A stretch of 64,000 nucleotides of DNA, from NCBI RefSeq assembly GCF_017377795.1, contig NZ_JAFRDR010000013.1:62001-126000 (forward strand), in the 5' to 3' direction. Below are positions 1 to 64,000 of the stretch, in pieces (the first letter of the stretch is position 1; each line of letters opens with the position of its first letter). The notes beneath the pieces are model-generated. The model saw only the letters and a program-made list of their open reading frames with translations. It was not told the DNA's origin and searched no databases. The DNA comes from Williamsia soli. GTDB lineage: Bacteria > Actinomycetota > Actinomycetes > Mycobacteriales > Mycobacteriaceae. A program made the position numbers and the translations under genes.

Positions 1-286
1 GATCCAAGGCGAGATCGACGTAGTTGAGTCCGCCATTGGTCCCCGGATCCACGCCCTTCACCGTCCCGACCAGGACACCCCGATACTTCACATCCGAGTT
101 GGAGGGGAGCCCGTCCCCGACGTTGGCGAGCACCGCGGTCGCCGTCACCGTCTTGTCGAACGTTCCGTTCATCTTCGCGTAGAGCGCGACGAGCAGCAGC
201 GCCACCACGGCCAGGGCCGTCAGACCGAAGATGAACAAACGGGTGTTCGAGTTCCCGCGCGGATCGGTATCGAAGATCACGGGCAT
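1..286 (-). CDS. MCE family protein, N-terminal part (cut by window start)
   Basis: This gene runs off the left edge; about 95 residues are visible. Residues about 15-35 form one hydrophobic segment (FIFGLTALAVVALLLVALY), followed by the start of the MCE domain (DVKYRGVLVGTVKGVDPG). That is the usual layout of an Mce protein anchored by one N-terminal helix, with the MCE domain outside. Mce proteins are the substrate-binding or tunnel parts of lipid and steroid importers. The start ATG at 286 lies 3 bases after the yrbEB stop, so it is co-transcribed with both permease genes. Which mce operon this is (mce4 would mean cholesterol) cannot be told from this piece. Confidence 0.88.
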   Translation of the reverse strand, partial: MPVIFDTDPRGNSNTRLFIFGLTALAVVALLLVALYAKMNGTFDKTVTATAVLANVGDGLPSNSDVKYRGVLVGTVKGVDPGTNGGLNYVDLALD

Positions 287-289
287 CGC

Positions 290-1144
290 TCAACCACCGA
301 GCCGCGCGCCGGAACCGACGCCCCAGAGCGCCATCGTCAGCAGCAGATTGACGACGATCATGGCAGAGATGCTCGCGCGCATCGCACGTCCGGCCGCCGT
401 ACCGACGCCCTGCGGTCCGCCGGATGCGTAGAAGCCGTAATAGCACTGGATGGTGGAGGTGATTATTACGAACACAACGGCTTTGAGCATCGAATACAGG
501 ACGTCCGTGCCGTTGAGCACGAGTCGGAAGTAGTGTTCGTAGGTTCCTGCGGACATGCCGCTCGACAAGCTGACAACACCCTGCACCGTCACGTAGTTCA
601 GCGTGAGACAGATGAGGTACAGCGGGATGATGGCCACGATGGACGCCAGGATGCGCGTCGTCACGAGGTACGGGATGGGCCGGATCGCGAGCGCTTCCAT
701 CGCGTCGATCTCTTCGGAGATGCGCATGGCGCCGAGCTGCGCGGTGAACCGGCAGCCGGCTTGGGCGGCGAACGCGAGAGAGGCCATGATCGGGGCGAGT
801 TCCCGGGTCGCCGCCGTCGACGCGACCATACCGGTGGCCGGCTCGAGGCCGAGTAGATGCAGGGCCTGGTACCCCTCGATACCCACCAGGGCACCTGCCG
901 CGGCCCCGAGCACGATGATCACACCTGCCGTCCCACCGCCGACGACTATCGACCCGTTACCCCAGGTGACATCAGACAGGATGCGTAGGAACTCTTTTCG
1001 ATAATGCCGCAGGGTCAGCGGGATCGACACCAACGCCTTCACCAGAAACGCGACCATGTGACCGAGTCGCATCACCACTGCACCCTGGGATGCGGCGGCC
1101 GCCGCGATCGGACGCACCCCGGGTGGGTAATACCTGGAGGCCAT
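290..1144 (-). CDS. YrbEB-type MlaE-family permease of an Mce importer
   Basis: 284-residue integral membrane protein of the MlaE/YrbE permease family. Mce systems use two such permeases (A and B) with a shared ATPase, MceG/Mkl, normally encoded elsewhere. The family signature around EEIDAMEALAIRPIPYLVTTR is present, and several hydrophobic helices fill the rest. The start at 1144 directly abuts the yrbEA stop (TAG at 1145-1147), indicating translational coupling. An mce gene follows after 3 bases, which is the standard yrbEA-yrbEB-mceA order. Confidence 0.92.
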   Translation of the reverse strand: MASRYYPPGVRPIAAAAASQGAVVMRLGHMVAFLVKALVSIPLTLRHYRKEFLRILSDVTWGNGSIVVGGGTAGVIIVLGAAAGALVGIEGYQALHLLGLEPATGMVASTAATRELAPIMASLAFAAQAGCRFTAQLGAMRISEEIDAMEALAIRPIPYLVTTRILASIVAIIPLYLICLTLNYVTVQGVVSLSSGMSAGTYEHYFRLVLNGTDVLYSMLKAVVFVIITSTIQCYYGFYASGGPQGVGTAAGRAMRASISAMIVVNLLLTMALWGVGSGARLGG

Positions 1145-2074
1145 CTAGAACCCCGTCCGCGGGAACAACAGGACGTAGAGCTGCGTGAAGCCGACGTTGA
1201 CGACCATCAAAAGGATGATCGAGGCCACGACGGTGGCGTTGACCGAGTTGGCCACGCCCGCCGGTCCGCCGCGGGTGTTCAGACCCTTGTGGCAGGCCAC
1301 GATCGCCACGATGGCTCCGAAGACGATGGCCTTGATCATCGTCAGGTAAAAGTCACCGACTGTCGCAAAGGATGCGAAGGTGGACACGAACGTCCCCGGG
1401 GTGCCGTTCTGTACGAATGTGTTGAAGAGATAACCGGAGAAGAAGCCGACGAAGCAGACGACTCCGGTCAACGACACCCCGACGAGGACCGCCGCCGCCA
1501 GGCGTGGCACCACCAGCCGGCGGATGACCGACAGGCCCATGACCTCCATGGCATCGATCTCGTCGCGGATCTTCCGCGATCCGAGGTCGGCGCAGACCGC
1601 CGAGCCTGCGGCCGACGCCATCAGCAGGGCCGCCACCATCGGTGCCCCCTGTCTGATCACCGCCAGACCGCTGGCCGCACCGGCCATGGAGGTGGCGCCG
1701 ACCTGACCGGCCAACAGCGCGAACTGAATTGACAGCGTCATGCCGATGGGGACGGCGACGAAGACCGTCGGCATCGCCGACGCCGACGCCATGAACGCTG
1801 ACTGCCGGATGAACTCGACGAAGGGGAACTTCAAGGTGAAGATGTCGACGATGAGGTACTGGATCGCTCGGAGACCCAGGACTGCCTGCCCACCGACAGT
1901 CTCGAGTGCGGCAACCGGGTGGCGCCGGACGTATCCGCGCGACCACTTCTTTATCTCGCCTACCGCAGATTCTCTTCGAACCTTGGGCACGACATCGGCT
2001 TTCGGAATCGGTACCCGTTGCCGATGGCGTACCGGTTGCGGCCGGGCCGGCGCACCGCGGTCGAGGATCGCCAT
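1145..2074 (-). CDS. YrbEA-type MlaE-family permease of an Mce importer
   Basis: 309-residue MlaE-family permease, first gene of the mce operon here. It carries the conserved stretch KIRDEIDAMEVMGLSVIRRLVVPR and about five to six hydrophobic segments. The start is well supported by GGAGG six to seven bases upstream. The protein is about 45-50 residues longer than typical YrbEA proteins because of a basic N-terminal extension (about residues 1-60) before the first membrane segment. The 237 bases upstream (2075-2311) carry no gene and presumably hold the operon promoter; I see no clear operator there. Confidence 0.92.
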   Translation of the reverse strand: MAILDRGAPARPQPVRHRQRVPIPKADVVPKVRRESAVGEIKKWSRGYVRRHPVAALETVGGQAVLGLRAIQYLIVDIFTLKFPFVEFIRQSAFMASASAMPTVFVAVPIGMTLSIQFALLAGQVGATSMAGAASGLAVIRQGAPMVAALLMASAAGSAVCADLGSRKIRDEIDAMEVMGLSVIRRLVVPRLAAAVLVGVSLTGVVCFVGFFSGYLFNTFVQNGTPGTFVSTFASFATVGDFYLTMIKAIVFGAIVAIVACHKGLNTRGGPAGVANSVNATVVASIILLMVVNVGFTQLYVLLFPRTGF

Positions 2075-2311
2075 TGGTCCTCCAGCTCTGCCCTGTCTGT
2101 CATCGGGTCGGCTCGGCAGCAGTCGACCACGGTGGTGGACCCGGCTCAGCTCGTTGACGGCACCAGGGCTGTTGGGCCGTCAAAACCTTGATCTGAGGCG
2201 GTATGTCTGGCGTCGGGGTACCTGGTCTCAACCCCGTGTGGTCGCCGCCCCCTCAGCCGGCGACCACACCGTTCAGCGCGTAGCGCGTCTACGTTCTGCG
2301 ACGCGGCGGCG

Positions 2312-3082
2312 TCACAGGTACCACCCTCCGTTGACGCCGATGATCTGCCCGGTGATGAAACCGGCCTTGTCCGAGGCGAGAAATGCTGCGGCAGCGGCGA
2401 CATCGTCCGGCGTGCCGGTTCGCCGTACCGGCGTCATGGTCGCGAGCGCATCCAGATCGGGGACGATCCCCGTCTTGACGCCGTTCTGAGCCATCGGGGT
2501 GTCGATGATCGACGGCGGGATCGTGTTCGCGGTGATGCCCAGCGGTGAGAGTTCGAATGCAAGCGCTTTGGTCAAGGCGATGACACCGCCCTTGGATGCC
2601 ACGTAGTGCGCTCGATTCGGCGCACCGGACTGCGCGCTGGACGAGGAGATCGTGATGATGCGACCCCAGCCCTGCTCGATCATGTCCGGCACCGCCGCCT
2701 GGATGGAATTGAAGGTACCCGTGAGATTCACCTCGATGAGTCGATTCCACGCCTCGAGCGTGAGGTCGACGAAAGGAACATCTCCGTCGATGCCTGCGCT
2801 CGTGACGATCACATCGATCGGACCGAACTCCGAGCGGACCTTCGCGAAGGCCGCATCCACCGCATCACGATCGGTGACGTCAACCGCCCCTCCGATCGCG
2901 GTATATCCGTTGTTACGCAGTTCCTTTGCAGACTTCTCCGCCAGATCACCCTGCTGATCCAGAAGCGCGACCCGGTGTCCTGTTTCGGCGAGATGCTCAG
3001 CCGTGGCCAGCCCGATGCCGGACGCGCCACCGGTGATCACCGCTACGCGGTCGGTCGCGCCGTTCTTGTCGCCGTCGGTCAT
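2312..3082 (-). CDS. Short-chain dehydrogenase/reductase (SDR)
   Basis: 256-residue classical SDR. The N-terminal NAD(P)-binding TGGASGIG motif, the SSSSA strand with catalytic Ser, and the YVASK Tyr-Lys pair are all present. It ends in VNGGWYL, as in many FabG-like enzymes. It overlaps the upstream P450 gene by 4 bases (ATGA), so the two form an operon: the P450 probably hydroxylates a substrate and the SDR oxidises the resulting alcohol. It resembles the SDR at 41255-41965 (shared VDL, SSSSAxSG and ITxNxxPP stretches), so the two may be paralogues. Substrate unknown. Confidence 0.9.
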   Translation of the reverse strand: MTDGDKNGATDRVAVITGGASGIGLATAEHLAETGHRVALLDQQGDLAEKSAKELRNNGYTAIGGAVDVTDRDAVDAAFAKVRSEFGPIDVIVTSAGIDGDVPFVDLTLEAWNRLIEVNLTGTFNSIQAAVPDMIEQGWGRIITISSSSAQSGAPNRAHYVASKGGVIALTKALAFELSPLGITANTIPPSIIDTPMAQNGVKTGIVPDLDALATMTPVRRTGTPDDVAAAAAFLASDKAGFITGQIIGVNGGWYL

Positions 3083-4380
3083 GAGGCATCCTTTTCTACG
3101 TTCTCGGTGATCGGGGTGAACTCGAGATGGAGTTCGGTGAGGCCACGCAAGATGTAGGTGGGCTCGAAGCTGAACTTCCGGTCGCCGGCCGGGCCGTGCG
3201 CCGATTCGGAGATCTTGATGTCGGCCATCCGGTCGAGGATTCGCTCGAAGGAGACAACCCCCTCGATACGGGCCAGCGGTCCACCCGGGCAGGAGTGGAT
3301 ACCGCGCCCGAATGCCATGTGCTCCCGCAGATTACTGCGTTCGAGGTCGAACTCGTGTGGATTCTCGAAATGTGTGGGGTCACGATTCACCGCGCCGGCC
3401 GCGATCATGACCGTAGTTCCGGCAGGAATGTCGACCTCACCCAGCTTCGTGTCCTTGACCGCCAACCGGAAGCCGGCCTTGACCGGACCTTCGAGCCGGA
3501 GCGTCTCCTCGATGAAGTTGTTGAGCAGACTGCGATCATCGCGCAGACGTTGTTGCAACTGAGGATCTTCGGCGATGAACCGCAGACCGGCACTGAGCAG
3601 CTTGACCGTGGTCTCCTGTCCGGCGGCGAAGACGAATGTCGCAGAACGCACGACATCGATCACCTCGGGCGTGGTGCCATCCGCGTACTTGGCCTGTGCA
3701 AGTTTTGTCAGCACGTCATCGCGAGGATCTCGTCGACGCTCCTCGATGTAGGCGCTGAACTTGTCGTCGAGCCATTCGAGCGGATTCGCCGACAGGGTGT
3801 CGCCGTCCGTGGCGCCGGGCCGAGCACCCGGGCGGGGCACACCCAACTGGATCCGGAACTCCTCGTGATCCTCTTCCGGAACACCCAGCAGATCTGCAAT
3901 GACAAGCAGCGAAAAGGGTTTCGCGTAGTCCGTGAGGAACTCGGTGCTTCCGCGCTCGAGGAATTCGTCGAGCTGGGTGTCGGCCAGCTTCCACATGAAC
4001 TCCTCGTTCTCCTTGAGCCGGCGAGGAGTGAGCAGCTTGTTCAGCAGGCCGCGGGCGCGCTGATGCTGAGGCGGATCCATCGTCACCATGTGTTCGTGCA
4101 GCGGCATCTTCTCGCGGTGCTCTGCGATGAGCGCGCTGATGTCGTCGCCTACCGGGGTGAAGGGCAGATCCGGGAACGGCCCGCCCACCGAGATGCACGA
4201 GGAGAAGTTCTCGGTGTCCCGGAACACCGTCATCGCTTCGTCGTGTCCGGTCACCGCCATGACGCCGTGATGGGGTTCGCGGACCACCGGGCACTTGGCC
4301 CGCAAGTGGTCGAAGTAGGGGTTCGGATCGGGGATCAGTGACTGATCGGTGAAGAAGTCAACTGAATCGAAGTCGCTCAA
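3079..4380 (-). CDS. Cytochrome P450
   Basis: Soluble bacterial P450 monooxygenase of about 433 residues. It has the I-helix oxygen-binding motif AAGQETT, the ExxR pair (EETLR), and the heme-thiolate loop FGRGIHSCPGG. The reading frame is open up to 4467, but I choose a TTG at 4380 because GGAGGG lies about 6 bases upstream and the protein then begins close to the usual P450 N-terminus. It overlaps the downstream SDR by ATGA. No ferredoxin is adjacent; the nearest is at 42952. The promoter region holds two TGCTNAGCA-like palindromes that may bind the neighbouring TetR protein. Confidence 0.92.
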   Translation of the reverse strand: MSDFDSVDFFTDQSLIPDPNPYFDHLRAKCPVVREPHHGVMAVTGHDEAMTVFRDTENFSSCISVGGPFPDLPFTPVGDDISALIAEHREKMPLHEHMVTMDPPQHQRARGLLNKLLTPRRLKENEEFMWKLADTQLDEFLERGSTEFLTDYAKPFSLLVIADLLGVPEEDHEEFRIQLGVPRPGARPGATDGDTLSANPLEWLDDKFSAYIEERRRDPRDDVLTKLAQAKYADGTTPEVIDVVRSATFVFAAGQETTVKLLSAGLRFIAEDPQLQQRLRDDRSLLNNFIEETLRLEGPVKAGFRLAVKDTKLGEVDIPAGTTVMIAAGAVNRDPTHFENPHEFDLERSNLREHMAFGRGIHSCPGGPLARIEGVVSFERILDRMADIKISESAHGPAGDRKFSFEPTYILRGLTELHLEFTPITENVEKDAS

Positions 4381-4446
4381 GACAAGCCCTCCATATCGTG
4401 CGCAAGACCGGATGATGATGGGGCTGGGCCTTGCCGCTGCTGTGCA

Positions 4447-4478
4447 CACGCTCAGCGTGCTGTGCATATGCTTAGCAT
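4447..4478. promoter_or_regulatory. Two candidate TetR operators before the P450 gene
   Basis: Two palindromes with the same core lie about 20 bp apart centre to centre: CACGCTCAGCGTG at 4447-4459 and ATGCTTAGCAT at 4468-4478. A third copy, TGCTCAGCA, is at 5292-5300 upstream of the tetR gene. Spacing by two helical turns and the presence of the motif at both promoters fit a locally acting TetR regulator. This is inferred from sequence only. Confidence 0.5.
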
Positions 4479-4565
4479 GTCAGCAGAAATGGGGTCAAGG
4501 TGTCTTTTCGAAGAATCTGAAACAGATTTCCGGACGTCCTACCCGGAGGGCCGCCGAAACCGGCT

Positions 4566-5204
4566 CTACGCTGGGTGATTCGGGAAGGGCATGCCCGTCA
4601 ACGCTTCGAGCTCGTCGATACGCGGCTCGCCCTCCAACTTGCGGAGGTACGACTCGACGAACGCGAAGGTCTCCTTCTGCCCCGTGCTCATGCCGAGCGA
4701 CTCCTCCATGATCAGCACCCTCGAGACACTTGTCATCAGCGTGATGGCCACGACTGCGGACATCTCGTCGGGATCAACTCCGTAGCGCGCCAACGTCTCT
4801 TCGATCACCCGCGCGGCGTCGACCCGGAATCGCTCGGCGTAGCGCCCGATCTCCGCCCGCAGTTCCTTGCGGTGGTTCGCGAGTGCGATGAACTCCATGG
4901 TCAGCGCGGTCGCGGCGGGATCGATGCTGAATCGCCACAATGCCCACAGCGGCTGAGAGGCCCGCAGCGCGAGCGCGTGGACTTCGATTCCCTGTTCGGC
5001 ACGGCGCTGAAAAACGGCGGAGAAGAGTTCATCCATGGTGCGGAAGTAGTAGTGGACGAGTTGAGGCTTGAGGCCCGCCGCCTCGGCGACTCGTCGTGAA
5101 CTGACCGCGGCGTACCCCTGCTCGACCATCAGTCGTTCGGTGGCGTCCAGGAGCACGGTTCGATTCTTCGCATCCGGTGCGCCGAGCCTGCGTGGCGATG
5201 CCAT
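4566..5204 (-). CDS. TetR family transcriptional regulator
   Basis: 212-residue TetR repressor. The N-terminal helix-turn-helix is clear (EQGYAAVSSRRVAEAAGLKPQLVHYYFRTMDEL, about residues 30-62); the C-terminal ligand domain is not diagnostic. The frame extends to 5252, but ATG at 5204 is preferred because GGAGG lies about 10 bases upstream. It lies upstream of the P450/SDR pair on the same strand, separated by 185 bases, and probably controls them and itself through the TGCTNAGCA palindromes. Confidence 0.88.
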   Translation of the reverse strand: MASPRRLGAPDAKNRTVLLDATERLMVEQGYAAVSSRRVAEAAGLKPQLVHYYFRTMDELFSAVFQRRAEQGIEVHALALRASQPLWALWRFSIDPAATALTMEFIALANHRKELRAEIGRYAERFRVDAARVIEETLARYGVDPDEMSAVVAITLMTSVSRVLIMEESLGMSTGQKETFAFVESYLRKLEGEPRIDELEALTGMPFPNHPA

Positions 5205-5291
5205 GCCCGTCACCTCCGTCCTACTTCGCCCGGTCGATCCGCCGCGGATCACCGATGAACACGCTCAACAATTCACCTCACGTTAGGCGAG

Positions 5292-5300
5292 TGCTCAGCA
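5292..5300. promoter_or_regulatory. Candidate TetR operator upstream of the tetR gene
   Basis: A 9-bp palindrome TGCTCAGCA sits about 90 bases upstream of the tetR start and matches the core of the two palindromes before the P450 gene. It would allow autoregulation. The stretch 5205-5494 otherwise contains no gene and only a degenerate copy (5408-5422, GAGAATCGCAATATC) of the catabolic-operon palindrome described elsewhere. Confidence 0.4.
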
Positions 5301-5494
5301 TTCGCGAAGTTCAGCCCGTCGAGAGTGCTGACCATCACGTCTCGCTTCGCCGGGCTGGCGACGGGCCGCAGGTCACGACGTTTCTGAAAACATGATTTGC
5401 TTATAGCGAGAATCGCAATATCATCGAAGTTGTACCGTCAGTGGTCTGCAACGGGCCTCGAGATCTCGCGTTCATCGACCAGAAAGTGTTTTTC

Positions 5495-5890
5495 ATGCCC
5501 ATCGATGCAACCCGGCGCGAGACGTTCGACGCCGGCATGAAAGTCCGCGAAGAAGTCGTGGGCGCGCAGTACGTCGCGCGGGCGGTCGCAGCAACGAACG
5601 ACTTCACCCGGCCGGTGCAGGAACTCGTCACCGAGTACTGCTGGGGCGCGGTCTGGACCCGGCCCGGCCTCGGGCGCCGGGAGCGATCCATGATCAATCT
5701 CGCCATGCTCACCGCCCTGGGAAAACCCACCGAACTTGCCGCCCACGTGCGCGGCGCACTGACCAACGGGGTCACCGTCGACGAGATCCAGGAGGTCCTT
5801 CTACAGACCGCCGTGTACGTCGGCGTACCCGCCGCACTCGAATCCTTCCGCGTGGCAAATGAAGTCATCACCGAGAACACCGATGTCTGA
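5495..5890 (+). CDS. Carboxymuconolactone decarboxylase (CMD/AhpD-fold) family protein
   Basis: 131 residues with the gamma-carboxymuconolactone decarboxylase-like helical fold: VTEYCWGAVWTRPGLGRRERSM and an ExxxHxxGALTNG segment (ELAAHVRGALTNG). The single Cys in EYCWG and the His in AAH match the decarboxylase branch rather than the CxxC peroxidase branch. The frame is open from 5441; ATG 5495 gives the usual family length, though its RBS is weak. Its stop overlaps the next gene by several bases, so it is co-expressed with the hydroxyisobutyrate dehydrogenase-like protein. Substrate unknown. Confidence 0.85.
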   Translation: MPIDATRRETFDAGMKVREEVVGAQYVARAVAATNDFTRPVQELVTEYCWGAVWTRPGLGRRERSMINLAMLTALGKPTELAAHVRGALTNGVTVDEIQEVLLQTAVYVGVPAALESFRVANEVITENTDV

Positions 5891-6782
5891 ACGCCCGAAC
5901 GTGCGGGTGGCCTTCGTCGGACTGGGCAACATGGGTGCTCAGATGTCCGTCCGACTACTCGACGCCGGCTATGACGTGGTGGGTTACGACCCCAGCGACA
6001 CGGCCCGCAGGTCGTTCGTGGCGGCCGGCGGCACCGAGGCCACGACGGCAGCCCATGCGATCCGCGGCTCGGAGTTCGCCATCCTGATGCTGCCGAGCTC
6101 GCGGGTTGTCGAGCTCGTCCTCGGCGACCCAGATGTGGTCGGCGAACTCGGTCCACGGACGACGGTGATCGACATGTCGTCCTCGGAGCCCGTGTCGACC
6201 GTCGACCTGGCGCGCACGGTGAGCAAGACCGGCGCCGTGCTGATCGATGCCCCGGTCTCCGGAGGGGTGGCCGGGGCCAAGGCGGGGACGCTGACGATCA
6301 TGGCCGGCGGCGGAGATGACGTGGTGGCACGTGTCCGAAACCTGTTGGCACCACTGGGAACCCTCACGCACGTCGGAGACACCGGCGCCGGTCACGCCCT
6401 CAAGTCGGTCAACAATCTGATGGCCGCGGTCGGGTTGCTCGTCACCTCCGAAGGCGTTGCGATCGGGCGGCGGTTCGGTATCGACCCAGCGCTGATGGTG
6501 TCGATGATCAACAGCTCGAGTGGACAGAATGCTGCCACCGACCAGAAGTTTCCCCGGTTCGTCCTGCCCGAGACCTACGACTCGGGCTTCGCCCTGGCGT
6601 TGATGCTCAAGGACATGCGCATCGCCACTGGCCTCGCCGCCGCGCTGGGTGTTCCCGCGCCCCTCGGGGATCGCGCTGTCGAAGTCTGGGCGAGCGCCGA
6701 CCGCGACCTCGGTCCCGGAGCCGACCAGACCGAGATCGCGCGCTGGACGTTCGACAATGCATCGACCCGGGCCACCTCCTGA
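5883..6782 (+). CDS. 3-hydroxyisobutyrate dehydrogenase-like beta-hydroxyacid dehydrogenase
   Basis: 299-residue NAD(P)-dependent beta-hydroxyacid dehydrogenase. The Rossmann motif VGLGNMG opens the protein, DAPVSGGVAGAKAGTL is the substrate-binding signature, and GHALKSVNN carries the catalytic Lys. The ATG at 5883 lies inside the end of the CMD gene (stop 5890). Family members oxidise or reduce small 3-hydroxy acids or tartronate semialdehyde; the actual substrate is not evident. Two paralogues lie at 47227 and 48104. Confidence 0.9.
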   Translation: MSERPNVRVAFVGLGNMGAQMSVRLLDAGYDVVGYDPSDTARRSFVAAGGTEATTAAHAIRGSEFAILMLPSSRVVELVLGDPDVVGELGPRTTVIDMSSSEPVSTVDLARTVSKTGAVLIDAPVSGGVAGAKAGTLTIMAGGGDDVVARVRNLLAPLGTLTHVGDTGAGHALKSVNNLMAAVGLLVTSEGVAIGRRFGIDPALMVSMINSSSGQNAATDQKFPRFVLPETYDSGFALALMLKDMRIATGLAAALGVPAPLGDRAVEVWASADRDLGPGADQTEIARWTFDNASTRATS

Positions 6783-6811
6783 TCGATCTGCAAGGGGCAC
6801 CTACGAGCGCG

Positions 6812-7182
6812 TCACCGGCGCAGTTTCTCGATGGTGGGAGATGCCTGGGCGGCTTCTGAGTACGCCAGTTGGCGCAGGTTCGGATCGGTCAGGACCTGAA
6901 CGTTGAACCGCGCGTACCAACTCGGGGTTCCGAGCTCGTCCAGGTGAACCGTCGACGGGCGTACCAGGCAGGCGACCCAGTCTCGAACCTCCGTCGAGCC
7001 GTCGATGTCACGGAGCATCTCGGCGCGTTGTTCCCCTGTCCCGCTGCTTCACTCACCTGTCGGTTCGACACGGCGAACAGACCGTGCTCGGCGAACAACC
7101 TCTCTGCGGCAACAAGGATGAGTTCGCGCGTCGCTGCGGCACGACCCGATCTCCCGTTGTCGACTGCGGTGCGCATGGTCAA
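6812..7182 (-). pseudogene. Decayed TetR regulator with internal deletion and frameshift
   Basis: Reading from 7182, the frame encodes a good TetR N-terminus (AATRELILVAAERLFAEHGLFAVSNRQVSEAAGQGNN). It then breaks near 7030 and continues in another frame (EMLRDIDGSTEVRDWVACLVRP, then WYARFNVQVLTDP), which is the middle of the same kind of TetR protein. The rest of the DNA-binding domain (the usual YHFGTK part) is missing and the C-terminus stops after about 68 residues. About 120 codons remain of an expected 200 or more. It overlaps the stop of the aldehyde dehydrogenase, so it was probably the last gene of that operon. Confidence 0.75.
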
Positions 7183-8651
7183 ATACTGATGCCGATCAAT
7201 TTGGTGTCGAGGTACTCGCTGATGCCCTCGGCCGCGCCTTCCCTGCCGAGCCCGCTCTCTTTGATGCCACCGAACGGCGCCGCCGCCGACGTCGGGTTGA
7301 TGTCATTGATGCCGACCATCCCGAATCGCAACTTCTCCGAGACCCGAAGGGCGCGAGACAGATCCCGGGTGTAGACGTACGAGGCCAGCCCGTAGTCCGT
7401 GTCATTCGCCATCGCGACGACCTCGGCTTCGTCGTCGAACACGGTCACCGCTGCGATCGGGCCGAAGGTCTCTTCGCGATAGATGTCCATGTCCGCGGTG
7501 ACGTCGGCGAGCACAGTCGGCGAATAGAAGAAGCCGCCGTCGAAACCCGTTCCGGTGAGCCGGTGTCCGCCGGTCAGGACGCGAGCACCGTGCGCGCGGG
7601 CGTCATCGACCTGACGTTGCATGCGGAGCACCGCCTTCTCGTCTATGAGTGGTCCGACACCACTGGTCGCAACCAAGCCGTTGCCCGCTGTGAGTGTGCG
7701 CGCCCGTGTCACGAGGGTCTCGAGAAAGACCTCATACAGGGAGCGATGGACGAAGATCCGATTCGGGCTGATGCATGCCTGCCCGGTGTTGAGGAACTTG
7801 ACCAAGCTCGCCCCTTTCGCCGCATGCACCGGATCCGTGTCCTCGAACACGATGAACGGAGCGTGCCCACCCAGCTCCAGCGACACGCGCTTGACGGTGG
7901 AGGCGGCTTCGCGCGCAAGCATTTTGCCGACCGCGGTCGAACCGGTGAAGGCGATCTTGCGTACTGCGTTGCTGGCGAACACCTCACCGGAGAAGATTGC
8001 CGGATCCGCGGTGGTGACCAGGTTCGCGACACCGGGCGGCAGCCCCACATCGTCGAAGATTCTGAACACCGCCATGGCGGTCAATGGTGTGTGCTCGGCG
8101 GGCTTGAGAACCACCGGGCACCCGGCCGCGAACGCGGGTGCGACCTTGCGGGTGATCATCGAGACCGGGTAGTTCCAGGGCGTCACCGCGGCCACTACGC
8201 CGACCGGTTGCCGCAGAACCATGAATCGCTGATCGGCGCGTGCAGACGGAATCGTCGAACCGTAGACGCGTTTCGCCTCCTCGGCGAACCAGATGAGGAA
8301 GTCGGCCGCATAGCCGACCTCGGTACGAGCCGCCTTCAGGGGCTTTCCCTGTTCCATCGTCATCAAGGTGGCGAGGTCGTCGGCGCGCTCGAGCATCAGC
8401 CGGTGCGCCTCGTAGAGATATGCCGAACGCGCGTACGCCGTCGCGCCCGACCATTGCTCGAACGCCGCATCGGCCGCGTCGATCGCTGCCCGCACGTCGC
8501 CGGGCCCCGCTGCCGCCACCGATGACAGCACGGCCCCGGATGCGGGATCGGTGACCTCGAACGTCTCCCCGGACGCGCCCGGCCCCCACTTTCCGTTGAT
8601 GTACAGCGACTCTCGGGTCGCTTCTGCGTCGTCGAACAGTGGTAAGGCCAT
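7179..8651 (-). CDS. NAD(P)-dependent aldehyde dehydrogenase (succinate-semialdehyde dehydrogenase-like)
   Basis: 490-residue aldehyde dehydrogenase superfamily enzyme. It shows VTPWNYP, FTGSTAVGK (cofactor loop), LELGGHAP (general-base Glu) and NTGQACISPNR (nucleophilic Cys). Overall it resembles GabD-type semialdehyde dehydrogenases. It is transcribed away from the MaoC operon, with a 157-base divergent promoter region between them. It likely oxidises an aldehyde or semialdehyde formed by the neighbouring catabolic enzymes. Confidence 0.9.
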   Translation of the reverse strand: MALPLFDDAEATRESLYINGKWGPGASGETFEVTDPASGAVLSSVAAAGPGDVRAAIDAADAAFEQWSGATAYARSAYLYEAHRLMLERADDLATLMTMEQGKPLKAARTEVGYAADFLIWFAEEAKRVYGSTIPSARADQRFMVLRQPVGVVAAVTPWNYPVSMITRKVAPAFAAGCPVVLKPAEHTPLTAMAVFRIFDDVGLPPGVANLVTTADPAIFSGEVFASNAVRKIAFTGSTAVGKMLAREAASTVKRVSLELGGHAPFIVFEDTDPVHAAKGASLVKFLNTGQACISPNRIFVHRSLYEVFLETLVTRARTLTAGNGLVATSGVGPLIDEKAVLRMQRQVDDARAHGARVLTGGHRLTGTGFDGGFFYSPTVLADVTADMDIYREETFGPIAAVTVFDDEAEVVAMANDTDYGLASYVYTRDLSRALRVSEKLRFGMVGINDINPTSAAAPFGGIKESGLGREGAAEGISEYLDTKLIGISI

Positions 8652-8709
8652 GCGTGATCACTCCCTCGCTCCCGCGGACGATACCGCGATGGGCGTCGAA
8701 TTCGCAATG

Positions 8710-8724
8710 TGATTATCATTTTTG
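8710..8724. promoter_or_regulatory. Weak Fur/Zur-like box between aldehyde dehydrogenase and MaoC genes
   Basis: On the minus strand this reads CAAAAATGATAATCA, matching 11 of 15 positions of an actinobacterial Zur consensus as I recall it (TGAAAATGATTTTCA) and containing the Fur-type core AATGATAATCA. It may be chance in an AT-rich promoter, since neither flanking gene has an obvious metal role. Confidence 0.3.
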
Positions 8725-8808
8725 GAAATGCCATTACCGCACGTGGTAGGACTGGAGTGGGACCGATGGACGCTCCCTGCCCAATCCGAGGAAATCCGAG
8801 GTGGCGAG

Positions 8809-9306
8809 GTGACCGACACGAACATCACCGCAGACATGCGAACGGTGCTCGGCAAAGAGTTCGCACGCGCGGTGAGTTTTCCTATCGCGGCTTCTGACAT
8901 ACGCCGCTGGGCCATCGCCGTCTACTACCCACAGTCGCCTCCGGCCCGGTATTGGGACCGGTCCACGCAGCCGGGACCCCTGGTGGCGCCACAAGAGTTC
9001 AACCCCTTCGCCTGGATGTCGAGTGAAGGGCCTGCGCCTGCCGGTGACCACGACCCCGATCGGCATTTCAGAACTCTTGGTGTCACAGGTCCGGGCCTGA
9101 AGTTCCAGGTTAACGGCGGGGTCCGCGCAACCTACGGGGTCCCGATGCGCGAGGGCGACGTGATCACGTCGTCGTCGTGTATCGCCGAACTCACCGAACG
9201 CACCGGCCGACTCGGTCTCATGCTGTTCACCACCGTCGAGACGGTCCTGACAAACCAGGACCGCGCCGAGGTCCGCCGTCAGCGGATGACGATCATCCGA
9301 TACTGA
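8809..9306 (+). CDS. MaoC-like dehydratase, N-terminal-type (FAS1-like) hotdog protein
   Basis: 165 residues resembling the N-terminal hotdog half of two-part MaoC enoyl-CoA hydratases (GKEF...FPIAASDIRRWAIAVYYPQSPP; GGVRATYGVPMREGDVI). Such subunits pair with a catalytic MaoC partner, here the next gene 8 bases downstream. The frame is open from 8722, but a GTG at 8809 puts the start just before the conserved GKEF region, as in family members. It heads a plus-strand operon with MaoC, VOC and probably thiolase genes. Confidence 0.8.
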   Translation: MTDTNITADMRTVLGKEFARAVSFPIAASDIRRWAIAVYYPQSPPARYWDRSTQPGPLVAPQEFNPFAWMSSEGPAPAGDHDPDRHFRTLGVTGPGLKFQVNGGVRATYGVPMREGDVITSSSCIAELTERTGRLGLMLFTTVETVLTNQDRAEVRRQRMTIIRY

Positions 9307-9314
9307 GCGAGAAA

Positions 9315-9752
9315 ATGATGAGTGACAACACTTTTGCGGTGGCGGTCGGTGACACGCTGCCCCCATTCATCCGCACGACCGGGCTGGCCAACTGGAACCG
9401 GTTCGCCGCGGTCAACGACGAGTTCATCGACATCCACATGGACGATGACGCAGGCCGCGACGCCGGCTACGAGTCCGCGTTCGGGATGGGGACACTGCTG
9501 TGGTCGTACCTGCACAATCTCGTTCGCGACTGGCTTGGCGAGCACGGGCGGATCGTCGAGATCGATTGCCAATTCCGGGCACCGAACACCAAGGGGTTGA
9601 CCCTGACTGGCCACGGCACGATCACCGCCGTACGCGGAAACCACGTCGACATCGTCCTGTCGATCGAAGACCAACACGGCAACGTTCTCACTCCCGGCAG
9701 CGCCACGGTCGAACTGACCGGCGACCGCACGATCGGCGGGACGGCATCATGA
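9315..9752 (+). CDS. MaoC family hydratase/dehydratase
   Basis: 145-residue hotdog-fold protein. The hydratase segment NWNRFAAVNDEFIDIHMDDDAGRDAGYESAFGMG matches the MaoC hydratase-2 motif, with an Asp where the general acid is expected and the usual GMG turn. Together with the upstream FAS1-like half it probably hydrates a trans-2-enoyl-CoA. ATG at 9315 is followed by a second in-frame ATG. Its stop overlaps the VOC gene start by ATGA. Confidence 0.82.
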   Translation: MMSDNTFAVAVGDTLPPFIRTTGLANWNRFAAVNDEFIDIHMDDDAGRDAGYESAFGMGTLLWSYLHNLVRDWLGEHGRIVEIDCQFRAPNTKGLTLTGHGTITAVRGNHVDIVLSIEDQHGNVLTPGSATVELTGDRTIGGTAS

Positions 9753-10654
9753 CGCTCGGCAAGATCTTCCACCTCGTGCACATCACCGACGATCTGCCCG
9801 CGTTGGAGTCCTGGTACGACGACGTGTTCAGCGTGCGCAGAGGGTGGATGGACCACCAGTACGCCGAGTCGGAACAACGGGACGCCTCCCTGGTCACGCT
9901 CGCCGACGTCGTCATCGAGCCACTGGCCCCCGCGTTCCGGGTCGACGGGTGGGACCGCTACCCCCTTGGCAGGTTCTACAACCGCTTCGGTAACCACTGG
10001 CACTCCATCGCCTGGTACTGCGAAGATGCGCAACCATACTGGCAACTGATGCGCGAAAACGGTATTCGTGTCTTCGGTCCCGCGGGTGGCCAATCCGATG
10101 AACCGCCGGCCCCCGGTAGTCCGGTCTTCACCCACCCCAAGGACACGATTACCCAGATCCAGTTCGATCCACCCAGAGAGAGTCGGAGCCGCGACCCACG
10201 CCTGCACCCGGAGTACGACCCACAGTGGTGGCTCACCGAGCATCCGCTGGGACTGCACGGCCTGTCGTACACGACGGTGCTCACTCGCGACCTCGCCCGC
10301 GGTGAGCACATTTTCGCGGACATCCTCGGCGGAGACGTACTCGAACGGTCCATCTCGGAGCTGACCGGAACCGACGACGTCTACGTCAGACTCGGCGAAG
10401 CCGTTGTACAGCTGTCGAAGCCGACTTCCGACCGTGGCATCGCCGCCGATGACCTCGCAGCCTCCGGCGAGATCCACCACGCCGCGTGCTTTCGGGTGGC
10501 CGATCTCGACCGCGCCGAGGAGTACCTGGCCTCGAAAGGAATCAAGACCTCGGCCCGTGACGATCAGACGATCCTCAGCCTGCCCGAGACCACCCACGGC
10601 GCCGTGTTCCGGTGGACCACTCGCGTGATCCCCGGCGGGACCTCCCCCGACTGA
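9749..10654 (+). CDS. VOC (glyoxalase/dioxygenase-fold) protein, two-module
   Basis: 301 residues with two vicinal-oxygen-chelate modules: one from about residue 5 (IFHLVHITDDLPALESWYDDVF) and one from about 170 (LHGLSYTTVLTRDLARGEHIFADILG). VOC proteins are metal-dependent dioxygenases, lyases, epimerases or glyoxalases. His and Glu residues are present but I cannot place a full metal triad with confidence. It is translationally coupled to the MaoC gene and is followed by a thiolase, suggesting a step on a CoA-thioester pathway. Confidence 0.72.
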   Translation: MTLGKIFHLVHITDDLPALESWYDDVFSVRRGWMDHQYAESEQRDASLVTLADVVIEPLAPAFRVDGWDRYPLGRFYNRFGNHWHSIAWYCEDAQPYWQLMRENGIRVFGPAGGQSDEPPAPGSPVFTHPKDTITQIQFDPPRESRSRDPRLHPEYDPQWWLTEHPLGLHGLSYTTVLTRDLARGEHIFADILGGDVLERSISELTGTDDVYVRLGEAVVQLSKPTSDRGIAADDLAASGEIHHAACFRVADLDRAEEYLASKGIKTSARDDQTILSLPETTHGAVFRWTTRVIPGGTSPD

Positions 10655-10702
10655 ACCCCCAACGGCAGCATCCACAACCACCACCAGTGAAAGAGAAAAC
10701 CG

Positions 10703-11869
10703 ATGACCGAGACAGTAATCGTCGACGCAGTTCGCACCCCGATCGCCACCGCCCGCAAAGGCACCCTGCGGGACACTTCCGCCGAGGTGCTCGCCACACA
10801 CATACTGGCGGAGGCCGTGCGCAGATCGGGCCTGCCATCCGAATCCATCGATGACGTCATCTTTGCCGAATCCCACTACGGTGGCGGTGATCTGGCGCGC
10901 TACGCGGCGGTCGCCAACGGTCTCGAACACATCCCCGGCCAGGCGGTCAACCGCTACTGCGCGGGCAGCTTGACCTCCGTCGCGAATGCCGCGGGCTCGA
11001 TCACCTCGGGTATGGACACCGTGATCATCGCCGGCGGTGTCAACACCAACTCCACGAGCCCACGGCCGGTCTGGCGTGTCATCGGTACCGAGGACACCGA
11101 AACCCGGTTACCGCCGACGTTCCCCTACCGTGAAGACGCCGCCGACGACACCAGCCTTTCCGTGGGTTGGAACATCGCGCAGAAGTACAACCTGTCCCGG
11201 GAGCAGATGGATGCCTGGGCGGTGCGATCCCACGAGCGTGCCGTGGCCGCCATCGATTCCGGTGTCTTCGACGACGAGATCGCGCCGATCAAGGTGACCC
11301 AGGGCGACGGCACCGTCGTCGAGTTCGCAGTAGACGAACATCCGCGACGGACAACGACTTTGGAGAAGGCCGCGCAAGTAAAGCCGATCCACCCGGAGAT
11401 CGAGGGCTTTTCGATCACCGCTGCCAACGCCAGCGGGGCCAACGACGCTGCCGCGGCGCTCACCCTCACCACGGCCGAGAACGCCTCCGCGCATGGATTG
11501 TCCTCGCTCGGAACTGTCAAGGCATGGGCGTCAGTCGGAGTCGACCCCAAGTTCACCGGCGACGGCAGCCTCGTCGTCATCCACAAACTCCTCAAACGGG
11601 CCGGGCTCAAGGCATCTGACATCACCCTGTGGGAGATCAACGAGGCGTTCGCGTCGGTACCTGTCTCGGTTTGTCAGGAACTCGGACTCGACGAGGACCT
11701 CGTCAACATCTACGGCAGCGGGTGCAGCCTCGGACACCCGATCGCCGCCAGCGGCGCGCGCATGCTGACCACGCTCTCGCATGAATTGCGCCGTCGCGGA
11801 GGCGGAATCGGCATTGCCGCGATGTGCGCGGGTGGCGGGCAGGGCGGCGCCGTACTCGTCCAGGTCTGA
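10703..11869 (+). CDS. Acetyl-CoA acetyltransferase (thiolase)
   Basis: 388-residue canonical thiolase. It has the acylated Cys in NRYCAGS, EINEAFA, the His motif GHPIAASGAR, and the second Cys in CAGGGQGG. All catalytic residues are kept, so it is likely an active degradative thiolase cleaving a 3-ketoacyl-CoA. The start ATG has a purine-rich RBS region (AAAGAGAAA). It lies 48 bases after the VOC gene and probably belongs to the MaoC operon. Confidence 0.92.
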   Translation: MTETVIVDAVRTPIATARKGTLRDTSAEVLATHILAEAVRRSGLPSESIDDVIFAESHYGGGDLARYAAVANGLEHIPGQAVNRYCAGSLTSVANAAGSITSGMDTVIIAGGVNTNSTSPRPVWRVIGTEDTETRLPPTFPYREDAADDTSLSVGWNIAQKYNLSREQMDAWAVRSHERAVAAIDSGVFDDEIAPIKVTQGDGTVVEFAVDEHPRRTTTLEKAAQVKPIHPEIEGFSITAANASGANDAAAALTLTTAENASAHGLSSLGTVKAWASVGVDPKFTGDGSLVVIHKLLKRAGLKASDITLWEINEAFASVPVSVCQELGLDEDLVNIYGSGCSLGHPIAASGARMLTTLSHELRRRGGGIGIAAMCAGGGQGGAVLVQV

Positions 11870-11898
11870 GCAAAAACCACCGATCGACAAGGAGAGTC

Positions 11899-12279
11899 AT
11901 GTCCACAGCGTTGCTGTTCGCCTGGTCCAGCCCCACCTCGCCCGAGGTCGACGCCGAGTTCAACAGGTGGTACGAGGACGTCCACGCCCCGCAGGTCAAG
12001 GCCGCCGTCGGTACCGAGGTCACCGTCACCCGGTACCGGTTCGAAGACCCCGCGGTCGACGGACAACCGCCGGTCCCCAAGTACCTCGCCGTCTACGAGA
12101 TCTCCGACACCGACGTGACCACCGCGCACGCCGCCCTGATGGCGGCGTTCAAGGGTGGCCGGTTCGACATGTCGCCGACCATCGATCGGAGCGCGGCAAG
12201 TATGGAATGGTATTCACCGCACAACCGGTCGTCATCCGAAAATTCACCTGCTCAACCGATCTCGACGAAGGGTCTCTGA
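11899..12279 (+). CDS. Small EthD/DUF4286-like ferredoxin-fold protein
   Basis: 126 residues. The motif EFNRWYEDVHAPQV near residues 18-31 is typical of small dimeric alpha/beta-barrel (EthD- or DUF4286-like) proteins found in catabolic clusters, whose exact role is rarely known. A clear paralogue with NSWYDEVHLPEV is at 58209-58541. ATG 11899 has AAGGAGAG upstream. It is followed 2 bases later by the DoxX gene. Confidence 0.7.
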   Translation: MSTALLFAWSSPTSPEVDAEFNRWYEDVHAPQVKAAVGTEVTVTRYRFEDPAVDGQPPVPKYLAVYEISDTDVTTAHAALMAAFKGGRFDMSPTIDRSAASMEWYSPHNRSSSENSPAQPISTKGL

Positions 12280-12281
12280 CT

Positions 12282-12794
12282 ATGCCGATCCTCCGCACCT
12301 CGCGGACCGACAACACCGCGGTGCAACTGTTGCTTCGTGCCGCCGTCGGCGGAACCATGATCGCCCACGGCGTCAAGCATGGACGTAGTATCGACGGCAC
12401 CGCAGGCTGGTTCGGCTCCATCGGCTTCAGACAACCCACACTGCAGGCCAAAGCCTCGGCTGTGGTGGAGGTCGGAGCGGGAGCAGCGATCGTCGCGGGC
12501 GCTGGTACACCGGTCGCTGCTGCCGCCGTGGTCGGGACGATGGCGGTTGCCGCGCGCTCAGTGCACCTGCCGAACGGATTCTTCATCACCTCCGAGGGCT
12601 GGGAGTACGTCAGCAATCTCGCGATCGCCGCCGTCGCACTGGCGAGCATGGGCCCGGGCCGCTGGAGTGTGGACCGGGCGCTCGGCCTCGACAACAAGTT
12701 GACCGGGAATCGAGCAGCCGCGCTGGCCGCCTGCGTGGGCCTGGCGGCCGCCGGCGCGCAACTGGCCGCGTTCCACCGACCGGCCGAGAAGTAG
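12282..12794 (+). CDS. DoxX-like integral membrane protein
   Basis: 170-residue membrane protein with about four hydrophobic segments. The early AVGGTMIAHGVKHGRSIDGTAGWFGSIGF and the following KASAVVEVGAGAAIVAG match the DoxX family. Function in catabolic clusters is uncertain; some DoxX proteins act with quinone-linked oxidation. It ends the plus-strand operon and converges with ctpC (3-base gap). Confidence 0.75.
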   Translation: MPILRTSRTDNTAVQLLLRAAVGGTMIAHGVKHGRSIDGTAGWFGSIGFRQPTLQAKASAVVEVGAGAAIVAGAGTPVAAAAVVGTMAVAARSVHLPNGFFITSEGWEYVSNLAIAAVALASMGPGRWSVDRALGLDNKLTGNRAAALAACVGLAAAGAQLAAFHRPAEK

Positions 12795-12797
12795 GCG

Positions 12798-14951
12798 CTA
12801 GTCCAGGCGGTAGCGAATCAGTCGTGAACTGTTGCCCACCACTGCGACCGATGATGCGTTGTGCAGCACTGCGGCGAGCACCGGTGACAGCGCGCCCCCG
12901 GCACCCACGATCAGACCGATCGCGTTCACGGCAATCGACATCGCATAGTTCTGCCTGATGACGTCCAGGGCGTGCCCACCGAGTTCCCGTAGATCGAGAA
13001 GCCGTCCCAACTCGTCGCCCGACAGCGCAACGTCGGCGGTCTCTACCGCCACGTCGGTGCCTGCGATACCCATTGCGATACCGATGTCGGCGGCGGCCAG
13101 CGCGGGTGCATCATTGGTGCCGTCGCCGACCATCGCCACGGTGTACCCCTGATCTTGCAGTTCCCGCACCATGGTCAGCTTGTCTTCCGGCAGCACCTCG
13201 GCCCGCCAGTCAGCGATTCCGAGTTCGGCGGCGACAGCACCCGCGGTTTTCGGGTGATCACCCGTGAGCATCACGATCCGGCGGACACCCGAACGCCGCA
13301 GCTCTGCAATCACTTTCACAGACTCAGGACGGACCTCATCGCGCAGGCTCACCAAGCCGACGAGTTCACCGTCGACGGCCAGCAGCAGCGGGGTCTCGGC
13401 GCGGTGCTGAAGTCGATCCACCCAAGCCAGGGCATCGGCAGTCAATTCGACGTCCTCGGACTCGAGTAACGGCTGATTGCCCAGCAGTAGTGTGCGGTCG
13501 CCCGCTACGGACCGCATGCCCATTCCCACGACCACCTCACACTGCTCGTGCGCAGGGATCTCGATGTGCCGTTCCTCGGTACTGCGGATGAGCGCCTCGG
13601 CGAGTGGATGCCGCGAATGGATCTCCGAGCTGGCTGAGAAGGCGAGAACTTGCTCCGGATTCCAATCATCGTGAAACGAAACAACATTGGTCACCACGGG
13701 CCGGCCCACCGTCAACGTGCCCGTCTTGTCGAACACGATCGCGTCCACGCGGCCGGCTTGTTCGAGGTGTGATCCGCCTTTGATGAGCATGCCTCGACGG
13801 GCTCCGTTGCCGATCGCAGCACTGATGGCGGTCGGCGTCGACAAGCCAACAGCGCACGGACAAGCCACGAGCAGCATTGTCATCGCGCGACGCACGTCGC
13901 GGGTCACCACCAGGGTCAGTGCCGCCAGTGCAAACGAGGCCGGCACAAAGCGGCGCGAGAAGTTCTCACCGACGGTCTGGATCTGACCACGATCATCCTG
14001 CGCCTGTTCAACTCTGGCGATGATGCGCCCCAACGCTGTTTCGCGGCCGACAGCACCGGCGCGCACGACGAGCCGCCCGCGCATGACCACCGAACCGGCG
14101 TACACGCGATCGCCGACATCGAGGGTGACCGGAAGATTCTCACCGGTGATCGCCGATTGGTCCACCACCGCTTCGCCTTCGCACACGACGCCGTCCACGG
14201 GAATGGCAACCTGTTCGTGCACGACGACTTCGTCGGCGATCTGCAGCGTGGCGATGTCGACAGACACCTCGGTGCCGTCCGGGCCTCTCACCCAGGCGGT
14301 GTCCTGGCTGCCGGCCAGCAGAGCCGAGATGGCCCGGCGGGTGCGCCGCAGGGTGAGGTCTTGCAGATACTCGCCGATATTCAACAGCCACAAGACGGTC
14401 AACGCGACAACGTTCTCCCGCAGCAGGAGGCTCGCGACGGTTGCGGCAGAGACCAGCGCATCGGTGCCGGCGGCTTTGCGACCACTGAGCGATCGCAGCG
14501 CACCCTTCAGGAAGGGGTAGCCGGTAAAAATCGTGACTCCGCCGGCCACCATGCGACTGGTCGGGCCCAACATGGGCGGTCGCCGAAACCCGTATCGGCG
14601 CACACCGAGTAGAACCAGTGCGGTACCGCCGACGGCCATCCGAAGAATGTCGCCGCTGCTCACCTCGGCAGAGTGTGGTGTTCTCTCGGCCACGGCTGTC
14701 GCCGGCACCTCGGCGCCTGACTGCACCGCGGCATCAAGCGCGGTCCTGTCGAGCCGCTCTGGGGAGTACCAGATCACAACGCTGCCGGTCCGTGGATAGG
14801 CGTGCACGGCGCGAACGCCCGCGACAACGCCGACGGCATCTTCGACCGCTACCGCCCGCGCCGCGCTGGCGATCAGCCACACCGCGGTCAGGCGCATCCG
14901 TCCGGCAGCATCAGATCGAACGATCAGCCGACTTCCGAGATCACCTGACAT
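12798..14951 (-). CDS. ctpC: P1B-type metal-exporting ATPase CtpC
   Basis: 717 residues, essentially the full length of M. tuberculosis CtpC (718), and recognisably similar along its whole length, including N-terminal SDAAGRMR and VHAYPRTGSVVIWYSP, and C-terminal NSSRLIRYRLD. Key motifs: TGEN (269-272, actuator), CPC in the sixth membrane helix (364-366), DKTGT (phosphorylated Asp, 408-412), RHPLAEAL, and GDGTNDAPAL. There is no CxxC metal-binding N-terminus, as in CtpC. In M. tuberculosis this pump protects against zinc poisoning and has also been linked to manganese metallation. It follows the pacL1-like gene by 60 bases. Confidence 0.94.
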   Translation of the reverse strand: MSGDLGSRLIVRSDAAGRMRLTAVWLIASAARAVAVEDAVGVVAGVRAVHAYPRTGSVVIWYSPERLDRTALDAAVQSGAEVPATAVAERTPHSAEVSSGDILRMAVGGTALVLLGVRRYGFRRPPMLGPTSRMVAGGVTIFTGYPFLKGALRSLSGRKAAGTDALVSAATVASLLLRENVVALTVLWLLNIGEYLQDLTLRRTRRAISALLAGSQDTAWVRGPDGTEVSVDIATLQIADEVVVHEQVAIPVDGVVCEGEAVVDQSAITGENLPVTLDVGDRVYAGSVVMRGRLVVRAGAVGRETALGRIIARVEQAQDDRGQIQTVGENFSRRFVPASFALAALTLVVTRDVRRAMTMLLVACPCAVGLSTPTAISAAIGNGARRGMLIKGGSHLEQAGRVDAIVFDKTGTLTVGRPVVTNVVSFHDDWNPEQVLAFSASSEIHSRHPLAEALIRSTEERHIEIPAHEQCEVVVGMGMRSVAGDRTLLLGNQPLLESEDVELTADALAWVDRLQHRAETPLLLAVDGELVGLVSLRDEVRPESVKVIAELRRSGVRRIVMLTGDHPKTAGAVAAELGIADWRAEVLPEDKLTMVRELQDQGYTVAMVGDGTNDAPALAAADIGIAMGIAGTDVAVETADVALSGDELGRLLDLRELGGHALDVIRQNYAMSIAVNAIGLIVGAGGALSPVLAAVLHNASSVAVVGNSSRLIRYRLD

Positions 14952-15011
14952 GACAGTCGCAGGCGCTTGATGGGTGCAGCTCGGGTTCCGCGACGTGCGA
15001 GGGCGCAGTCA

Positions 15012-15290
15012 TCAGTGGTCGTGATCGTGTACCGGAGTGGCCACCGGCGGGGTCACCTGCTCGCCCATCCTCTCCTTGGCTTCGGCGATCACGTCGGCCG
15101 CGGCCAGACGTGCTGTTTCAGCCTGCTCTTCGGCCTTGCGCGCACCGCGCAGCGACCACGCCGTTGCGGTGACCGCGGCCTCACGCAGCGGTGCGCGTTT
15201 CACCAGTTCCTTGGCCCCGTTGTAGGCGGCGACCCCTACCACGCCCGTCAGCACGGTCGACGCTGCTTTTCCGAGTATTGCTCCGAACAC
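15012..15290 (-). CDS. PacL1-like (DUF1490) metallochaperone/scaffold for CtpC
   Basis: 92 residues with a short hydrophobic N-terminus (LGKAASTVLTGVVGVAAYNGAKELVKRAPLREAAV), a charged helix (EEQAETARLAAADVIAEAKERMGE) and a C-terminal metal-binding tail VHDHDH. This is the layout of Rv3269/PacL1, which in M. tuberculosis binds zinc through a C-terminal Asp/His motif and stabilises CtpC in the membrane. Gene order pacL-ctpC is the same. The start is GTG at 15290. Its promoter shares the 49-base intergenic region, and so the Fur/Zur-like box, with the divergent sagB gene. Confidence 0.87.
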   Translation of the reverse strand: MFGAILGKAASTVLTGVVGVAAYNGAKELVKRAPLREAAVTATAWSLRGARKAEEQAETARLAAADVIAEAKERMGEQVTPPVATPVHDHDH

Positions 15291-15310
15291 CGTGGACCAC
15301 CTCTCCGATA

Positions 15311-15339
15311 TCGAAAATGATTGTCGTTAGACTACACCT
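15311..15339 (+). promoter_or_regulatory. Fur/Zur-like box and leaderless promoter of sagB
   Basis: The palindrome CGAAAATGATTGTCG (15312-15326) matches 12 of 15 positions of the Zur-type consensus TGAAAATGATTTTCA. Immediately after it, TAGACT (15328-15333) fits a TANNNT -10 hexamer. Six bases later the A of the sagB ATG (15340) would be the transcription start, so the mRNA would be leaderless; no RBS is visible. A metal-loaded repressor on this box would block the polymerase. The box could also affect the divergent pacL1-ctpC promoter. Confidence 0.6.
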
Positions 15340-16080
15340 ATGACGCATACGGTGGCCGATCGATTCGATCGAGTCCGGGCCATCCATCACGCGCTGACCG
15401 ATACCGGTCCCGAGCCGTTGCGCTCCGTTCACCTGAGCGATGCCGCCGAGACGCTGACTCTTCGGCCGCCTACCCGCGAACCGGCAATGCCACTTCATGC
15501 AGCGCTCGACGACCGCCGATCACGGTACGACTATGCCCCACTCGACCACGAAGATCTGTCGGCGCTACTGCGGTGGGCACTGGGTCCACAGCGCACACTG
15601 CCCACCGCCGGCGGCGGCCATCGAATGAGCATGCATCCCAGTGCCGGAGGGCTAGCGTCCACGACCGCGTTCCCCATTGTGTTGCGCCACATCGACGGGA
15701 TCGCCGAGGGGGTGTATCAGTTCGACCGTGACGCTCACCAGTTGCTACGACGCCGAGAGGGTGATGTGCGGGGCGCGCTCACCCGATGTCTCGTGCAGCC
15801 CGAGTTCGCCGAGCGCACACCGGTCATCATCGTCATAGTCGGCGAGCTGGAGGCGACGCTGGTGAAGTACTCCGAACGGCACTACCGCACGCTGCATGTC
15901 GATGCCGGACTCGCCGTGGCCAACCTGTATCTCGTGGCCACGGCTCTCGACCTCGCGTGTTGCGCGATTTCCGGGTTCTACGACGACCAGCTCGCCGAGA
16001 CTTTGTCCCTGAGCGAAAGCCAGATACCGCTAGTCGCCTTTGCCGTGGGTGCTCGCCGTCAGGTCCGCGAGCAGCGGTAG
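15340..16080 (+). CDS. SagB-type azoline dehydrogenase (FMN nitroreductase fold)
   Basis: 246-residue SagB-type member of the nitroreductase superfamily. RRSRYDY (59-65) and HPSAGGL (99-105) form the FMN-binding elements. KYSERHYR (K176, Y177) matches the Lys-Tyr pair needed for azoline oxidation in characterised homologues, followed by DAGLAVANLYLVATALDLACCAISGF. Such enzymes oxidise thiazoline/oxazoline rings made by a YcaO cyclodehydratase to azoles. The gene converges on the MFS-YcaO operon and its last 51 bases overlap the end of the MFS gene. It has its own Fur/Zur-like box. Confidence 0.88.
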   Translation: MTHTVADRFDRVRAIHHALTDTGPEPLRSVHLSDAAETLTLRPPTREPAMPLHAALDDRRSRYDYAPLDHEDLSALLRWALGPQRTLPTAGGGHRMSMHPSAGGLASTTAFPIVLRHIDGIAEGVYQFDRDAHQLLRRREGDVRGALTRCLVQPEFAERTPVIIVIVGELEATLVKYSERHYRTLHVDAGLAVANLYLVATALDLACCAISGFYDDQLAETLSLSESQIPLVAFAVGARRQVREQR

Positions 16081-17256
16081 ACGCCCCACCCCCGAGTACC
16101 ACCCAGCCGCGGCCGCGGTCACCAGCACCAACGAACCTGCCGATACAGCCACCCCCACTCCGGCGACCTGCGCGAGGGCGCCCCCCAACGCTGCCCCGAA
16201 CGGGGTACCCCCCATGGCGATCATCCGCGCCGTGGTGTTCACCCTCGACTGCAGCTCGTCGGGTGTGATCGATTGCCGCACAACGATCCCATTGATGATG
16301 ACCATCGTGTTCGCGGCCTGGTACACCACGAGGACAAGCAGAGAGATCACCAACCAGGTTGTCTGCGCCCAGAGAGCCATCGCACCCGCAGCCACAGCGA
16401 TACCGACGAGGGTGATCTTGCCGGTGACGACCGTTCGTTGGATTTTCGCGCTGACGAGGCTGATCAGAAACGCGCCCAGGGCTGTCGCCGCGTACAGGGC
16501 ACCGAGCCGTGCGTCGTCGTCCTGGAGCCCCAACCTCTCGACACCGACCACCACCATCAGCCCGACCACCACTCCGTTGGCCAGGCTCACACCGATACCC
16601 ACGAGCGTGAGCGCGCGGACCGCCGGCTGGGTCCAGATGTAGTGCAGCCCTTCGTTGATCTGTCGAAGCAGTCGCTGCCCGTCGACCACTCCCCCGGCGT
16701 TCGCGGGGATCGGGATGGTTGCGGTGACGGCAGCCGCGGTCAGGTAGCAGGCGGCGTCGATGGCGATGGCGCCGGCAGGGGTGAGCGCGGTGGCGGCCAC
16801 ACCGCCGAGCACCGGTCCGGCGATACCGATGACGGTGCCCACTGACACCAGTGTTCCGGTGGCGTCGGCGATCTTCTCTCGGCCCACCAATGCGGGCACG
16901 ACGCCGAACGAGGCGGCATCGTAGAAGACGAACAGGGTGGACACCACAAAGGCCACCGCAACCGCGTGTGGGATCGAGACGGTCCCCACCGCGCTGGCGA
17001 GGGGAATGCTGGCCAGCGCGGCGGCGCTGAGTGTTTGCGCGGCCAGCAGGATCGTCTTGCGGTCGATGCGGTCGGCAACCGCCCCCGCCAATAGTCCGAA
17101 CAGCAAGTACGGGAGTGACTCCACGGCGAAGGTGACTCCGGACAGCAGCGCTGACTCACTGCGTTGATAGACCAGAAGTGGAAGTGCCACCACTGTGACC
17201 GCGTTACCCGCCCAGCAGATGGCCCGCGCGAGGACAAGTGTTCGGAACGGGTTCAC
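16030..17256 (-). CDS. MFS exporter of the RiPP cluster (EntS-like MFS_3 type)
   Basis: 408-residue 12-helix major facilitator protein. GAVADRIDRKT after helix 2 is the MFS motif A. The overall pattern (NPFRTLVLARAICWAGNAVTVVALPLLVYQRS) matches the MFS_3 branch, which includes the enterobactin exporter EntS. The open frame runs to 17595, but GTG at 17256 overlaps the YcaO stop (GTGA) and puts the N-terminus just before helix 1, so I choose it. It is the last gene of the RiPP operon and probably exports the mature peptide. Its 3' end overlaps sagB by 51 bases, tail to tail. Confidence 0.85.
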   Translation of the reverse strand: MNPFRTLVLARAICWAGNAVTVVALPLLVYQRSESALLSGVTFAVESLPYLLFGLLAGAVADRIDRKTILLAAQTLSAAALASIPLASAVGTVSIPHAVAVAFVVSTLFVFYDAASFGVVPALVGREKIADATGTLVSVGTVIGIAGPVLGGVAATALTPAGAIAIDAACYLTAAAVTATIPIPANAGGVVDGQRLLRQINEGLHYIWTQPAVRALTLVGIGVSLANGVVVGLMVVVGVERLGLQDDDARLGALYAATALGAFLISLVSAKIQRTVVTGKITLVGIAVAAGAMALWAQTTWLVISLLVLVVYQAANTMVIINGIVVRQSITPDELQSRVNTTARMIAMGGTPFGAALGGALAQVAGVGVAVSAGSLVLVTAAAAGWYSGVGRLPLLADLTASTHGKGD

Positions 17257-18614
17257 AGGCTCGGCGGCGGCACCAGGAGTAGCGAATCCGGATGATCCGG
17301 GTCCGCGCCGGTCCCCGCCGTCTGTGCCACATCCCTCCAGCGGGCGAGCCCGAAGTAGGGAAATGCCGCCGGCGCGTTGGGGATCAGGCCGCCGGCACAC
17401 ACCCGCGCGACACGAAGTGGTGTCAAGGCGATGTCCGGGGTGGTGATGTCGCAGACGACGATGTCGTGGCCACCGGCTCTCAGTCGCGTCTTCACTGTGG
17501 CCATGTCCCCGGTCGGCAACTCGCCGATGTCCACGGTCTGCGCGGGCTCGGTGAACCGCGGGAGTAACGCTTCGTGCGTGCGGGGGTCGAGCCATACCTG
17601 GGCTTGCGCGCCGAGGTCCCGGATGTGTTCGCTCCGTGCGCCGGCGGCGTCGAGGTAACTGCGGTCTGCTCGGTGATCGAGGTAGAGGCCGCGCGAGAGC
17701 ACCCCGGCGTCCATGGAACCGAACACCCAGCCGTGGGGCTCGAGCAGGCCACGGGTGAAGACCCAGCTGTGGATCGCTTCAAGGACCGCCTTGCGAGCAG
17801 TCTGGGCCGGATCGAGTTTGGCGGAGAATCCTCCTGCCACGATGCCCAATTCGGGGTCATGGACCACCGCAGCCACCACCGGCACCCCGAAGTAGGAGGG
17901 CAGTTCCAACAAGTGACACTGCAACCGGGTGTCACCGAGATCGTCGAGCAAACCCGGAACACTACGGAGGTCGATGCCGCGAGCGGGCAGGTTCAGGTGC
18001 CACCACAGCGAGAGCGCGTCGCGTTCGATCAGCTCCAGCAACCCGCGCGACGCCGCATCGACGAGACCGGCGCCGGTCGCGATGCCGGCGTAGTTGAGGT
18101 GGTGCAACCACGGTTCACGCCTGCGGCGGCCGGTCCGCCAGTTGAGGTAGACCAACGACGCCGGAACCAGCGTCGGTCGTCCGTCATCGCCGATCCCCTC
18201 GCACCAGGCGATCGAGGTGTCGTGAGTGAATTGTTCGAACGGGAATCCGGGCGTGTCGTACTGCCAGGACGCAAAGAAGTTCAACTCCTGCGGTCCGACG
18301 TGCCGGATGCCTTCGGCGCCCAACGTCCGGGGTGTCGCGCGTAGAAGGTGTCCGGGCACGTAGTTGCCACAGTAGCGTTCGACAGCCTCCCCGATCGCCG
18401 CGATCCGGGCACCGGCGCCATCGCCGAATGTTGTTCCCAGCGAGACCAGGTCGCTGGGCCAGTTACCGTGCGTTCTGGTGTCGGCGATCTCCGCCGTCAA
18501 TCCGATGTACCGCTCCGGCAGAGCATCGAGCCTTTGCACCGGATGCACGGCGCGGATGATGCCGGCATACGGATCGACGAGATCGTCTGCGGACAGCAAG
18601 CCGGACGCGTTCAT
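17253..18614 (-). CDS. YcaO-domain cyclodehydratase (azoline-forming type)
   Basis: 453-residue stand-alone YcaO protein. Expected ATP/Mg-binding acidic motifs are GEAVERY (75-81), ELIERDA (194-200) and KAVLEA (275-280). GIATGAGLVDAASRG precedes the second motif as in the family. The C-terminus ends VPPPSL; a proline-rich end is typical of azoline-forming YcaO enzymes and helps form the active site. They use ATP to cyclise Cys, Ser or Thr side chains onto the preceding peptide carbonyl. As the candidate precursor lacks Cys, the rings would be (methyl)oxazolines. Overlaps the hydrolase gene upstream and the MFS gene downstream by 4 bases each. Confidence 0.9.
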   Translation of the reverse strand: MNASGLLSADDLVDPYAGIIRAVHPVQRLDALPERYIGLTAEIADTRTHGNWPSDLVSLGTTFGDGAGARIAAIGEAVERYCGNYVPGHLLRATPRTLGAEGIRHVGPQELNFFASWQYDTPGFPFEQFTHDTSIAWCEGIGDDGRPTLVPASLVYLNWRTGRRRREPWLHHLNYAGIATGAGLVDAASRGLLELIERDALSLWWHLNLPARGIDLRSVPGLLDDLGDTRLQCHLLELPSYFGVPVVAAVVHDPELGIVAGGFSAKLDPAQTARKAVLEAIHSWVFTRGLLEPHGWVFGSMDAGVLSRGLYLDHRADRSYLDAAGARSEHIRDLGAQAQVWLDPRTHEALLPRFTEPAQTVDIGELPTGDMATVKTRLRAGGHDIVVCDITTPDIALTPLRVARVCAGGLIPNAPAAFPYFGLARWRDVAQTAGTGADPDHPDSLLLVPPPSL

Positions 18615-19954
18615 GCGGGGAGTTCCACACGCACGCCGGTGATGTCGCGCTCGGCGATCTGCATGGCCGTTCCGGTGAGTTGGTCTTCACCGCTCTGCAA
18701 GTCGCGTGCGTGACGTGGAAACGAGTGCGCCGAGATGATCACTGCCATGGATTCTCCTGGGTCGAGGTGGACCGATAGTGGGGTCAAGCGAACCGCTCGA
18801 TGTGGGGACAGCCCGTGCGCAACCTGTTCGAGCCGACCATCGCGGCGTCGGATAGCCAGCAGCGCGGCCCAATCAGCGTCCTCGACTGCGGAATTGATGT
18901 GCACCGTGGGCGTCCCGATCATCGAGGTGGCCGGAGCCGCGAAGTCCAGGACAAGGAGGTCGGGCCTCGCCGCGACCGCTCGCAGGTCGTCGCCCGGTGG
19001 AATCGAGGGGAAGGGGTCGGCGGGGTCGCTGACAAAACGGCCGCCGGGCAGGTCGACTCGCTGGGTTGCACTGGGCCACCGATTCAGTTCCACCAGATCA
19101 CCTCGCTGACCGTACATCTGCCCACCTGTCCCGGGCCTGCCTGCGAGCACTCCGTCAATCCATTGCGTCATGTGCTGGGCGCGGGCCGATCGGTACAGGC
19201 GGTGGTCCCACGGGCCCATGACGAGAGCGGCAGGTCCACCCCACGAGGTCCAGAGGTCGATGGTGTCCTGTGCGAACCAGTCGTAGGTGCCGCCGATGGC
19301 CAGCAGCGGGCACGACAATGCCGAAACATTGTCGGCGCGTTCTGTATCGGTGCGTACTGCCCTGATGACGTGGTCCCAGTACGCGATAGGTGGATGAACT
19401 CTGTGTCCTATCCGGGCTACCGGCAGGGTACTGAGTGCACCATCGGGGATGGCGCCACCCGGCGATCGGGTTCGGTCCCCGTGTTCGAGCCACCACCCCA
19501 CACGAGACTCGAGGTAAAAGGCGCCATCGACATTGCGTGCGGTCTCGCCAAGACCCAAAGCCGGGACGGCGACCGACACACCGCCGACGGCGTCCATACC
19601 GGCGTCGGACGCAGCGATCGTCGACTCCACGGCGCAGTGAGCGCCATAGGATGTGCCGTACATGATCACCGGCGCACTGCACCAGGATTGATGCGCAACC
19701 CATTCCAGCGTCGCCAGACCGTCGGCGCCCTCGTTCTCGTAGGGACGAAATGCGCCTGAGGATTGGTAGCGACCGCGGACATCTTGGGTCACCACAGCCA
19801 TACCGCGGCGAGCCCACTGAAGGGCTTCAGGCATGTGGGCGTGCACATCGTAGGGCGTGCGGACAATCAGCACCGCCCGCGGCGCCGTATCCGGGAGCAC
19901 GACCACGGTGTGCAGTCCGTAGATGGAAACGACCTCTGTGATCAGCGGCGTCAC
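18611..19954 (-). CDS. CocE/NonD (S15-like) alpha/beta hydrolase in RiPP cluster
   Basis: 447 residues of the CocE/NonD, X-Pro dipeptidyl-peptidase-like hydrolase family. TPYD and DVRGRYQSSGAF are family marks. The Ser nucleophile is S102 in GTSYG (100-104), with likely acid Asp in GGTYDWF and His in GPWDHR. A C-terminal jelly-roll domain is suggested from about residue 300 on. Members cleave acyl bonds, including peptide bonds after Pro or small residues. Between the E1-like and YcaO genes, with 4-base overlaps on both sides, it is a candidate for removing the leader or trimming the peptide. An esterase or tailoring role is also possible. Confidence 0.8.
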   Translation of the reverse strand: MTPLITEVVSIYGLHTVVVLPDTAPRAVLIVRTPYDVHAHMPEALQWARRGMAVVTQDVRGRYQSSGAFRPYENEGADGLATLEWVAHQSWCSAPVIMYGTSYGAHCAVESTIAASDAGMDAVGGVSVAVPALGLGETARNVDGAFYLESRVGWWLEHGDRTRSPGGAIPDGALSTLPVARIGHRVHPPIAYWDHVIRAVRTDTERADNVSALSCPLLAIGGTYDWFAQDTIDLWTSWGGPAALVMGPWDHRLYRSARAQHMTQWIDGVLAGRPGTGGQMYGQRGDLVELNRWPSATQRVDLPGGRFVSDPADPFPSIPPGDDLRAVAARPDLLVLDFAAPATSMIGTPTVHINSAVEDADWAALLAIRRRDGRLEQVAHGLSPHRAVRLTPLSVHLDPGESMAVIISAHSFPRHARDLQSGEDQLTGTAMQIAERDITGVRVELPA

Positions 19955-20646
19955 TGCGGCGCAACAGGTATCGGAAGTACAGGGTGACGCGACACTGTCA
20001 GGGATCGCAAATCCACCGCGGTCAACAAATAGTGCGAGCGCCGCGGGGGCGAGCTGGTTCGATCGGCGATCTCGGCCACGATCGCCTCAGCGATCGCCTC
20101 TGCCGCCCGATCCGACACCGGGTGCAGCGACGAGTCGATACGGCGTCCTGCGTCGACGGGCCGAAAGCGCGGTTGCATGCGGTCGCGGTGTGCGGTGCAT
20201 GCTCGCCGTCGCCGCAGTACGTCGACGACATCGACGGCGCGTGGGGTGATCACCTGCGTGATGCCGTCTCGGTAGCTGGCGAGGTCGACCTCGCCGATGT
20301 CGCGGGGAACCGCTTCGTCATCACTGAGATGACACACGAACTCTCCTCGGTCAGCACTAACGCTTCTGCGTCCCAGCAACATCGAGGTTGCGGCCGCGAC
20401 CTTTCCCTGGCCCCGGACGTCGACGAGAGGTACGGCGGGTACCGCGGTGACATGACCGGCGTCGATCAATGCGCTCAACGCTGCAGACGCAGTGGGCGAT
20501 GCGGGTACAGCACCCCCGGCAAGTACCTCGAAGAGCTGCTCGATGTCGGCCGGGGGCAGCGTCAGCTCGAAGTGTTCATCGTCGGCGGTGCGCAGCACGT
20601 AACCCTGGCGCGCTTGGTAGATCGACGTATTGGGGGAAAGCTGCAC
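19951..20646 (-). CDS. Short E1-like (TOMM cyclodehydratase partner) protein
   Basis: 231 residues, with no strong family match I can name with certainty. The N-terminus (IYQARQGYVLRTADDEHFELTLPPADIEQLFEVL) resembles the leader-binding start of E1-like/ocin-ThiF partners of YcaO. The end (LTAVDLRSLTVSRHPVLPIPVAPQ) resembles the C-terminus of such proteins, but the Cys residues that normally bind zinc there are missing. At 231 residues it is much shorter than usual E1-like partners (350 or more), so most of the ThiF fold is absent. GTG start at 20646 with a purine-rich RBS (AAGAAGCGAGA). Probable role: bring the precursor to YcaO. Confidence 0.6.
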   Translation of the reverse strand: MQLSPNTSIYQARQGYVLRTADDEHFELTLPPADIEQLFEVLAGGAVPASPTASAALSALIDAGHVTAVPAVPLVDVRGQGKVAAATSMLLGRRSVSADRGEFVCHLSDDEAVPRDIGEVDLASYRDGITQVITPRAVDVVDVLRRRRACTAHRDRMQPRFRPVDAGRRIDSSLHPVSDRAAEAIAEAIVAEIADRTSSPPRRSHYLLTAVDLRSLTVSRHPVLPIPVAPQ

Positions 20647-20673
20647 GATCTCGCTTCTTGTTCGGGCCTGCGT

Positions 20674-20700
20674 GCCACCCGGAAGTGTTGCCCGGGTGGC
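20674..20700 (-). terminator. Hairpin between precursor and E1-like gene (attenuator-like)
   Basis: A perfect 9-bp stem, GCCACCCGG and CCGGGTGGC, encloses a 9-base loop. It lies after the precursor stop and before the E1-like start. There is no T-run, so it is more likely a partial terminator or mRNA 3'-end stabiliser. Such a hairpin would let the cell make much more precursor than enzymes, as in many RiPP operons. Confidence 0.6.
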
Positions 20701-20738
20701 ACGCGGGTCAGTGATGCCTCAAATGATCCGGAGACCTA

Positions 20739-20861
20739 TCAGTCCTCGGTGTCCTGGGCGTCGTCGAACGGGTTCTCCACCAGCGCGTTGCTGTGGCCCG
20801 CGGAGTGGGTCGCCAAACCGACCGGCGCCTGGATCGAACGGAAGAACTCATTGTCGTTCAT
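20739..20861 (-). CDS. Candidate RiPP precursor peptide (40 residues)
   Basis: A 40-codon gene with a strong RBS (AAGGAG, 5 bases before ATG). The N-terminal half (residues 1-16, beginning MNDNEFFRSIQAPVGL) would be the leader. It is followed by THSAGHSN (18-25), with one Thr, two Ser and two His in eight residues, and then an acidic tail rich in Asp/Glu (29-40). There is no Cys, so a YcaO enzyme could only form oxazoline-type rings. His next to such rings is a plausible metal site. It lies upstream of the E1-like/hydrolase/YcaO/MFS operon on the same strand, behind its own promoter with a Fur/Zur-like box. It is shorter than common gene-finder cut-offs. Where leader ends and core begins is unknown; the acidic tail could be a follower. 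Confidence 0.75.
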   Translation of the reverse strand: MNDNEFFRSIQAPVGLATHSAGHSNALVENPFDDAQDTED

Positions 20862-20908
20862 GAATCTCCTTTTATTCGAGATGTATTCGCCCTGGAGAGG
20901 CGAACTGA

Positions 20909-20928
20909 ATGCCCGATTGAGCGGGCAT
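20909..20928 (-). promoter_or_regulatory. Small hairpin at the start of the precursor mRNA
   Basis: A 7-bp stem (ATGCCCG/CGGGCAT) with a 6-base loop falls at or just after the predicted transcription start of the precursor gene, about 50-70 bases before its ATG. It might stabilise the mRNA 5' end, or terminate read-through from the fecB gene upstream. Confidence 0.4.
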
Positions 20929-20932
20929 CACC

Positions 20933-20961
20933 ACCGTAGGCTAAATGACAATCGTTTTCAA
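20933..20961 (-). promoter_or_regulatory. Promoter of the RiPP operon with Fur/Zur-like box
   Basis: On the minus strand TTGAAA (20956-20961) and TACGGT (20933-20938) are separated by 17 bases, a good -35/-10 pair. The palindrome TGAAAACGATTGTCA (20946-20960) overlaps the -35 and spacer and matches 13 of 15 positions of the Zur-type consensus. Repression by a metal-loaded Fur-family protein would be steric. Confidence 0.65.
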
Positions 20962-20992
20962 TAGGTGGACCTGCGGCGCACCCTTATCGCCC

Positions 20993-21943
20993 TCATGCCG
21001 TGTTGAGTTCGGCGGTCACCGCATCGAGCACGATGCCCAGGGAGATGGTTCCACGCCCCGTTGCCCACACACTGGCCTCGACCTCCACGACACGATCGTT
21101 CTGCGCCGCCGAAATGGAGGGCCAGACCGGGTTGGCGGCAAGTCGCGCCGACAGCGGTTCGGTGTCTTCCCCTGATGAAAATGCCTGGGCGAAGATGACA
21201 TCGGGGTTCACTGCCGCAATCTGCTCCACCGACACTGTCGCGAAAGCGTCGGTGCCGGCCTGCCATGGGTAATTGCTGACCTCGGCGAGCAATGACCCGA
21301 CCGGAGTCTGGACGGAGTCGACTCCGAGGCTGCCGGGCTCCCCATACATCGACAGGGTGGTCACGTCACTTCGGTTTTGCTGTGCGTTCTCGACGCGGTC
21401 GATGAACCGTTGTGCGGCGACGTCGGCTTGGGCCTGCCTACCTGTCAACTGGCCCACCGTGCGCAAGAACTCGACCGAGTCCCGCCACGAGGTCGGGTTC
21501 ACCAGGTACAGCGGCGCGGATTCGGTGACCGCTCCACGCAACCCGTCCTGGACACCACCGAGCCCGATGACCAGGTCGGGTTGCGCCAAGGCGATGTCTT
21601 CGACATTCTCTTCGCCAAAACCGCCCGTGATCTGGCGCATCTGCGTGTCGGGACCGAAGAACCGGTCGTCGACTGCCAGGTCCTCGCGGTATGCCACCGG
21701 AACGATCCCGACTTCTTTCAGTGCGTCGACGCACATCATCGTCAGGCACGCGATGCGCTCGGCCGGGGCGTCGAGCGTCACCGTGGTGCCCGTCGAGTCG
21801 GTGACGGTGATCGCGTCGGCGGGCGACGCCTCGTCCTCGCCACTGCAGGCCACAGCGGAGGCAAGCAGCGCCAGCGCCGACGCGGTCACGGCAAGCCGAC
21901 GAGTCCTCGTTGGCAGGCCAGATAGACGGGTGAACTTGCGCAT
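20993..21943 (-). CDS. FecB-type periplasmic-binding lipoprotein (metal or metallophore uptake)
   Basis: 316-residue class III substrate-binding protein. A signal peptide with a lipobox-like end (SAVAC) is followed by the ITVTDSTGTTVTLDAPAERIACL start typical of FecB/BtuF-like proteins. LAQPDLVIGLG and AVNPDVIFAQAF are the paired lobe motifs. The frame is open to 22516, but ATG 21943 has GGGAG 6 bases upstream and gives a proper signal peptide. It is divergent from the permease genes, with a Fur-type box in the 31-base gap. Likely ligand: a chelated metal or siderophore-like compound, possibly the local RiPP product. Confidence 0.87.
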   Translation of the reverse strand: MRKFTRLSGLPTRTRRLAVTASALALLASAVACSGEDEASPADAITVTDSTGTTVTLDAPAERIACLTMMCVDALKEVGIVPVAYREDLAVDDRFFGPDTQMRQITGGFGEENVEDIALAQPDLVIGLGGVQDGLRGAVTESAPLYLVNPTSWRDSVEFLRTVGQLTGRQAQADVAAQRFIDRVENAQQNRSDVTTLSMYGEPGSLGVDSVQTPVGSLLAEVSNYPWQAGTDAFATVSVEQIAAVNPDVIFAQAFSSGEDTEPLSARLAANPVWPSISAAQNDRVVEVEASVWATGRGTISLGIVLDAVTAELNTA

Positions 21944-21973
21944 TCGATCTCCCTTACAGATGATGTTATGCGA

Positions 21974-21986
21974 AATGATAACCATT
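21974..21986. promoter_or_regulatory. Fur/Zur-type box between fecB and permease genes
   Basis: AATGATAACCATT is a near-perfect palindrome, differing at one position from the classical Fur core AATGATAATCATT. It lies at the divergent start of fecB and the first permease gene, over the likely fecB promoter (TAACAT as -10). This gives the importer the same kind of control as the RiPP genes. Confidence 0.6.
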
Positions 21987-22997
21987 GCCACTAACTTGCG
22001 GAGTAGGCCACCCGATCGGCGGCTCATGGGCCTCCTGCTTCTCGGTTCGGCAATGGTGGCCGGTGTTGTCGTCACCGCCCTGTGCGCGGGTGACCCCGCA
22101 CTGACACCCGCGCAGGCGATGTCGGCACTGTTTGACGCCGCCGATCCGCTGCACCGCAATGTCGCCGATTCTCGCCTGCCCCGAGCAGTGCTCGGTGCAC
22201 TGTGTGGCGCGGCGCTCGCCCTGGCCGGCATTTTGATGCAGGACGCGATGCAAAACCGCATAGCCGGGCCCGAACTGCTGGGCGTGTCCTCGGGTGCGGC
22301 CGTTGTGCTGACAGCGGTTACCGTGCTCGCGGTTCCGATTGCGCTGCACCAACTCCCGTACGTGGCACTCGTCGGTGCCGGCACGGCGGGCGCAATTGTC
22401 GTGACCGCGGTGGGCACCACGCACGATCCCACCCGCATGCTGTTGATCGGCGCGGCTGTGACTGCGCTGGCCTCTGGACTGGTCATCACGTTGGTGAGCT
22501 TGGGCACCGAGGGCAATCTGCCGCTGTTGTTCCGCTACCTACTCGGCAGTCTCAGCGAGCGCGGATGGCCCCACGTGCGCGTCGTGGCGCCGTGGCTCGC
22601 CGTCGCGATTCCTGTGGCACTGCTGCTGCGACATCGGGTGGCAGCGCTGTCACTCGGCGACGATGTCGCAGCGGGACTGGGCGTCAGCGTCCGTTGGACA
22701 CGACTGTGCGCTCTGGTGTGCGCCGGTGTCCTTGCGGCGGTCGTGGCCTCGGTGTGCGGCCCGGTCGCCTATGTCGCTCTGCTCGCACCCCACCTGTGCC
22801 GGTGGGCGCTGCGCACCACCAGCGCGCGCAGGGTCTTCTGGCTCACCCCGGTGGCGGGCGCGGCGCTCTTGGCGGGGGCTGACCTGATCTCTCGAATCGC
22901 TCTGTACCCCATCGAGATACCCGTTGGCATCACCACCACGCTGATCGGCGTTCCGGCGTTGTTGCTTTCGCTACATCGTCAGGACTCGGCGACGTGA
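21975..22997 (+). CDS. FecCD-type ABC permease, first subunit
   Basis: About 340 residues, a BtuC/FecCD-family permease with eight to ten hydrophobic segments. NRIAGPELLGVSSGAAVVL is the conserved periplasmic/membrane motif, and ALLAPHLCRWAL is the ATPase-contacting region. The start is uncertain: ATG 21975 keeps the usual basic stretch (NLRSRPPDRR) before helix 1 but would lie within the Fur-type box (leaderless); ATG 22026 is the alternative. It overlaps the second permease gene by GTGA. Confidence 0.87.
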   Translation: MITIATNLRSRPPDRRLMGLLLLGSAMVAGVVVTALCAGDPALTPAQAMSALFDAADPLHRNVADSRLPRAVLGALCGAALALAGILMQDAMQNRIAGPELLGVSSGAAVVLTAVTVLAVPIALHQLPYVALVGAGTAGAIVVTAVGTTHDPTRMLLIGAAVTALASGLVITLVSLGTEGNLPLLFRYLLGSLSERGWPHVRVVAPWLAVAIPVALLLRHRVAALSLGDDVAAGLGVSVRWTRLCALVCAGVLAAVVASVCGPVAYVALLAPHLCRWALRTTSARRVFWLTPVAGAALLAGADLISRIALYPIEIPVGITTTLIGVPALLLSLHRQDSAT

Positions 22998-23974
22998 GAC
23001 GCTCGTGCGCCCTGCTGATCGGAGGCGTCGCTGTTCTCTGCGGGCTGATCGTGGCGCACCTGCTCATCGGCCGGTCCGAACTCGGTGCCGCCGACACCCT
23101 GCGGGTCCTGACCGGCTCCAGCGACGTACGGGCACATCAAGTCATTGTGCTCAAGTACCGGTTGCCCCGCGTCCTCGTCGGCATCGGCGCAGGCGCACTG
23201 CTCGCACTCTCCGGCGCTCTGCTGCAAGCCGTCATCGGCAACCCGCTCGCCGAGCCCGGTACCACTGGCGTCGGAGCGGGCGCAGCGTTGGCAGTCGTGT
23301 TGTCTCTCATCGCCTTTCCCGGCCGCGAGGTCGCCGCGGCGGCCTCACTCATCGGTGCGGTCGTCGCTGGAGGACTTCTCTATCTGATCGGCCGGCGTTC
23401 GCTGGCGGTGGCCGGAATCCTGCTGGGCGCCGTTCTGGGCGCCGTCACGTCGTTGCTGCTGGTGGTCGATTCGCAGCCCATGGGCGTGGTACTGCGCTGG
23501 CTCGTCGGATCACTCAACGCACGCACCCCGTCGGACTGGAATGCGCTGTGGCCCTGGTTGCTGATGCTGGGGTTCGCTGCGCTGCTCGCAACCTCGCGCG
23601 TCAATGTCCTTGCGCTCGGCGAGACCACCGCAACTGGCCTGGGGCTTCCGGCCACCCGCGCACGGTTCGTGCTGCTGATGATCGCGGTACTCGCGGCGGC
23701 AGCCGCCGTCACCGCGACAGGCGCGGTGGCATTCATCGGTTTGATGGCACCACATCTCGCGCGCGTCCTGGCCGGCGGCGACTACCGCGAGTTGATACCC
23801 GTCAGCATGCTCCTCGGCGCCATCGGATTATCGGCGGCAGACCTTCTCGCGTTCAGCATCACGCTCGACCTGCCAGGGAGCGGCCCCTCCGTCACAGGTG
23901 TGCCGGTCGGCGCGGTGACTGCGTTACTCGGAGCCCCGTATCTGATCTGGCTCGTACGAAAGGACCGACGATGA
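22994..23974 (+). CDS. FecCD-type ABC permease, second subunit
   Basis: 326-residue permease of the same family. VIGNPLAEPGTTGVGAGAALAV is the family motif, GAVAFIGLMAPHLARVLAG the ATPase-coupling region, and FSITLDLPGSGPSVTGVPVGAVTALLGAPYLIWLV the typical C-terminus. GTG start at 22994, overlapping the stop of the first permease; its own end overlaps the ATPase gene (ATGA). The two permeases would form a heterodimer. Confidence 0.92.
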   Translation: MRRSCALLIGGVAVLCGLIVAHLLIGRSELGAADTLRVLTGSSDVRAHQVIVLKYRLPRVLVGIGAGALLALSGALLQAVIGNPLAEPGTTGVGAGAALAVVLSLIAFPGREVAAAASLIGAVVAGGLLYLIGRRSLAVAGILLGAVLGAVTSLLLVVDSQPMGVVLRWLVGSLNARTPSDWNALWPWLLMLGFAALLATSRVNVLALGETTATGLGLPATRARFVLLMIAVLAAAAAVTATGAVAFIGLMAPHLARVLAGGDYRELIPVSMLLGAIGLSAADLLAFSITLDLPGSGPSVTGVPVGAVTALLGAPYLIWLVRKDRR

Positions 23975-24762
23975 CCGAGAATCCGCCCCTGTTGGAAGGA
24001 CTCGATCTCGAGCTGGGTTACACCGGTCGGCGTCGGCCAGTCATCGACGGTCTCGAGGTGCAGATCGCCCCGGGCACCGCCACCGCACTGGTGGGGCCGA
24101 ACGGTTCGGGCAAGTCGACCCTGTTGATGGCGCTCGCGCGAGTGCTCACCCCCCGCCGCGGCCGGGTACGACTGAACGGAATCCCCCTCTCGACCCGCAA
24201 GTCGATCGAGGTGGCCCGAGAACTGGCCATCCTTCCGCAGGCATCGGTCGTACCGGCCGGTTTGAGGGTCCGTGAACTTGTCGAACAAGGCCGATACCCA
24301 CGCCTGGGGCCGCTCGCCATGCTCAGCCGACACGATGACGATGTGATGGCGCGGGCGATGACGATGGCAGGAGTCGCGCCCCTGGCCGACCGCCGACTCG
24401 ACACATTGTCGGGAGGCGAGCGACAACGGGCATGGATCGCGATGGCACTGGCTCAAGACACCGACATCCTGCTACTCGACGAACCAACCACCTATCTCGA
24501 CATCCGCCATCAGATCGACCTCATGGAACTGGTCGTCGAACTCGTTGGCACACACGACAAAACCGTCGTCATGGTCCTGCACGACATCAACCAGGCAGCT
24601 CGCTACTGCGACCGCATCATCGCGATGCGCGAGGGAGCCATCGTCGCGGATGGTCACCCCGACGAGGTCGTGACCACCGACCTGCTGCACACCGTGTTCG
24701 ACGTCCGTGCGCGGATCAGCCGCGACCCGGTGTCCGGTCGCCCGATGTTCACAGCGGAATGA
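23971..24762 (+). CDS. FecE-type ABC transporter ATPase
   Basis: 263 residues with Walker A GPNGSGKST, Q-loop LPQAS, signature LSGGERQRAWIAMALAQ, Walker B DILLLDEPTTYLD and the H-loop His in VLHDINQAARY. This matches iron-siderophore/cobalamin-type importer ATPases (FecE/FhuC). It completes the importer. The gene converges with nmtR after 43 bases. Confidence 0.93.
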   Translation: MTENPPLLEGLDLELGYTGRRRPVIDGLEVQIAPGTATALVGPNGSGKSTLLMALARVLTPRRGRVRLNGIPLSTRKSIEVARELAILPQASVVPAGLRVRELVEQGRYPRLGPLAMLSRHDDDVMARAMTMAGVAPLADRRLDTLSGGERQRAWIAMALAQDTDILLLDEPTTYLDIRHQIDLMELVVELVGTHDKTVVMVLHDINQAARYCDRIIAMREGAIVADGHPDEVVTTDLLHTVFDVRARISRDPVSGRPMFTAE

Positions 24763-24805
24763 AGGCCACCACGCACTGCTCGACTCGGGTGGGGCTCACG
24801 GCCCT

Positions 24806-25168
24806 TCAAGCGGTGTCGGTCGCCTGATCCTGCGCGGCGAGTCCGAGGTGTTCGATGTGGAAAATCGCCTCGTCGAGAAGCATCGCCACATGATTGTCAT
24901 AAAGGCGGTAGGTCACCGCGCGACCCGCCCGGGCACCGGTCACCAACCCCAACGCCCGGAGTAGTCGCAACTGATGCGACACGGCGGACTGCTCCATCTC
25001 GACCGCCTCGGCCAGAGCGGTGACGCCCAGCGGGCCGTGTCGTAACTCGGTGAGGATTCTCAGCCGGCTCGGGGTCGCCAGCGCCTGCAGCGTGGCTGCA
25101 ACTGTGGCAGCGGACTCCGCATCAAGGTGCGCCGGCGGTGTAGCTCTGCCCTCGACTCCGTGACCCAT
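24806..25168 (-). CDS. nmtR: NmtR, ArsR/SmtB-family Ni(II)/Co(II)-sensing repressor
   Basis: 120 residues and clearly NmtR. The N-terminus MGHGVEGR supplies the His3 ligand region, and D91, H93, H104 and H107 fall at the numbered metal-binding positions known in M. tuberculosis NmtR. The winged helix (TALAEAVEMEQSAVSHQLRLLRALGLV) is intact. Two C-terminal His present in the M. tuberculosis protein (109 and 116) are not here. NmtR releases DNA when nickel or cobalt binds. It is divergent from ctpJ, its known target. Confidence 0.94.
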   Translation of the reverse strand: MGHGVEGRATPPAHLDAESAATVAATLQALATPSRLRILTELRHGPLGVTALAEAVEMEQSAVSHQLRLLRALGLVTGARAGRAVTYRLYDNHVAMLLDEAIFHIEHLGLAAQDQATDTA

Positions 25169-25180
25169 GAGTAGATGGTA

Positions 25181-25200
25181 ACCAAATGATCATATGTACA
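25181..25200. promoter_or_regulatory. Probable nmtR/ctpJ operator region
   Basis: The 92-base gap between the divergent nmtR and ctpJ starts contains an AT-rich dyad centred on ATGATCAT (25186-25193). ArsR/SmtB-family proteins bind AT-rich dyads of this kind over their own promoters. I could not line it up with a verified NmtR site. Confidence 0.4.
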
Positions 25201-25260
25201 CCTCTTCATTTATGCGTGTATTGTCGCTGCAGGACGTCACCCTCGACCGGAAAGCCCGAG

Positions 25261-27210
25261 ATGACCATCACGGCTACGTTGCCGCCCTCCCCTCCACTCG
25301 AGGACGGCCGGCCCTCTCACAAGACTCGAACCTTCTCGATCGCGGAGGTGCGTTGGGCCTCGGTCGCTCTGCTGCTGTTCACAATCGGCCTGGCGCTGCA
25401 CGTGTCCTCGATGCCCGAATGGACCTACTGGGCCGCATATCTGGCCTGTTATCTCGCGGGTGGCTGGGAACCGGCACTCGAAGGCCTGCGGGCGCTCCGG
25501 CACAAGACCCTCGACGTCGACCTGTTGATGATCGTTGCCGCCATCGGAGCGGCCGGGATCGGACAGGTCTTCGACGGCGCGTTGTTGATCGTCATCTTCG
25601 CCACCTCCGGCGCACTGGAAGCAGTACTGACTCAACGAACAGCCGACTCTATACGCGGTCTCCTGTCCCTCAGCCCCGAGCAGGCACTGCGCGTCGACGC
25701 GGAGGGGGTGCAGACGACCGTCGACGCGTCCGATCTCGCGATCGGAGACACCATCATCGTTCGCCCCGGCGAACGCATCGGCGGAGACGGGAGGGTTGTC
25801 TCCGGTGCAAGCGAGGTGGACCAGTCGACCATCACCGGCGAATCGGTATCTGCGCAGAAGCGGGCCGGAGATGCCGTCTACGCGGGCACCATGAACGGAA
25901 CCGGCATGCTGACTGTCGAGGTCATCCGCGACCCCGCCGACACGATCATCGCTCGCATCGTCGCCATGGTGCACGACGCCTCGTCCACCAAGGCAAAGAC
26001 CCAGCTGTTCATCGAGCGTGTCGAGCAGTACTACTCGAGTATCGTCGTGGCGTCGACCGTGGCGATCTTTGTGTTGCCGTTGCTGTTCGGCGCCCACCTC
26101 GAGTCCGCGCTGTTGCGAGCGATGACATTCATGATCGTTGCCTCACCGTGCGCGGTGGTGCTGGCGACCATGCCGCCACTGCTCGCCGCTATGGCCACCG
26201 CGGCCCGCAATGGTGTTCTGGTCAAATCGGCAGTGGTGATGGAGCGATTGCGCGAGATCGACCTGGTGGTGTTCGACAAAACCGGCACCCTGACCGAGGG
26301 AATGCCCCGCGTCCACACCGTGTGTGCACTCCCCGGAGCCGACATCGAACCGGCCGACATCCTGGCACTGGCCGGCGCCGTCGAACGTCACAGTGAACAC
26401 CCCCTCGCCACCGCCATCACCGACGCCGCGTGGCGATCCGATGACAAGCTGGAGACGGCAACGGATTTCGCATCCACCCCAGGTATCGGAGTCCACGGCT
26501 TCGTCGCCGGACGAAGAATCGACCTCAGCCGTCCCCACATGTGTCCCCTCACACCCGCAGCGCGCGCTCTCGTCGATGAACTCGAACAGTCCGGGCACAC
26601 CGTCGTCCTCGTTGGCATCGACAACACAGCGGTCGGCCTGCTGGGCCTGCGCGACACCATCCGCACCGAAAGCTCACAGGCGGTCGCCCAGATCACGCAA
26701 CTCACCGGACAAAGGCCCATTCTGCTGAGCGGCGACAACCAGCAGGTCGCCACCGCGACCGCCGCAGGCGTCGGCATCACAGACGCCCGCGCCGGCCTTC
26801 TCCCCGACGCCAAAGCCGCCGCCGTGCAGGAGCTTCGCGATCACGGATACGCAGTCCTCGTCGTGGGCGACGGCGTCAACGACGCCCCAGCACTGGCCAC
26901 CGCCCACACCGGTGTAGCCATGGGCCGACGAGGTTCCGACCTCACCCTCGACACAGCCGACGCCGTGCTCATCCACGACGACCTCCGCGGCCTCGTCGGC
27001 GTCCTGAAGCTGTCTCGGCGGGCGCACCGCATCGTCATCGCAAACCTCGCCATCGCGGCAACCTTCATCGTGACTCTGGTGATCTGGGACCTCACCGCAA
27101 CTCTTCCACTACCCCTGGGCGTCGCCGGTCACGAAACCTCGACCGTCATCGTCGCCCTCAACGGCATGCGACTGCTATCCCAACGATCGTGGAGTACGCA
27201 GGCGAGTTGA
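25261..27210 (+). CDS. ctpJ: CtpJ, P1B-4-type Co/Ni-exporting ATPase
   Basis: 649 residues, similar to M. tuberculosis CtpJ along its full length. The metal-site motif is SPC (295-297) in the membrane helix, not CPC, which marks the cobalt/nickel P1B-4 group. HETST near the C-terminus replaces the usual HEGST. TGES (actuator), DKTGT (339-343) and GDGVNDAPAL are present, and no N-terminal metal-binding domain is seen. The frame is open from 25186, but ATG 25261 gives the standard N-terminus. Induced through NmtR by Ni/Co in M. tuberculosis. Confidence 0.94.
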   Translation: MTITATLPPSPPLEDGRPSHKTRTFSIAEVRWASVALLLFTIGLALHVSSMPEWTYWAAYLACYLAGGWEPALEGLRALRHKTLDVDLLMIVAAIGAAGIGQVFDGALLIVIFATSGALEAVLTQRTADSIRGLLSLSPEQALRVDAEGVQTTVDASDLAIGDTIIVRPGERIGGDGRVVSGASEVDQSTITGESVSAQKRAGDAVYAGTMNGTGMLTVEVIRDPADTIIARIVAMVHDASSTKAKTQLFIERVEQYYSSIVVASTVAIFVLPLLFGAHLESALLRAMTFMIVASPCAVVLATMPPLLAAMATAARNGVLVKSAVVMERLREIDLVVFDKTGTLTEGMPRVHTVCALPGADIEPADILALAGAVERHSEHPLATAITDAAWRSDDKLETATDFASTPGIGVHGFVAGRRIDLSRPHMCPLTPAARALVDELEQSGHTVVLVGIDNTAVGLLGLRDTIRTESSQAVAQITQLTGQRPILLSGDNQQVATATAAGVGITDARAGLLPDAKAAAVQELRDHGYAVLVVGDGVNDAPALATAHTGVAMGRRGSDLTLDTADAVLIHDDLRGLVGVLKLSRRAHRIVIANLAIAATFIVTLVIWDLTATLPLPLGVAGHETSTVIVALNGMRLLSQRSWSTQAS

Positions 27211-27234
27211 CATCCTGCGGGCTGCCGTCAGACC

Positions 27235-28179
27235 TCATCCCCGTCCGGAGTTGACCGGAACCATCTCGTTCAGAAACTCGAGTTGGTCGGCGACGACGCC
27301 GGGGAAAAGAGGATCGACGTAGGGGTCGAAGTGACCGCATTCGTAATGTCGCAGCGTCGAATTCGGGATGGCCCGGGCGGCTTTCACAGCAGCGGCAGCC
27401 GGCGCGATGTTGTCGGACGTCGCCACCTGGATCAACACTGGACAACTGATCTTCCGGGCAGTTCGCGCAGGAGAGTAGAGCCCGATCTTCACCAGGATTC
27501 GCGCGGCCACGGTCTCGGGATAATCCCCACGCCGAACTCTCGATCCGGCGATCAGTCGCTCGAACGCAGCCATCGCGCCCGGGGCAGCAAGGGCCGCCAC
27601 CGCGTTTTCGGGCCCGACCGCCGCGACGTATCGAGGCGGTCGCCGAAAGCAGGATCCGATCAGATCGGCCAGACCCACCGGTGCCAGTCGCAATCCTTGC
27701 CGTAGACCCGTGGCACGCACCGCCGCCGGGCCGCTGACGTGGGGAACCTGGGCGATGACCGCCGCCAATCGCTCACCGCGGCCGGCCAACGTCAGCACAT
27801 GGCCTCCGGCAAACGATGTGCCCCAGGCAATCACCCGGTCGGCATCGACAATCTGCAGCGACCGGGCGAACGTGATCGCTGCGCGCCAGTCGTCGAGTTG
27901 CGATCGGACGTCGAGCAACTGGCGGGGCTCACCCTCACTGTCTCCGAAGTAGCGATAGTCGAACAAGACCACGGCGTACCCGGCGGTCGCAAAACGTTCC
28001 GCGTAGGCAGGTAACCGGATCCCCCTCGTCGCGGCGAAACCATGGGCCATGACGACCACGGGCACCGGGCCCACAGGTGCACTGGGTCGGTACACAGTCG
28101 CGGCGCACCTGACTCCGTGGCTGGAGAAGAACTCTTCGGCCTGGGTGTACTCGTTCCCACTCGACACGGTGTCCCCCAC
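27235..28179 (-). CDS. Alpha/beta hydrolase
   Basis: 314 residues with the alpha/beta-hydrolase fold: VVVMAHGFAATRG (oxyanion region), nucleophile Ser in GTSFAGG, Asp in VATSDNIAP, and His in CGHFDPY. This matches the group of hydrolases related to dienelactone hydrolase and YcjY. It is divergent from a TetR gene, with a strong palindrome between them, so it is probably that regulator's target. Substrate unknown. Confidence 0.85.
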   Translation of the reverse strand: MGDTVSSGNEYTQAEEFFSSHGVRCAATVYRPSAPVGPVPVVVMAHGFAATRGIRLPAYAERFATAGYAVVLFDYRYFGDSEGEPRQLLDVRSQLDDWRAAITFARSLQIVDADRVIAWGTSFAGGHVLTLAGRGERLAAVIAQVPHVSGPAAVRATGLRQGLRLAPVGLADLIGSCFRRPPRYVAAVGPENAVAALAAPGAMAAFERLIAGSRVRRGDYPETVAARILVKIGLYSPARTARKISCPVLIQVATSDNIAPAAAAVKAARAIPNSTLRHYECGHFDPYVDPLFPGVVADQLEFLNEMVPVNSGRG

Positions 28180-28192
28180 TTTCTTGATTGGT

Positions 28193-28219
28193 GTTCAAGA
28201 CGGTACCGTCTTCTTGAAC
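28193..28219. promoter_or_regulatory. Palindromic operator between hydrolase and TetR genes
   Basis: GTTCAA at 28193 and TTGAAC at 28214 flank a perfect inner palindrome GACGGTACCGTC (28199-28210). Arms and spacing suit a TetR dimer pair. It lies 23 bases before the tetR start and 14 bases before the hydrolase start. Confidence 0.65.
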
Positions 28220-28241
28220 GTCGATCAAGTAGGGTGTTCGC

Positions 28242-28775
28242 ATGCCCGCCAATCGTCGTCCACGAGCACGGGCGGAAAAGCGGGACGAAATCGTCGCCGC
28301 CGCTCGTCGACTCTTTGTCGACAACGGCTACGACGACACCGCGCTGAGTAGGATCGCCGCCGATGCCGGCGTCACCGCGAACACCGTCTACTGGTATTTC
28401 CCCGACAAAGACCACGTGTTGGTGGCTGTCCTGGAAGAGCTACTGGCCGAGGCGATGGCGCGGTACGAACCCATGGCGCAGCGTCCCCTGGCGGACAAGA
28501 TCATGTTCGCGGTCGAAGAGTTGTCGGCGATGCGCAACCTCGTCGACACCGTCCATTCGCGACGCGCCAACTCGTCGGTGATCGATCAGTGGCACAACAC
28601 TTTCCACACAATGGCCGACACACTCACCCGCGCCGATCTCCCACCCGACGATGCGGGGCCGGCGAGCCACATCATCGCGTTTGTCGTCGAAGGCCTACTC
28701 ACTCATCCCGGCGACGACACCGAGCGACGAGAGATCATCGAATTACTCGTCGATCGCATCACGCGCGACCGATAG
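28242..28775 (+). CDS. TetR family transcriptional regulator
   Basis: 177 residues. The helix-turn-helix region is textbook (LFVDNGYDDTALSRIAADAGVTANTVYWYFPDKDHVLVAVL). It is divergent from the alpha/beta hydrolase and presumably represses both genes through the shared palindrome at 28193-28219. The C-terminal domain is short for the family. Confidence 0.9.
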   Translation: MPANRRPRARAEKRDEIVAAARRLFVDNGYDDTALSRIAADAGVTANTVYWYFPDKDHVLVAVLEELLAEAMARYEPMAQRPLADKIMFAVEELSAMRNLVDTVHSRRANSSVIDQWHNTFHTMADTLTRADLPPDDAGPASHIIAFVVEGLLTHPGDDTERREIIELLVDRITRDR

Positions 28776-28848
28776 TGCGTTGGCGGTCTGAGCGCTGTCG
28801 AACTCGGCAATCACGTCGTCCAGCGATTCGTCCGTCATTGGACCTGGA

Positions 28849-28874
28849 AGGACTACTGCATCTGCAGTAGTCCT
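28849..28874. repeat. Perfect 26-bp inverted repeat
   Basis: Arms AGGACTACTGCA and TGCAGTAGTCCT are perfectly complementary over 12 bp with only TC between them. No T-run follows, so it is not a normal terminator. It could be an operator of the lost two-component regulator whose remnant follows, or an integration or excision scar. Confidence 0.6.
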
Positions 28875-28935
28875 GATGACTGCGTCGGGCCGATCACACA
28901 GCACGAGTTGAAGTGAATCCTGAGTGCAGCGTTGA

Positions 28936-29136
28936 ACACCTCGACGTTTCTCGTGTCGTGAGGTGGTCGCAGCCATAACGGGCGGACTCGACAACAAGGC
29001 GATCGCGGAGCAGATGTTCCTGTCGCCGTTCACGGTCAAAACCCATGCCAACAGGGCGATGACCAAAGTCGGCGCCCGAGACCGCGCTCAACTCGTGTCC
29101 TTCGCCTTCCGCGCCAGCATCCATCCCACACCATGA
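28936..29136 (+). pseudogene. Fragment of a LuxR/NarL-type response regulator
   Basis: The frame reads REVVAAITGGLDNKAIAEQMFLSP and then FTVKTHANRAMTKVGARDRAQLVSFAF, which is the GerE/LuxR helix-turn-helix of NarL-type regulators, ending with a normal stop at 29134. A stop lies just before the fragment and the receiver domain is absent, so about two thirds of the gene is gone. No kinase gene is nearby. Confidence 0.75.
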
Positions 29137-29188
29137 TCGCGACCGGAAATTAGCACTCTGGAAAAAGAGTATGGGGATATTCGTAGAC

Positions 29189-29203
29189 GAGAATGCAATT
29201 TCC
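29189..29203. promoter_or_regulatory. Degenerate copy of catabolic-operon palindrome
   Basis: GAGAATGCAATTTCC keeps one half-site (AGAATGC) of the palindrome CAGAATGCTATTCTG found at 50778 and 59912, matching 10 of 15 positions. It is about 85 bases upstream of the DUF35/thiolase-like operon. Confidence 0.35.
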
Positions 29204-29286
29204 GTTTAGTGTGAGTGGGTGCCCGCTGTCCGATGTGGACGTGGACGTATGCGCCAAAAGCGGCACCCGACTACGGAGGACAACTC

Positions 29287-29712
29287 ATGGCGAAGGCGCT
29301 CGCGCCCGGCGTTTCAACGTGGCCTGCGGAGAACGCGCAGCTCATCGGCAGCAGGTGCGATGCCTGCGGTGCCACCACATGGCCCAAGCAGGACCGCTGC
29401 CCTCGGTGCAGTGGACCGGACATGACCGAACTGCTGCTTCCCCGCCGCGGGGAACTGATCGCATTCACCACCCAGGGCTTCGTACCGAAGCTTCCCTACG
29501 CGGGCGGTGAGACCGCTGCGACGTTCGAGACGTTCGGAATGGGCCTGATCCAGCTCGGCGACGTGGTGCGGGTGGAAGCCCGGCTGACCGAGGCGGACCC
29601 CGAGAAGCTGGCCGACATCAAAGATGTCGAGCTCACCTTCATCCCGTTCTACACCGATGCCGATGGCACCGAAATCATCACCTGGGCGTTCGCGCCGGTT
29701 ACACAGAGCTGA
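29287..29712 (+). CDS. DUF35 zinc-ribbon/OB-fold protein
   Basis: 141 residues. The N-terminal rubredoxin-like ribbon has two CxxC pairs (CDAC and CPRC, about residues 24-42), followed by an OB-fold (RRGELIAFTTQGFVPKLPYAG). DUF35 proteins act with SCP2-type thiolases or aldolases and other CoA enzymes; in steroid side-chain breakdown a DUF35 domain is required by the Ltp2 aldolase. The thiolase-like partner follows after 16 bases. ATG 29287 has a strong GGAGG RBS; the frame starts earlier (29215) without support. Confidence 0.88.
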   Translation: MAKALAPGVSTWPAENAQLIGSRCDACGATTWPKQDRCPRCSGPDMTELLLPRRGELIAFTTQGFVPKLPYAGGETAATFETFGMGLIQLGDVVRVEARLTEADPEKLADIKDVELTFIPFYTDADGTEIITWAFAPVTQS

Positions 29713-29728
29713 GCGAGGAGCTTCTCAC

Positions 29729-30874
29729 ATGAACGACGTTGCCATCATCGGTGTCGGCCTGCACCCATTCGGGCGGTTCGGCGCCAAGTCGGCCATCGAA
29801 ATGGCCGCTGACGCAATCCAACTCGCACTGGCCGACTCCGGCGCCCAGTGGAAAGACATCCAGTTCGGCATCGGCGGCAGCTACGAGGTGGACAACACCG
29901 ACGCCGTCACCCGCCTGGTCGGCCTCACCGGAATCCCGTTCACGAACGTGTTCAACGCGTGCGCCACCTCCGCCAGCGCCATCGAGCAGACCGCCGACGG
30001 AATCCGCTCGGGTAAGTACGACATCGGTATCGCCGTGGGCACCGACAAGCACCCGCGCGGCGCGTTCACCGCCGACCCCGCGATGCTGGGTCTACCCGCC
30101 TGGTACGCCGAGAACGGTCAGTTCGTGACCACGCAGTTCTTCGGCATGAAGATCAGCCGGTACATCCGCGACCACAACATCTCGGTGGAGACTCTCGCGA
30201 AAGTTGCTGCGAAGAACTACCGCAACGGCGGTCTCAACGAGAAGGCTTTCCGCCGCAAGCCGATCAGCGAAGAAGAGATCCTCGGCGCTCAGATGCTGAA
30301 CTACCCGCTGACGCACTACATGTTCTGCGCGCCGGACGAAGGCGCGGCCGCGGTGATCATGTGCCGTGGCGACATCGCCAAGCGCTTCACCTCAAACCCG
30401 GTCTACCTGCGGTCGACTGCGATTCGCACGCGGACCTACGGTGCCTACGAGGTCCACGCCACGTGGGCCGCCATCGACGAAGACGTCTCCCCAACCGTAT
30501 ACGCGTCCCGTGCTGCTTACGAGCAGGCCGGAATCGGTCCCGAAGACGTCAACGTCATGCAGCTCCAAGACACCGACGCCGGTGCAGAGGTCATCCACAT
30601 GGCAGAGAACGGATTCTGTGCCGACGGAGACCAGGAGAAGCTCATCGCCGAAGGTGCGACCGAGATCGGCGGTTCGATGCCGGTCAACACCGACGGCGGC
30701 CTGATCGCCAACGGAGAGCCCATCGGTGCGTCCGGGATCCGCCAGGTCCATGAACTCGTCCTACAGCTGCGCGGTCAGGCCGGTGACCGACAGGTTCCCG
30801 GTAAGCCCAAGGTCGGATACGCACAGGTGTACGGCGCGCCCGGCACTGCAGCAGCCTCGATTCTCTCGCTGTAG
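29729..30874 (+). CDS. SCP2/Ltp-type thiolase-fold enzyme
   Basis: 381 residues of the non-decarboxylating thiolase-like (lipid-transfer-protein) family. The Cys in NACATSASA is kept, but the usual catalytic GHP motif reads NGEPIGASG, with Glu in place of His. This argues against an ordinary thiolase and is compatible with an Ltp-type aldolase or thiolase working with the DUF35 protein just upstream. ATG 29729 follows GAGGAG by 8 bases. Confidence 0.85.
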   Translation: MNDVAIIGVGLHPFGRFGAKSAIEMAADAIQLALADSGAQWKDIQFGIGGSYEVDNTDAVTRLVGLTGIPFTNVFNACATSASAIEQTADGIRSGKYDIGIAVGTDKHPRGAFTADPAMLGLPAWYAENGQFVTTQFFGMKISRYIRDHNISVETLAKVAAKNYRNGGLNEKAFRRKPISEEEILGAQMLNYPLTHYMFCAPDEGAAAVIMCRGDIAKRFTSNPVYLRSTAIRTRTYGAYEVHATWAAIDEDVSPTVYASRAAYEQAGIGPEDVNVMQLQDTDAGAEVIHMAENGFCADGDQEKLIAEGATEIGGSMPVNTDGGLIANGEPIGASGIRQVHELVLQLRGQAGDRQVPGKPKVGYAQVYGAPGTAAASILSL

Positions 30875-30938
30875 AGACACCCGGCGCAGGCGATTCACGT
30901 TGCGGTCGAGTCCCCTAAGTGCATTGGAGCCCCTCGAG

Positions 30939-32483
30939 ATGCGAACCATTCCCGCCCACCTGGTCCAGAGGTACGAGGACGAGGGGTGGTGGACCGACGA
31001 GACGATCGGCGACTTGCTCGCAACCGGTCTGGCCGCGGCCCAAGACGTCGAATTCCGGATTCATTCCGTAATTCGACCGTGGACGGGAACGTTCGCCGAT
31101 GTCGAGCTCGTCGCTCGCAGGCTCGCGGCCGGACTCCGCGAGCGCGGGGTGGTGCCGGGCGACGTCGTCGCATTCCAGTTGCCGAATTGGATGGAGGCCG
31201 CTGCGACATTCTGGGCATCGTCCTTTCTCGGGGCCACGGTCGTGCCGATCGTGCACTTCTACGGCCCCAAAGAGGTCGGGTACATCCTCGGCGCGGTCAC
31301 CCCGAAAGTGTTCATCACGGCGGAGAGCTTCGGCCGCACGCAGTTTGATCCCGAGCTCAGCTCACACGTCCCGATCGTCGGCGTGGTGGGACGAGATTTC
31401 GACGACCTCCTCGCCGACGAACCGCTGTCTGGAATCGTCCGCACCGAGTCGTCGCTGCCTGCCCTGATCGCGTTCACCTCCGGTACGACCAGCTCACCCA
31501 AGGGTGTCATCCACAGCCACCGGTCACTAGGACACGAAACCCGCCAGCTGGGTGGTCTCTATCCCCCGGACCGCGGCCGCCAGCTCACCGCCGCTCCGGT
31601 CGGGCACTTCATCGGCATGGTGAACGCATTCCTCATCCCTGTGCTCGACGGGTCACCGATCAACCTCACCGACGCCTGGGATCCCGCTCAGGCGTTGTCG
31701 CTCATGCAGACCGACGGACTGACCGTGGGTGGTGGTGCCACCTACTTCGTGATCAGCCTGCTCGACCACCCTGATTTCACCCGAGAACACTTGAGATACA
31801 TGAAGTATGCCGGACTGGGTGGGTCGTCGGTCCCAGCCGTGGTCACCACCCGCCTGGCCGAGCTCGGGATCACGGTCTTCCGCTCCTACGGCAGTACCGA
31901 GCATCCGTCGATCGTGGGGTCGATGTACGACGCGCCCGAAGAGAAGCGATTGTTCACCGACGGAAATGTGTTGCCCGGAGTGGAGATACGCCTGGCGGAC
32001 GACGGCGAGATCTTCAGTCGCGGCCCTGATCTCTGCCTGGGGTACACCGATGCCGAACTCACCGCGAAGCACTTCGACGAGGAAGGTTGGTATCGCACAG
32101 GCGATGTCGGTGAACTGGACGAGGACGGCTATCTCACGATCACCGACCGCAAGTCCGACATCATCATCCGCGGCGGCGAGAACATCAGCGCGCTCGAGGT
32201 CGAAGAGGTGCTTCTCGGTATGGCCGATGTCGCGGAAGCCGTCGTCGTCGCAGCCCCCGATGCACGGCTCGGTGAACACGCCGCCGCCGTACTGCGGCTC
32301 CTCCCGGGGCGGCCGATGCCGTCGATGGAGGACCTGCGTGCGCACTTCGGCCGGGTCGGAATCGCCAAACAGAAGTGGCCCGAAGAGCTCCACCAGGTCG
32401 ACGACTTCCCTCGCACCGCGAGCGGCAAAGTTCAGAAGTTCGTCGTCCGCCAGCACATTGCCACAGCCAACAAAAGAGAATAG
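30939..32483 (+). CDS. AMP-dependent acyl-CoA synthetase/ligase
   Basis: 514-residue ANL-superfamily ligase. The P-loop FTSGTTSSPKGVIHSH, SYGSTEHPS (A5 motif), the hinge TGDVGELDEDGYLTITDRKSDIIIRGGENIS, and the catalytic Lys in ASGKVQK are all present. It activates a carboxylic acid to its CoA thioester. The start ATG 30939 follows GGAG by about 9 bases. It lies 64 bases after the thiolase-like gene, in a likely operon. A FadD3-like ligase lies further downstream. Confidence 0.9.
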   Translation: MRTIPAHLVQRYEDEGWWTDETIGDLLATGLAAAQDVEFRIHSVIRPWTGTFADVELVARRLAAGLRERGVVPGDVVAFQLPNWMEAAATFWASSFLGATVVPIVHFYGPKEVGYILGAVTPKVFITAESFGRTQFDPELSSHVPIVGVVGRDFDDLLADEPLSGIVRTESSLPALIAFTSGTTSSPKGVIHSHRSLGHETRQLGGLYPPDRGRQLTAAPVGHFIGMVNAFLIPVLDGSPINLTDAWDPAQALSLMQTDGLTVGGGATYFVISLLDHPDFTREHLRYMKYAGLGGSSVPAVVTTRLAELGITVFRSYGSTEHPSIVGSMYDAPEEKRLFTDGNVLPGVEIRLADDGEIFSRGPDLCLGYTDAELTAKHFDEEGWYRTGDVGELDEDGYLTITDRKSDIIIRGGENISALEVEEVLLGMADVAEAVVVAAPDARLGEHAAAVLRLLPGRPMPSMEDLRAHFGRVGIAKQKWPEELHQVDDFPRTASGKVQKFVVRQHIATANKRE

Positions 32484-32490
32484 TGTTCTC
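32476..32490. promoter_or_regulatory. Copy of catabolic-operon palindrome
   Basis: GAGAATAGTGTTCTC is a 15-bp near-palindrome of the same form (SAGAAYRNNRTTCTS) as those at 50778, 59891 and 59912. It overlaps the end of the ligase gene and lies about 23 bases before the amidohydrolase start. Confidence 0.5.
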
Positions 32491-32512
32491 ACTAAAGGAA
32501 AAGGAGGATCTC

Positions 32513-33691
32513 ATGCCAGATGCATTGCCGTATCCGTTGTTCGACGCGGACAACCACCTCTACGAGACCCAGGAGGCGCTGACCAAGTTCCTTCCGGACA
32601 AGTACAAGGGCGCCATCAAATACGTCCAGGTCGAGGGCCGCACGAAGATCGCCATCCGTAACCAGATCAGCGAATACATCCCCAACCCAACGTTCGACGT
32701 GGTCGCGCGCCCAGGTGCCATGGAGGATTACTTCAAGAACGGCAATCCCGAAGGTAAGAGCAAGCGCGAGATCTTCGGCAAGCCGATCAAGTCGCCCGCC
32801 GCATTCCGCGAGCCCGGCCCCCGGCTGGAGCTGATGGACGAGCTGCAGATCGACCGGACACTGATGTTCCCGACGCTTGCAAGCCTCATCGAAGAGCGCA
32901 TGCGTGACAATCCGGAGCTCATCCATGCCGTGGTCCACTCGCTCAACCAGTGGTTGTACGAGAAGTGGTCGTTCAACTACAAAGACCGGATCTTCACCGT
33001 CCCGGTGATCAGCCTGCCCATCGTGGACAAGGCGATCGAAGAACTCGAGTGGGTGGTCGAGCGGGGCGCTAAGGCGATCCTGGTCCGGCCGGCGCCGGTG
33101 CCCGGTTTCAAGGGCCCGCGGTCGTTTGCCCTGCCCGAGTTCGATCCGTTCTGGAAGCGCGTCGTCGAACTGGATGTGCTTGTCACCCAGCATTCCTCGG
33201 ACAGCGGCTACGCACGCTACAACCAGGACTGGGAGGGCAGCGGCGACGAGATGCTCCCCTTCGTCACCAACGCATTCCGTATGGTCAGCGAATGGCGCCC
33301 GATTCAGGACTCCGTCGCGTCGTGGGTGTGCCACGGCGCTCTGTTCCGCCACCCTGAGTTGCGGATCGCCGTCATCGAGAACGGTGCCAGCTGGCTGCCG
33401 CACGTGCTGCAGACCCTGGGCGATGTCTTCAAGAAGGCCCCTGAGGGATTCGGCATGCAGGACCCCGTTGCGGCCATCAAGAAGAGCATTCACGTGAGCC
33501 CGTTCTGGGAAGAAGATTTCAGCAAGCTCACCGCTCTCATCGGTGCCGAGCGCGTGCTGTTCGGTTCGGACTACCCGCACCCCGAAGGACTCGCGGAGCC
33601 GACCACCTACATCAGTCACATCCAGCACCTGCCGCTGGAAGACCAGAAGCTGGTCATGGGTGGAAACATGGCGAGGTTGCTCAAGGTATGA
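32513..33691 (+). CDS. Amidohydrolase-2 family metal-dependent hydrolase/decarboxylase
   Basis: 392 residues. It begins YPLFDADNHLYET, with a DxDNH in place of the classic HxH start of the amidohydrolase barrel. It has a conserved barrel His in VTQHSSDSG and ends with FGSDYPHPEG, the catalytic Asp strand. This group includes o-pyrocatechuate/ACMS-type decarboxylases and ring hydrolases. A very strong RBS (AAGGAGG) supports ATG 32513. It overlaps the FadD3-like ligase by ATGA, so hydrolysis (or decarboxylation) and CoA activation may be consecutive steps. Confidence 0.86.
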   Translation: MPDALPYPLFDADNHLYETQEALTKFLPDKYKGAIKYVQVEGRTKIAIRNQISEYIPNPTFDVVARPGAMEDYFKNGNPEGKSKREIFGKPIKSPAAFREPGPRLELMDELQIDRTLMFPTLASLIEERMRDNPELIHAVVHSLNQWLYEKWSFNYKDRIFTVPVISLPIVDKAIEELEWVVERGAKAILVRPAPVPGFKGPRSFALPEFDPFWKRVVELDVLVTQHSSDSGYARYNQDWEGSGDEMLPFVTNAFRMVSEWRPIQDSVASWVCHGALFRHPELRIAVIENGASWLPHVLQTLGDVFKKAPEGFGMQDPVAAIKKSIHVSPFWEEDFSKLTALIGAERVLFGSDYPHPEGLAEPTTYISHIQHLPLEDQKLVMGGNMARLLKV

Positions 33692-35115
33692 CGTGGGAGA
33701 CCATCCCGCAGATGGTCCTCTCCGCAGGCGACCGCTTCGGTGATGCCGAAGCGGTCGTCGACGGTGAACTCCGGCTGTCCTTCACTGAACTCGCACAGCG
33801 GGTTCGAAGGGCAGCCGGAGCTTTTGCATCAGCGGGCATCGACAAGGGCGACAGGGTCGCGATCTGGGCACCCAACTCCGCGGAGTGGATCATCTCCGCG
33901 TTCGGCCTGCTGGCCGCCGGCGCAATCTTGGTGCCGGTCAACACCCGCTACAAGGCAGACGAGGCGAACGACATCATCCGCCGCAGCGGCGCTAAGTTGG
34001 TCCTGGTCGAAAAAGGGTTTCTGCGACTGGATTTTGACTCCACAGTGGTTCCCGTGGTCGACCTGAAGTCGGATTTCCTTTCCGGCGGTGAGCCATTCGA
34101 ACGCGAGGTGAGCGGCGACGATATCGCAGACATCATGTACACGTCTGGTACCACCGGCCGCCCCAAGGGCGTCATGATGAATCACAGACAGACGCTGCGA
34201 TTGTTCACCGAGTGGTGCGATCTCGCCGATCTCCGTGAAGGCGACCGCTACCTGGCCGTCAACCCGTTCTTCCACATGTTCGGCTACAAGGCCGGCATGA
34301 TCGCGTCGATGATCCGCGGGGCGGCCATCTACCCCGTGCGAGTTCTCGATGTCGGCGAGGTGCTCGACCTCGTTGAACGCGAGCAGATCACGATGCTTCC
34401 TGGCCCCCCGACGCTCTACCAATCGCTCCTGGCCGCGGACACCAGCGACCGCGACCTCTCCTCGTTGCGGGCCGCAGTCACCGGCTCCGCAGACATCCCC
34501 GTCGAGCTGATCCGCCGGATCAAGAACGACCTACCGTTCGAAACGATCATGACCGGCTACGGTCTCAGCGAAGGCGGCACCGCGACCGCGTCTCGCCCCG
34601 GCGACACGTTCGAACAGATCGCCACCACGGTCGGAACCCCCTGCGAGGGTGTCGAAGTGCGTATCGCAGACGACAGTGAAGTGCTCATCCGGGGTTACAA
34701 CGTCATGCAGGGCTACCTCGACGACCCGGTGGCCACTGCGGAGGCGATCGACGCCGACGGCTGGTTGCACACCGGCGATCTCGGGTCTCTCGACGACGGA
34801 GGTCGTCTCAAGATCATCGGCCGCAAGAAAGACATGTTCATCGTCGGCGGTTTCAATGCCTATCCGGCCGAGATCGAGGGATTTTTGCTCGAACACCCGG
34901 CCGTGGCCCAGGTCGCCGTGATCGGGGTGCCAGATGATCGCCTCGGCGAGGTCTGCAAAGCGTTCGTGGTCACCGAAGCGGAGGTGTCGGAATCCGAATT
35001 GATCGAATGGAGCCGTCAGCGGATGGCCGGATTCAAGGCACCCCGGCAGATCGAGTTCCTCACCGCACTCCCGACCAACGCCTCGGGCAAGGTCGTCAAG
35101 GACCTACTCCGCTGA
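33688..35115 (+). CDS. FadD3-like acyl-CoA synthetase
   Basis: 475-residue ANL ligase. It shows YTSGTTGRPKGVMMNH, NPFFHMFGYKAGM, TGYGLSEGG, TGDLGSLDDGGRLKIIGRKKDMFIVGGFNAYPAEIE and NASGKVVK. The NPFFHxFGYKAG and GFNxYPAEIE stretches resemble mycobacterial FadD3, which activates the steroid-ring propionate HIP, but identity looks moderate so I give no symbol. Coupled to the amidohydrolase gene by ATGA. Converges on the next thiolase. Confidence 0.88.
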   Translation: MTWETIPQMVLSAGDRFGDAEAVVDGELRLSFTELAQRVRRAAGAFASAGIDKGDRVAIWAPNSAEWIISAFGLLAAGAILVPVNTRYKADEANDIIRRSGAKLVLVEKGFLRLDFDSTVVPVVDLKSDFLSGGEPFEREVSGDDIADIMYTSGTTGRPKGVMMNHRQTLRLFTEWCDLADLREGDRYLAVNPFFHMFGYKAGMIASMIRGAAIYPVRVLDVGEVLDLVEREQITMLPGPPTLYQSLLAADTSDRDLSSLRAAVTGSADIPVELIRRIKNDLPFETIMTGYGLSEGGTATASRPGDTFEQIATTVGTPCEGVEVRIADDSEVLIRGYNVMQGYLDDPVATAEAIDADGWLHTGDLGSLDDGGRLKIIGRKKDMFIVGGFNAYPAEIEGFLLEHPAVAQVAVIGVPDDRLGEVCKAFVVTEAEVSESELIEWSRQRMAGFKAPRQIEFLTALPTNASGKVVKDLLR

Positions 35116-35144
35116 TCGGTCGTCGACCGTGCCGAAGATGCCGG

Positions 35145-36299
35145 TCAGGGGCCTTCGAGGATCGTCACCGCAGCGACTGCCGTGGGACCACCGATATTGT
35201 GTGCCAACCCGACCCGCGCACCGTCAACCTGATTGATCGCCGTACCGCGGAGCTGATCGAACAGCTCGACGCATTGTGCCACCCCGGTTGCGCCCGGTGG
35301 ATGACCCTTCGATTTCAGGCCACCGCTGGGATTCACCGGCAACGCGCCGCCGACCGCGGTGTCCCCGGCCTCGAGCAATTTGTATCCTTCGAACCGGTTC
35401 GCGAATCCGAGATCCTCGTAGCTGATGAGTTCGACACCGGTGAAGAAGTCGTGGACCTCGGCTACGTCGACGTCGGCAGGCGTCATACCGGCCATTGTGA
35501 ACGCTTGTTTGGCCGCACGCACCGTCGCCGGGAACGTGGTCATGTCCGTCTTGTGATGGTGCATGACCGAATCCAAGCCCAGCCCCACTCCGCGTACCCA
35601 CACCGGTCGATCGGTGTAGCGATCGACGACGTCTTCAGCGGCCAGGATCAGCGCCGCGGCGCCGTCGCTCTGAGGTGCACAGTCGTAGAGCCCGAACGGG
35701 GTCACGACCGTCGGCGCCTCCAGGGCTTGCTCCATCGTGATCTCGAATCGCAAGCGGGCCTTGGGATTGTTGACACCCTGGTGGTGGTTCTTCACCGCCA
35801 CCATGGCCATGTGCTCTCGGGTGGCGGGCGACTCATGAAGGTAGCGGCTCACGTGCAACGCGAATCCTGCAGGCGCCACCACACCCAGAGGGTAGTCCCA
35901 CGCCATGTCGCGCGATGTTGCCTCCCACTCCCACAGCATGTCCTTCGACGCCGTCTCGCGAAGCTTGTCGGCGCCCATGACCAACGCGACGTCGAATGCG
36001 CCGGAGGCGATTCCGTAGAGAGCATTGCGTATCGCATCATTGCCTGTGGCGCAGGAGTTCTCGATGCGCGTAACCGGGATGTCGGGCAGCCCCAGCGAGT
36101 CGGCGAGGATCCCTGAAGGGAATCCGTCGGTGGTCCCCATCGCCCCGAACCAGGCAGCCTGCAGGTCATGCTTGTCGATACCCTTGTCGACGCTGCGCAC
36201 GGCGTCGGCATAGGCCATCGGCAAGAGGTCCTTGATTCCCAGGGCGAAGTGCTCGGCGAACGGCGTCATGCCCGCTCCGACCACAGCGACTTTCCTCAT
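35145..36299 (-). CDS. SCP2-type thiolase
   Basis: 384 residues of the SCPx thiolase family. Nucleophilic Cys in ENSCATGNDA, VHDFFTGVELI and the catalytic His in KSKGHPPGATG are all kept, so it should be an active thiolase, unlike the protein at 29729. It overlaps the upstream HMG-CoA synthase-like/DUF35 gene by ATGA, which is the usual partner arrangement for this thiolase type. Confidence 0.9.
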   Translation of the reverse strand: MRKVAVVGAGMTPFAEHFALGIKDLLPMAYADAVRSVDKGIDKHDLQAAWFGAMGTTDGFPSGILADSLGLPDIPVTRIENSCATGNDAIRNALYGIASGAFDVALVMGADKLRETASKDMLWEWEATSRDMAWDYPLGVVAPAGFALHVSRYLHESPATREHMAMVAVKNHHQGVNNPKARLRFEITMEQALEAPTVVTPFGLYDCAPQSDGAAALILAAEDVVDRYTDRPVWVRGVGLGLDSVMHHHKTDMTTFPATVRAAKQAFTMAGMTPADVDVAEVHDFFTGVELISYEDLGFANRFEGYKLLEAGDTAVGGALPVNPSGGLKSKGHPPGATGVAQCVELFDQLRGTAINQVDGARVGLAHNIGGPTAVAAVTILEGP

Positions 36300-37507
36300 A
36301 CCGCCACTCCTTCTGCGTCGAGAGCCTGCGCCGACTCGACGGCGGCCTCCGGCTCGAATGCATAGCCGTAATCAGGAACTCCCGATCTCATGGCAACTCT
36401 GCGCAACGCCAGTCGTCCACGGTCACCGATGTCGACGGAGCCCGCGTCCGCGCCGGTGACCTTGACCAGCGCGCGAACGTTCACGCCCTCGAGTTCGACG
36501 ATGACCAGCGAGTACGGCGTCTTCAAACCCGGAACCGGGACGTACACCGTGACAGCGGTGTACACGGTGCCTACGCGCGGCAGGGGCACCAACTCATACT
36601 TCGTCTGCAACGTTCCGTCGTCAGAGACCTGATAGCGGGGCGGGAACTCCAAGACCTCACTGCCGACGTGTTTGCCTGCCTCCCAACGAACCTTCGCCTC
36701 GAAGGCCCGTTCGTAGGCGGCCAGCGAGATCGGAATCTCGTTTCCGGGAACGTAGACCGTCCCCGGCTTGTCGCGGGGCGCCGATTCCCGACGGTTGATC
36801 GTCACCGACCCCGGGGCGACAGTGATTCCGGAGAGACTGGCCTGCTCCACCGCCACCAGCGGGCCCGTGGTCTCCGATTCCGCCATCGAGGCAAGCGCGA
36901 ACAGGCCCGAACTCGCCCCGATCGTCGGAAGTGCCATAGACGTCCCGTCACTGAGCTCGGCGGCGTGCTTCGCATCTACACCGGCGACGGCCGCGGGATG
37001 TTCGAGCCACGCTGCTGCGAGCGAAGCCACCAACCCTCGATCGTGCAGTAGCCGAGCGTCGCCGTAGTCGTGTACTGCCCCGGTCGAATTGCGGGTACGA
37101 ACCGGCAGGCTGCGGGCCACCCGCGCCGAGGTGCGCACGTGCAGGCCACAATCGGCCGTCACGGCAGCCGCGGCCCCGGCAGGTTCGAGGTCGACCCCGA
37201 TCACCAACGTCCGCTGCCGGGCCGAACTGAGCGCGTCGAGGGTGGCGGGGGCACCACCGAGCCGCTCGGTCACCTCGAGCTCGGGATCCAGATCGAGCCC
37301 TGCGAGAAGTACTGCGGCATTGCTGCTTTCCAGCAGGGGCAGGTCGCGGGTGACCAGAACGACCGAGTCCACCGGGTTGCCCTTGGCGAGCGCGGCGCGT
37401 CCGGCCTCCACGGCCATGGTGATGGCGTCCTCGTCATCACCGACAAGCCTGTGTTCGGCGGTGCCCCAGGGTGGTAGGTAGGTGCCGATGGAGGCGATGT
37501 ATGGCAT
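36296..37507 (-). CDS. HMG-CoA synthase-like protein with C-terminal DUF35 OB-fold
   Basis: 403 residues. The N-terminal part (MPYIASIGTYLPPWGTAEHR...) resembles a reduced HMG-CoA synthase/KAS III-like thiolase fold, and residues about 270-390 form a DUF35 OB-fold (GTVYTAVTVYVPVPGLKTPYSLVIVELEG). The zinc-ribbon Cys residues are missing. I see no clear thiolase-type Cys nucleophile in the N-terminal part either. It is coupled to the downstream SCP2 thiolase, like an archaeal-type HMGCS/DUF35/thiolase assembly. Frame open to 37723; ATG 37507 preferred (GGAGAG upstream). Confidence 0.78.
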   Translation of the reverse strand: MPYIASIGTYLPPWGTAEHRLVGDDEDAITMAVEAGRAALAKGNPVDSVVLVTRDLPLLESSNAAVLLAGLDLDPELEVTERLGGAPATLDALSSARQRTLVIGVDLEPAGAAAAVTADCGLHVRTSARVARSLPVRTRNSTGAVHDYGDARLLHDRGLVASLAAAWLEHPAAVAGVDAKHAAELSDGTSMALPTIGASSGLFALASMAESETTGPLVAVEQASLSGITVAPGSVTINRRESAPRDKPGTVYVPGNEIPISLAAYERAFEAKVRWEAGKHVGSEVLEFPPRYQVSDDGTLQTKYELVPLPRVGTVYTAVTVYVPVPGLKTPYSLVIVELEGVNVRALVKVTGADAGSVDIGDRGRLALRRVAMRSGVPDYGYAFEPEAAVESAQALDAEGVAV

Positions 37508-37523
37508 GGGGGTCTCTCCGTTA

Positions 37524-38729
37524 CTAGGTGACCGCGCCCGCGGTCTTGAGCTCGATGATGCGATCCCACTCGAGCCCCAGTTCCAACAGGATCTCGTCGG
37601 TGTTGGCGGCGAACTCGGGGGCCGCCGAGGTCTCGGTGGCGCGTACGTCGAATTGGACTGGGCTGGAGACCAATTCGATCTCTCCGGCCTGGACGAAGTA
37701 GTCGTTCGCCCGGATCTGGGCATCCGACGACACCTGCAGCGAATCCTGGACCGGAGCCCACGGCCCGGCCAAGGTCCGTAGCCTTTCGGTCCAGTCCTCC
37801 AGGGTGCGCGTGGCGATGACCTCTCGTAGGATCGCCACCGCCTTGTCGCAGTTCTCTGCGATGTCCTTACCGGTCGCGAAGCGAGGGTCGTCGATCAATT
37901 CGGGTCGTTCGATGTGCCGGCACACGTCAGCCCAGAACTTTGCGGGCTGCATCATGATGAAAGACAGATAGCGACCGTCCGATGTGGCGTAGATCCCCGT
38001 CAACGGGTTGATGGGCGACCCGTGCACCCCCGGAACGGGAGCCTCCATCGCCTGATCGAGGTGTACCGACAACGCGATTCCGTGTCCCATCGACCACAAG
38101 CCGCTACCCAGCAGCGACACGTCGACCACCGACGGTTCACCGGTGCGCTCGCGTTTCAGCAATGCCGCTGCCACCCCTCCCGCGAGGTTTGTCCCGGAGA
38201 TGGTGTCGCCGTAGGCCGGTCCCGGAGGCGCGATCATGCCTTCGGTTCCCGGCGGGGTGACCGTTGCCGCAGTGCCCGCACGACACCAGAAGGCGGTCAT
38301 GTCGTAGCCGCCGCGGTCGGATTCGTCGCCGCGGGGCCCGAGCGCGCTACCCCTGGCGTAGATGATCTTCGGATTCACCGCGCGGATCTCGTCGAGGTCG
38401 ATCCCGAACTTCGCCCGATGCTGCGGGAGGAAGCTCGTGAGGAACACGTCGGCGCGGCGCACCAGGTCGTGAAGTACCTCTTTACCTTCGGGTTTGGACA
38501 TGTCGAGTCCAAAACTCCGCTTACCACGATTGGCGTGTTCGACGTTCGGGTTCGGGTCGCCGACCACTTTCATCTGACCCGTCTGACGGAGGCCACGCTG
38601 CGGGTCACCGGTGACGGCGTGCTCGATCTTTATCACTTCAGCACCCCAGTCGGAGAGCACTCCGCCCGCGGACGGGACGAACCCGTACATCGCGACCTCG
38701 AGGACGCGAATCCCTTCCAGCGGCTTCAC
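37524..38729 (-). CDS. CaiB/BaiF-type (family III) CoA transferase
   Basis: 401 residues. It begins LEGIRVLEVAMYGFVPSAGGVLSDWGAEVIKIE, with HANRGKRSFGLDMSKPEGKEVLHDLVRRADVF; both are CaiB/BaiF hallmarks. The catalytic Asp is expected in GPRGDESDRGGYD. It moves CoA between carboxylic acids. It sits between the HMGCS-like and aldehyde dehydrogenase genes, with a 4-base overlap (ATGA) with the latter. Confidence 0.9.
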   Translation of the reverse strand: MKPLEGIRVLEVAMYGFVPSAGGVLSDWGAEVIKIEHAVTGDPQRGLRQTGQMKVVGDPNPNVEHANRGKRSFGLDMSKPEGKEVLHDLVRRADVFLTSFLPQHRAKFGIDLDEIRAVNPKIIYARGSALGPRGDESDRGGYDMTAFWCRAGTAATVTPPGTEGMIAPPGPAYGDTISGTNLAGGVAAALLKRERTGEPSVVDVSLLGSGLWSMGHGIALSVHLDQAMEAPVPGVHGSPINPLTGIYATSDGRYLSFIMMQPAKFWADVCRHIERPELIDDPRFATGKDIAENCDKAVAILREVIATRTLEDWTERLRTLAGPWAPVQDSLQVSSDAQIRANDYFVQAGEIELVSSPVQFDVRATETSAAPEFAANTDEILLELGLEWDRIIELKTAGAVT

Positions 38730-40231
38730 GAGGCGGCCACCACCGGTGCAGCGAAAGCCTTCTGCTCGAGGAACTCTTCGAGGCCGGAGGCGCTCATCTC
38801 GCGACCCAGGCCCGACTGCTTGTAGCCGCCGAAAGGCACATCCGGGGTGAAGTAGTTTCCGCCGTTGATGCTGAAGGTACCGGTACGAATGCGGCGCCCG
38901 ATCGCGATTGCACGATCTTCGTCTGCGCTCAGGACGCCACCGGACAGTCCGAACTGGGAGTCGTTGGCGATTCGGACCGCGTCCTCATCGCCGTCATACG
39001 GGATCACGGCGAGTACGGGCCCGAAGACCTCATCCTGGGCGATCTCGCTCGAGGGGTCCACATTCGCCAGCAGGGTGGGCTTGTAGAAGTACCCCGGGCT
39101 GACCCGCTCGCCGCCGGTCACCAGGGTGGCGCCGGCCTCGACCGCTCGTTGGACCATTCCGTCGACCTTGTCCCGCTGACGTTCGCTGATCAGCGGTCCC
39201 ATGTACATCTTGGGGTTCGTCGGGTCGCCGTACGGGACGTGCTCCATCATGGCCCCGACCATCGCGACGATCTCGTCGTGCTTGTCGCGCGGCACCAGCA
39301 GGCGCGTCGTCAACGCGCAGCCCTGACCCGCGTGAGAACAGATGCTGAACGCCGCGAACTGCGCAGTGGTCTTGAAATCTGCGTCGTCGAGCACCAGCAG
39401 AGCGGACTTGCCACCGAGTTCCAGGAACACCCGCTTGAGCGTCTCCGCCGCGGCAGCCATGATCTTCTTTCCCACGGGCGTGGATCCGGTGAACGAGACC
39501 ACGTCCACGTCGGGATGGGTCGTCATCACCTCGCCGACCGCGATCTCGGTCGACGAGAGGACGTTCACGACGCCGGCGGGGATGTCGGTGTGCTCGGCGA
39601 TCAGCTCGCCCAGCGCCAGGGTCAGCAGCGGAGTATCCGGCGCGCCTTTGAGGATGACGGTGCAGCCGGCCGCGAGCGACGGAGCGAGTTTCGCGAGTGC
39701 GAGCTGGGTCGGGTAGTTGTACGCGGCGATGGCCGACACCACCCCGGCAGCTTCCTTCTCCACCCAGCGACGGTGGAGCTTGCCACTGAGTTCGACCTCT
39801 CCCAGGTCTTCGGTCAGAGGGTACGTACGCAGCAGGTCCGCGTAGTACTTGATGATGCCGATCGGCGCTTCGAGTTGGTTGCCGTGCGTGAGGATGCGGG
39901 TTGCACCCACCTCGGCAATTGTCAGTTCCCGGAGTTCCTCGAGGTTGTCCAGCATCGCCTGGTGCAGCTGATCGAGGCACTTGATGCGGAATTCGACGTT
40001 GGTGGACCAGTCCGTGGTGTCGAAGGCCCTCCGGGCCGCTTCGACGGCGGCCCTTGCCTCGGCGACGCCGGCGTCCGGCGCATATCCGTAGATCTCACCG
40101 GTCGCCGGGTTCAGCGAAGGAAAAGTCTTGTCCAGGGCGAGCAATTGGCCGTCGATGAGCAGACGCTTCCGAACGCCGCCGCTTGCCGCGTCGATATATC
40201 CATCGGTCGCCAACGTTTCCTGGGCTGACAT
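38726..40231 (-). CDS. NAD-dependent aldehyde dehydrogenase
   Basis: 501 residues. FTGSTPVGKK, LELGGKSAL (Glu) and HAGQGCALTTR (Cys) are present. It is the first gene of a minus-strand operon (aldehyde dehydrogenase, CoA transferase, HMGCS-like/DUF35, SCP2 thiolase): oxidise an aldehyde to the acid, attach CoA, then cleave. The promoter region 40232-40451 is shared with the divergent TauD gene and contains a degenerate operator copy. Confidence 0.9.
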   Translation of the reverse strand: MSAQETLATDGYIDAASGGVRKRLLIDGQLLALDKTFPSLNPATGEIYGYAPDAGVAEARAAVEAARRAFDTTDWSTNVEFRIKCLDQLHQAMLDNLEELRELTIAEVGATRILTHGNQLEAPIGIIKYYADLLRTYPLTEDLGEVELSGKLHRRWVEKEAAGVVSAIAAYNYPTQLALAKLAPSLAAGCTVILKGAPDTPLLTLALGELIAEHTDIPAGVVNVLSSTEIAVGEVMTTHPDVDVVSFTGSTPVGKKIMAAAAETLKRVFLELGGKSALLVLDDADFKTTAQFAAFSICSHAGQGCALTTRLLVPRDKHDEIVAMVGAMMEHVPYGDPTNPKMYMGPLISERQRDKVDGMVQRAVEAGATLVTGGERVSPGYFYKPTLLANVDPSSEIAQDEVFGPVLAVIPYDGDEDAVRIANDSQFGLSGGVLSADEDRAIAIGRRIRTGTFSINGGNYFTPDVPFGGYKQSGLGREMSASGLEEFLEQKAFAAPVVAAS

Positions 40232-40250
40232 AGCGCCTCCTCGAATCTGT

Positions 40251-40265
40251 GAAAACTACATTCTC
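40251..40265. promoter_or_regulatory. Degenerate copy of catabolic-operon palindrome
   Basis: On the minus strand GAGAATGTAGTTTTC keeps the AGAATG half-site. It lies 20 bases before the aldehyde dehydrogenase start in the 220-base gap facing the TauD gene. Nothing else of note is seen in that gap. Confidence 0.35.
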
Positions 40266-40451
40266 AAATATGACCAACGCCACATCCGCTTTCTTCGCAC
40301 TGTAGCAACAAAACCCACGTTCGCCTACCTGTCTTTCAGGCGGGCATGCATCCCCCGCGTCGTCGGAAAAGGTGCAGAACAGGCGAACCGAACACTTGCC
40401 GACTGCTACGTTCGGAGAGTAGCGTTCTCGCAAAACGAAAGGGATGTTCTT

Positions 40452-41258
40452 GTGATTGAGACAACAGCCATCACCCCGGCCCTGGGTGTTCAGGTCTCCG
40501 GCGTCGAGGATCTTCTCGACGATGCGGTGGCCGCACAGTGCCTGGAAGCGCTGAAGTGGCGCGGTGTTCTTCTGATTCGGGGCCTGAACCTCGATGACGA
40601 CCAGCAGGTGGCATTCAGCCGCAAACTCGGCGACGTCCTGGCTCCCGGCGGGAAAGAGGTCTTCGTGGTCTCTCTGGACCCGGAAAAGAACAAGTCGGCT
40701 CCCTACCTGCGCGGAACGCTGTTCTGGCACATCGATGACACCACCAACGACGTGCCGGCCAAGGCGACGATGCTGACAGCCCGCCACGTGGCGATGGTGG
40801 GCGGTGGCACCGAGTTCGCCAGCACCTACGCCGCATACGAGAATCTGCCCGATCAAGAGAAGAAGCGGTACGAGGGTCTGCGCGTCGTCCACAGCTTCGA
40901 AGCCGCACAGAGGCTCGTCCATCCCGAGCCCAGTGATGAGCTCGTCGAAATATGGCGCCGTAACCCCACCCACGAGACCTCACTGGTCTGGGACCGCAAA
41001 GACGGTAGGCGTTCTCTGGCAATTGGCGCGACAGCCGACCACATCGTCGGAATGCGCCCCGAGGAGAGCCGCGAATTGCTCGACGAGTTGCTTGCCTGGT
41101 CGACCCAGGAGCGGTTCTGCTACACCCATGACTGGGAAGTCAACGACGTGGTCATCTGGGACAACACCGGCATGCTGCATCGCGCGCTGCCGTACGATCC
41201 GAAGTCCGAGCGGACCATGCACCGGACGACGATGGCCGGAAATGAGCCGTGGGCATGA
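40452..41258 (+). CDS. TauD/TfdA-type Fe(II)/2-oxoglutarate dioxygenase
   Basis: 268 residues. The iron ligands are in FWHIDDT (His-x-Asp) and the distal His in MLHRALPYD; the Arg in RTMHRTTM should bind 2-oxoglutarate. The start is GTG 40452, since the upstream frame is unsupported. It hydroxylates an unactivated carbon. It is coupled to the SDR by ATGA, suggesting hydroxylation then oxidation of the alcohol. Confidence 0.88.
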   Translation: MIETTAITPALGVQVSGVEDLLDDAVAAQCLEALKWRGVLLIRGLNLDDDQQVAFSRKLGDVLAPGGKEVFVVSLDPEKNKSAPYLRGTLFWHIDDTTNDVPAKATMLTARHVAMVGGGTEFASTYAAYENLPDQEKKRYEGLRVVHSFEAAQRLVHPEPSDELVEIWRRNPTHETSLVWDRKDGRRSLAIGATADHIVGMRPEESRELLDELLAWSTQERFCYTHDWEVNDVVIWDNTGMLHRALPYDPKSERTMHRTTMAGNEPWA

Positions 41259-41965
41259 GCGCGAGAACAGCGGTCGTCACCGGTGGTGGGTCCGGTATCG
41301 GCCACGCAGTGGTCGAACGGCTGATCGCCGATGGCTACAACGTCGCCAGCTTCGACCGCACTCCGAGCGAAGAGAAGAACAGCTACACCGTCGACGTCAC
41401 CAGCCGCGAGCAGATCGACGCCGCCCTGACCGAGGTTCGTGAAACCTTTGGTCCGGTCACCGTTCTGGTCAATGCCGCAGGCATCGACAGCTTCGGCCGT
41501 TTCGTCGATCTCGATTTCGACGAGTGGCAGAAGATCATCAACGTCAACCTCCACGGCACCTACCACTGCATTCAGGCCGCCCTGCCGGACATGCTCGCCG
41601 GTAAGTGGGGCCGGATCGTCAACATCTCTTCCTCGAGCGCGCATTCGGGCCAGCCGTACATGTCGGCGTATGTCTCCGCCAAGTCTGCTGTGAACGGCCT
41701 GACCAAGTCACTCGCGCTCGAACTGGGCCCTGTCGGAATCACCGTCAACGCCGTCCCGCCGGGCTTCGTCGACACTCCGCTCCTACGTAATGCCGAGGGA
41801 CTCAAACGCCTCGGTGGCACCGTCGAAGAGCACATCCTCAAGACGCCGGTGAGACGAGTCGGTCGTCCCGAGGACATCGCAGCGGCCTGTTCGTTCCTGA
41901 TCTCAGAGGACGCCAGTTACATCACCGGTCAGATCCTCGGGGTCAACGGTGGCCGTAATACGTAA
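41255..41965 (+). CDS. Short-chain dehydrogenase/reductase
   Basis: 236 residues with TGGGSGIG, SSSSAHSG (catalytic Ser) and YVSAK (Tyr-Lys). Start ATG 41255 overlaps the TauD stop. It is similar to the SDR at 2312-3082. Ends with VNGGRNT. A hairpin with a T-run follows. Confidence 0.9.
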   Translation: MSARTAVVTGGGSGIGHAVVERLIADGYNVASFDRTPSEEKNSYTVDVTSREQIDAALTEVRETFGPVTVLVNAAGIDSFGRFVDLDFDEWQKIINVNLHGTYHCIQAALPDMLAGKWGRIVNISSSSAHSGQPYMSAYVSAKSAVNGLTKSLALELGPVGITVNAVPPGFVDTPLLRNAEGLKRLGGTVEEHILKTPVRRVGRPEDIAAACSFLISEDASYITGQILGVNGGRNT

Positions 41966-41970
41966 ACGCC

Positions 41971-42000
41971 CACCGATGCCCGTCGTCGGTGTTTTCATTT
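41971..42000 (+). terminator. Probable intrinsic terminator after TauD-SDR
   Basis: CACCGA and TCGGTG pair around a 9-base loop and are followed by TTTTCATTT, the best terminator-like T-run I noticed in the window. It would separate the TauD-SDR operon from the mycofactocin-type SDR operon. Confidence 0.5.
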
Positions 42001-42036
42001 TCGCAACCAGCTGAGCAGAACTGAAGGGTATTCACC

Positions 42037-42897
42037 ATGGGTCGTGTAGAGGGCAAAGTCGCGTTCATCACGGGTGCCGCGCGCGGGCAGGGACGCAGCC
42101 ATGCGGTCCGTCTCGCCGAAGAGGGCGCCGACATCATCGCAGTCGACTTCTGTACCGACTTCGAGACCATCGGGTATCCGATGTCGACGCCGGAAGATCT
42201 CGCCGAGACAGCCAAACTCGTCGAGAAATTCGACCGCCGCGTCGTCACGGTTCAGGCAGACGTGCGGAATGCAGAACAGATGAAGGCCGCTCTGGACACC
42301 GGTCTGGCGGAGTTGGGCAAGGTCGACATCGTGGTGGCACAGGCCGGCATCGCCGGGATGAAGGGCGAACCGCGCTGGCAGTCGTTCACCGACGTGGTGA
42401 ACGTCAACCTGGTCGGTGTCATCAACGCAGTATCTGTCGCGCTGCCCCACCTCACCGAAGGTGCGTCCATCATCGCCACCGGATCGACGGCAGCCCTGAT
42501 GGATGTCAGCAAGGTCGACGTTCCCGGAAAGGATCCGGGCGGCGTCGGCTATGTCTACTCCAAGCGCGCGCTCACCGAGTACATCCACCACCTCGCGCTG
42601 CACATCGCCCCGGAAGGCATTCGTGCCAACGTGATCCATCCAACCAACTGCAACACCCCCATGCTGCAGAGCGAGCCGATGTATCGCTCCTTCCGGCCGG
42701 ACCTGGAGCACCCCACCCGCGCGGATGCCGAACCCGCATTCGGCGTTCAGCAAGCCATGAAGATCCCCTTCATCGAACCCTCGGACATCAGCAACATGGT
42801 GTTGTTCCTCGCCTCGGAGGAAGCCCGCTATGTCACCGGGATGCAGATGCGTGTCGATGGCGGCGGCTACCTGAAGTGGTACGACGTCAAGTTCTGA
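42037..42897 (+). CDS. Mycofactocin-type short-chain dehydrogenase
   Basis: 286 residues. The opening GRVEGKVAFITGAARGQGRSHAVRLAEEGADIIAVD, the long insert before the middle, and YVYSKRAL for Tyr-Lys match the mycofactocin-coupled SDR group. These carry a tightly held NAD and pass electrons to the redox peptide mycofactocin. No mycofactocin synthesis gene is in the window. It begins a plus-strand operon with the ferredoxin and P450, so it may oxidise the alcohol made by the P450. Confidence 0.9.
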   Translation: MGRVEGKVAFITGAARGQGRSHAVRLAEEGADIIAVDFCTDFETIGYPMSTPEDLAETAKLVEKFDRRVVTVQADVRNAEQMKAALDTGLAELGKVDIVVAQAGIAGMKGEPRWQSFTDVVNVNLVGVINAVSVALPHLTEGASIIATGSTAALMDVSKVDVPGKDPGGVGYVYSKRALTEYIHHLALHIAPEGIRANVIHPTNCNTPMLQSEPMYRSFRPDLEHPTRADAEPAFGVQQAMKIPFIEPSDISNMVLFLASEEARYVTGMQMRVDGGGYLKWYDVKF

Positions 42898-42951
42898 TCG
42901 CCCTCTGCCCCGCCTTCATCCCTCAATTCCCTTCAGAATCAGGAGAACATC

Positions 42952-43146
42952 GTGAAAGTGCAGGTCGATCAGGATCGGTGCCAGGGGCACACGCTCTGCG
43001 CGATGATCGCGCCCGACATATTCGAGCTCAGCGACATCGACGGCCACGCCACGGCCATCACGGGCGAGGTCCCCGCCGACTTACACAAGAGCGTCCGGGA
43101 AGCCGTTGCGTCGTGCCCTGAAAAAGCCATCTCCATCACCGAGTAG
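42952..43146 (+). CDS. 3Fe-4S ferredoxin (P450 redox partner)
   Basis: 64 residues. C10 and C16 in CQGHTLC and C55 in SCPEKAI give the 3Fe-4S pattern, with His13 at the position of the missing fourth Cys. This is typical of ferredoxins next to actinobacterial P450 genes. GTG 42952 with AGGAG upstream. It lies 52 bases before the P450 gene. Confidence 0.93.
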   Translation: MKVQVDQDRCQGHTLCAMIAPDIFELSDIDGHATAITGEVPADLHKSVREAVASCPEKAISITE

Positions 43147-43198
43147 TTGCCCGCGCCCTCGGGTGGCGACCAGTCACACACCAAGAGAGGACAACGCT

Positions 43199-44560
43199 GT
43201 GAGCGTTGACGACGTCACCAAAGACGACCGAAAGAAGCATCGCTTCCAATTCGAACGCCATGCGCCGCATTACCGCGACCAATTCGAGGCGGTGACGCAG
43301 AAGATGCAGTCCGAGTGCCCGATCGCGTGGAGCGACACCTACGACGGTCACTGGGTGGCAGCCGGTAACAAAGAAGTATTCGAACTGGCCCGGTGCCCTC
43401 ACGTCTCGAACGACCACGACGTGACCGGAGAAGGCAGTGGCTACAAGGGAATATCGATTCCGACGGCCAAGCGCGCCAATGGTATCCGGGGCGGCATCCT
43501 GGAGATGGACGAACCGGACCACAAGAACTATCGCTCATTCCTGAACCCCTACTTGTCGCCGGCGGCGGTCAAGCGCTGGATCCCCTTCATCGACGAAGTC
43601 GTGGGCGCCTGCCTCGACGAGAAGATCGAATCCGGTCGTATCGACTTCGTCGACGAGCTCGCCAACATCGTCCCCGCGGTGCTGACCCTGGGTATGCTCG
43701 GGATCCCGTTGGAGAAGTGGACGATCTACAACGAACCGGTCCACGCCGCCGTCTACACGCCCCCGGATTCTCCCGACATCGAACGCGTCGGCGAACTCCA
43801 CAAAAAGATGGGACTCGACCTCTTCACGTCCCTCATGGAGATCAGGGAGAATCCGCGACCAGGTTTGATCAACGAATTGCTCCAGGCCAGGATCGACGGC
43901 GAGCCCCTCCCCGACATGGAGATCTTCGGCAACCTCGGTCTTCTCATCGGAGGCGGCTTCGACACCACGACCGCACTGACCGCGCACTCCCTCGAGTGGC
44001 TCTCGGAGAATCCGGAGCAGCGCCGACACCTCAGTGAGAACCGCGACGAGATGCTCGACGCGGCCACAGAAGAGTTCTTGCGCTATTTCACCCCGGCACC
44101 GGGCGACGGCCGCACCATCAACGAAGACGTCGAAGTGGAGGGTGTCCAGTTCAGAGAGGGCGAGCGACTCTGGCTGTCCTGGGCGATGGCCAACCGCGAC
44201 CCGGAGGTGTTCGACGACCCCAACGAGATCATTCTCGATCGAACGGGCAACCGTCACTACAGCTTCGGACTCGGGGTGCATCGCTGCGTCGGCTCGAATG
44301 TCGCTCGGACCGTCTTCAAGCGAATGCTCCTGGCCGTGCTCGATCGGATGCCGGACTACCGATGCGATCCCGAGACCACCGTGCACTACGACACCATCGG
44401 CGTCATCCAGGGCATGCGTCATCTACCTGCGACCTTCACCCCCGGACCGCGCACGCACGCCGGACTCGACGAGACCCTGGTGAAGTTGCAGAGGATGGTC
44501 GACGAGGAACGTCTCGCCGAACCACTCGTCATCGCCAAGCGCAACGCGGCCGGCAACTAA
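43199..44560 (+). CDS. Cytochrome P450
   Basis: 453 residues. I-helix GGGFDTTTAL, ExxR in EEFLRYFTP, and heme loop FGLGVHRCVGSN. The start is GTG 43199 (GAGAGGAC upstream). It is served by the ferredoxin just upstream, and the mycofactocin-type SDR probably acts next. It differs clearly from the P450 at 3079-4380. Substrate unknown; the context of SCP2 thiolases and Ltp-like aldolase suggests a steroid- or terpenoid-like molecule. Confidence 0.93.
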   Translation: MSVDDVTKDDRKKHRFQFERHAPHYRDQFEAVTQKMQSECPIAWSDTYDGHWVAAGNKEVFELARCPHVSNDHDVTGEGSGYKGISIPTAKRANGIRGGILEMDEPDHKNYRSFLNPYLSPAAVKRWIPFIDEVVGACLDEKIESGRIDFVDELANIVPAVLTLGMLGIPLEKWTIYNEPVHAAVYTPPDSPDIERVGELHKKMGLDLFTSLMEIRENPRPGLINELLQARIDGEPLPDMEIFGNLGLLIGGGFDTTTALTAHSLEWLSENPEQRRHLSENRDEMLDAATEEFLRYFTPAPGDGRTINEDVEVEGVQFREGERLWLSWAMANRDPEVFDDPNEIILDRTGNRHYSFGLGVHRCVGSNVARTVFKRMLLAVLDRMPDYRCDPETTVHYDTIGVIQGMRHLPATFTPGPRTHAGLDETLVKLQRMVDEERLAEPLVIAKRNAAGN

Positions 44561-44574
44561 CGGACCGCTCGTCT

Positions 44575-44608
44575 CGACCGCCGCCGCGAAGGACCGTGGC
44601 GGCGGTCG
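44575..44608 (+). terminator. Strong hairpin after the P450 gene
   Basis: An 11-bp perfect stem (CGACCGCCGCC/GGCGGCGGTCG) with a 12-base loop lies between the P450 stop and the next gene's GTG, with no T-run. It may terminate some transcripts or protect the mRNA 3' end. Confidence 0.5.
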
Positions 44609-44630
44609 ATGCATGAACAGGAGAATTCCC

Positions 44631-46298
44631 GTGATCGAGAAGACGTCTCGACCTCTGCCGTTGCTCACGGGCGACAATGAGTTCTTCTGGACATCCGGGG
44701 CAGATGGGCTCCTCCGGATCCAGGAATGTCAGGCTTGCCAGGCGCTGATCCATCCGCCGCAACCGGTGTGCAGATACTGTCGCGGGCACGAGATGGGCAA
44801 CCGCGCCGTGACCGGGTTCGCCACCCTCATCGGCTTCACCCGGAACGAGCGCTTCAGCTTGCCCGGGATGCCGGCACCCTACGTGGTAGCACAGGTGGCG
44901 CTCGAAGAGGACTCACGAATTCGGCTGACCACCAACGTGATCGAGGCAGAGTTCTCCGAACTCGAACTGGGGATGCGGATGGAGGTCGTCTTCGAGCACC
45001 AAGACGACGTCTGGTTTCCACTCTTTCACCCGGCGCCCGATACGAGCACGCAGCCGGCAGCGGCCCCGTCGGACGAGATCGACCCGGATGCCTTCGCACA
45101 CCACGTACGACCGATGACCACTACGGACAAGTTCGAGGACAGGGTCGCCCTGACCGGTACCGGGATGTCGGACATCGGTCGGCGACTGATGGTGTCCCCT
45201 CTGGCACTGACCGTCTCGGCCTGCGAACGCGCAGTAGCAGACGCCGGATTGAGCTTCGACGACATCGACGGGCTGTCCAGCTACCCCGGCGCAGGCAACG
45301 TGGGAGGTTTCGGCGAGGGCGGCGTCACAGCGCTGGAGTCAGCGCTCGGAATCCGTCCGACCTGGTACAACGGCGGGATCGAAACGTTCGGGCCCGGCGG
45401 TTCGGTGATTGCCGCGATGCTTGCGGTCGCCGGCGGACTCGCCAGGCACGTCCTCTGCTTCCGCACCCTGTGGGAATCGACGCATGGCGAATTGATGAAG
45501 CAGGGCAAGCTCGCTCCGCCTGGAGGTGGCGGTCGAACCACCAGTTGGATGATGCCATTCGGTGGCGTCTCAGCCGCGCACACACTCGCGCAGAATGCCC
45601 AGCGACACTTCAACAGGTATGGCACCACACGCGAGACGCTCGGGTCGATAGCGTTGAACCAGCGCGCCAACGCCGCACTCAACCCCACCGCCATCTACCG
45701 CGACCCGATGACGATGGACGACTACCTGTCGGCCCGGACCATCACGACGCCCTTCGGACTCTACGACTGCGACGTGCCCTGCGACGGTGCGGTGGCCGTG
45801 ATCGTGTCGGCGAGAGACGCGGCAGTCGACCTGGCCAAGCCGCCCGTACTCGTCGACGCGGTGGGTACGCAGATCATCGAGCGCATGGAATGGGATCAGA
45901 GCACCCTCACGCATGAGCCTCAGGTTCTCGGCCAAGCGGCGCACATGTGGTCTCGGACATCACTGCGTCCCAGCGACGTTGACGTCGCCGAGTTGTACGA
46001 CGGGTTCACCTTCAATTGCCTGTCGTGGATCGAGGCACTGGGCTTCTGTGGCATCGGGGAGTCGAAGGACTTTCTCGACGGGGGCAAGAACATCGCGCGG
46101 GACGGAGTACTCCCACTCAACACCCACGGCGGTCAGCTCTCGCACGGTCGCACTCACGGGATGGGTCTACTGCACGAGGCGATCACCCAGCTACGAGGAG
46201 AGGCCGGGCCGCGACAGGTACCGGGCGCCCGGGTGTCCGTAGTGAGCAGCGGTGGCCTGACACCCAGCGGCGTACTACTTCTCAGGTCGGAGTCATGA
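44631..46298 (+). CDS. DUF35-thiolase-fold fusion (ChsH2/Ltp2-like aldolase type)
   Basis: 555 residues joining two parts that are separate proteins in most genomes. Residues about 15-150 are a DUF35 ribbon (CQAC and CRYC) plus OB-fold; about 165-555 are an SCP2/Ltp thiolase fold. Where thiolases have the Cys nucleophile this protein reads NGGIETFGPGGS, and the usual GHP is SHGRTHGMG. ELYDGFTFNCLSWIEALGF resembles the Ltp2 steroid aldolase. The likely reaction is retro-aldol cleavage of a beta-hydroxyacyl-CoA. GTG 44631 is preferred because AGGAGA precedes it; ATG 44613 is possible. Coupled to the next hydrolase by ATGA. Confidence 0.85.
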   Translation: MIEKTSRPLPLLTGDNEFFWTSGADGLLRIQECQACQALIHPPQPVCRYCRGHEMGNRAVTGFATLIGFTRNERFSLPGMPAPYVVAQVALEEDSRIRLTTNVIEAEFSELELGMRMEVVFEHQDDVWFPLFHPAPDTSTQPAAAPSDEIDPDAFAHHVRPMTTTDKFEDRVALTGTGMSDIGRRLMVSPLALTVSACERAVADAGLSFDDIDGLSSYPGAGNVGGFGEGGVTALESALGIRPTWYNGGIETFGPGGSVIAAMLAVAGGLARHVLCFRTLWESTHGELMKQGKLAPPGGGGRTTSWMMPFGGVSAAHTLAQNAQRHFNRYGTTRETLGSIALNQRANAALNPTAIYRDPMTMDDYLSARTITTPFGLYDCDVPCDGAVAVIVSARDAAVDLAKPPVLVDAVGTQIIERMEWDQSTLTHEPQVLGQAAHMWSRTSLRPSDVDVAELYDGFTFNCLSWIEALGFCGIGESKDFLDGGKNIARDGVLPLNTHGGQLSHGRTHGMGLLHEAITQLRGEAGPRQVPGARVSVVSSGGLTPSGVLLLRSES

Positions 46299-47230
46299 CA
46301 GCCACCAAGTCGCCTACGCGCACCATCCGCAAGGCATCCGGGGTGCCGTTCGGAGGGGAACCGGTCCGGCGGGTGGTTGATGTCGACGGCATTCCGATGT
46401 CGGCTCTGCTCGCCGCGGCACCTGTCCCCCGCGGGGTGATCGTGGCCCTGCACGGCGGCGCGACCAGTTCGGCCTACTTCGACTGCCCCGGGCATCCCCG
46501 ACACTCGCTGATCCGGGTCGCGTCTGCACTCGGCTACACGGTCATCGCTCTTGATCGACCCGGATACGGGAGCTCACATCCGCATGCCGATGAGATCCGC
46601 TCCGACGATCATCGGGTCGAGCTCGCCTACGGTGCGGTCGACAAGCTGCTCGAGACGCGTTCGGCCGGCGCTGGAACGTTTCTGTTCGCGCATTCGGTGG
46701 GCTGCGAGCTCGCCGTTCGCATGGCGGCCACCGAACGCGGACGCAATCTGATCGGAATCGAACTGTCCGGCACAGGAACTGACCATCATCCCGATGCCTC
46801 GAAGGCGTTTCCCGTCGACGATCCTGGTGCCAGGCCCGATGGCGCCACAGTTCGCGAGCTCTTGTGGAATCCCAGCCGGCTCTATCCGCCGGACATCCAC
46901 GGCGGCCGGGACATCGCAGCTCGAGGACCCGGCTACGAGTACAACGTGGTCCGAGACTGGCCTTTGAAGAATTTCCCGGATCTGGCCGTGCAGGTCGCAG
47001 TGCCTGTCCATTTCACCCTTGGCGAGTTCGAACGGGTGTGGCGCAACGACCCCGACGCCAGATTCGACCTCGGGGCGCTGTTCACCACGTCGCCACGCGT
47101 CGTCGTGGAGGAGCAGTTCGACAGCGGGCACAATCTCAGCCTCGGAAACACCGCGATGGCGTACCACCTCAATGTGTTGTCGTTCATCGAGGAATGCATC
47201 GATGCGCGCAGTCCCGGAGATTTCATATGA
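46295..47230 (+). CDS. Alpha/beta hydrolase
   Basis: 311 residues. Oxyanion region ALHGGATSSAYFD, DRPGYGSS, and a nucleophile segment AHSVGCEL in which the motif is H-S-V-G (GxSxG relaxed at the first Gly), with a likely His in DSGHNLSLG. The Asp is not certain. Overlaps the fusion gene (ATGA) and the next dehydrogenase gene (ATGA). May hydrolyse an ester, lactone or ring intermediate. Confidence 0.82.
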   Translation: MTATKSPTRTIRKASGVPFGGEPVRRVVDVDGIPMSALLAAAPVPRGVIVALHGGATSSAYFDCPGHPRHSLIRVASALGYTVIALDRPGYGSSHPHADEIRSDDHRVELAYGAVDKLLETRSAGAGTFLFAHSVGCELAVRMAATERGRNLIGIELSGTGTDHHPDASKAFPVDDPGARPDGATVRELLWNPSRLYPPDIHGGRDIAARGPGYEYNVVRDWPLKNFPDLAVQVAVPVHFTLGEFERVWRNDPDARFDLGALFTTSPRVVVEEQFDSGHNLSLGNTAMAYHLNVLSFIEECIDARSPGDFI

Positions 47231-48072
47231 CAAACCCAGTTGGGAGCACGCTGATGCGAATCGGATTCATCGGTCTCGGTAGTCAGGGCGGGCCCATGGC
47301 ACGCCGGATCATCGATGCCGGATACGAGACGACACTGTGGGCGCGCAGACACAGTTCACTGTTGCCCTACGTGAAGACGCCGGCAAAGGTCGTCGGAACA
47401 CTCGCCGAGCTGGGTGCAGCCAGCGACCTGGTGTGCATATGCGTGGTCGACGACGCAGGTGTCCGCGAAGTGATCACGGGCGAAGACGGCGTGCTGCAGG
47501 GTATGCGTGAAGGCGGTGTGATCGCGATCCACAGCACCGTGCACCCGGACACCTGTCGCGATCTCTCCACCGAAGCCGCACGCCGCGGGGTCTCGATCGT
47601 CGACGCACCCGTCAGCGGCGGTGGCCCCGGCGCGGCCGCCGGCACCCTTCTCGTGATGGTGGGTGGTGACGCGAAGGTGGTCGAGCGCTGCCGACCCGTT
47701 TTCGCCACCTATGCCGATCCCGTTGTCCACCTTGGTGGGCTCGGTTCGGGAGAGGTGGCAAAGTTGCTGAACAATCTGCTGTTCACCGCGAACTTGGCGA
47801 CCGCGGCGAGTACCTTACGACTCGGTGAATCACTCGGCGTCGATCCGGCCAGGCTCGGCGAGGTCATCACACATGGGACCTCGAACAGCTTCGCGCTCGG
47901 CCGAGTGGTGTCTGCGGGCGGCACACTGGATCGCATTGCCGCCCATGCCGGCGGACTGTTACGCAAAGACGTCGGCCTGGTGGCCGACCTGGCCGAAGCA
48001 GTCGGCACTGAGGCCGGCATCGTCCTCGACGCGGCTGACGCGACGTTGGCCATGATGGACCACGCGCGATGA
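47227..48072 (+). CDS. 3-hydroxyisobutyrate dehydrogenase-like protein
   Basis: 281 residues with the Rossmann motif IGLGSQG, DAPVSGGGPGAAAGT, and catalytic Lys in GEVAKLLNN. Second of three paralogues in the window. ATG 47227 overlaps the hydrolase stop; a second in-frame ATG (10 codons later) is possible. Confidence 0.88.
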   Translation: MTNPVGSTLMRIGFIGLGSQGGPMARRIIDAGYETTLWARRHSSLLPYVKTPAKVVGTLAELGAASDLVCICVVDDAGVREVITGEDGVLQGMREGGVIAIHSTVHPDTCRDLSTEAARRGVSIVDAPVSGGGPGAAAGTLLVMVGGDAKVVERCRPVFATYADPVVHLGGLGSGEVAKLLNNLLFTANLATAASTLRLGESLGVDPARLGEVITHGTSNSFALGRVVSAGGTLDRIAAHAGGLLRKDVGLVADLAEAVGTEAGIVLDAADATLAMMDHAR

Positions 48073-48103
48073 ACGCACTTCGCACCGCACAAGAACTGGA
48101 ATC

Positions 48104-48922
48104 ATGATGCAGGTCGGATTCGTCGGCACCGGTCGGATGGGCCTACCGATGGTGCGCCGGTTGATCTCCGGGGGGCACCGGGTTCGAGCACTGGCGCGCT
48201 CCGCCGAGAGTCGGGACCGACTCACCTCGGAAGGCGCCGAAGCCGTCACCGACATCAGCGAGGTCGGTCTGGATTCCGACGTCGTCATCGTCTGCGTCTT
48301 CACCGACGAACAGGTACTCGAGGTCTGCCTCAAGGGTCCGCTCATAGCCGCAATGCGCCCTGGTGCAGCACTTGTCATCCATACCACCGGAAGTCCGGCC
48401 ACAGCTGGACAGATCGCTTGCCGCGCAAAGCCATTCGGAGTTCGGGTTGTCGATGCGCCGGTCAGCGGCGGCCCACACAACATCGCGGTGGGCGAGCTCA
48501 CGCTGTTCGCCGGTGGTGATCCCGCGGCCATCGAGCAGGTCCGACCCGCGCTGCAGTGCTATGGCGACCGCATCCTGCCTGTCGGAGCGCTCGGCAACGG
48601 GCAGCGGGTGAAACTCGTCAACAACGCCCTGTTCGCCGCCCAGATCGGTCTGCTGCGCGAAGGAGTACGTCTCGGCGCCGAACTCGGCATCGACGAGACC
48701 ACCCTGCTCGGCGCCCTGCCCTATGCCAGCTCCAACAGCCGGGTCCTCACCGGTGTTGCGGCCCGCGGATCGGTGACAGAGTTCAGCGCCGCGGTCGGAG
48801 AGTTCGTCGACAAAGACGTGGCTGTCGTACGCGCCGTCGCAACCGAACTCGGCGGGGAACTCGGTCTCATCGACGACATGATCGGGCCGCGAGCGGGCGT
48901 CAGCATACAGTCCCGAGAATGA
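48104..48922 (+). CDS. 3-hydroxyisobutyrate dehydrogenase-like protein
   Basis: 272 residues with VGTGRMG, DAPVSGGPHNIAVGE and catalytic Lys in GQRVKLVNN. It directly follows the previous paralogue after 31 bases, so the two may act on two different hydroxy acids or as a heteromer. Third paralogue at 5883. Confidence 0.88.
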   Translation: MMQVGFVGTGRMGLPMVRRLISGGHRVRALARSAESRDRLTSEGAEAVTDISEVGLDSDVVIVCVFTDEQVLEVCLKGPLIAAMRPGAALVIHTTGSPATAGQIACRAKPFGVRVVDAPVSGGPHNIAVGELTLFAGGDPAAIEQVRPALQCYGDRILPVGALGNGQRVKLVNNALFAAQIGLLREGVRLGAELGIDETTLLGALPYASSNSRVLTGVAARGSVTEFSAAVGEFVDKDVAVVRAVATELGGELGLIDDMIGPRAGVSIQSRE

Positions 48923-48929
48923 GGTGACC

Positions 48930-49832
48930 ATGCGCTACATCTATCACTACCCGGAGACCACCGGACCCGACGGCGACCTGTTTGCCGCGGGACCCCTCAA
49001 GGACGTGGCGATCAGTGTCGAGCGTGCGGGTTTCGACGCGTTCTCCCTCAGTGAACACCCGGCCCCAGGATCGAAGTGGCTTGCCACCGGTGGACATCAG
49101 ACGATGGATCCCTTTGTGGCACTGAGTTTCGTGGCAGCTGCCACCGAGCGACTCAAGCTGTTGACCTACCTGGCTGTTGCGCCCTACCGAAACCCCCTGC
49201 TCCTCGCCAAGGCCGCCTCCACCCTCGACACACTTTCCGGCGGCCGCTTGATCCTGGGACTGGGAACCGGCTACCAGAAAAGCGAGTTCTTCGCTCTCGG
49301 TATCGACATCGAGGAACGCAACGTCTTGTTCGACGAAGCCCTCGATGTCCTACCGCTGCACTGGAGCGGCGAGGCCTTCAGCTACCAGGGCAAACACTTC
49401 AGCGCCCGGGACGTGATGGCGCGACCACGCCCGCCACAAACGCCGATCCCGATCTGGATCGGCGGCAATTCGAAGCTCACCCGTCGACGCGTGGCTCGGC
49501 GAGCGCAGGGTTGGATGCCGATGTCCGGTGGAGCCCAACTGAGTTCCACCGCGCGTACGCCCGCGCTCGGTTCGAGTTCAGAGCTGGGCGACAAAATCGC
49601 CAGGCTGCGCGAAGCGGCCACGTCCGCCGGACGAACCGAACCGATCGACGTGCTGTACTCGTACCAGGCAGATGGACTTTCGACTCCCGCCGCCGACGCC
49701 GACAGGCATCGTGAGGCGTTCGACCACCTCGAAAAGGCCGGCGTCACCTGGGTTGTGGTGTCCAGCGGAACAAACGAGTACTCGGCAACGACCGATTTCA
49801 TCGACGCCTTCGGTTCGACCTACCTGGTATGA
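48930..49832 (+). CDS. LLM-class flavin-dependent oxidoreductase
   Basis: 300-residue luciferase-like monooxygenase-fold protein: FSLSEHPAPGSKW, YRNPLLLAKAASTLDTLSGGRLILGLGTGY and IPIWIGGNS. Such proteins use FMN or F420. The TGGxxxDPF and LSGGRLILGLGTGY pattern is seen in F420-dependent members, so F420 is possible. ATG 48930 with GAGG 5 bases before; GTG 48924 is an alternative. Confidence 0.88.
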   Translation: MRYIYHYPETTGPDGDLFAAGPLKDVAISVERAGFDAFSLSEHPAPGSKWLATGGHQTMDPFVALSFVAAATERLKLLTYLAVAPYRNPLLLAKAASTLDTLSGGRLILGLGTGYQKSEFFALGIDIEERNVLFDEALDVLPLHWSGEAFSYQGKHFSARDVMARPRPPQTPIPIWIGGNSKLTRRRVARRAQGWMPMSGGAQLSSTARTPALGSSSELGDKIARLREAATSAGRTEPIDVLYSYQADGLSTPAADADRHREAFDHLEKAGVTWVVVSSGTNEYSATTDFIDAFGSTYLV

Positions 49833-49853
49833 CAACACAACAGAGGCTGATCA

Positions 49854-50723
49854 GTGGGATGGTTCGAAGAACGTAGTGGCCTGGGCGAGGCCGTCGCAGT
49901 GATCACCGGTGGCGCAGGCGGACTCGGCGAAGCAATCGTCTTGGACCTGGCCGCCAACGGCGTCCGGTCCGCAGTGGTCGACGCCGATGTCGAGGCTGTG
50001 GAGACACTGCGCCGGACGCTCACCGAACGTGGGCATGATGCGATCGTCCACCATGGCGACGCGCGCGACCCCGACGTGTTGCAGGAGCTCTTCACCGCGG
50101 CTGACGATCGTTGGGGACGACTGGACATCCTCGTCAACATCGTCGGCGGCACCTTCCGCTCCGACTTCGTCGACACCACACCCAAGGGCTGGGACGCACT
50201 TCTGCGCACCAACTTCAGCCATGTCCTACAGACCTGTGCACTGGCGATACCGCGAATGCGGGCCGGTGACCGAGGCGGCAGCATCATCAACATCACCACC
50301 ATCGAGGCCCACCGTGCGGCACCGGGTTTCGCCGTGTACAGCGCCGCAAAAGCAGCCGTCGAGCAGTTCTCCCGGACACTGGCCGTAGAGATCGCCCCCG
50401 ACGGCATCCGGATCAACAATGTCGCACCCGATTTCGTACCGACGCCCAACCTCACCAAGTTCGGGGCCGGGGACACCCCTGCGATGGCGACACCGGCCGG
50501 TGCGCGCATCGCCATTCCCATGGGGCGGGTCGGGCACGTTTCCGACGTGTCGAACGCGGTGGTGTTTCTCGCGTCCGGACTGTCGACCTACATCACCGGG
50601 ACCACCCTGCACCCGGATGGCGGCACGCTGGCCTCCTCTGGCTGGTTCAACTGGCCCGACCACGGGTGGGCCAACTACGCGCCCAACTCTGCACTTGCGC
50701 AGTTCGATTCTCACCCCGACTGA
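49854..50723 (+). CDS. Short-chain dehydrogenase/reductase
   Basis: 289 residues. TGGAGGLG, NITTIEAH (here Thr rather than Ser at the catalytic serine position) and YSAAK. GTG start at 49854. It ends with a 40-residue Trp-rich tail after the usual DGG. It is the last gene of the long plus-strand operon starting at the fusion gene. Confidence 0.85.
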   Translation: MGWFEERSGLGEAVAVITGGAGGLGEAIVLDLAANGVRSAVVDADVEAVETLRRTLTERGHDAIVHHGDARDPDVLQELFTAADDRWGRLDILVNIVGGTFRSDFVDTTPKGWDALLRTNFSHVLQTCALAIPRMRAGDRGGSIINITTIEAHRAAPGFAVYSAAKAAVEQFSRTLAVEIAPDGIRINNVAPDFVPTPNLTKFGAGDTPAMATPAGARIAIPMGRVGHVSDVSNAVVFLASGLSTYITGTTLHPDGGTLASSGWFNWPDHGWANYAPNSALAQFDSHPD

Positions 50724-50777
50724 CGACCCAGCAGTACGAGCCACGTCGTCTCTACAGGGTCTCCATCGATCCCCGGC

Positions 50778-50813
50778 CAGAATGCTATTCTGACACTTGA
50801 GATCGACATTCTG
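50778..50813. promoter_or_regulatory. Tandem copies of catabolic-operon palindrome
   Basis: CAGAATGCTATTCTG at 50778-50792 is identical to the site at 59912. A degenerate second copy GAGATCGACATTCTG follows at 50799-50813. The two centres are 21 bp apart, the same spacing as the pair at 59891/59912. The pair is 48-83 bases before the SDR start at 50861. Confidence 0.6.
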
Positions 50814-50860
50814 AGGTTGCGCCGGCAACCCATCAACCACCTGAGAACGAGGACACCGAG

Positions 50861-51622
50861 ATGGACGGTTTAGCGGACAAAGTGGTTCTGATCGCAGGAG
50901 GTGCAACCGGCCTCGGTGCCAACTCCGCACACAGGCTTGCGCGCGAGGGAGCCGCAGTCGTGGTCGGCGATCTGGACGGGGAAGGTGCGCAGCGCACCGC
51001 CGCTGCCATCGTCGCCGCCGGGGGCCGAGCCGTGGGCGCACAATTCGACATCTCAGACGACACTTCGGTCCGTGCGCTGATCGCTGTCACCGTCGACACC
51101 TACGGCGGAATGGATGCGGTCCACGTCAACGCGGGAGACATGGGCTCGCTGCGAAAGGACACCAACGTGGTCGACATCGATCTTGCGATCTGGGACCGCA
51201 CCATCGCCGTCAACCTCCGCGGGCACATGCTGGTCACCCGCCACAGCATTCCAGTCCTACTGGCGCGCGGCGGTGGCTCAATCGTCTACACCTCGTCGAT
51301 CGCATCATTCACCGGGGAGCCCCGACGACCCGCGTACGCCGTCACCAAGGCCGGGATCAACGCACTCGCCCGCCACGTCGCTTCAGGGTGGGGTAAGGAC
51401 GGCATCCGCGCAAACGCCATCACGCCCGGATTGATTTTGACCGATGAGATCAAGCAAGGTGCCGACCCGAAGATGTTGCAGGGCATGCTCCGCGGGACCC
51501 GCAGTACCCGCCTCGGCGAGGCCCGCGACATCTCGGGGATGGTTGCCTACCTGATGTCCGACGACGGCGCCTGGATCAACGGGCAGGTCGTGAACGTCGA
51601 TGGCGGCACGGTCCTGCGTTGA
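50861..51622 (+). CDS. Short-chain dehydrogenase/reductase
   Basis: 253 residues. AGGATGLG, YTSSIAS (Ser) and YAVTK (Tyr-Lys), ending NVDGGTVLR. It has its own promoter with the tandem palindrome and converges with the aldehyde dehydrogenase after 25 bases. Confidence 0.9.
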   Translation: MDGLADKVVLIAGGATGLGANSAHRLAREGAAVVVGDLDGEGAQRTAAAIVAAGGRAVGAQFDISDDTSVRALIAVTVDTYGGMDAVHVNAGDMGSLRKDTNVVDIDLAIWDRTIAVNLRGHMLVTRHSIPVLLARGGGSIVYTSSIASFTGEPRRPAYAVTKAGINALARHVASGWGKDGIRANAITPGLILTDEIKQGADPKMLQGMLRGTRSTRLGEARDISGMVAYLMSDDGAWINGQVVNVDGGTVLR

Positions 51623-51647
51623 CGGTGTGCGCGTCAGTGGAGAATCG

Positions 51648-53066
51648 TCAGAGTTTGATGGTCACGCATTTGACCTGACTGTAGTGATGCAGTGCCTCCG
51701 AGCCCTTTTCGCGACCGTAACCACTGTTCTTCCATCCCCCGAACGGCGTCTGGACCGATGCAGTGGACCAGGTGTTGACGAACACCTGGCCGACGCGCAG
51801 TCGGTCACTGATGGTGAGCGCGCGAGAAACATCTCGCGTCCACACGCCGGCGACGAGGCCGTAGTCCGACTCGTTCGCCAACGCGACCGCCTCGGCATCG
51901 TCGGCAAACGGGATCACCACCACCACCGGCCCGAAAACTTCCTCGCGCGCTATCCGCGCCGAGTTGTCGATGCTGGTGTAAATGGTGGGATCGATATAGA
52001 AACCACCGGTCTCCTCCGCCAACTCCGACACAGTCCCGCCGGTCTCGGTGTGCGCACCATCCGCCTCGGCCACCTTGAAATACTCTTGTACGCGGGCGAA
52101 TTGGTCCCGGGTGATCAGAGGCCCGATGTCCTCGCCGACCCGGACTGATGCCGCCCGCTCGACGAGTTTGGCGACCACTTCATCGTGGATCGAACGGTGC
52201 ACGAGTAGCCGGGTGCCCGCCGAGCAGACCTGGCCCGCGTTGGCGGTGAAAGCCTGCACGGCACCGGCGACCGCTGCATCGACGTCCGCGTCGGCGAAGA
52301 TGATGTTCGCCGACTTGCCACCCAGTTCCAAGGTCAGCGGGATGATTCGCTCCGCTGCGATCTTGCCGATGGCACGCCCTGTGGGCACCGATCCGGTGAA
52401 GGCGACCTTCGCGACGTCCGGATGCTCGACGAGCGCCGCACCGACTTCGGCACCGGTGCCGAGGACCACGTTGAAGACCCCGGGCCCAAAGCCGACTTCT
52501 GTGGCCAACTGCGCGAGTCGGATCGTGGTCGACGATGTGTACTCGGACGGCTTGACCACCACTGTGTTACCTGCGGCCAGCGCCGGCGCACAGGCCCTGG
52601 CTGCCTGGTTGAGAGGGACATTCCAGGGCGTGATGACACCGACGACACCAAACGGCTCACGTCGGGTGTACACGTGTTGATCGGGTGCCACGTCCAAGGT
52701 GTCGCCGACCGGCATCCCGATGAGGCCACCGTAGAAGTCGAAATACGTAGCCGAACCCTCAATCTCACCCAGCGCGACCGATTCTGGTTTGCCTGTTTCG
52801 CTGATCTCCAGTAGCGCGAGGTGCTGCGCGTCCGCGCGCATGGCCCGAGCGAGATCGGAGAAGAGTCGAGCGCGCGCCAGCCCGGGGACCTGCCGCCACG
52901 GTTCGGTCGCATCCGATGCCGCGGCAACCGCTGCGGCGATGTCGACGGAATCGCCACTGGCGATGCGACGCACCGTGACTCCGGACGCGGGATTTGTGAC
53001 ACCGAGATAGTCGCCTCTCGATGGCGCGGCCGAGGAACCGCCAATCCAATGATCTAGTTGTTCCAA
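51648..53066 (-). CDS. NAD-dependent aldehyde dehydrogenase
   Basis: 472 residues. TPWNVPLN, FTGSVPTGR, LELGGKSAN (Glu), NAGQVCSAGTR (Cys). The frame runs back to 53243 inside the aldo-keto reductase gene; TTG 53066 is the most plausible start, 16 bases after that gene's stop, but this is uncertain. Last gene of the luxE-like/luxC-like/aldo-keto reductase operon. Confidence 0.88.
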   Translation of the reverse strand: MEQLDHWIGGSSAAPSRGDYLGVTNPASGVTVRRIASGDSVDIAAAVAAASDATEPWRQVPGLARARLFSDLARAMRADAQHLALLEISETGKPESVALGEIEGSATYFDFYGGLIGMPVGDTLDVAPDQHVYTRREPFGVVGVITPWNVPLNQAARACAPALAAGNTVVVKPSEYTSSTTIRLAQLATEVGFGPGVFNVVLGTGAEVGAALVEHPDVAKVAFTGSVPTGRAIGKIAAERIIPLTLELGGKSANIIFADADVDAAVAGAVQAFTANAGQVCSAGTRLLVHRSIHDEVVAKLVERAASVRVGEDIGPLITRDQFARVQEYFKVAEADGAHTETGGTVSELAEETGGFYIDPTIYTSIDNSARIAREEVFGPVVVVIPFADDAEAVALANESDYGLVAGVWTRDVSRALTISDRLRVGQVFVNTWSTASVQTPFGGWKNSGYGREKGSEALHHYSQVKCVTIKL

Positions 53067-53082
53067 CGTCTCAGGTGCCCTT

Positions 53083-54078
53083 CTAGGTGCTCGGCGTGAA
53101 CATCGCACGCCGCTTGTTGAGGAAATCGTGTGGATACCCAAGCCGCACCCGGGACGCCGTCTCCAGCCGCTCGAGGTGCGTGTGGTCGAGTCGGACGCCC
53201 AGCGCACCCAGATTGTCCCGCAATTGGGCGACGGTACGGGCACCGATCGACGGCATAAGCCCTTGGCTGCTCACCCACGCGAGAGCCACTCGCGCCGGTG
53301 TGGTGTCCAGTTCTGCGGCAATGTCTCCGACCGCCGCGACCGCACGCTGAGCGGAGGAAGACAACTTGACCGGCCCAGAATCCGAATGCTTACCGGCCAA
53401 GAGTCCGCGCGCCAGAGGACTCCACGCACAGACTGCGATCCCGAGATCCCGGGCCATCGGCAAGAGTTCGCGATCAGGAGTCCTTGCTATCAGCGAATAC
53501 TCCACCTGCATGGCGCAGAACGAGGTCCAGCCACGTAACTCGGCGATGGCGTCGGAACGCGACACCACCCACGCCGGTGTATTGGTCACCCCGATCGACA
53601 GCACCTTGCCCGCACGCACCAGGTCATCGAGCGAGCGCAACGTCTCCTCGGTGGGTGTGCACTGGTCCCAGGCATGGACCCACAACAGGTCGATGTAGTC
53701 GGTGCCCAAGCGTCGCAAGCTCGTCTCCACACTGCGCCGCAGACTCTTTCGGTGGCCACCACCGGAGTTGGGGTCGCCCTTCTCGGTCGGCAACGTGTAC
53801 TTGGTACTCAGTACTACATTGTCCCGCTCCGACGTGACAAACCTGCCGACCATTTCCTCGCTGACACCGTTGGTGTAGACGTTCGCGGTGTCGACGAAGT
53901 TGCCGCCCCACTCGCGATAGATGTCGTAAATCTCCCGACACGCCGCCTCCTCGGCACCGAACCCCCAATCGGTACCGAATGTCATTGCGCCCAGACATAG
54001 TTCACTGACCCGCAGCCCGGACTTGCCGAGTATGCGTATCGGCATCACGCCACTTCCGCCGTCCTTGGGTTCAGGCAT
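53083..54078 (-). CDS. Aldo/keto reductase
   Basis: 331 residues of the AKR superfamily, with the catalytic tetrad visible: Asp in FVDTANVY, Tyr in the same motif, Lys in STKYT, and His in WVHAWD. GVTNTPAW and AWSPLARGLL are cofactor-binding elements. ATG 54078 overlaps the acyl-CoA reductase stop by 8 bases; ATG 54045 is another option. It could reduce the aldehyde made by the LuxC-like enzyme to an alcohol. Confidence 0.87.
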   Translation of the reverse strand: MPEPKDGGSGVMPIRILGKSGLRVSELCLGAMTFGTDWGFGAEEAACREIYDIYREWGGNFVDTANVYTNGVSEEMVGRFVTSERDNVVLSTKYTLPTEKGDPNSGGGHRKSLRRSVETSLRRLGTDYIDLLWVHAWDQCTPTEETLRSLDDLVRAGKVLSIGVTNTPAWVVSRSDAIAELRGWTSFCAMQVEYSLIARTPDRELLPMARDLGIAVCAWSPLARGLLAGKHSDSGPVKLSSSAQRAVAAVGDIAAELDTTPARVALAWVSSQGLMPSIGARTVAQLRDNLGALGVRLDHTHLERLETASRVRLGYPHDFLNKRRAMFTPST

Positions 54079-55486
54079 CGTCGTCCACCACCCAGTTGAC
54101 GAAACGATGCAATGGATACATTCCGTCATGAGGGCTGCCCATGCTGCCGGTCATGGCACTGCCGAGTCTGACCACCCGTTGAACACCCGCGGTCGCCAGG
54201 TCATCACGGATCTCCGCCTTGCGATGCGTCGGATAGACGCCGACGGTCTGGGTGGCCACCGTCGCCAGCGACGCGGCGTCACGCATCGCGGCGACCGGGA
54301 TCACGTTGACCGTCTTGTTCGTTGGATGGAAATCGACCATCTCCGGTGACCGCACCACGAGTCCGCGCCCGTCGAAGCTGCCCCACACCCGGTACTCGGG
54401 CTCCAGGAACCGCATACCCTCAACAGCTTCTCGGATGTCGGACGCCGGCTTCGGGCCGACCGCCGATGTGAAGTCGCGATCGACGCCCATCCTCTCCACG
54501 AGCAGGCCACAGAATCGATCGACCTGTTCGATGTCCCCCTCCACACAGATGTGACGCGCAGCCAGACACGCATCCTGGTTGAAGATGGTGACGTCTTTGG
54601 CAGCGAGCTCGGCGACCTCGCGCAACGTCTCGTCGGACTCGAACGCCTCCCGGCCGATGACTGACATCGACACCTTTGGGTCGAACGAGATCAGCTGAAA
54701 TCCGGGCCCCGCGTACTTTGCCGCGTTCTCGATGGCGGCGCCGCCGCCCCAGGCGACGAGTTTGTCGAAATACTGCGAACGGTAGAGGATGTTCTCCACC
54801 TTCTCGTCTCCACCACGCCAATACACCGCCGACATCGACTGCAACACAGGGTGGTTCGGCGCGATATCAGCCATGGTCCGCAGCACCGCCACGGTCGTGA
54901 ACGGGTCTGCTGACGGCATCTTGAAGACGTTGACCGCCTTGGTGAGTGCCGCGTCCGCGATCGACGTCATCGCGGCGCTCGGCGAATTGCCTGCCAGCAT
55001 GTGAACGAGCCGTGGCGGGAATGCACGAATGCGGCTGACCCTGCCATTCGGGTCGGTGCGTTCAACCCAGCCGTCGAGGACGTCGACGTCGCCGAAGGTC
55101 TTCTCGAGGCGGTACTCGAGCGCCTCTCTGGTCAGGAACTGTCCTGGACGTGCGAAGGTGTTCTCGATGATCCGGCGGGGCAACGCACTGACCTGAAGAG
55201 TCATCTCGAGCGACTCCTGGAGATACCCGTTCTTCTCCAAGGTCAGATGAGCGGCCGTCTCGACCAGGAAGTCGATGATGTCGGAAACGGGAACGTCGAA
55301 GGCCGGCCCCTGTTGAATCCGGGGTACGAACAAGTCGTTGAACTCGATCTTCGGCGTGACGAACGGGACGCCGAAATCGCGAGAGAGGTATTCGTTGGCC
55401 TCACCCCAGATCAGCTTGCCTCGCACGAAGTGTGGTACTCGGATCTTCGTCGTGGTTGTTTCTGCGATGGATTCGGTCACTGTCAT
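54071..55486 (-). CDS. LuxC-like acyl-CoA/acyl reductase
   Basis: 471 residues of the LuxC (acyl-CoA reductase) family, an aldehyde dehydrogenase relative. FPPRLVHMLAGNSPSAAMTSIADAALTKAVNVFKMPS is the cofactor region and FNQDACLAARH carries the catalytic Cys. With the LuxE-like ligase encoded 9 bases upstream it would reduce an activated acid to an aldehyde. No luxAB genes are present, so this is not a light-emitting system. Confidence 0.85.
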   Translation of the reverse strand: MTVTESIAETTTTKIRVPHFVRGKLIWGEANEYLSRDFGVPFVTPKIEFNDLFVPRIQQGPAFDVPVSDIIDFLVETAAHLTLEKNGYLQESLEMTLQVSALPRRIIENTFARPGQFLTREALEYRLEKTFGDVDVLDGWVERTDPNGRVSRIRAFPPRLVHMLAGNSPSAAMTSIADAALTKAVNVFKMPSADPFTTVAVLRTMADIAPNHPVLQSMSAVYWRGGDEKVENILYRSQYFDKLVAWGGGAAIENAAKYAGPGFQLISFDPKVSMSVIGREAFESDETLREVAELAAKDVTIFNQDACLAARHICVEGDIEQVDRFCGLLVERMGVDRDFTSAVGPKPASDIREAVEGMRFLEPEYRVWGSFDGRGLVVRSPEMVDFHPTNKTVNVIPVAAMRDAASLATVATQTVGVYPTHRKAEIRDDLATAGVQRVVRLGSAMTGSMGSPHDGMYPLHRFVNWVVDDDA

Positions 55487-55495
55487 GATGGGTCC

Positions 55496-56791
55496 TCAAT
55501 CCTCGATGAATCCGCGGACGTATGCGTCCATGGTTCCGGCACAGGTGATCTTGTCGTCGTCCTTCAGGTCCGAGTAGCGCGAGATCTGGTCGAAGACCGT
55601 GGTTCCGGGGCGGCCACATGGGCACCCCCCGAGGTCCGCCAGGATCTTGTCTCCGCAAATCGTTCCGCCCCAACGGCCGTCAACCGTGGTGTCGAAGAAG
55701 CCCGCACGCCCCTCGACCATTCCGTCCGATACCGGTGCGAGCGTCTCGCCGTTTTTGTCGAGGACGAGCAGAACCACCTCCGCCGGAACGTGATACCGAC
55801 CCACCAGGCATTTCGGCAAACGTAGATTCAGTTCCTGCATCGAGTAGTAGTGCAAGAACCGGCTCGGATCGATGTTGAGTATGCGGTAGATCTTGGACTG
55901 GTAGTCGTCCGGCAGCGACGTGCCCTTCAGGCCACCACCAGTTGTCAGGGCGTTGTCCCCGGTGAGGTCGCCCTCCGCGACGCCCATTTCCCGAAGTATC
56001 TCGGCGAGCCGGTAGAGGTTCGGGAATTGTGAACTGAAGAAGAATCGTTCGGAGCGGCGCTCGCGGATCCGCTCCGCGAAATAATGGAGCCGCTCTTCGT
56101 TCTGCTGCTGCCGGCCGGCGGCCTCGGCCTCGAACTGCGCGACCTCGTCAGGTGCCGCGGTGCCGTCGGCCATGGCACGTCTCATGGCTTGCAAACGGGA
56201 CATGTAGCGGTGGTGCCCGCCCGGCGCGCTGGTCGGCGGCAATTCGATGCTGTCGGGACTCCGATAGGAAGCCGCGAGCATCTCGCGCATGGCGATGTGC
56301 GAACTGAGCGTGGTCTCGGGACCCACCGGGATGAAATTCCACTTGTTTTCCGGTGGGAGTCCCAGTTCGGCAAGGCAATCAAGCATGTTCTGCGACGACG
56401 TGTCGCGGTCGGACTGCGTCTTGTTCAAGAACGAACCCTTGCCACTGGTCCCACTCGAACTCGAGACCATGTGACCGGCTGCCTCGAGCCTGTCAATCCA
56501 ACCGTCGACATCTTCCACACCGCTGACGTCGACATCGACGACCCGGTGGGTCGACAGGGAGTCGAGCCAGCGATTCATCTGTGCCCACTTGCCCTTGGCG
56601 ATGAGCGACTCGGGATAACTCTTGTACGTCGTATGAGGGAAGAGCAGAGGCACCAAGTCCTCTCGGGAACGGATCTTTGTGATGCCTTCCCCCTCAGCGC
56701 GCTGTGCCAACACGGGCACCTGGGCACGGCGCTCCTGGAACCGCGCGTCCCCAACCTCGATGAGATCGCGCTGGTCGGTTGTCACTGACAT
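55496..56791 (-). CDS. LuxE-like acyl-protein synthetase
   Basis: 431 residues, similar to the LuxE/acyl-protein synthetase group of adenylate-forming enzymes. VSSSSGTSGKGSF is the P-loop-like motif, TTGGGLKGTSLPDDYQ and YYSMQELNL are inner motifs, and DKILADLGGCPCGRPGTTVF closes the C-terminus with a CxC. It probably activates an acid and hands it to the LuxC-like reductase. GGAGG supports ATG 56791. Divergent from a TetR gene. Confidence 0.83.
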   Translation of the reverse strand: MSVTTDQRDLIEVGDARFQERRAQVPVLAQRAEGEGITKIRSREDLVPLLFPHTTYKSYPESLIAKGKWAQMNRWLDSLSTHRVVDVDVSGVEDVDGWIDRLEAAGHMVSSSSGTSGKGSFLNKTQSDRDTSSQNMLDCLAELGLPPENKWNFIPVGPETTLSSHIAMREMLAASYRSPDSIELPPTSAPGGHHRYMSRLQAMRRAMADGTAAPDEVAQFEAEAAGRQQQNEERLHYFAERIRERRSERFFFSSQFPNLYRLAEILREMGVAEGDLTGDNALTTGGGLKGTSLPDDYQSKIYRILNIDPSRFLHYYSMQELNLRLPKCLVGRYHVPAEVVLLVLDKNGETLAPVSDGMVEGRAGFFDTTVDGRWGGTICGDKILADLGGCPCGRPGTTVFDQISRYSDLKDDDKITCAGTMDAYVRGFIED

Positions 56792-56840
56792 CGGTTCCTC
56801 CAGATGAAGAGATGATCGGGATCGGGATCGGTCGATGAAA

Positions 56841-56861
56841 TTAACCATACCCATCGGTAAA
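56841..56861. promoter_or_regulatory. Candidate operator between LuxE-like and TetR genes
   Basis: TTAACC at 56841 and GGTAAA (56856-56861) face each other around ATACCCATC as an imperfect dyad in the 90-base divergent gap. The adjacent TetR protein is the natural candidate to bind it. Confidence 0.45.
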
Positions 56862-56881
56862 GTTTTTTGTCCAGCTCGGTG

Positions 56882-57571
56882 ATGGCAGACTTGGCGTCCG
56901 TGACATCGACCAATCCGAAGAGCGCACCGGACGCCGCCGCCCGCGGACGCGGCGGCCGTCCGACGAAGGCGCAGGCCTCGGCACTGGACCGCACCATCAG
57001 CGAATGCGCTCTCCGGCTGTTCCTCGAGCACGGCTACGAGGGCACGTCCATGAACGCGATCGCGGCAGCCGCCCACACCACGAAACCTTCGTTGTACGCC
57101 CGCTTCCCGACAAAGGAAGATGTCTTCCGTTCAGTGATCGGATGGGCGTTGGCGCGCAGCGACTGGCCGTCGCCGGAGCCGCCTCCACCGGACCCTGAAA
57201 ACCTGGAGAAGGCACTGCGCGCCATCGCGCACGCTGCGGTCAGGCGTTCGATGAACCCCTCGGTGATCAAGCTCGAGCAGATTGCCATCTCCCATGCGGC
57301 GCGCTATCCCGACATCGCCCGGCGCACCTACGGAACAGGTTTCTGGCCGCGGAAACAGATGGTGGTCGACCTGCTGGTGCAACATGCGGCCACAGGCTCG
57401 ATCGTCGCCGAGTCCCCCGAGACGCTTGCCGAGTTGTTTCTGGGCATGGTCGGCGCACAGTCCCGACTCGCATCATTCGGCATCGTTCGTGACACCGATG
57501 ATCAGGAACGACTCACCGACGCCGCGGTGCAGCTCTTCCTGCGGAGCCTGCGACCTGGTCGGCCGGGGTGA
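56882..57571 (+). CDS. TetR family transcriptional regulator
   Basis: 229 residues. DNA-binding domain FLEHGYEGTSMNAIAAAAHTTKPSLYARFPTKEDVF, after a basic Gly/Arg-rich N-terminus. The start is not certain (ATG 56882; TTG 56867 and GTG further in are possible). Divergent from the LuxE-like operon and likely its repressor. The last 59 bases overlap, tail to tail, the next TetR gene. Confidence 0.88.
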   Translation: MADLASVTSTNPKSAPDAAARGRGGRPTKAQASALDRTISECALRLFLEHGYEGTSMNAIAAAAHTTKPSLYARFPTKEDVFRSVIGWALARSDWPSPEPPPPDPENLEKALRAIAHAAVRRSMNPSVIKLEQIAISHAARYPDIARRTYGTGFWPRKQMVVDLLVQHAATGSIVAESPETLAELFLGMVGAQSRLASFGIVRDTDDQERLTDAAVQLFLRSLRPGRPG

Positions 57572-58199
57572 TCATCCGTAGACAGAACGCGCTGATGTGC
57601 TCGATCTCAGCCTGATTCGGCTCCGCGCGCTGCCACAGGTAGTCGGTCAACTTTCCCAGAGTGGCGTGGGCGGCGAGCGATGCGTCGAAGTCCGGATCTG
57701 CACTCCCCAATTGTGCGAACGGCTCCACGAGGAGTGACGCCATCGGGCCGGTGGCCGACAGCGAACCGCTCGCGGAGTCCTCGCCGAGACTGCCGGCGTT
57801 CCAGGACACCGCACGGGTGATTTCCGCGGTGTCACCCGCCGCCTGGGCCAAGACACCCTCGACCCACCGTCTGACCTTGCCTTCTGCGGTGGACTCCTTG
57901 CTCATCTGATGCTCGACGTAGGCGCGCAGACGCGTCGTGCCGTCTTCGATCAACGCCGCGACCAAAGCGTCTTTGGACGAGAAGTGGCGATAGAACGCTT
58001 CGTTGGACAGTCCCGCGGCTGCCACGATGTCGGAGACCCTGGGCCGGGACGTGGTGCCCCGGGTCCGGATCACCTCCAGTGCGGCATCGAGTAGCCGCCG
58101 AACCTCTGTGGCGTAGTTGGCGCCGCGTTTGGCCAGACTCCGCTGCGCGATCCGGCTCGCCAGATCGTCAGCAGTACCGTCAGTCGATCGCTCTGTCAC
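57513..58199 (-). CDS. TetR family transcriptional regulator
   Basis: 228 residues. Helix-turn-helix VRRLLDAALEVIRTRG then VSDIVAAAGLSNEAFYRHFSSKDALVAALIEDG. GTG start at 58199, 9 bases after the small EthD-like gene's stop, so it ends the SDR/EthD-like operon. A candidate to bind the recurring catabolic palindrome, but nothing in the sequence proves this. Confidence 0.87.
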   Translation of the reverse strand: MTERSTDGTADDLASRIAQRSLAKRGANYATEVRRLLDAALEVIRTRGTTSRPRVSDIVAAAGLSNEAFYRHFSSKDALVAALIEDGTTRLRAYVEHQMSKESTAEGKVRRWVEGVLAQAAGDTAEITRAVSWNAGSLGEDSASGSLSATGPMASLLVEPFAQLGSADPDFDASLAAHATLGKLTDYLWQRAEPNQAEIEHISAFCLRMITPADQVAGSAGRAAPRRR

Positions 58200-58208
58200 A
58201 GTGCAAGG

Positions 58209-58541
58209 CTAATGCGCATCGCCGGGTTCACACTCGGTGGTCACCTCCAACAGCCTGATGGCCGGCGGCGGATCCATCTGCAGTGCGTCCGACATGTTCA
58301 GCGCGCCCGACTGCGCTGCTGACCGCAACAGGTCGAGAGCGGTGGTCAGGTCGTCGCACTCGATCTCGTACAGCGCAATATGGGGCCCGTCGTCGCCCAC
58401 CGGCCGCAGTCGCCGCGCGGAGACGAAGGCTTCGAGCGCAACGACCTCCGGCAGATGTACCTCGTCGTACCAACTGTTGTACTCCCGTACACGTTCCGGA
58501 GAGCTCGGATGGGATTCCACCAACAGAATTCCTCGTGCCAT
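58209..58541 (-). CDS. Small EthD/DUF4286-like ferredoxin-fold protein
   Basis: 110 residues, paralogous to the protein at 11899: both begin with a hydrophobic strand, then YNSWYDEVHLPEV here, then an IALYEIEC strand. ATG 58541 has AAGGGA 7-8 bases upstream; the frame runs to 58556. Function unknown, always seen here beside SDR, VOC or thiolase genes. Confidence 0.72.
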   Translation of the reverse strand: MARGILLVESHPSSPERVREYNSWYDEVHLPEVVALEAFVSARRLRPVGDDGPHIALYEIECDDLTTALDLLRSAAQSGALNMSDALQMDPPPAIRLLEVTTECEPGDAH

Positions 58542-58568
58542 TGTCGTTCCCTTCAACTTGATCGAGAG

Positions 58569-59393
58569 TTATTGAGCTCGGCCTACCGCGGCGCAGACCC
58601 CGCCGTCGACAAGCAGGTCCACACCACTGAGGAAGCTTGCTTCATCCGACAGCACGAAGGCCGCCACTGCGGCCACCTCCTCCGCCCGGCCGAGGCGACC
58701 GACCGGGGTCTGCTCCACCCACGCGCCCATACGAGGATTGTCGGCAGCCTCCTGGCGGCCTTGCGGAGTATCGATGAGGCCTGGTGACACCGAGCAGATT
58801 CGGCCACCCAGTGGCCCGAGGCGGACGGCTTCGCGCCGGACGAACTGCTTGACTCCGAGTTTTGCGATCGCGTACGCGGCACCGGGGTGTTCGATCCCCG
58901 CCCCGACACTCTCGTGGATGCGTTCGAAGAAGTGCTCACTCAGGGGATCATCGAGGATGGCTGCGGTCGCGGCACCGACCTGGACACCGCCGATCACCGG
59001 GGCCATCGACGCGAATGCGACCCATGCCGTGCCCGGCACCGTGAGCGGTCGTAGTGCGGCAGCGATTCGCGCAGTACCGATCAGGTCGACGGCGAAGATT
59101 GTTTTCCAATCGGCCATCGTCGGGGAGATCCCCGCGACATGGGCCACCGCCCGCAGCGAGCCCGACTCACCCACCCGGGTCGCCAAGCGATCAAGACCGT
59201 CCACATCGGTGATGTCGAGAACATACGGGTGCACCATAGCGTCCCCGCGCTCCGACAACTCTGCGGCCGCGGCGGTCGCTGTCGTCTCGTCACGGTCGAC
59301 GAGAAGCAGGGTGTCCACCATCGAGGTGATCCGGCGGGCACATTCGAGGCCCATGCCACGACCCGCGCCGGTGACGACGCCGACGGTGCTCAC
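58569..59393 (-). CDS. Short-chain dehydrogenase/reductase
   Basis: 274 residues. VVTGAGRGMG, FASMAPVIG (Ser region) and YAIAKLGV (Tyr-Lys). GTG 59393 overlaps the VOC gene's stop (GTGA); the frame's earlier ATG is not needed. Confidence 0.87.
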   Translation of the reverse strand: MSTVGVVTGAGRGMGLECARRITSMVDTLLLVDRDETTATAAAAELSERGDAMVHPYVLDITDVDGLDRLATRVGESGSLRAVAHVAGISPTMADWKTIFAVDLIGTARIAAALRPLTVPGTAWVAFASMAPVIGGVQVGAATAAILDDPLSEHFFERIHESVGAGIEHPGAAYAIAKLGVKQFVRREAVRLGPLGGRICSVSPGLIDTPQGRQEAADNPRMGAWVEQTPVGRLGRAEEVAAVAAFVLSDEASFLSGVDLLVDGGVCAAVGRAQ

Positions 59394-59878
59394 GACTGCG
59401 CCGCCCAGCACGGTTGCATCATCGGTTCGGCCGCGCGGGTGACGAGCTCCATCCGAATACCGTTGTTGCCGCGCAGGAAGGCGAAGAACGGTGCGCCGCC
59501 GGCACTTCGGGTTGCCTCGACGGCGTAGCCGTTGCGCATCAGTTCATCGGTGTCCGCGCCGACGTCATCAGACCAGTAACCCAGATGATGGACGCCCGAG
59601 CCCGCAACTGGCTGCCAGAACGTGCCCGGGATCGTGTTGACGACTTCGAGCCGGGGCGTACTGATCGAGTAGGAACACGCGAACTCCAGCGTCACCTCTC
59701 CCGACGGCAAGGTCACCGCCGTCGGGCCGCCGATCGTCGGGCCCCACTCGTACCCGAGCAGCGACGTCAGCTGCTCACGTGTCGCGCTCGGATCGTCCGA
59801 CACGATCCCAACATGGAAGAGGTCTTCAGCATTCACCGTCGTCGCCCACGCTTTCGTCTGATCACGGTCGAGAATCAT
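59390..59878 (-). CDS. VOC family protein
   Basis: 162 residues, one glyoxalase-type module pair: LFHVGIVSDDPSATREQLTSLLGYEWG and GVHHLGYWSDDVGADTDELMRNGY, with metal-ligand-like His residues in LFHVG and VHHLG and Glu in RMELV. Start ATG 59878 is tentative. First gene of the minus-strand VOC/SDR/EthD-like/TetR operon; divergent from the acyl-CoA dehydrogenase operon. Confidence 0.78.
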   Translation of the reverse strand: MILDRDQTKAWATTVNAEDLFHVGIVSDDPSATREQLTSLLGYEWGPTIGGPTAVTLPSGEVTLEFACSYSISTPRLEVVNTIPGTFWQPVAGSGVHHLGYWSDDVGADTDELMRNGYAVEATRSAGGAPFFAFLRGNNGIRMELVTRAAEPMMQPCWAAQS

Positions 59879-59890
59879 CTTCAGACTATC

Positions 59891-59905
59891 CAGAACTATG
59901 TTCTG
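59891..59905. promoter_or_regulatory. Catabolic-operon palindrome, copy 1 of a pair
   Basis: CAGAACTATGTTCTG is perfectly palindromic outside its central base. It lies in the 67-base gap between the divergent VOC and acyl-CoA dehydrogenase genes. It resembles the KstR type of half-site (GAAC/GTTC) but with different centre spacing. Confidence 0.6.
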
Positions 59906-59911
59906 TATGCG

Positions 59912-59926
59912 CAGAATGCTATTCTG
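59912..59926. promoter_or_regulatory. Catabolic-operon palindrome, copy 2 of a pair
   Basis: CAGAATGCTATTCTG, identical to the site at 50778, sits 21 bp centre to centre from copy 1. Two dimers on one DNA face would control both divergent operons. Confidence 0.65.
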
Positions 59927-59945
59927 AGTCAAACAAGGAGGCGTC

Positions 59946-61247
59946 ATGGCATGGGATTTCGAGACCGACCCGGAGTATCAGGCGAAACTGGACTGGGCTG
60001 ATGCGTTTGTCCGCGATGAGGTGGAGCCACTCGACCATGCGTGGCCACATCTGCAGTTCGTACCCCTCGACGGAGGTCGTCGCAACGCGATCGATCCGCT
60101 CAAAGACCAAGTCCGCCAACAAAAACTGTGGGCCACACATCTCGGTCCCGACCTCGGCGGTCAGGGTTACGGCCAGCTTCAGTTGGCCCTGCTCAACGAG
60201 ATTCTCGGGCGGTCATCCTGGGCGCCGATCGTATTCGGCTGCCAAGCACCCGACACCGGCAACGCCGAGATCATCGCCCACTACGGCACCCCCGAGCAGA
60301 AGAAGCAGTACCTCCAGCCACTGCTCGACGGCGAATGCTTCTCGAGCTACTCGATGACCGAGCCGCAGGCCGGGGCCGACCCCACACAGTTCACGACCAG
60401 CGCCGTCCGAGACGGTGACCACTGGATCATCAATGGCTACAAGTACTTCTCGTCCAACGCGAAGACAGCCTCGTTCCTGATCGTCATGGTGGTGACCAAT
60501 CCCGACGTGAGCGCCTACAAGGGCATGTCGATGTTCCTGGTCCCGACGAACACACCCGGCGTGATCATCGAACGCAACGTCGGGCTCTTCGGGGAACCGA
60601 TGGATGGGGGCACGCACGCCCTCATCCACTACGACAATGTCCGGGTCCCCGACAGCGCACTGCTCGGCGGTGAGGGCCAGGCCTTCGCAGTCGCCCAAAC
60701 CCGACTCGGCGGTGGACGCATTCATCACGCCATGCGGACGATCGGCATGGCACAAAAGGCGGTCGACATGATGTGTGAGCGGGTACTGAGCCGTGAGACC
60801 GCGGGCAGCCGACTCGCGGACAAACAGTTCATCCAGGGTTTCATCGCCGACTCGTACGCTCAATTGACCCAGTTCCGGCTGTTCGTGCTCAACACCGCCT
60901 GGAAGATCGACAAGTACAACGATTACAAGAAGGTCCGCAAAGACATCGCCACGGCGAAAGTCATCATGCCGACCGTCTTGCATGACATCGCCTGGCGCGC
61001 AATGCAAGTTCATGGAGCGTTGGGTGTCACGAACGAGATGCCGTTCTTGACGATGGTTCATGGTGCCGCCGTGATGGGGCTCGCAGACGGTCCTACCGAG
61101 GTCCACAAGGTCACCGTGGCCAAGCAGGTCTTGCGCGACTACAAAGCCACTGACGACCTCTGGCCCACCGAGTGGATTCCCAGGAAAGAAGCGGCCGCAA
61201 GGGCCAAATACGCCGAATACCTCGAACTGGAAGTGGGGAACCTGTGA
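59946..61247 (+). CDS. Acyl-CoA dehydrogenase
   Basis: 433 residues. YSMTEPQAGADPTQF (FAD and substrate loop), WIINGYKYFSSNA, and VHGALGVTNEMPF near the C-terminal Gly-rich motif. The catalytic Glu is probably the one in GPTEVHKV. RBS AAGGAGG is excellent. First gene of a four-gene plus-strand operon for beta-oxidation-like steps. Confidence 0.92.
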   Translation: MAWDFETDPEYQAKLDWADAFVRDEVEPLDHAWPHLQFVPLDGGRRNAIDPLKDQVRQQKLWATHLGPDLGGQGYGQLQLALLNEILGRSSWAPIVFGCQAPDTGNAEIIAHYGTPEQKKQYLQPLLDGECFSSYSMTEPQAGADPTQFTTSAVRDGDHWIINGYKYFSSNAKTASFLIVMVVTNPDVSAYKGMSMFLVPTNTPGVIIERNVGLFGEPMDGGTHALIHYDNVRVPDSALLGGEGQAFAVAQTRLGGGRIHHAMRTIGMAQKAVDMMCERVLSRETAGSRLADKQFIQGFIADSYAQLTQFRLFVLNTAWKIDKYNDYKKVRKDIATAKVIMPTVLHDIAWRAMQVHGALGVTNEMPFLTMVHGAAVMGLADGPTEVHKVTVAKQVLRDYKATDDLWPTEWIPRKEAAARAKYAEYLELEVGNL

Positions 61248-62263
61248 TCGACACCGCCAAACTCGCCGCCTGGATGGACGAAGCCGACCTACCGGGAAAG
61301 GGTGAGCCTCTCGACGCACGTTTCCTTTCCGGCGGAACTCAGAACGAGATCTACGAGATCGTCCGTGGGGAGAGCACTTGCGTGATCAGGCTGCCACCGG
61401 CAGCGGCACCGGCAACCCGCGATGAGGGGATCATGCGCGAGTGGCGGATCATCGAGGCTCTCGACGGTACGGACGTGCCGCACACCAAGGCGATCGCCGC
61501 CTGCTCCGACACGTCCGTGCTCGGAAGATCGTTCTATCTCATGGGATTCGTCGACGGCTGGTCGCCGATGAACAACAAGCAGTGGCGCGAACCGTTCACG
61601 AGCGATCCGGAATTGCGAAAAGGTTTGGCCTATCAGCTCGCCGAAGGCATCGCACTGCTCTCGAAGGTCGACTGGCAAGCGAAGGGTCTGCAGGATCTCG
61701 GCCGCCCGGACGGGTTTCACGAGCGCCAGGTGAGCCGCTGGACCCGGTTCTTTGACCGGGTGAAGGGTCGAGACCTGGAGGGGATGGACGAGGCCACCGC
61801 GTGGCTCAATGCGCACAAGCCACTCGACTTCATCCCGGGTCTCATGCACGGGGACTATCAGTTCGCGAACGTCATGTTCAAGGACGGTGCGCCGGCGCAA
61901 CTCGACGCCATCGTCGACTGGGAGATGGGCACCGTCGGTGACCCGAAATTGGATCTGGCCTGGATGGTGCAGGGGTGGCCCGAGGACACGAATGCACCGG
62001 AGGCCGCCACCTCGAGCTATGTGGACCTACAGGGGATGCCGTCGAGAGAACAGATGATCGATCACTACTCAGAGGTCTCGGGACGTCAGGTCGACGACCT
62101 CGACTATTACCTGGTGCTCGCCAAATGGAAACTCGCCATTGTTCTCGAACAGGGCTTCCAACGTGCCGGTGACAATCATCAACTCCAGTCGTACGGTCCG
62201 CTCGTGCCACGGTTGATGAAAGAAGCCGCCGACTTCGCAGAATCGAGTGATTACGCATCATGA
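61244..62263 (+). CDS. Aminoglycoside-phosphotransferase-like (FadE36-type) kinase
   Basis: 339 residues with the APH/choline-kinase fold: HGDYQFANVMF (catalytic loop) and IVDWEMGTVGDPKLDLAWM (metal-binding Asp). Such proteins are often paired with acyl-CoA dehydrogenases, where they are thought to phosphorylate a hydroxyacyl-CoA before elimination. The GTG start overlaps the acyl-CoA dehydrogenase stop (GTGA) and the end overlaps the hydratase (ATGA). Not evidence for antibiotic resistance. Confidence 0.87.
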   Translation: MIDTAKLAAWMDEADLPGKGEPLDARFLSGGTQNEIYEIVRGESTCVIRLPPAAAPATRDEGIMREWRIIEALDGTDVPHTKAIAACSDTSVLGRSFYLMGFVDGWSPMNNKQWREPFTSDPELRKGLAYQLAEGIALLSKVDWQAKGLQDLGRPDGFHERQVSRWTRFFDRVKGRDLEGMDEATAWLNAHKPLDFIPGLMHGDYQFANVMFKDGAPAQLDAIVDWEMGTVGDPKLDLAWMVQGWPEDTNAPEAATSSYVDLQGMPSREQMIDHYSEVSGRQVDDLDYYLVLAKWKLAIVLEQGFQRAGDNHQLQSYGPLVPRLMKEAADFAESSDYAS

Positions 62264-63030
62264 CCACAGGAACCCAAGAAGTCGAACTGGTCCAGGAACG
62301 ACGCGGACCGATCACAATTTTGCGCCTGAACCGTCCGGACGCCCGAAATGCGCTCAATGTCAGTTTGATTCAGGGTATCGGTGCGGCAGCGCTCGAGGCC
62401 GAATCAGATCCGGAGATCCGGGCGATCGTTCTCACCGGTACCGGCGATCGCGCCTTCTGCGCCGGAATGGATCTGCGCGCGTTCGCCGACGGTGGCGACT
62501 TCTATTCCGAAGGCTTCGAAAGGCTCACTGAAGGACAACTGTCCATTCCTGTCATCGGCGCCGCCAACGGCACGGCGATCGGCGGTGGACTCGAACTCCT
62601 CCTCGGCTGCGACGTGATCGTGTCCTCGACGCAGGCGAAGTTCGGCCTGCCTGAGTGCAAGCGCGGCATGTTCCCCGGCGGTGGTGGCACGAACATCGGG
62701 ACCCGCATCCCGCTGGGCGTCGCCCTGGAGATGACTCTCACCGGAGACTTCATCACCGCGGAGCGGGCCTATGACATTGGTCTGGTCAATGCCCTGGCGG
62801 CCCCGGACGCGGTACTCGAGACCGCCATCGGCTACGCCGAGCGAATCGCCGCCAACGCGCCGCTGAGCCTCGCCGCATGCAAGGACCTGGTCCGACTCGC
62901 GGTGTCCAACAGCGAGAGTGTCCCGGAACGTCTCGGACAGTGGCGGACCACCGTCTTCTCCAGCAGCGACGCGAAAGAGGGCGCAATGGCGTTCATCGAG
63001 AAGCGAAGCCCGAACTGGCAGGGTCGGTAG
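62260..63030 (+). CDS. Enoyl-CoA hydratase/isomerase
   Basis: 256-residue crotonase-fold enzyme. NRPDARNALN, the oxyanion-hole region AFCAGMDLRAF, GTAIGGGLELLLGCDVIVSS, and KFGLPECKRGMFPGGGGT, where the Glu of LPEC is the likely general base. Coupled to the kinase gene. Confidence 0.92.
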   Translation: MTTGTQEVELVQERRGPITILRLNRPDARNALNVSLIQGIGAAALEAESDPEIRAIVLTGTGDRAFCAGMDLRAFADGGDFYSEGFERLTEGQLSIPVIGAANGTAIGGGLELLLGCDVIVSSTQAKFGLPECKRGMFPGGGGTNIGTRIPLGVALEMTLTGDFITAERAYDIGLVNALAAPDAVLETAIGYAERIAANAPLSLAACKDLVRLAVSNSESVPERLGQWRTTVFSSSDAKEGAMAFIEKRSPNWQGR

Positions 63031-63037
63031 CTCCCTC

Positions 63038-64000
63038 GTGCGCGCGATTGTCTGCTCGAGTTATGGTGCACCAGAATCTCTGCGGATCGAGGATCTGCCG
63101 TCGACCCCGTTGAAGAAGGGCGAGATTCGGGTCGCCGTGGTCGCGGCCGCGGCCAACTTTCCCGACGTGTTGCTGATCGCAGGTGACTATCAGATCAAGG
63201 TCCCACCTCCGTTCGTGCCCGGCAGCGAGTTCGCCGGCGTGATCACCGAGGTCTCATCCGACGTCGACGGGCGCTTGATCGGCACCCGGGTCACGGGAAC
63301 CGGACTCATCGGAGCTTTCGCGGAGGAGATCGTGGTCCGCGCCGACAAGGTGAGCTCGATCGCGGACGGCGTCGACGAACGCATCGCCGCTGCCTTCGGG
63401 GTGGCCCATCGCACGGCCTACCACTCACTGCGGTCGGTCGCCCGCGTCGGCTCCGGCGATCGACTCATCGTTCTCGGCGCCGGTGGCGGTGTGGGCCTGG
63501 CCGCCGTCCAACTCGGCGTCCTGCTCGGGGCCGAGGTCACTGCGGTCGCATCGTCATCGGACAAGCTGGCGGTCGCCCAGCGTTACGGCGCGGCCCACCT
63601 CATCAATCATCGCGAGTCAGATGTGCGGACAGCGCTGCGCGCCGTTCTGCCCGACGGTGCCGATGCGGTGATCGATCCCGTGGGCGGCAAGCTCTCGGAG
63701 CCGGCCCTTCGTTCACTGGCCAGAGGCGGACGATTCGTCACCATCGGGTACGCATCCGGAGAGATCCCGGCCATCCCCCTGAATCTGGTTCTTGTCAAAG
63801 GAATCCACATCGCCGGCTTCCAGTTCCAGGATGTGCCGCCAGAAGAGTTTACCCGCAACGAATCCGAGCTCACCGACCTACTCGTGAAGCAACGAGTCGT
63901 CCCTCATGTCGGAGCGTCCTACGCACTGCACGACACCGCGAAAGCCCTTCGGCTGGTCGCTGACGGGCACGCGGTCGGCAAGGTCCTGATCGAGATCAAC
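63038..64000 (+). CDS. NADPH:quinone oxidoreductase-like MDR protein (cut by window end)
   Basis: 321 codons open to the last base; the stop is outside. Begins with GTG 63038, 7 bases after the hydratase stop. It reads VRAIVCSSYGAPESLRIEDLP, then FPDVLLIAGDYQIKVPPPFVPGSEFAGVI and LGAGGGVGLAAVQLGVLLGAEVTAVASS (NADPH motif), with no zinc-ligand Cys cluster. Medium-chain reductase of the quinone oxidoreductase/enoyl reductase group. At about 320 residues it is close to full family length, so little is missing. Confidence 0.9.
   Translation, partial: MRAIVCSSYGAPESLRIEDLPSTPLKKGEIRVAVVAAAANFPDVLLIAGDYQIKVPPPFVPGSEFAGVITEVSSDVDGRLIGTRVTGTGLIGAFAEEIVVRADKVSSIADGVDERIAAAFGVAHRTAYHSLRSVARVGSGDRLIVLGAGGGVGLAAVQLGVLLGAEVTAVASSSDKLAVAQRYGAAHLINHRESDVRTALRAVLPDGADAVIDPVGGKLSEPALRSLARGGRFVTIGYASGEIPAIPLNLVLVKGIHIAGFQFQDVPPEEFTRNESELTDLLVKQRVVPHVGASYALHDTAKALRLVADGHAVGKVLIEIN

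What the first reader, a model, noticed from the sequence alone, without database searches (positions are those of the whole stretch)
15291..21943. Putative metal-regulated azole RiPP (TOMM) locus embedded among metal transporters
A YcaO cyclodehydratase with proline-rich C-terminus, a SagB-type dehydrogenase with the catalytic Lys-Tyr pair, a shortened E1-like partner, a CocE/NonD hydrolase, an EntS-like MFS exporter and a 40-residue precursor lie in one place. Next to them is a complete FecBCDE-type importer, and pacL1-ctpC and nmtR-ctpJ flank the whole block. Palindromes like Fur/Zur boxes stand at the sagB, precursor and importer promoters. A ribosomal, oxazol(in)e-bearing metallophore for zinc or another metal, made under starvation and recaptured by the importer, would explain all parts. 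I know of no described system with exactly this composition.
Basis: partly seen in the sequence, partly recalled or inferred. Interest (0 to 1): 0.93.

Follow-up and report, generated by a model that had tools for sequence, protein, structure and literature searches.

The report
Zinc-controlled streptamidine-type peptide gene cluster
This locus is a streptamidine-family peptide gene cluster whose three promoters each carry a DNA box matching known binding sites of the zinc-sensing repressor Zur, so it is predicted to switch on in zinc shortage and would make a small exported and re-imported peptide that likely helps the cell gather zinc.

Summary
The genes are as described. The cluster is not undescribed: the 40-aa precursor scores above cut-off for NCBIfam 'streptamidine family RiPP' (54.6 bits, cut-off 40), and FecBCDE + AmiA/B/C/D/E is the published ami cluster (PMC8442711). 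The predicted core THSAGH aligns with streptamidine's HLSATH, so an N-terminal amidine rather than azoles is expected; an MFS exporter replaces two ABC exporters. New here: a matrix built only from published C. glutamicum Zur sites finds exactly three sites of 18 bits or more in 64 kb, at the sagB, precursor and fecB/fecC promoters (0.055 expected). They score like this genome's own znuA, cobW, rpmB2 and smtB-zur boxes. The box is present at 38 of 40 non-identical precursor genes (19 of 3110 control windows); the six other FecCD-type loci of this genome that I examined lack it. The family is therefore very probably part of the Zur zinc-starvation response, a likely clue to streptamidine's unknown role. 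Zincophore function is inferred; published tests of streptamidine found no metal binding and no starvation phenotype.

The parts
15309..15329 (.). Zur box at the sagB promoter (TATCGAAAATGATTGTCGTTA), between the divergent pacL1-like gene and sagB
   Evidence: 23.9 bits with the published-site matrix; 0 mismatches to the mycobacterial Zur consensus of PMC7174638
15340..16080 (+). SagB/AmiE-type FMN dehydrogenase
   Evidence: TIGR03605 122.9 bits
16030..17256 (-). MFS exporter (in place of AmiT1/T2 ABC exporters)
   Evidence: PF05977/PF07690 over cut-off; best NCBIfam hits 2A0121 and EntS, both under their cut-offs
17253..18614 (-). YcaO cyclodehydratase, AmiD
   Evidence: PF02624 164 bits; only YcaO match in the genome
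18611..19954 (-). CocE/NonD (S15) hydrolase, AmiC, predicted leader protease
   Evidence: PF02129, TIGR00976 over cut-off
19951..20646 (-). E1-like partner, AmiB
   Evidence: TIGR03882 22.3 bits, below cut-off; position and partial conservation
20739..20861 (-). precursor peptide AmiA, 40 aa, predicted core THSAGH before SNALVENPF
   Evidence: NF040714 streptamidine 54.6 bits, cut-off 40; core alignment
20943..20963 (.). Zur box of the precursor operon promoter (TATTGAAAACGATTGTCATTT on - strand)
   Evidence: 30.2 bits, best of the window; box present at 38 of 40 non-identical amiA genes
20993..21943 (-). FecB/AmiF1 substrate-binding protein with invariant CLxxxCxD (Cys66, Cys71)
   Evidence: PF01497; both Cys and Asp in 30 of 30 loci aligned
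21973..21993 (.). Zur box between fecB and fecCDE (AAATGATAACCATTGCCACTA)
   Evidence: 23.1 bits; resembles the genome's znuA box TAATGATAACCGTTACCGACA
21975..22997 (+). FecC permease (an alternative start at 22026 would keep the box outside the gene)
   Evidence: PF01032 243.6 bits
22994..23974 (+). FecD permease
   Evidence: FecCD-type NCBIfam matches, all under their cut-offs; PF01032 over cut-off
23971..24762 (+). FecE ATPase
   Evidence: FecE model 305.7 bits, under its cut-off of 375

Best explanation
It is a streptamidine-family (ami) RiPP cluster with Zur-type boxes at all three promoters, so zinc-loaded Zur is predicted to repress it and zinc starvation to switch it on, when it would make, export and re-import a two-histidine amidine peptide that likely scavenges zinc. 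Shown: gene content, family membership of the precursor, and the boxes with their conservation. Predicted steps: AmiB/AmiD (E1-like + YcaO) activate the backbone of the THSAGH core; AmiC frees the core's N-terminus; the Thr1 amine closes on the His2 carbonyl to a six-membered amidine, with Ser3 and the SagB enzyme assisting as proposed for streptamidine; the MFS protein exports the product; FecBCDE takes it (or its zinc complex) back. The dehydrated core would be m/z 591.263 [M+H]+. Zur control I hold at about 0.9, the zincophore step at about 0.45.
For: Precursor over the NF040714 cut-off. Gene set equals the published essential set amiA-E + amiF1-4. The matrix from four C. glutamicum Zur sites (PMC2823685) gives 23.9, 30.2 and 23.1 bits at the three promoters and nothing else at 18 or more in 64 kb. 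Own-genome Zur targets score alike: znuA 23.0, cobW 23.3, rpmB2 20.5, smtB-zur 22.8; the fur-catalase pairs give 11.3 and none at 10 or more. As a positive control, 23 of 30 znuA-like and 17 of 17 cobW-like loci of relatives hold a site of 17 or more (best in the whole 3-4 kb locus). 38 of 40 non-identical amiA genes have a box of 17 or more; 0 of 500 permuted matrices reach the observed mean. Six other FecCD-type loci of this genome reach at most 9.1 bits. No IdeR box in the ami promoters (8 mismatches, as background). The genome's Zur is closest to PDB 3mwm and 2o03. All 44 cores counted have two His. FecB has CLxxxCxD in 30 of 30 loci, not in the five best solved homologues.
Against: Purified streptamidine bound no tested metal, zinc included, and a streptamidine-null S. 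albidoflavus grew like wild type under metal starvation (PMC8442711). Deleting amiF1-F4 abolished production there, odd for a mere re-importer. The precursor box is missing in one of three copies of genome G081 (L151, 0.7) and weak in L186 (15.2). Importer boxes are not general: 13 of 20 loci gave no FecB hit and show no strong box beside their FecC/D/E hits. The second ZnuA-type operon of this genome (L043) has no strong box either (13.3). The cluster is patchy: 6 of 9 genomes of the genus, 9 of 397 of the order, 19 of 394 of the class, own genome included in each. No binding or expression data.
Confidence: 0.6

Rival explanations
1. Zur-controlled, but the peptide is not a chelator: it is a zinc-starvation signal whose re-import by FecBCDE reports on neighbours or on its own level and tunes the response.
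For: Same Zur evidence. Published streptamidine binds no metal and has no antibacterial activity, its authors suggest signalling or development, and production needs amiF1-F4.
Against: Between sagB and fecE the window holds no regulator gene that could read such a signal; two His kept in all 44 cores hint at a metal.
Confidence: 0.2
2. The importer is the working part: FecBCDE takes up zinc or another metal complex directly through the CLxxxCxD binding protein, and the peptide is an accessory or shunt.
For: Invariant Cys pair and Asp in FecB (30 of 30); importer under its own Zur box here.
Against: The peptide genes are co-conserved with the importer and have the best-scoring box; nearest solved relatives are mostly siderophore or iron-complex binders by name.
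Confidence: 0.12
3. An iron (or other metal) siderophore-like system controlled by Fur or IdeR, as the Fec names suggest.
For: FecBCDE and siderophore-binding homologues.
Against: No IdeR box; the two other Fur proteins sit by catalase genes with no strong box; six other FecCD-type loci of this genome lack the Zur box, four of them with IdeR-like sites at 5-6 mismatches within 4 kb.
Confidence: 0.05
4. One reading: Ser/Thr rings oxidised by SagB to oxazoles.
For: YcaO, E1-like and SagB present.
Against: Core aligns with streptamidine's amidine core; no Cys; Lys of the Lys-Tyr pair kept in only 8 of 17 other loci; streptamidine carries no azole.
Confidence: 0.05

Closest known systems
Streptamidine ami cluster of Streptomyces albidoflavus J1074 (PMC8442711)
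   Same: AmiA precursor family, E1-like AmiB, hydrolase AmiC, YcaO AmiD, dehydrogenase AmiE, FecBCDE AmiF1-4
   Different: Core THSAGH instead of HLSATH, MFS exporter instead of AmiT1/T2, sagB and fecCDE on the strand opposite to the precursor operon, KY rather than HY in the dehydrogenase; Zur boxes are described here, not in that text
Actinobacterial Zur regulons (C. glutamicum PMC2823685, two sections and passages; S. coelicolor PMC5472717, C. diphtheriae PMC6711530 and M. smegmatis PMC7174638, passages)
   Same: 21-bp palindrome; znuA, cobW, ribosomal paralogue and smtB-zur targets also have it in this genome
   Different: No RiPP cluster is named among the targets in the parts I saw
Coelibactin-type zincophores of Streptomyces (start of the abstract of PMC3430247 in a listing; Zur control recalled)
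   Same: Predicted secreted peptide for zinc in actinobacteria
   Different: Non-ribosomally made, not from a gene-encoded precursor
Klebsazolicin and bottromycin (as described in PMC8442711)
   Same: YcaO-made amidine rings
   Different: They also carry azole or thiazoline rings; no zinc link is given there

Membership tests
Streptamidine-family RiPP cluster | Precursor of the NF040714 family (ALV motif) | tested here: met
   54.6 bits against cut-off 40; SNALVENPF present
Streptamidine-family RiPP cluster | Stand-alone YcaO next to the precursor | tested here: met
   PF02624 164 bits; 49-54% identical to the YcaO beside HxSAxH-type precursors and 67-68% to that beside other THSAGH precursors
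Streptamidine-family RiPP cluster | AmiB (E1-like with RRE) | tested here: inconclusive
   TIGR03882 22.3 bits, below cut-off 36.9
Streptamidine-family RiPP cluster | Hydrolase AmiC, dehydrogenase AmiE, FecBCDE (the last two not in every published subtype) | tested here: met
Streptamidine-family RiPP cluster | Amidine-containing product | not testable with these tools
   needs mass spectrometry and NMR
Published major ami layout (a subset, not the family) | ABC exporters AmiT1/T2 | tested here: not met
   MFS protein at 16030-17256 instead; deletion of AmiT lowered but did not abolish production in PMC8442711
Zur regulon | 21-bp Zur box at the promoter | tested here: met
Zur regulon | A Zur protein in the genome | tested here: met
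   Fur-family gene after an smtB-like gene on C20, closest to PDB 3mwm and 2o03
Zur regulon | Zinc-dependent repression | not testable with these tools
   needs EMSA and RT-qPCR
Metallophore system | Product binds the metal | not testable with these tools
   published negative for streptamidine (PMC8442711)
Classical azole TOMM | Ser/Thr/Cys-rich core | tested here: not met
   No Cys; core THSAGH

The most novel reading that the evidence does not exclude
The streptamidine family is a ribosomally made zincophore system of Actinobacteria under Zur control: a six-residue two-histidine amidine core, or a larger oxidised form of which streptamidine is a fragment, is secreted in zinc starvation and brought back by a cysteine-bearing FecB-type receptor.
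Probability: 0.4. Interest if true: 0.87.

Novelty: new variant of a known kind. Interest (0 to 1): 0.7.

Why it matters
Streptamidine clusters were found in over 230 species, yet the paper that described them left the role unknown and tested metals without success. Zur boxes at 38 of 40 precursor genes examined say when the cluster is probably on (zinc starvation), which metal to test first, and perhaps why ordinary growth showed nothing. If the peptide carries zinc it would be a ribosomal counterpart of non-ribosomal zincophores.

Tried and rejected
Iron control: a scan with the recalled IdeR/DtxR consensus gave only background matches. Control by the two catalase-linked Fur proteins: best site 11.3, or none at 10 or more. 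Flanking pumps as part of the system: no hit in the 16 loci; exceptions are ctpC-pacL beside sagB in L197 and nmtR/ctpJ-like hits near the distant locus L153. Pattern TGANAATNATTNTCA with up to 2 mismatches in the whole genome: 52 places against 6 for the reversed pattern; many may be chance, so I used the matrix instead, which could not be run genome-wide. The protein search with the precursor found only five near relatives, so the NCBIfam profile was used. A tblastn in plasmids gave one good relative, pNit. Structure prediction was not used.

Rows dropped and results that weaken the case. L011, L012, L014 and L017 were left out of the 40-gene count because no motif-A core was found; they carry boxes of 21.6-27.0 bits, in L011 94 bp before a weak precursor-like hit. 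L142 and L189 were dropped as duplicates; 'non-identical' still leaves close pairs such as L003/L004 and L134/L135. L153 is counted though its cluster looks degenerate: a stop in the profile match and no YcaO hit. Importer boxes: 6 of the 7 loci with a FecB hit and 3 of 6 have one within about 250 bp (my reading of the maps); the other 13 of 20 loci have no FecB hit. A sagB box is seen in L002-L005, not at sagB in the other eight motif-A loci. Permuted matrices are skewed because some resemble the motif: sites of 17 or more are 37, 35 and 15 observed against means of 0.83, 0.92 and 0.12, but maxima of 21, 31 and 9 over 200 permutations. In one search, 1 of 300 random pieces of the window had 0 mismatches to the mycobacterial consensus (the score of the sagB box itself), the rest 4 or more.
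Full report
What is there. All genes of the finding are present. From left: a DUF1490 (PacL1-like) gene and P-type ATPase (12798-15290, -), sagB (15340-16080, +), then on the minus strand MFS, YcaO, CocE/S15 hydrolase, E1-like protein and a 40-codon precursor (16030-20861), FecB (20993-21943, -), FecCDE (to 24762, +), an ArsR gene and a second P-type ATPase. The genome has one YcaO match.

Which family. The precursor MNDNEFFRSIQAPVGLATHSAGHSNALVENPFDDAQDTED matches NCBIfam NF040714 'streptamidine family RiPP' with 54.6 bits (cut-off 40). I read parts 1-4 of 5 of the streptamidine paper, that is all but the end of its reference list (PMC8442711). Its major cluster type has FecBCDE (amiF1-4), amiA, amiB, amiC hydrolase, amiD YcaO, amiE dehydrogenase and ABC exporters amiT1/2; deleting amiA-E or amiF1-4 abolished production. 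The window has these except AmiT, which an MFS protein replaces. The statement that no such system is described is therefore wrong. The paper also proposed metal import because of fecBCDE, and found neither metal binding (CAS; LC-MS with Fe, Co, Cu, Mg, Mn, Ni, Zn) nor a starvation phenotype.

Predicted product. Aligned without gaps on SNALVENPF, the core HLSATH of relatives (streptamidine's core by the paper) falls on THSAGH here. Ser3, Ala4 and His6 are kept. Over 40 non-identical precursor genes (44 cores, since four genes hold two) the cores are THSAGH 12, HLSASH 11, HLSATH 10, HNSASH 5, THSATH 2, HASATH 2, HDSASH 1, HLPASH 1: each with two His. The dehydrated THSAGH would be m/z 591.263; the same sum gives 647.326 for HLSATH, as published for streptamidine. 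Amidine formation here is inferred from the family.

The boxes. I built a 21-position matrix from four published C. glutamicum Zur sites only (PMC2823685, two sections and passages). In the 64-kb window it finds three sites of 18 bits or more: 15309-15329 (23.9), 20943-20963 (30.2), 21973-21993 (23.1); symmetrically permuted matrices give 0.055. By the consensus made from M. tuberculosis-type sites (PMC7174638, passages) they have 0, 1 and 2 mismatches; znuA, cobW/rpmB2 and smtB-zur of this genome have 1, 2 and 2; the two fur-catalase pairs have 6 and 7. S. coelicolor's ChIP-chip motif tGaNNatSatNNtCa (PMC5472717, passages) has the same 7-1-7 core. Genes were found by Pfam; smtB and the catalases are my reading of translations. 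Their boxes score znuA 23.0, cobW 23.3, rpmB2 20.5, smtB-zur 22.8. The second ZnuA-type operon (L043) has only 13.3. In relatives 23 of 30 znuA-like and 17 of 17 cobW-like loci hold a site of 17 or more. The Zur protein is closest to PDB 3mwm and 2o03, recalled as S. coelicolor Zur and M. tuberculosis FurB.

Controls. Six 4-kb stretches upstream of the other FecCD-type genes of this genome (L176-L181) score at most 9.1, so the box is not a mark of Fec importers in general; four of them have IdeR-like sites at 5-6 mismatches, weak evidence in 4 kb. No IdeR box at the ami promoters (8 mismatches, as background). The sagB box also lies between sagB and the divergent pacL1-ctpC pair, so Zur could touch that pair too (inferred).

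Conservation; 33 of 34 precursor upstream windows (some duplicates) have a site of 18.5 or more; mean best 24.3 bits against 6.8 for permuted matrices, 0 of 500 as high; 38 of 40 non-identical precursor genes have a site of 17 or more; 19 of 3110 control windows do. Misses: L151 (0.7) and L186 (15.2). Named carriers include Williamsia, Rhodococcus, Nocardioides, Pimelobacter and Modestobacter and the annotated amiA on R. rhodochrous plasmid pNit (core HLSATH, box 24.6). A locus with the published gene order and the HLSATH core has it (L135). The four more distant loci without a motif-A core have boxes too (21.6-27.0). All 12 motif-A loci have a fecB/fecC box of 17 or more, but elsewhere importer boxes are less regular: 6 of 7 loci with a FecB hit and 3 of 6, while 13 of 20 loci gave no FecB hit and no strong box beside FecC/D/E. 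A sagB box is seen in L002-L005, L196 and L197 only.

Architecture. On the minus strand the precursor box covers TTGAAA, which with TACGGT 17 bases on looks like a promoter (my reading), so bound Zur would block it. FecB has CLxxxCxD in 30 of 30 aligned loci (residues 66 and 71), absent from the five best solved homologues and from four other FecB-like frames, some partial, near other FecCD genes of this genome. The pair could hold the ligand or be a disulfide.

Distribution. 19 of 394 genomes of the class sample, 9 of 397 of the order and 6 of 9 of the genus, own genome included: accessory, not core.

In print. 'Streptamidine' is held by 12 papers, of which I read one. Searches joining it or YcaO/RiPP/zincophore with Zur or zinc (several lists capped at 10-20 rows) showed none that links this family to Zur; no listed paper held all of streptamidine, Zur and zinc. 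The library lacks most subscription journals and preprints, and regulon databases were not searched.

Mechanism and odds. Zur control about 0.9, by sequence. Zincophore about 0.45: exporter, importer, two His and Zur point to it, while the published metal tests point away unless the true product is another form, or other zinc uptake masked the phenotype. The strongest rival is a zinc-starvation signal.

Noticed in passing
window 15290-15340: The sagB Zur box lies between sagB and the divergent PacL1-like/CtpC-like pair; Zur could also act on that efflux pair, as S. coelicolor Zur activates zitB (PMC5472717).
   Followed up: partly
window 11781-12794: ORF with a weak match to HvfX, a Cu-binding RiPP maturation family (46.5 bits, cut-off 80); probably just a DoxX-like membrane protein (guess).
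   Followed up: no
L149, L150, L151 (G081): Genome G081 has three copies of one precursor; two have the Zur box, the third does not.
   Followed up: partly
L153 (G384): Distant locus with core HLPASH, a stop inside the weak profile match, a strong box (23.0) but no YcaO hit; nmtR/ctpJ-like hits about 4 kb away. Looks like a decayed cluster.
   Followed up: no
L144 6342-6362, L197 4371-4391, L017 2327-2347: Further strong Zur boxes (28.0, 31.5, 34.5 bits) near ami clusters, target genes not identified.
   Followed up: no
L004: Record titled Kitasatospora arboriphila carries an ami locus nearly identical to that of Williamsia muralis L003; the record name is doubtful.
   Followed up: no
L043 (own genome, C11:198500-207500): A second ZnuA-type ABC operon has no strong Zur box (13.3); it may serve another metal.
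   Followed up: no
window 290-4467 and 33688-57076: Surroundings hold MlaE-type permeases, P450, thiolase and ChsH2-like genes, suggesting steroid or lipid catabolism.
   Followed up: partly
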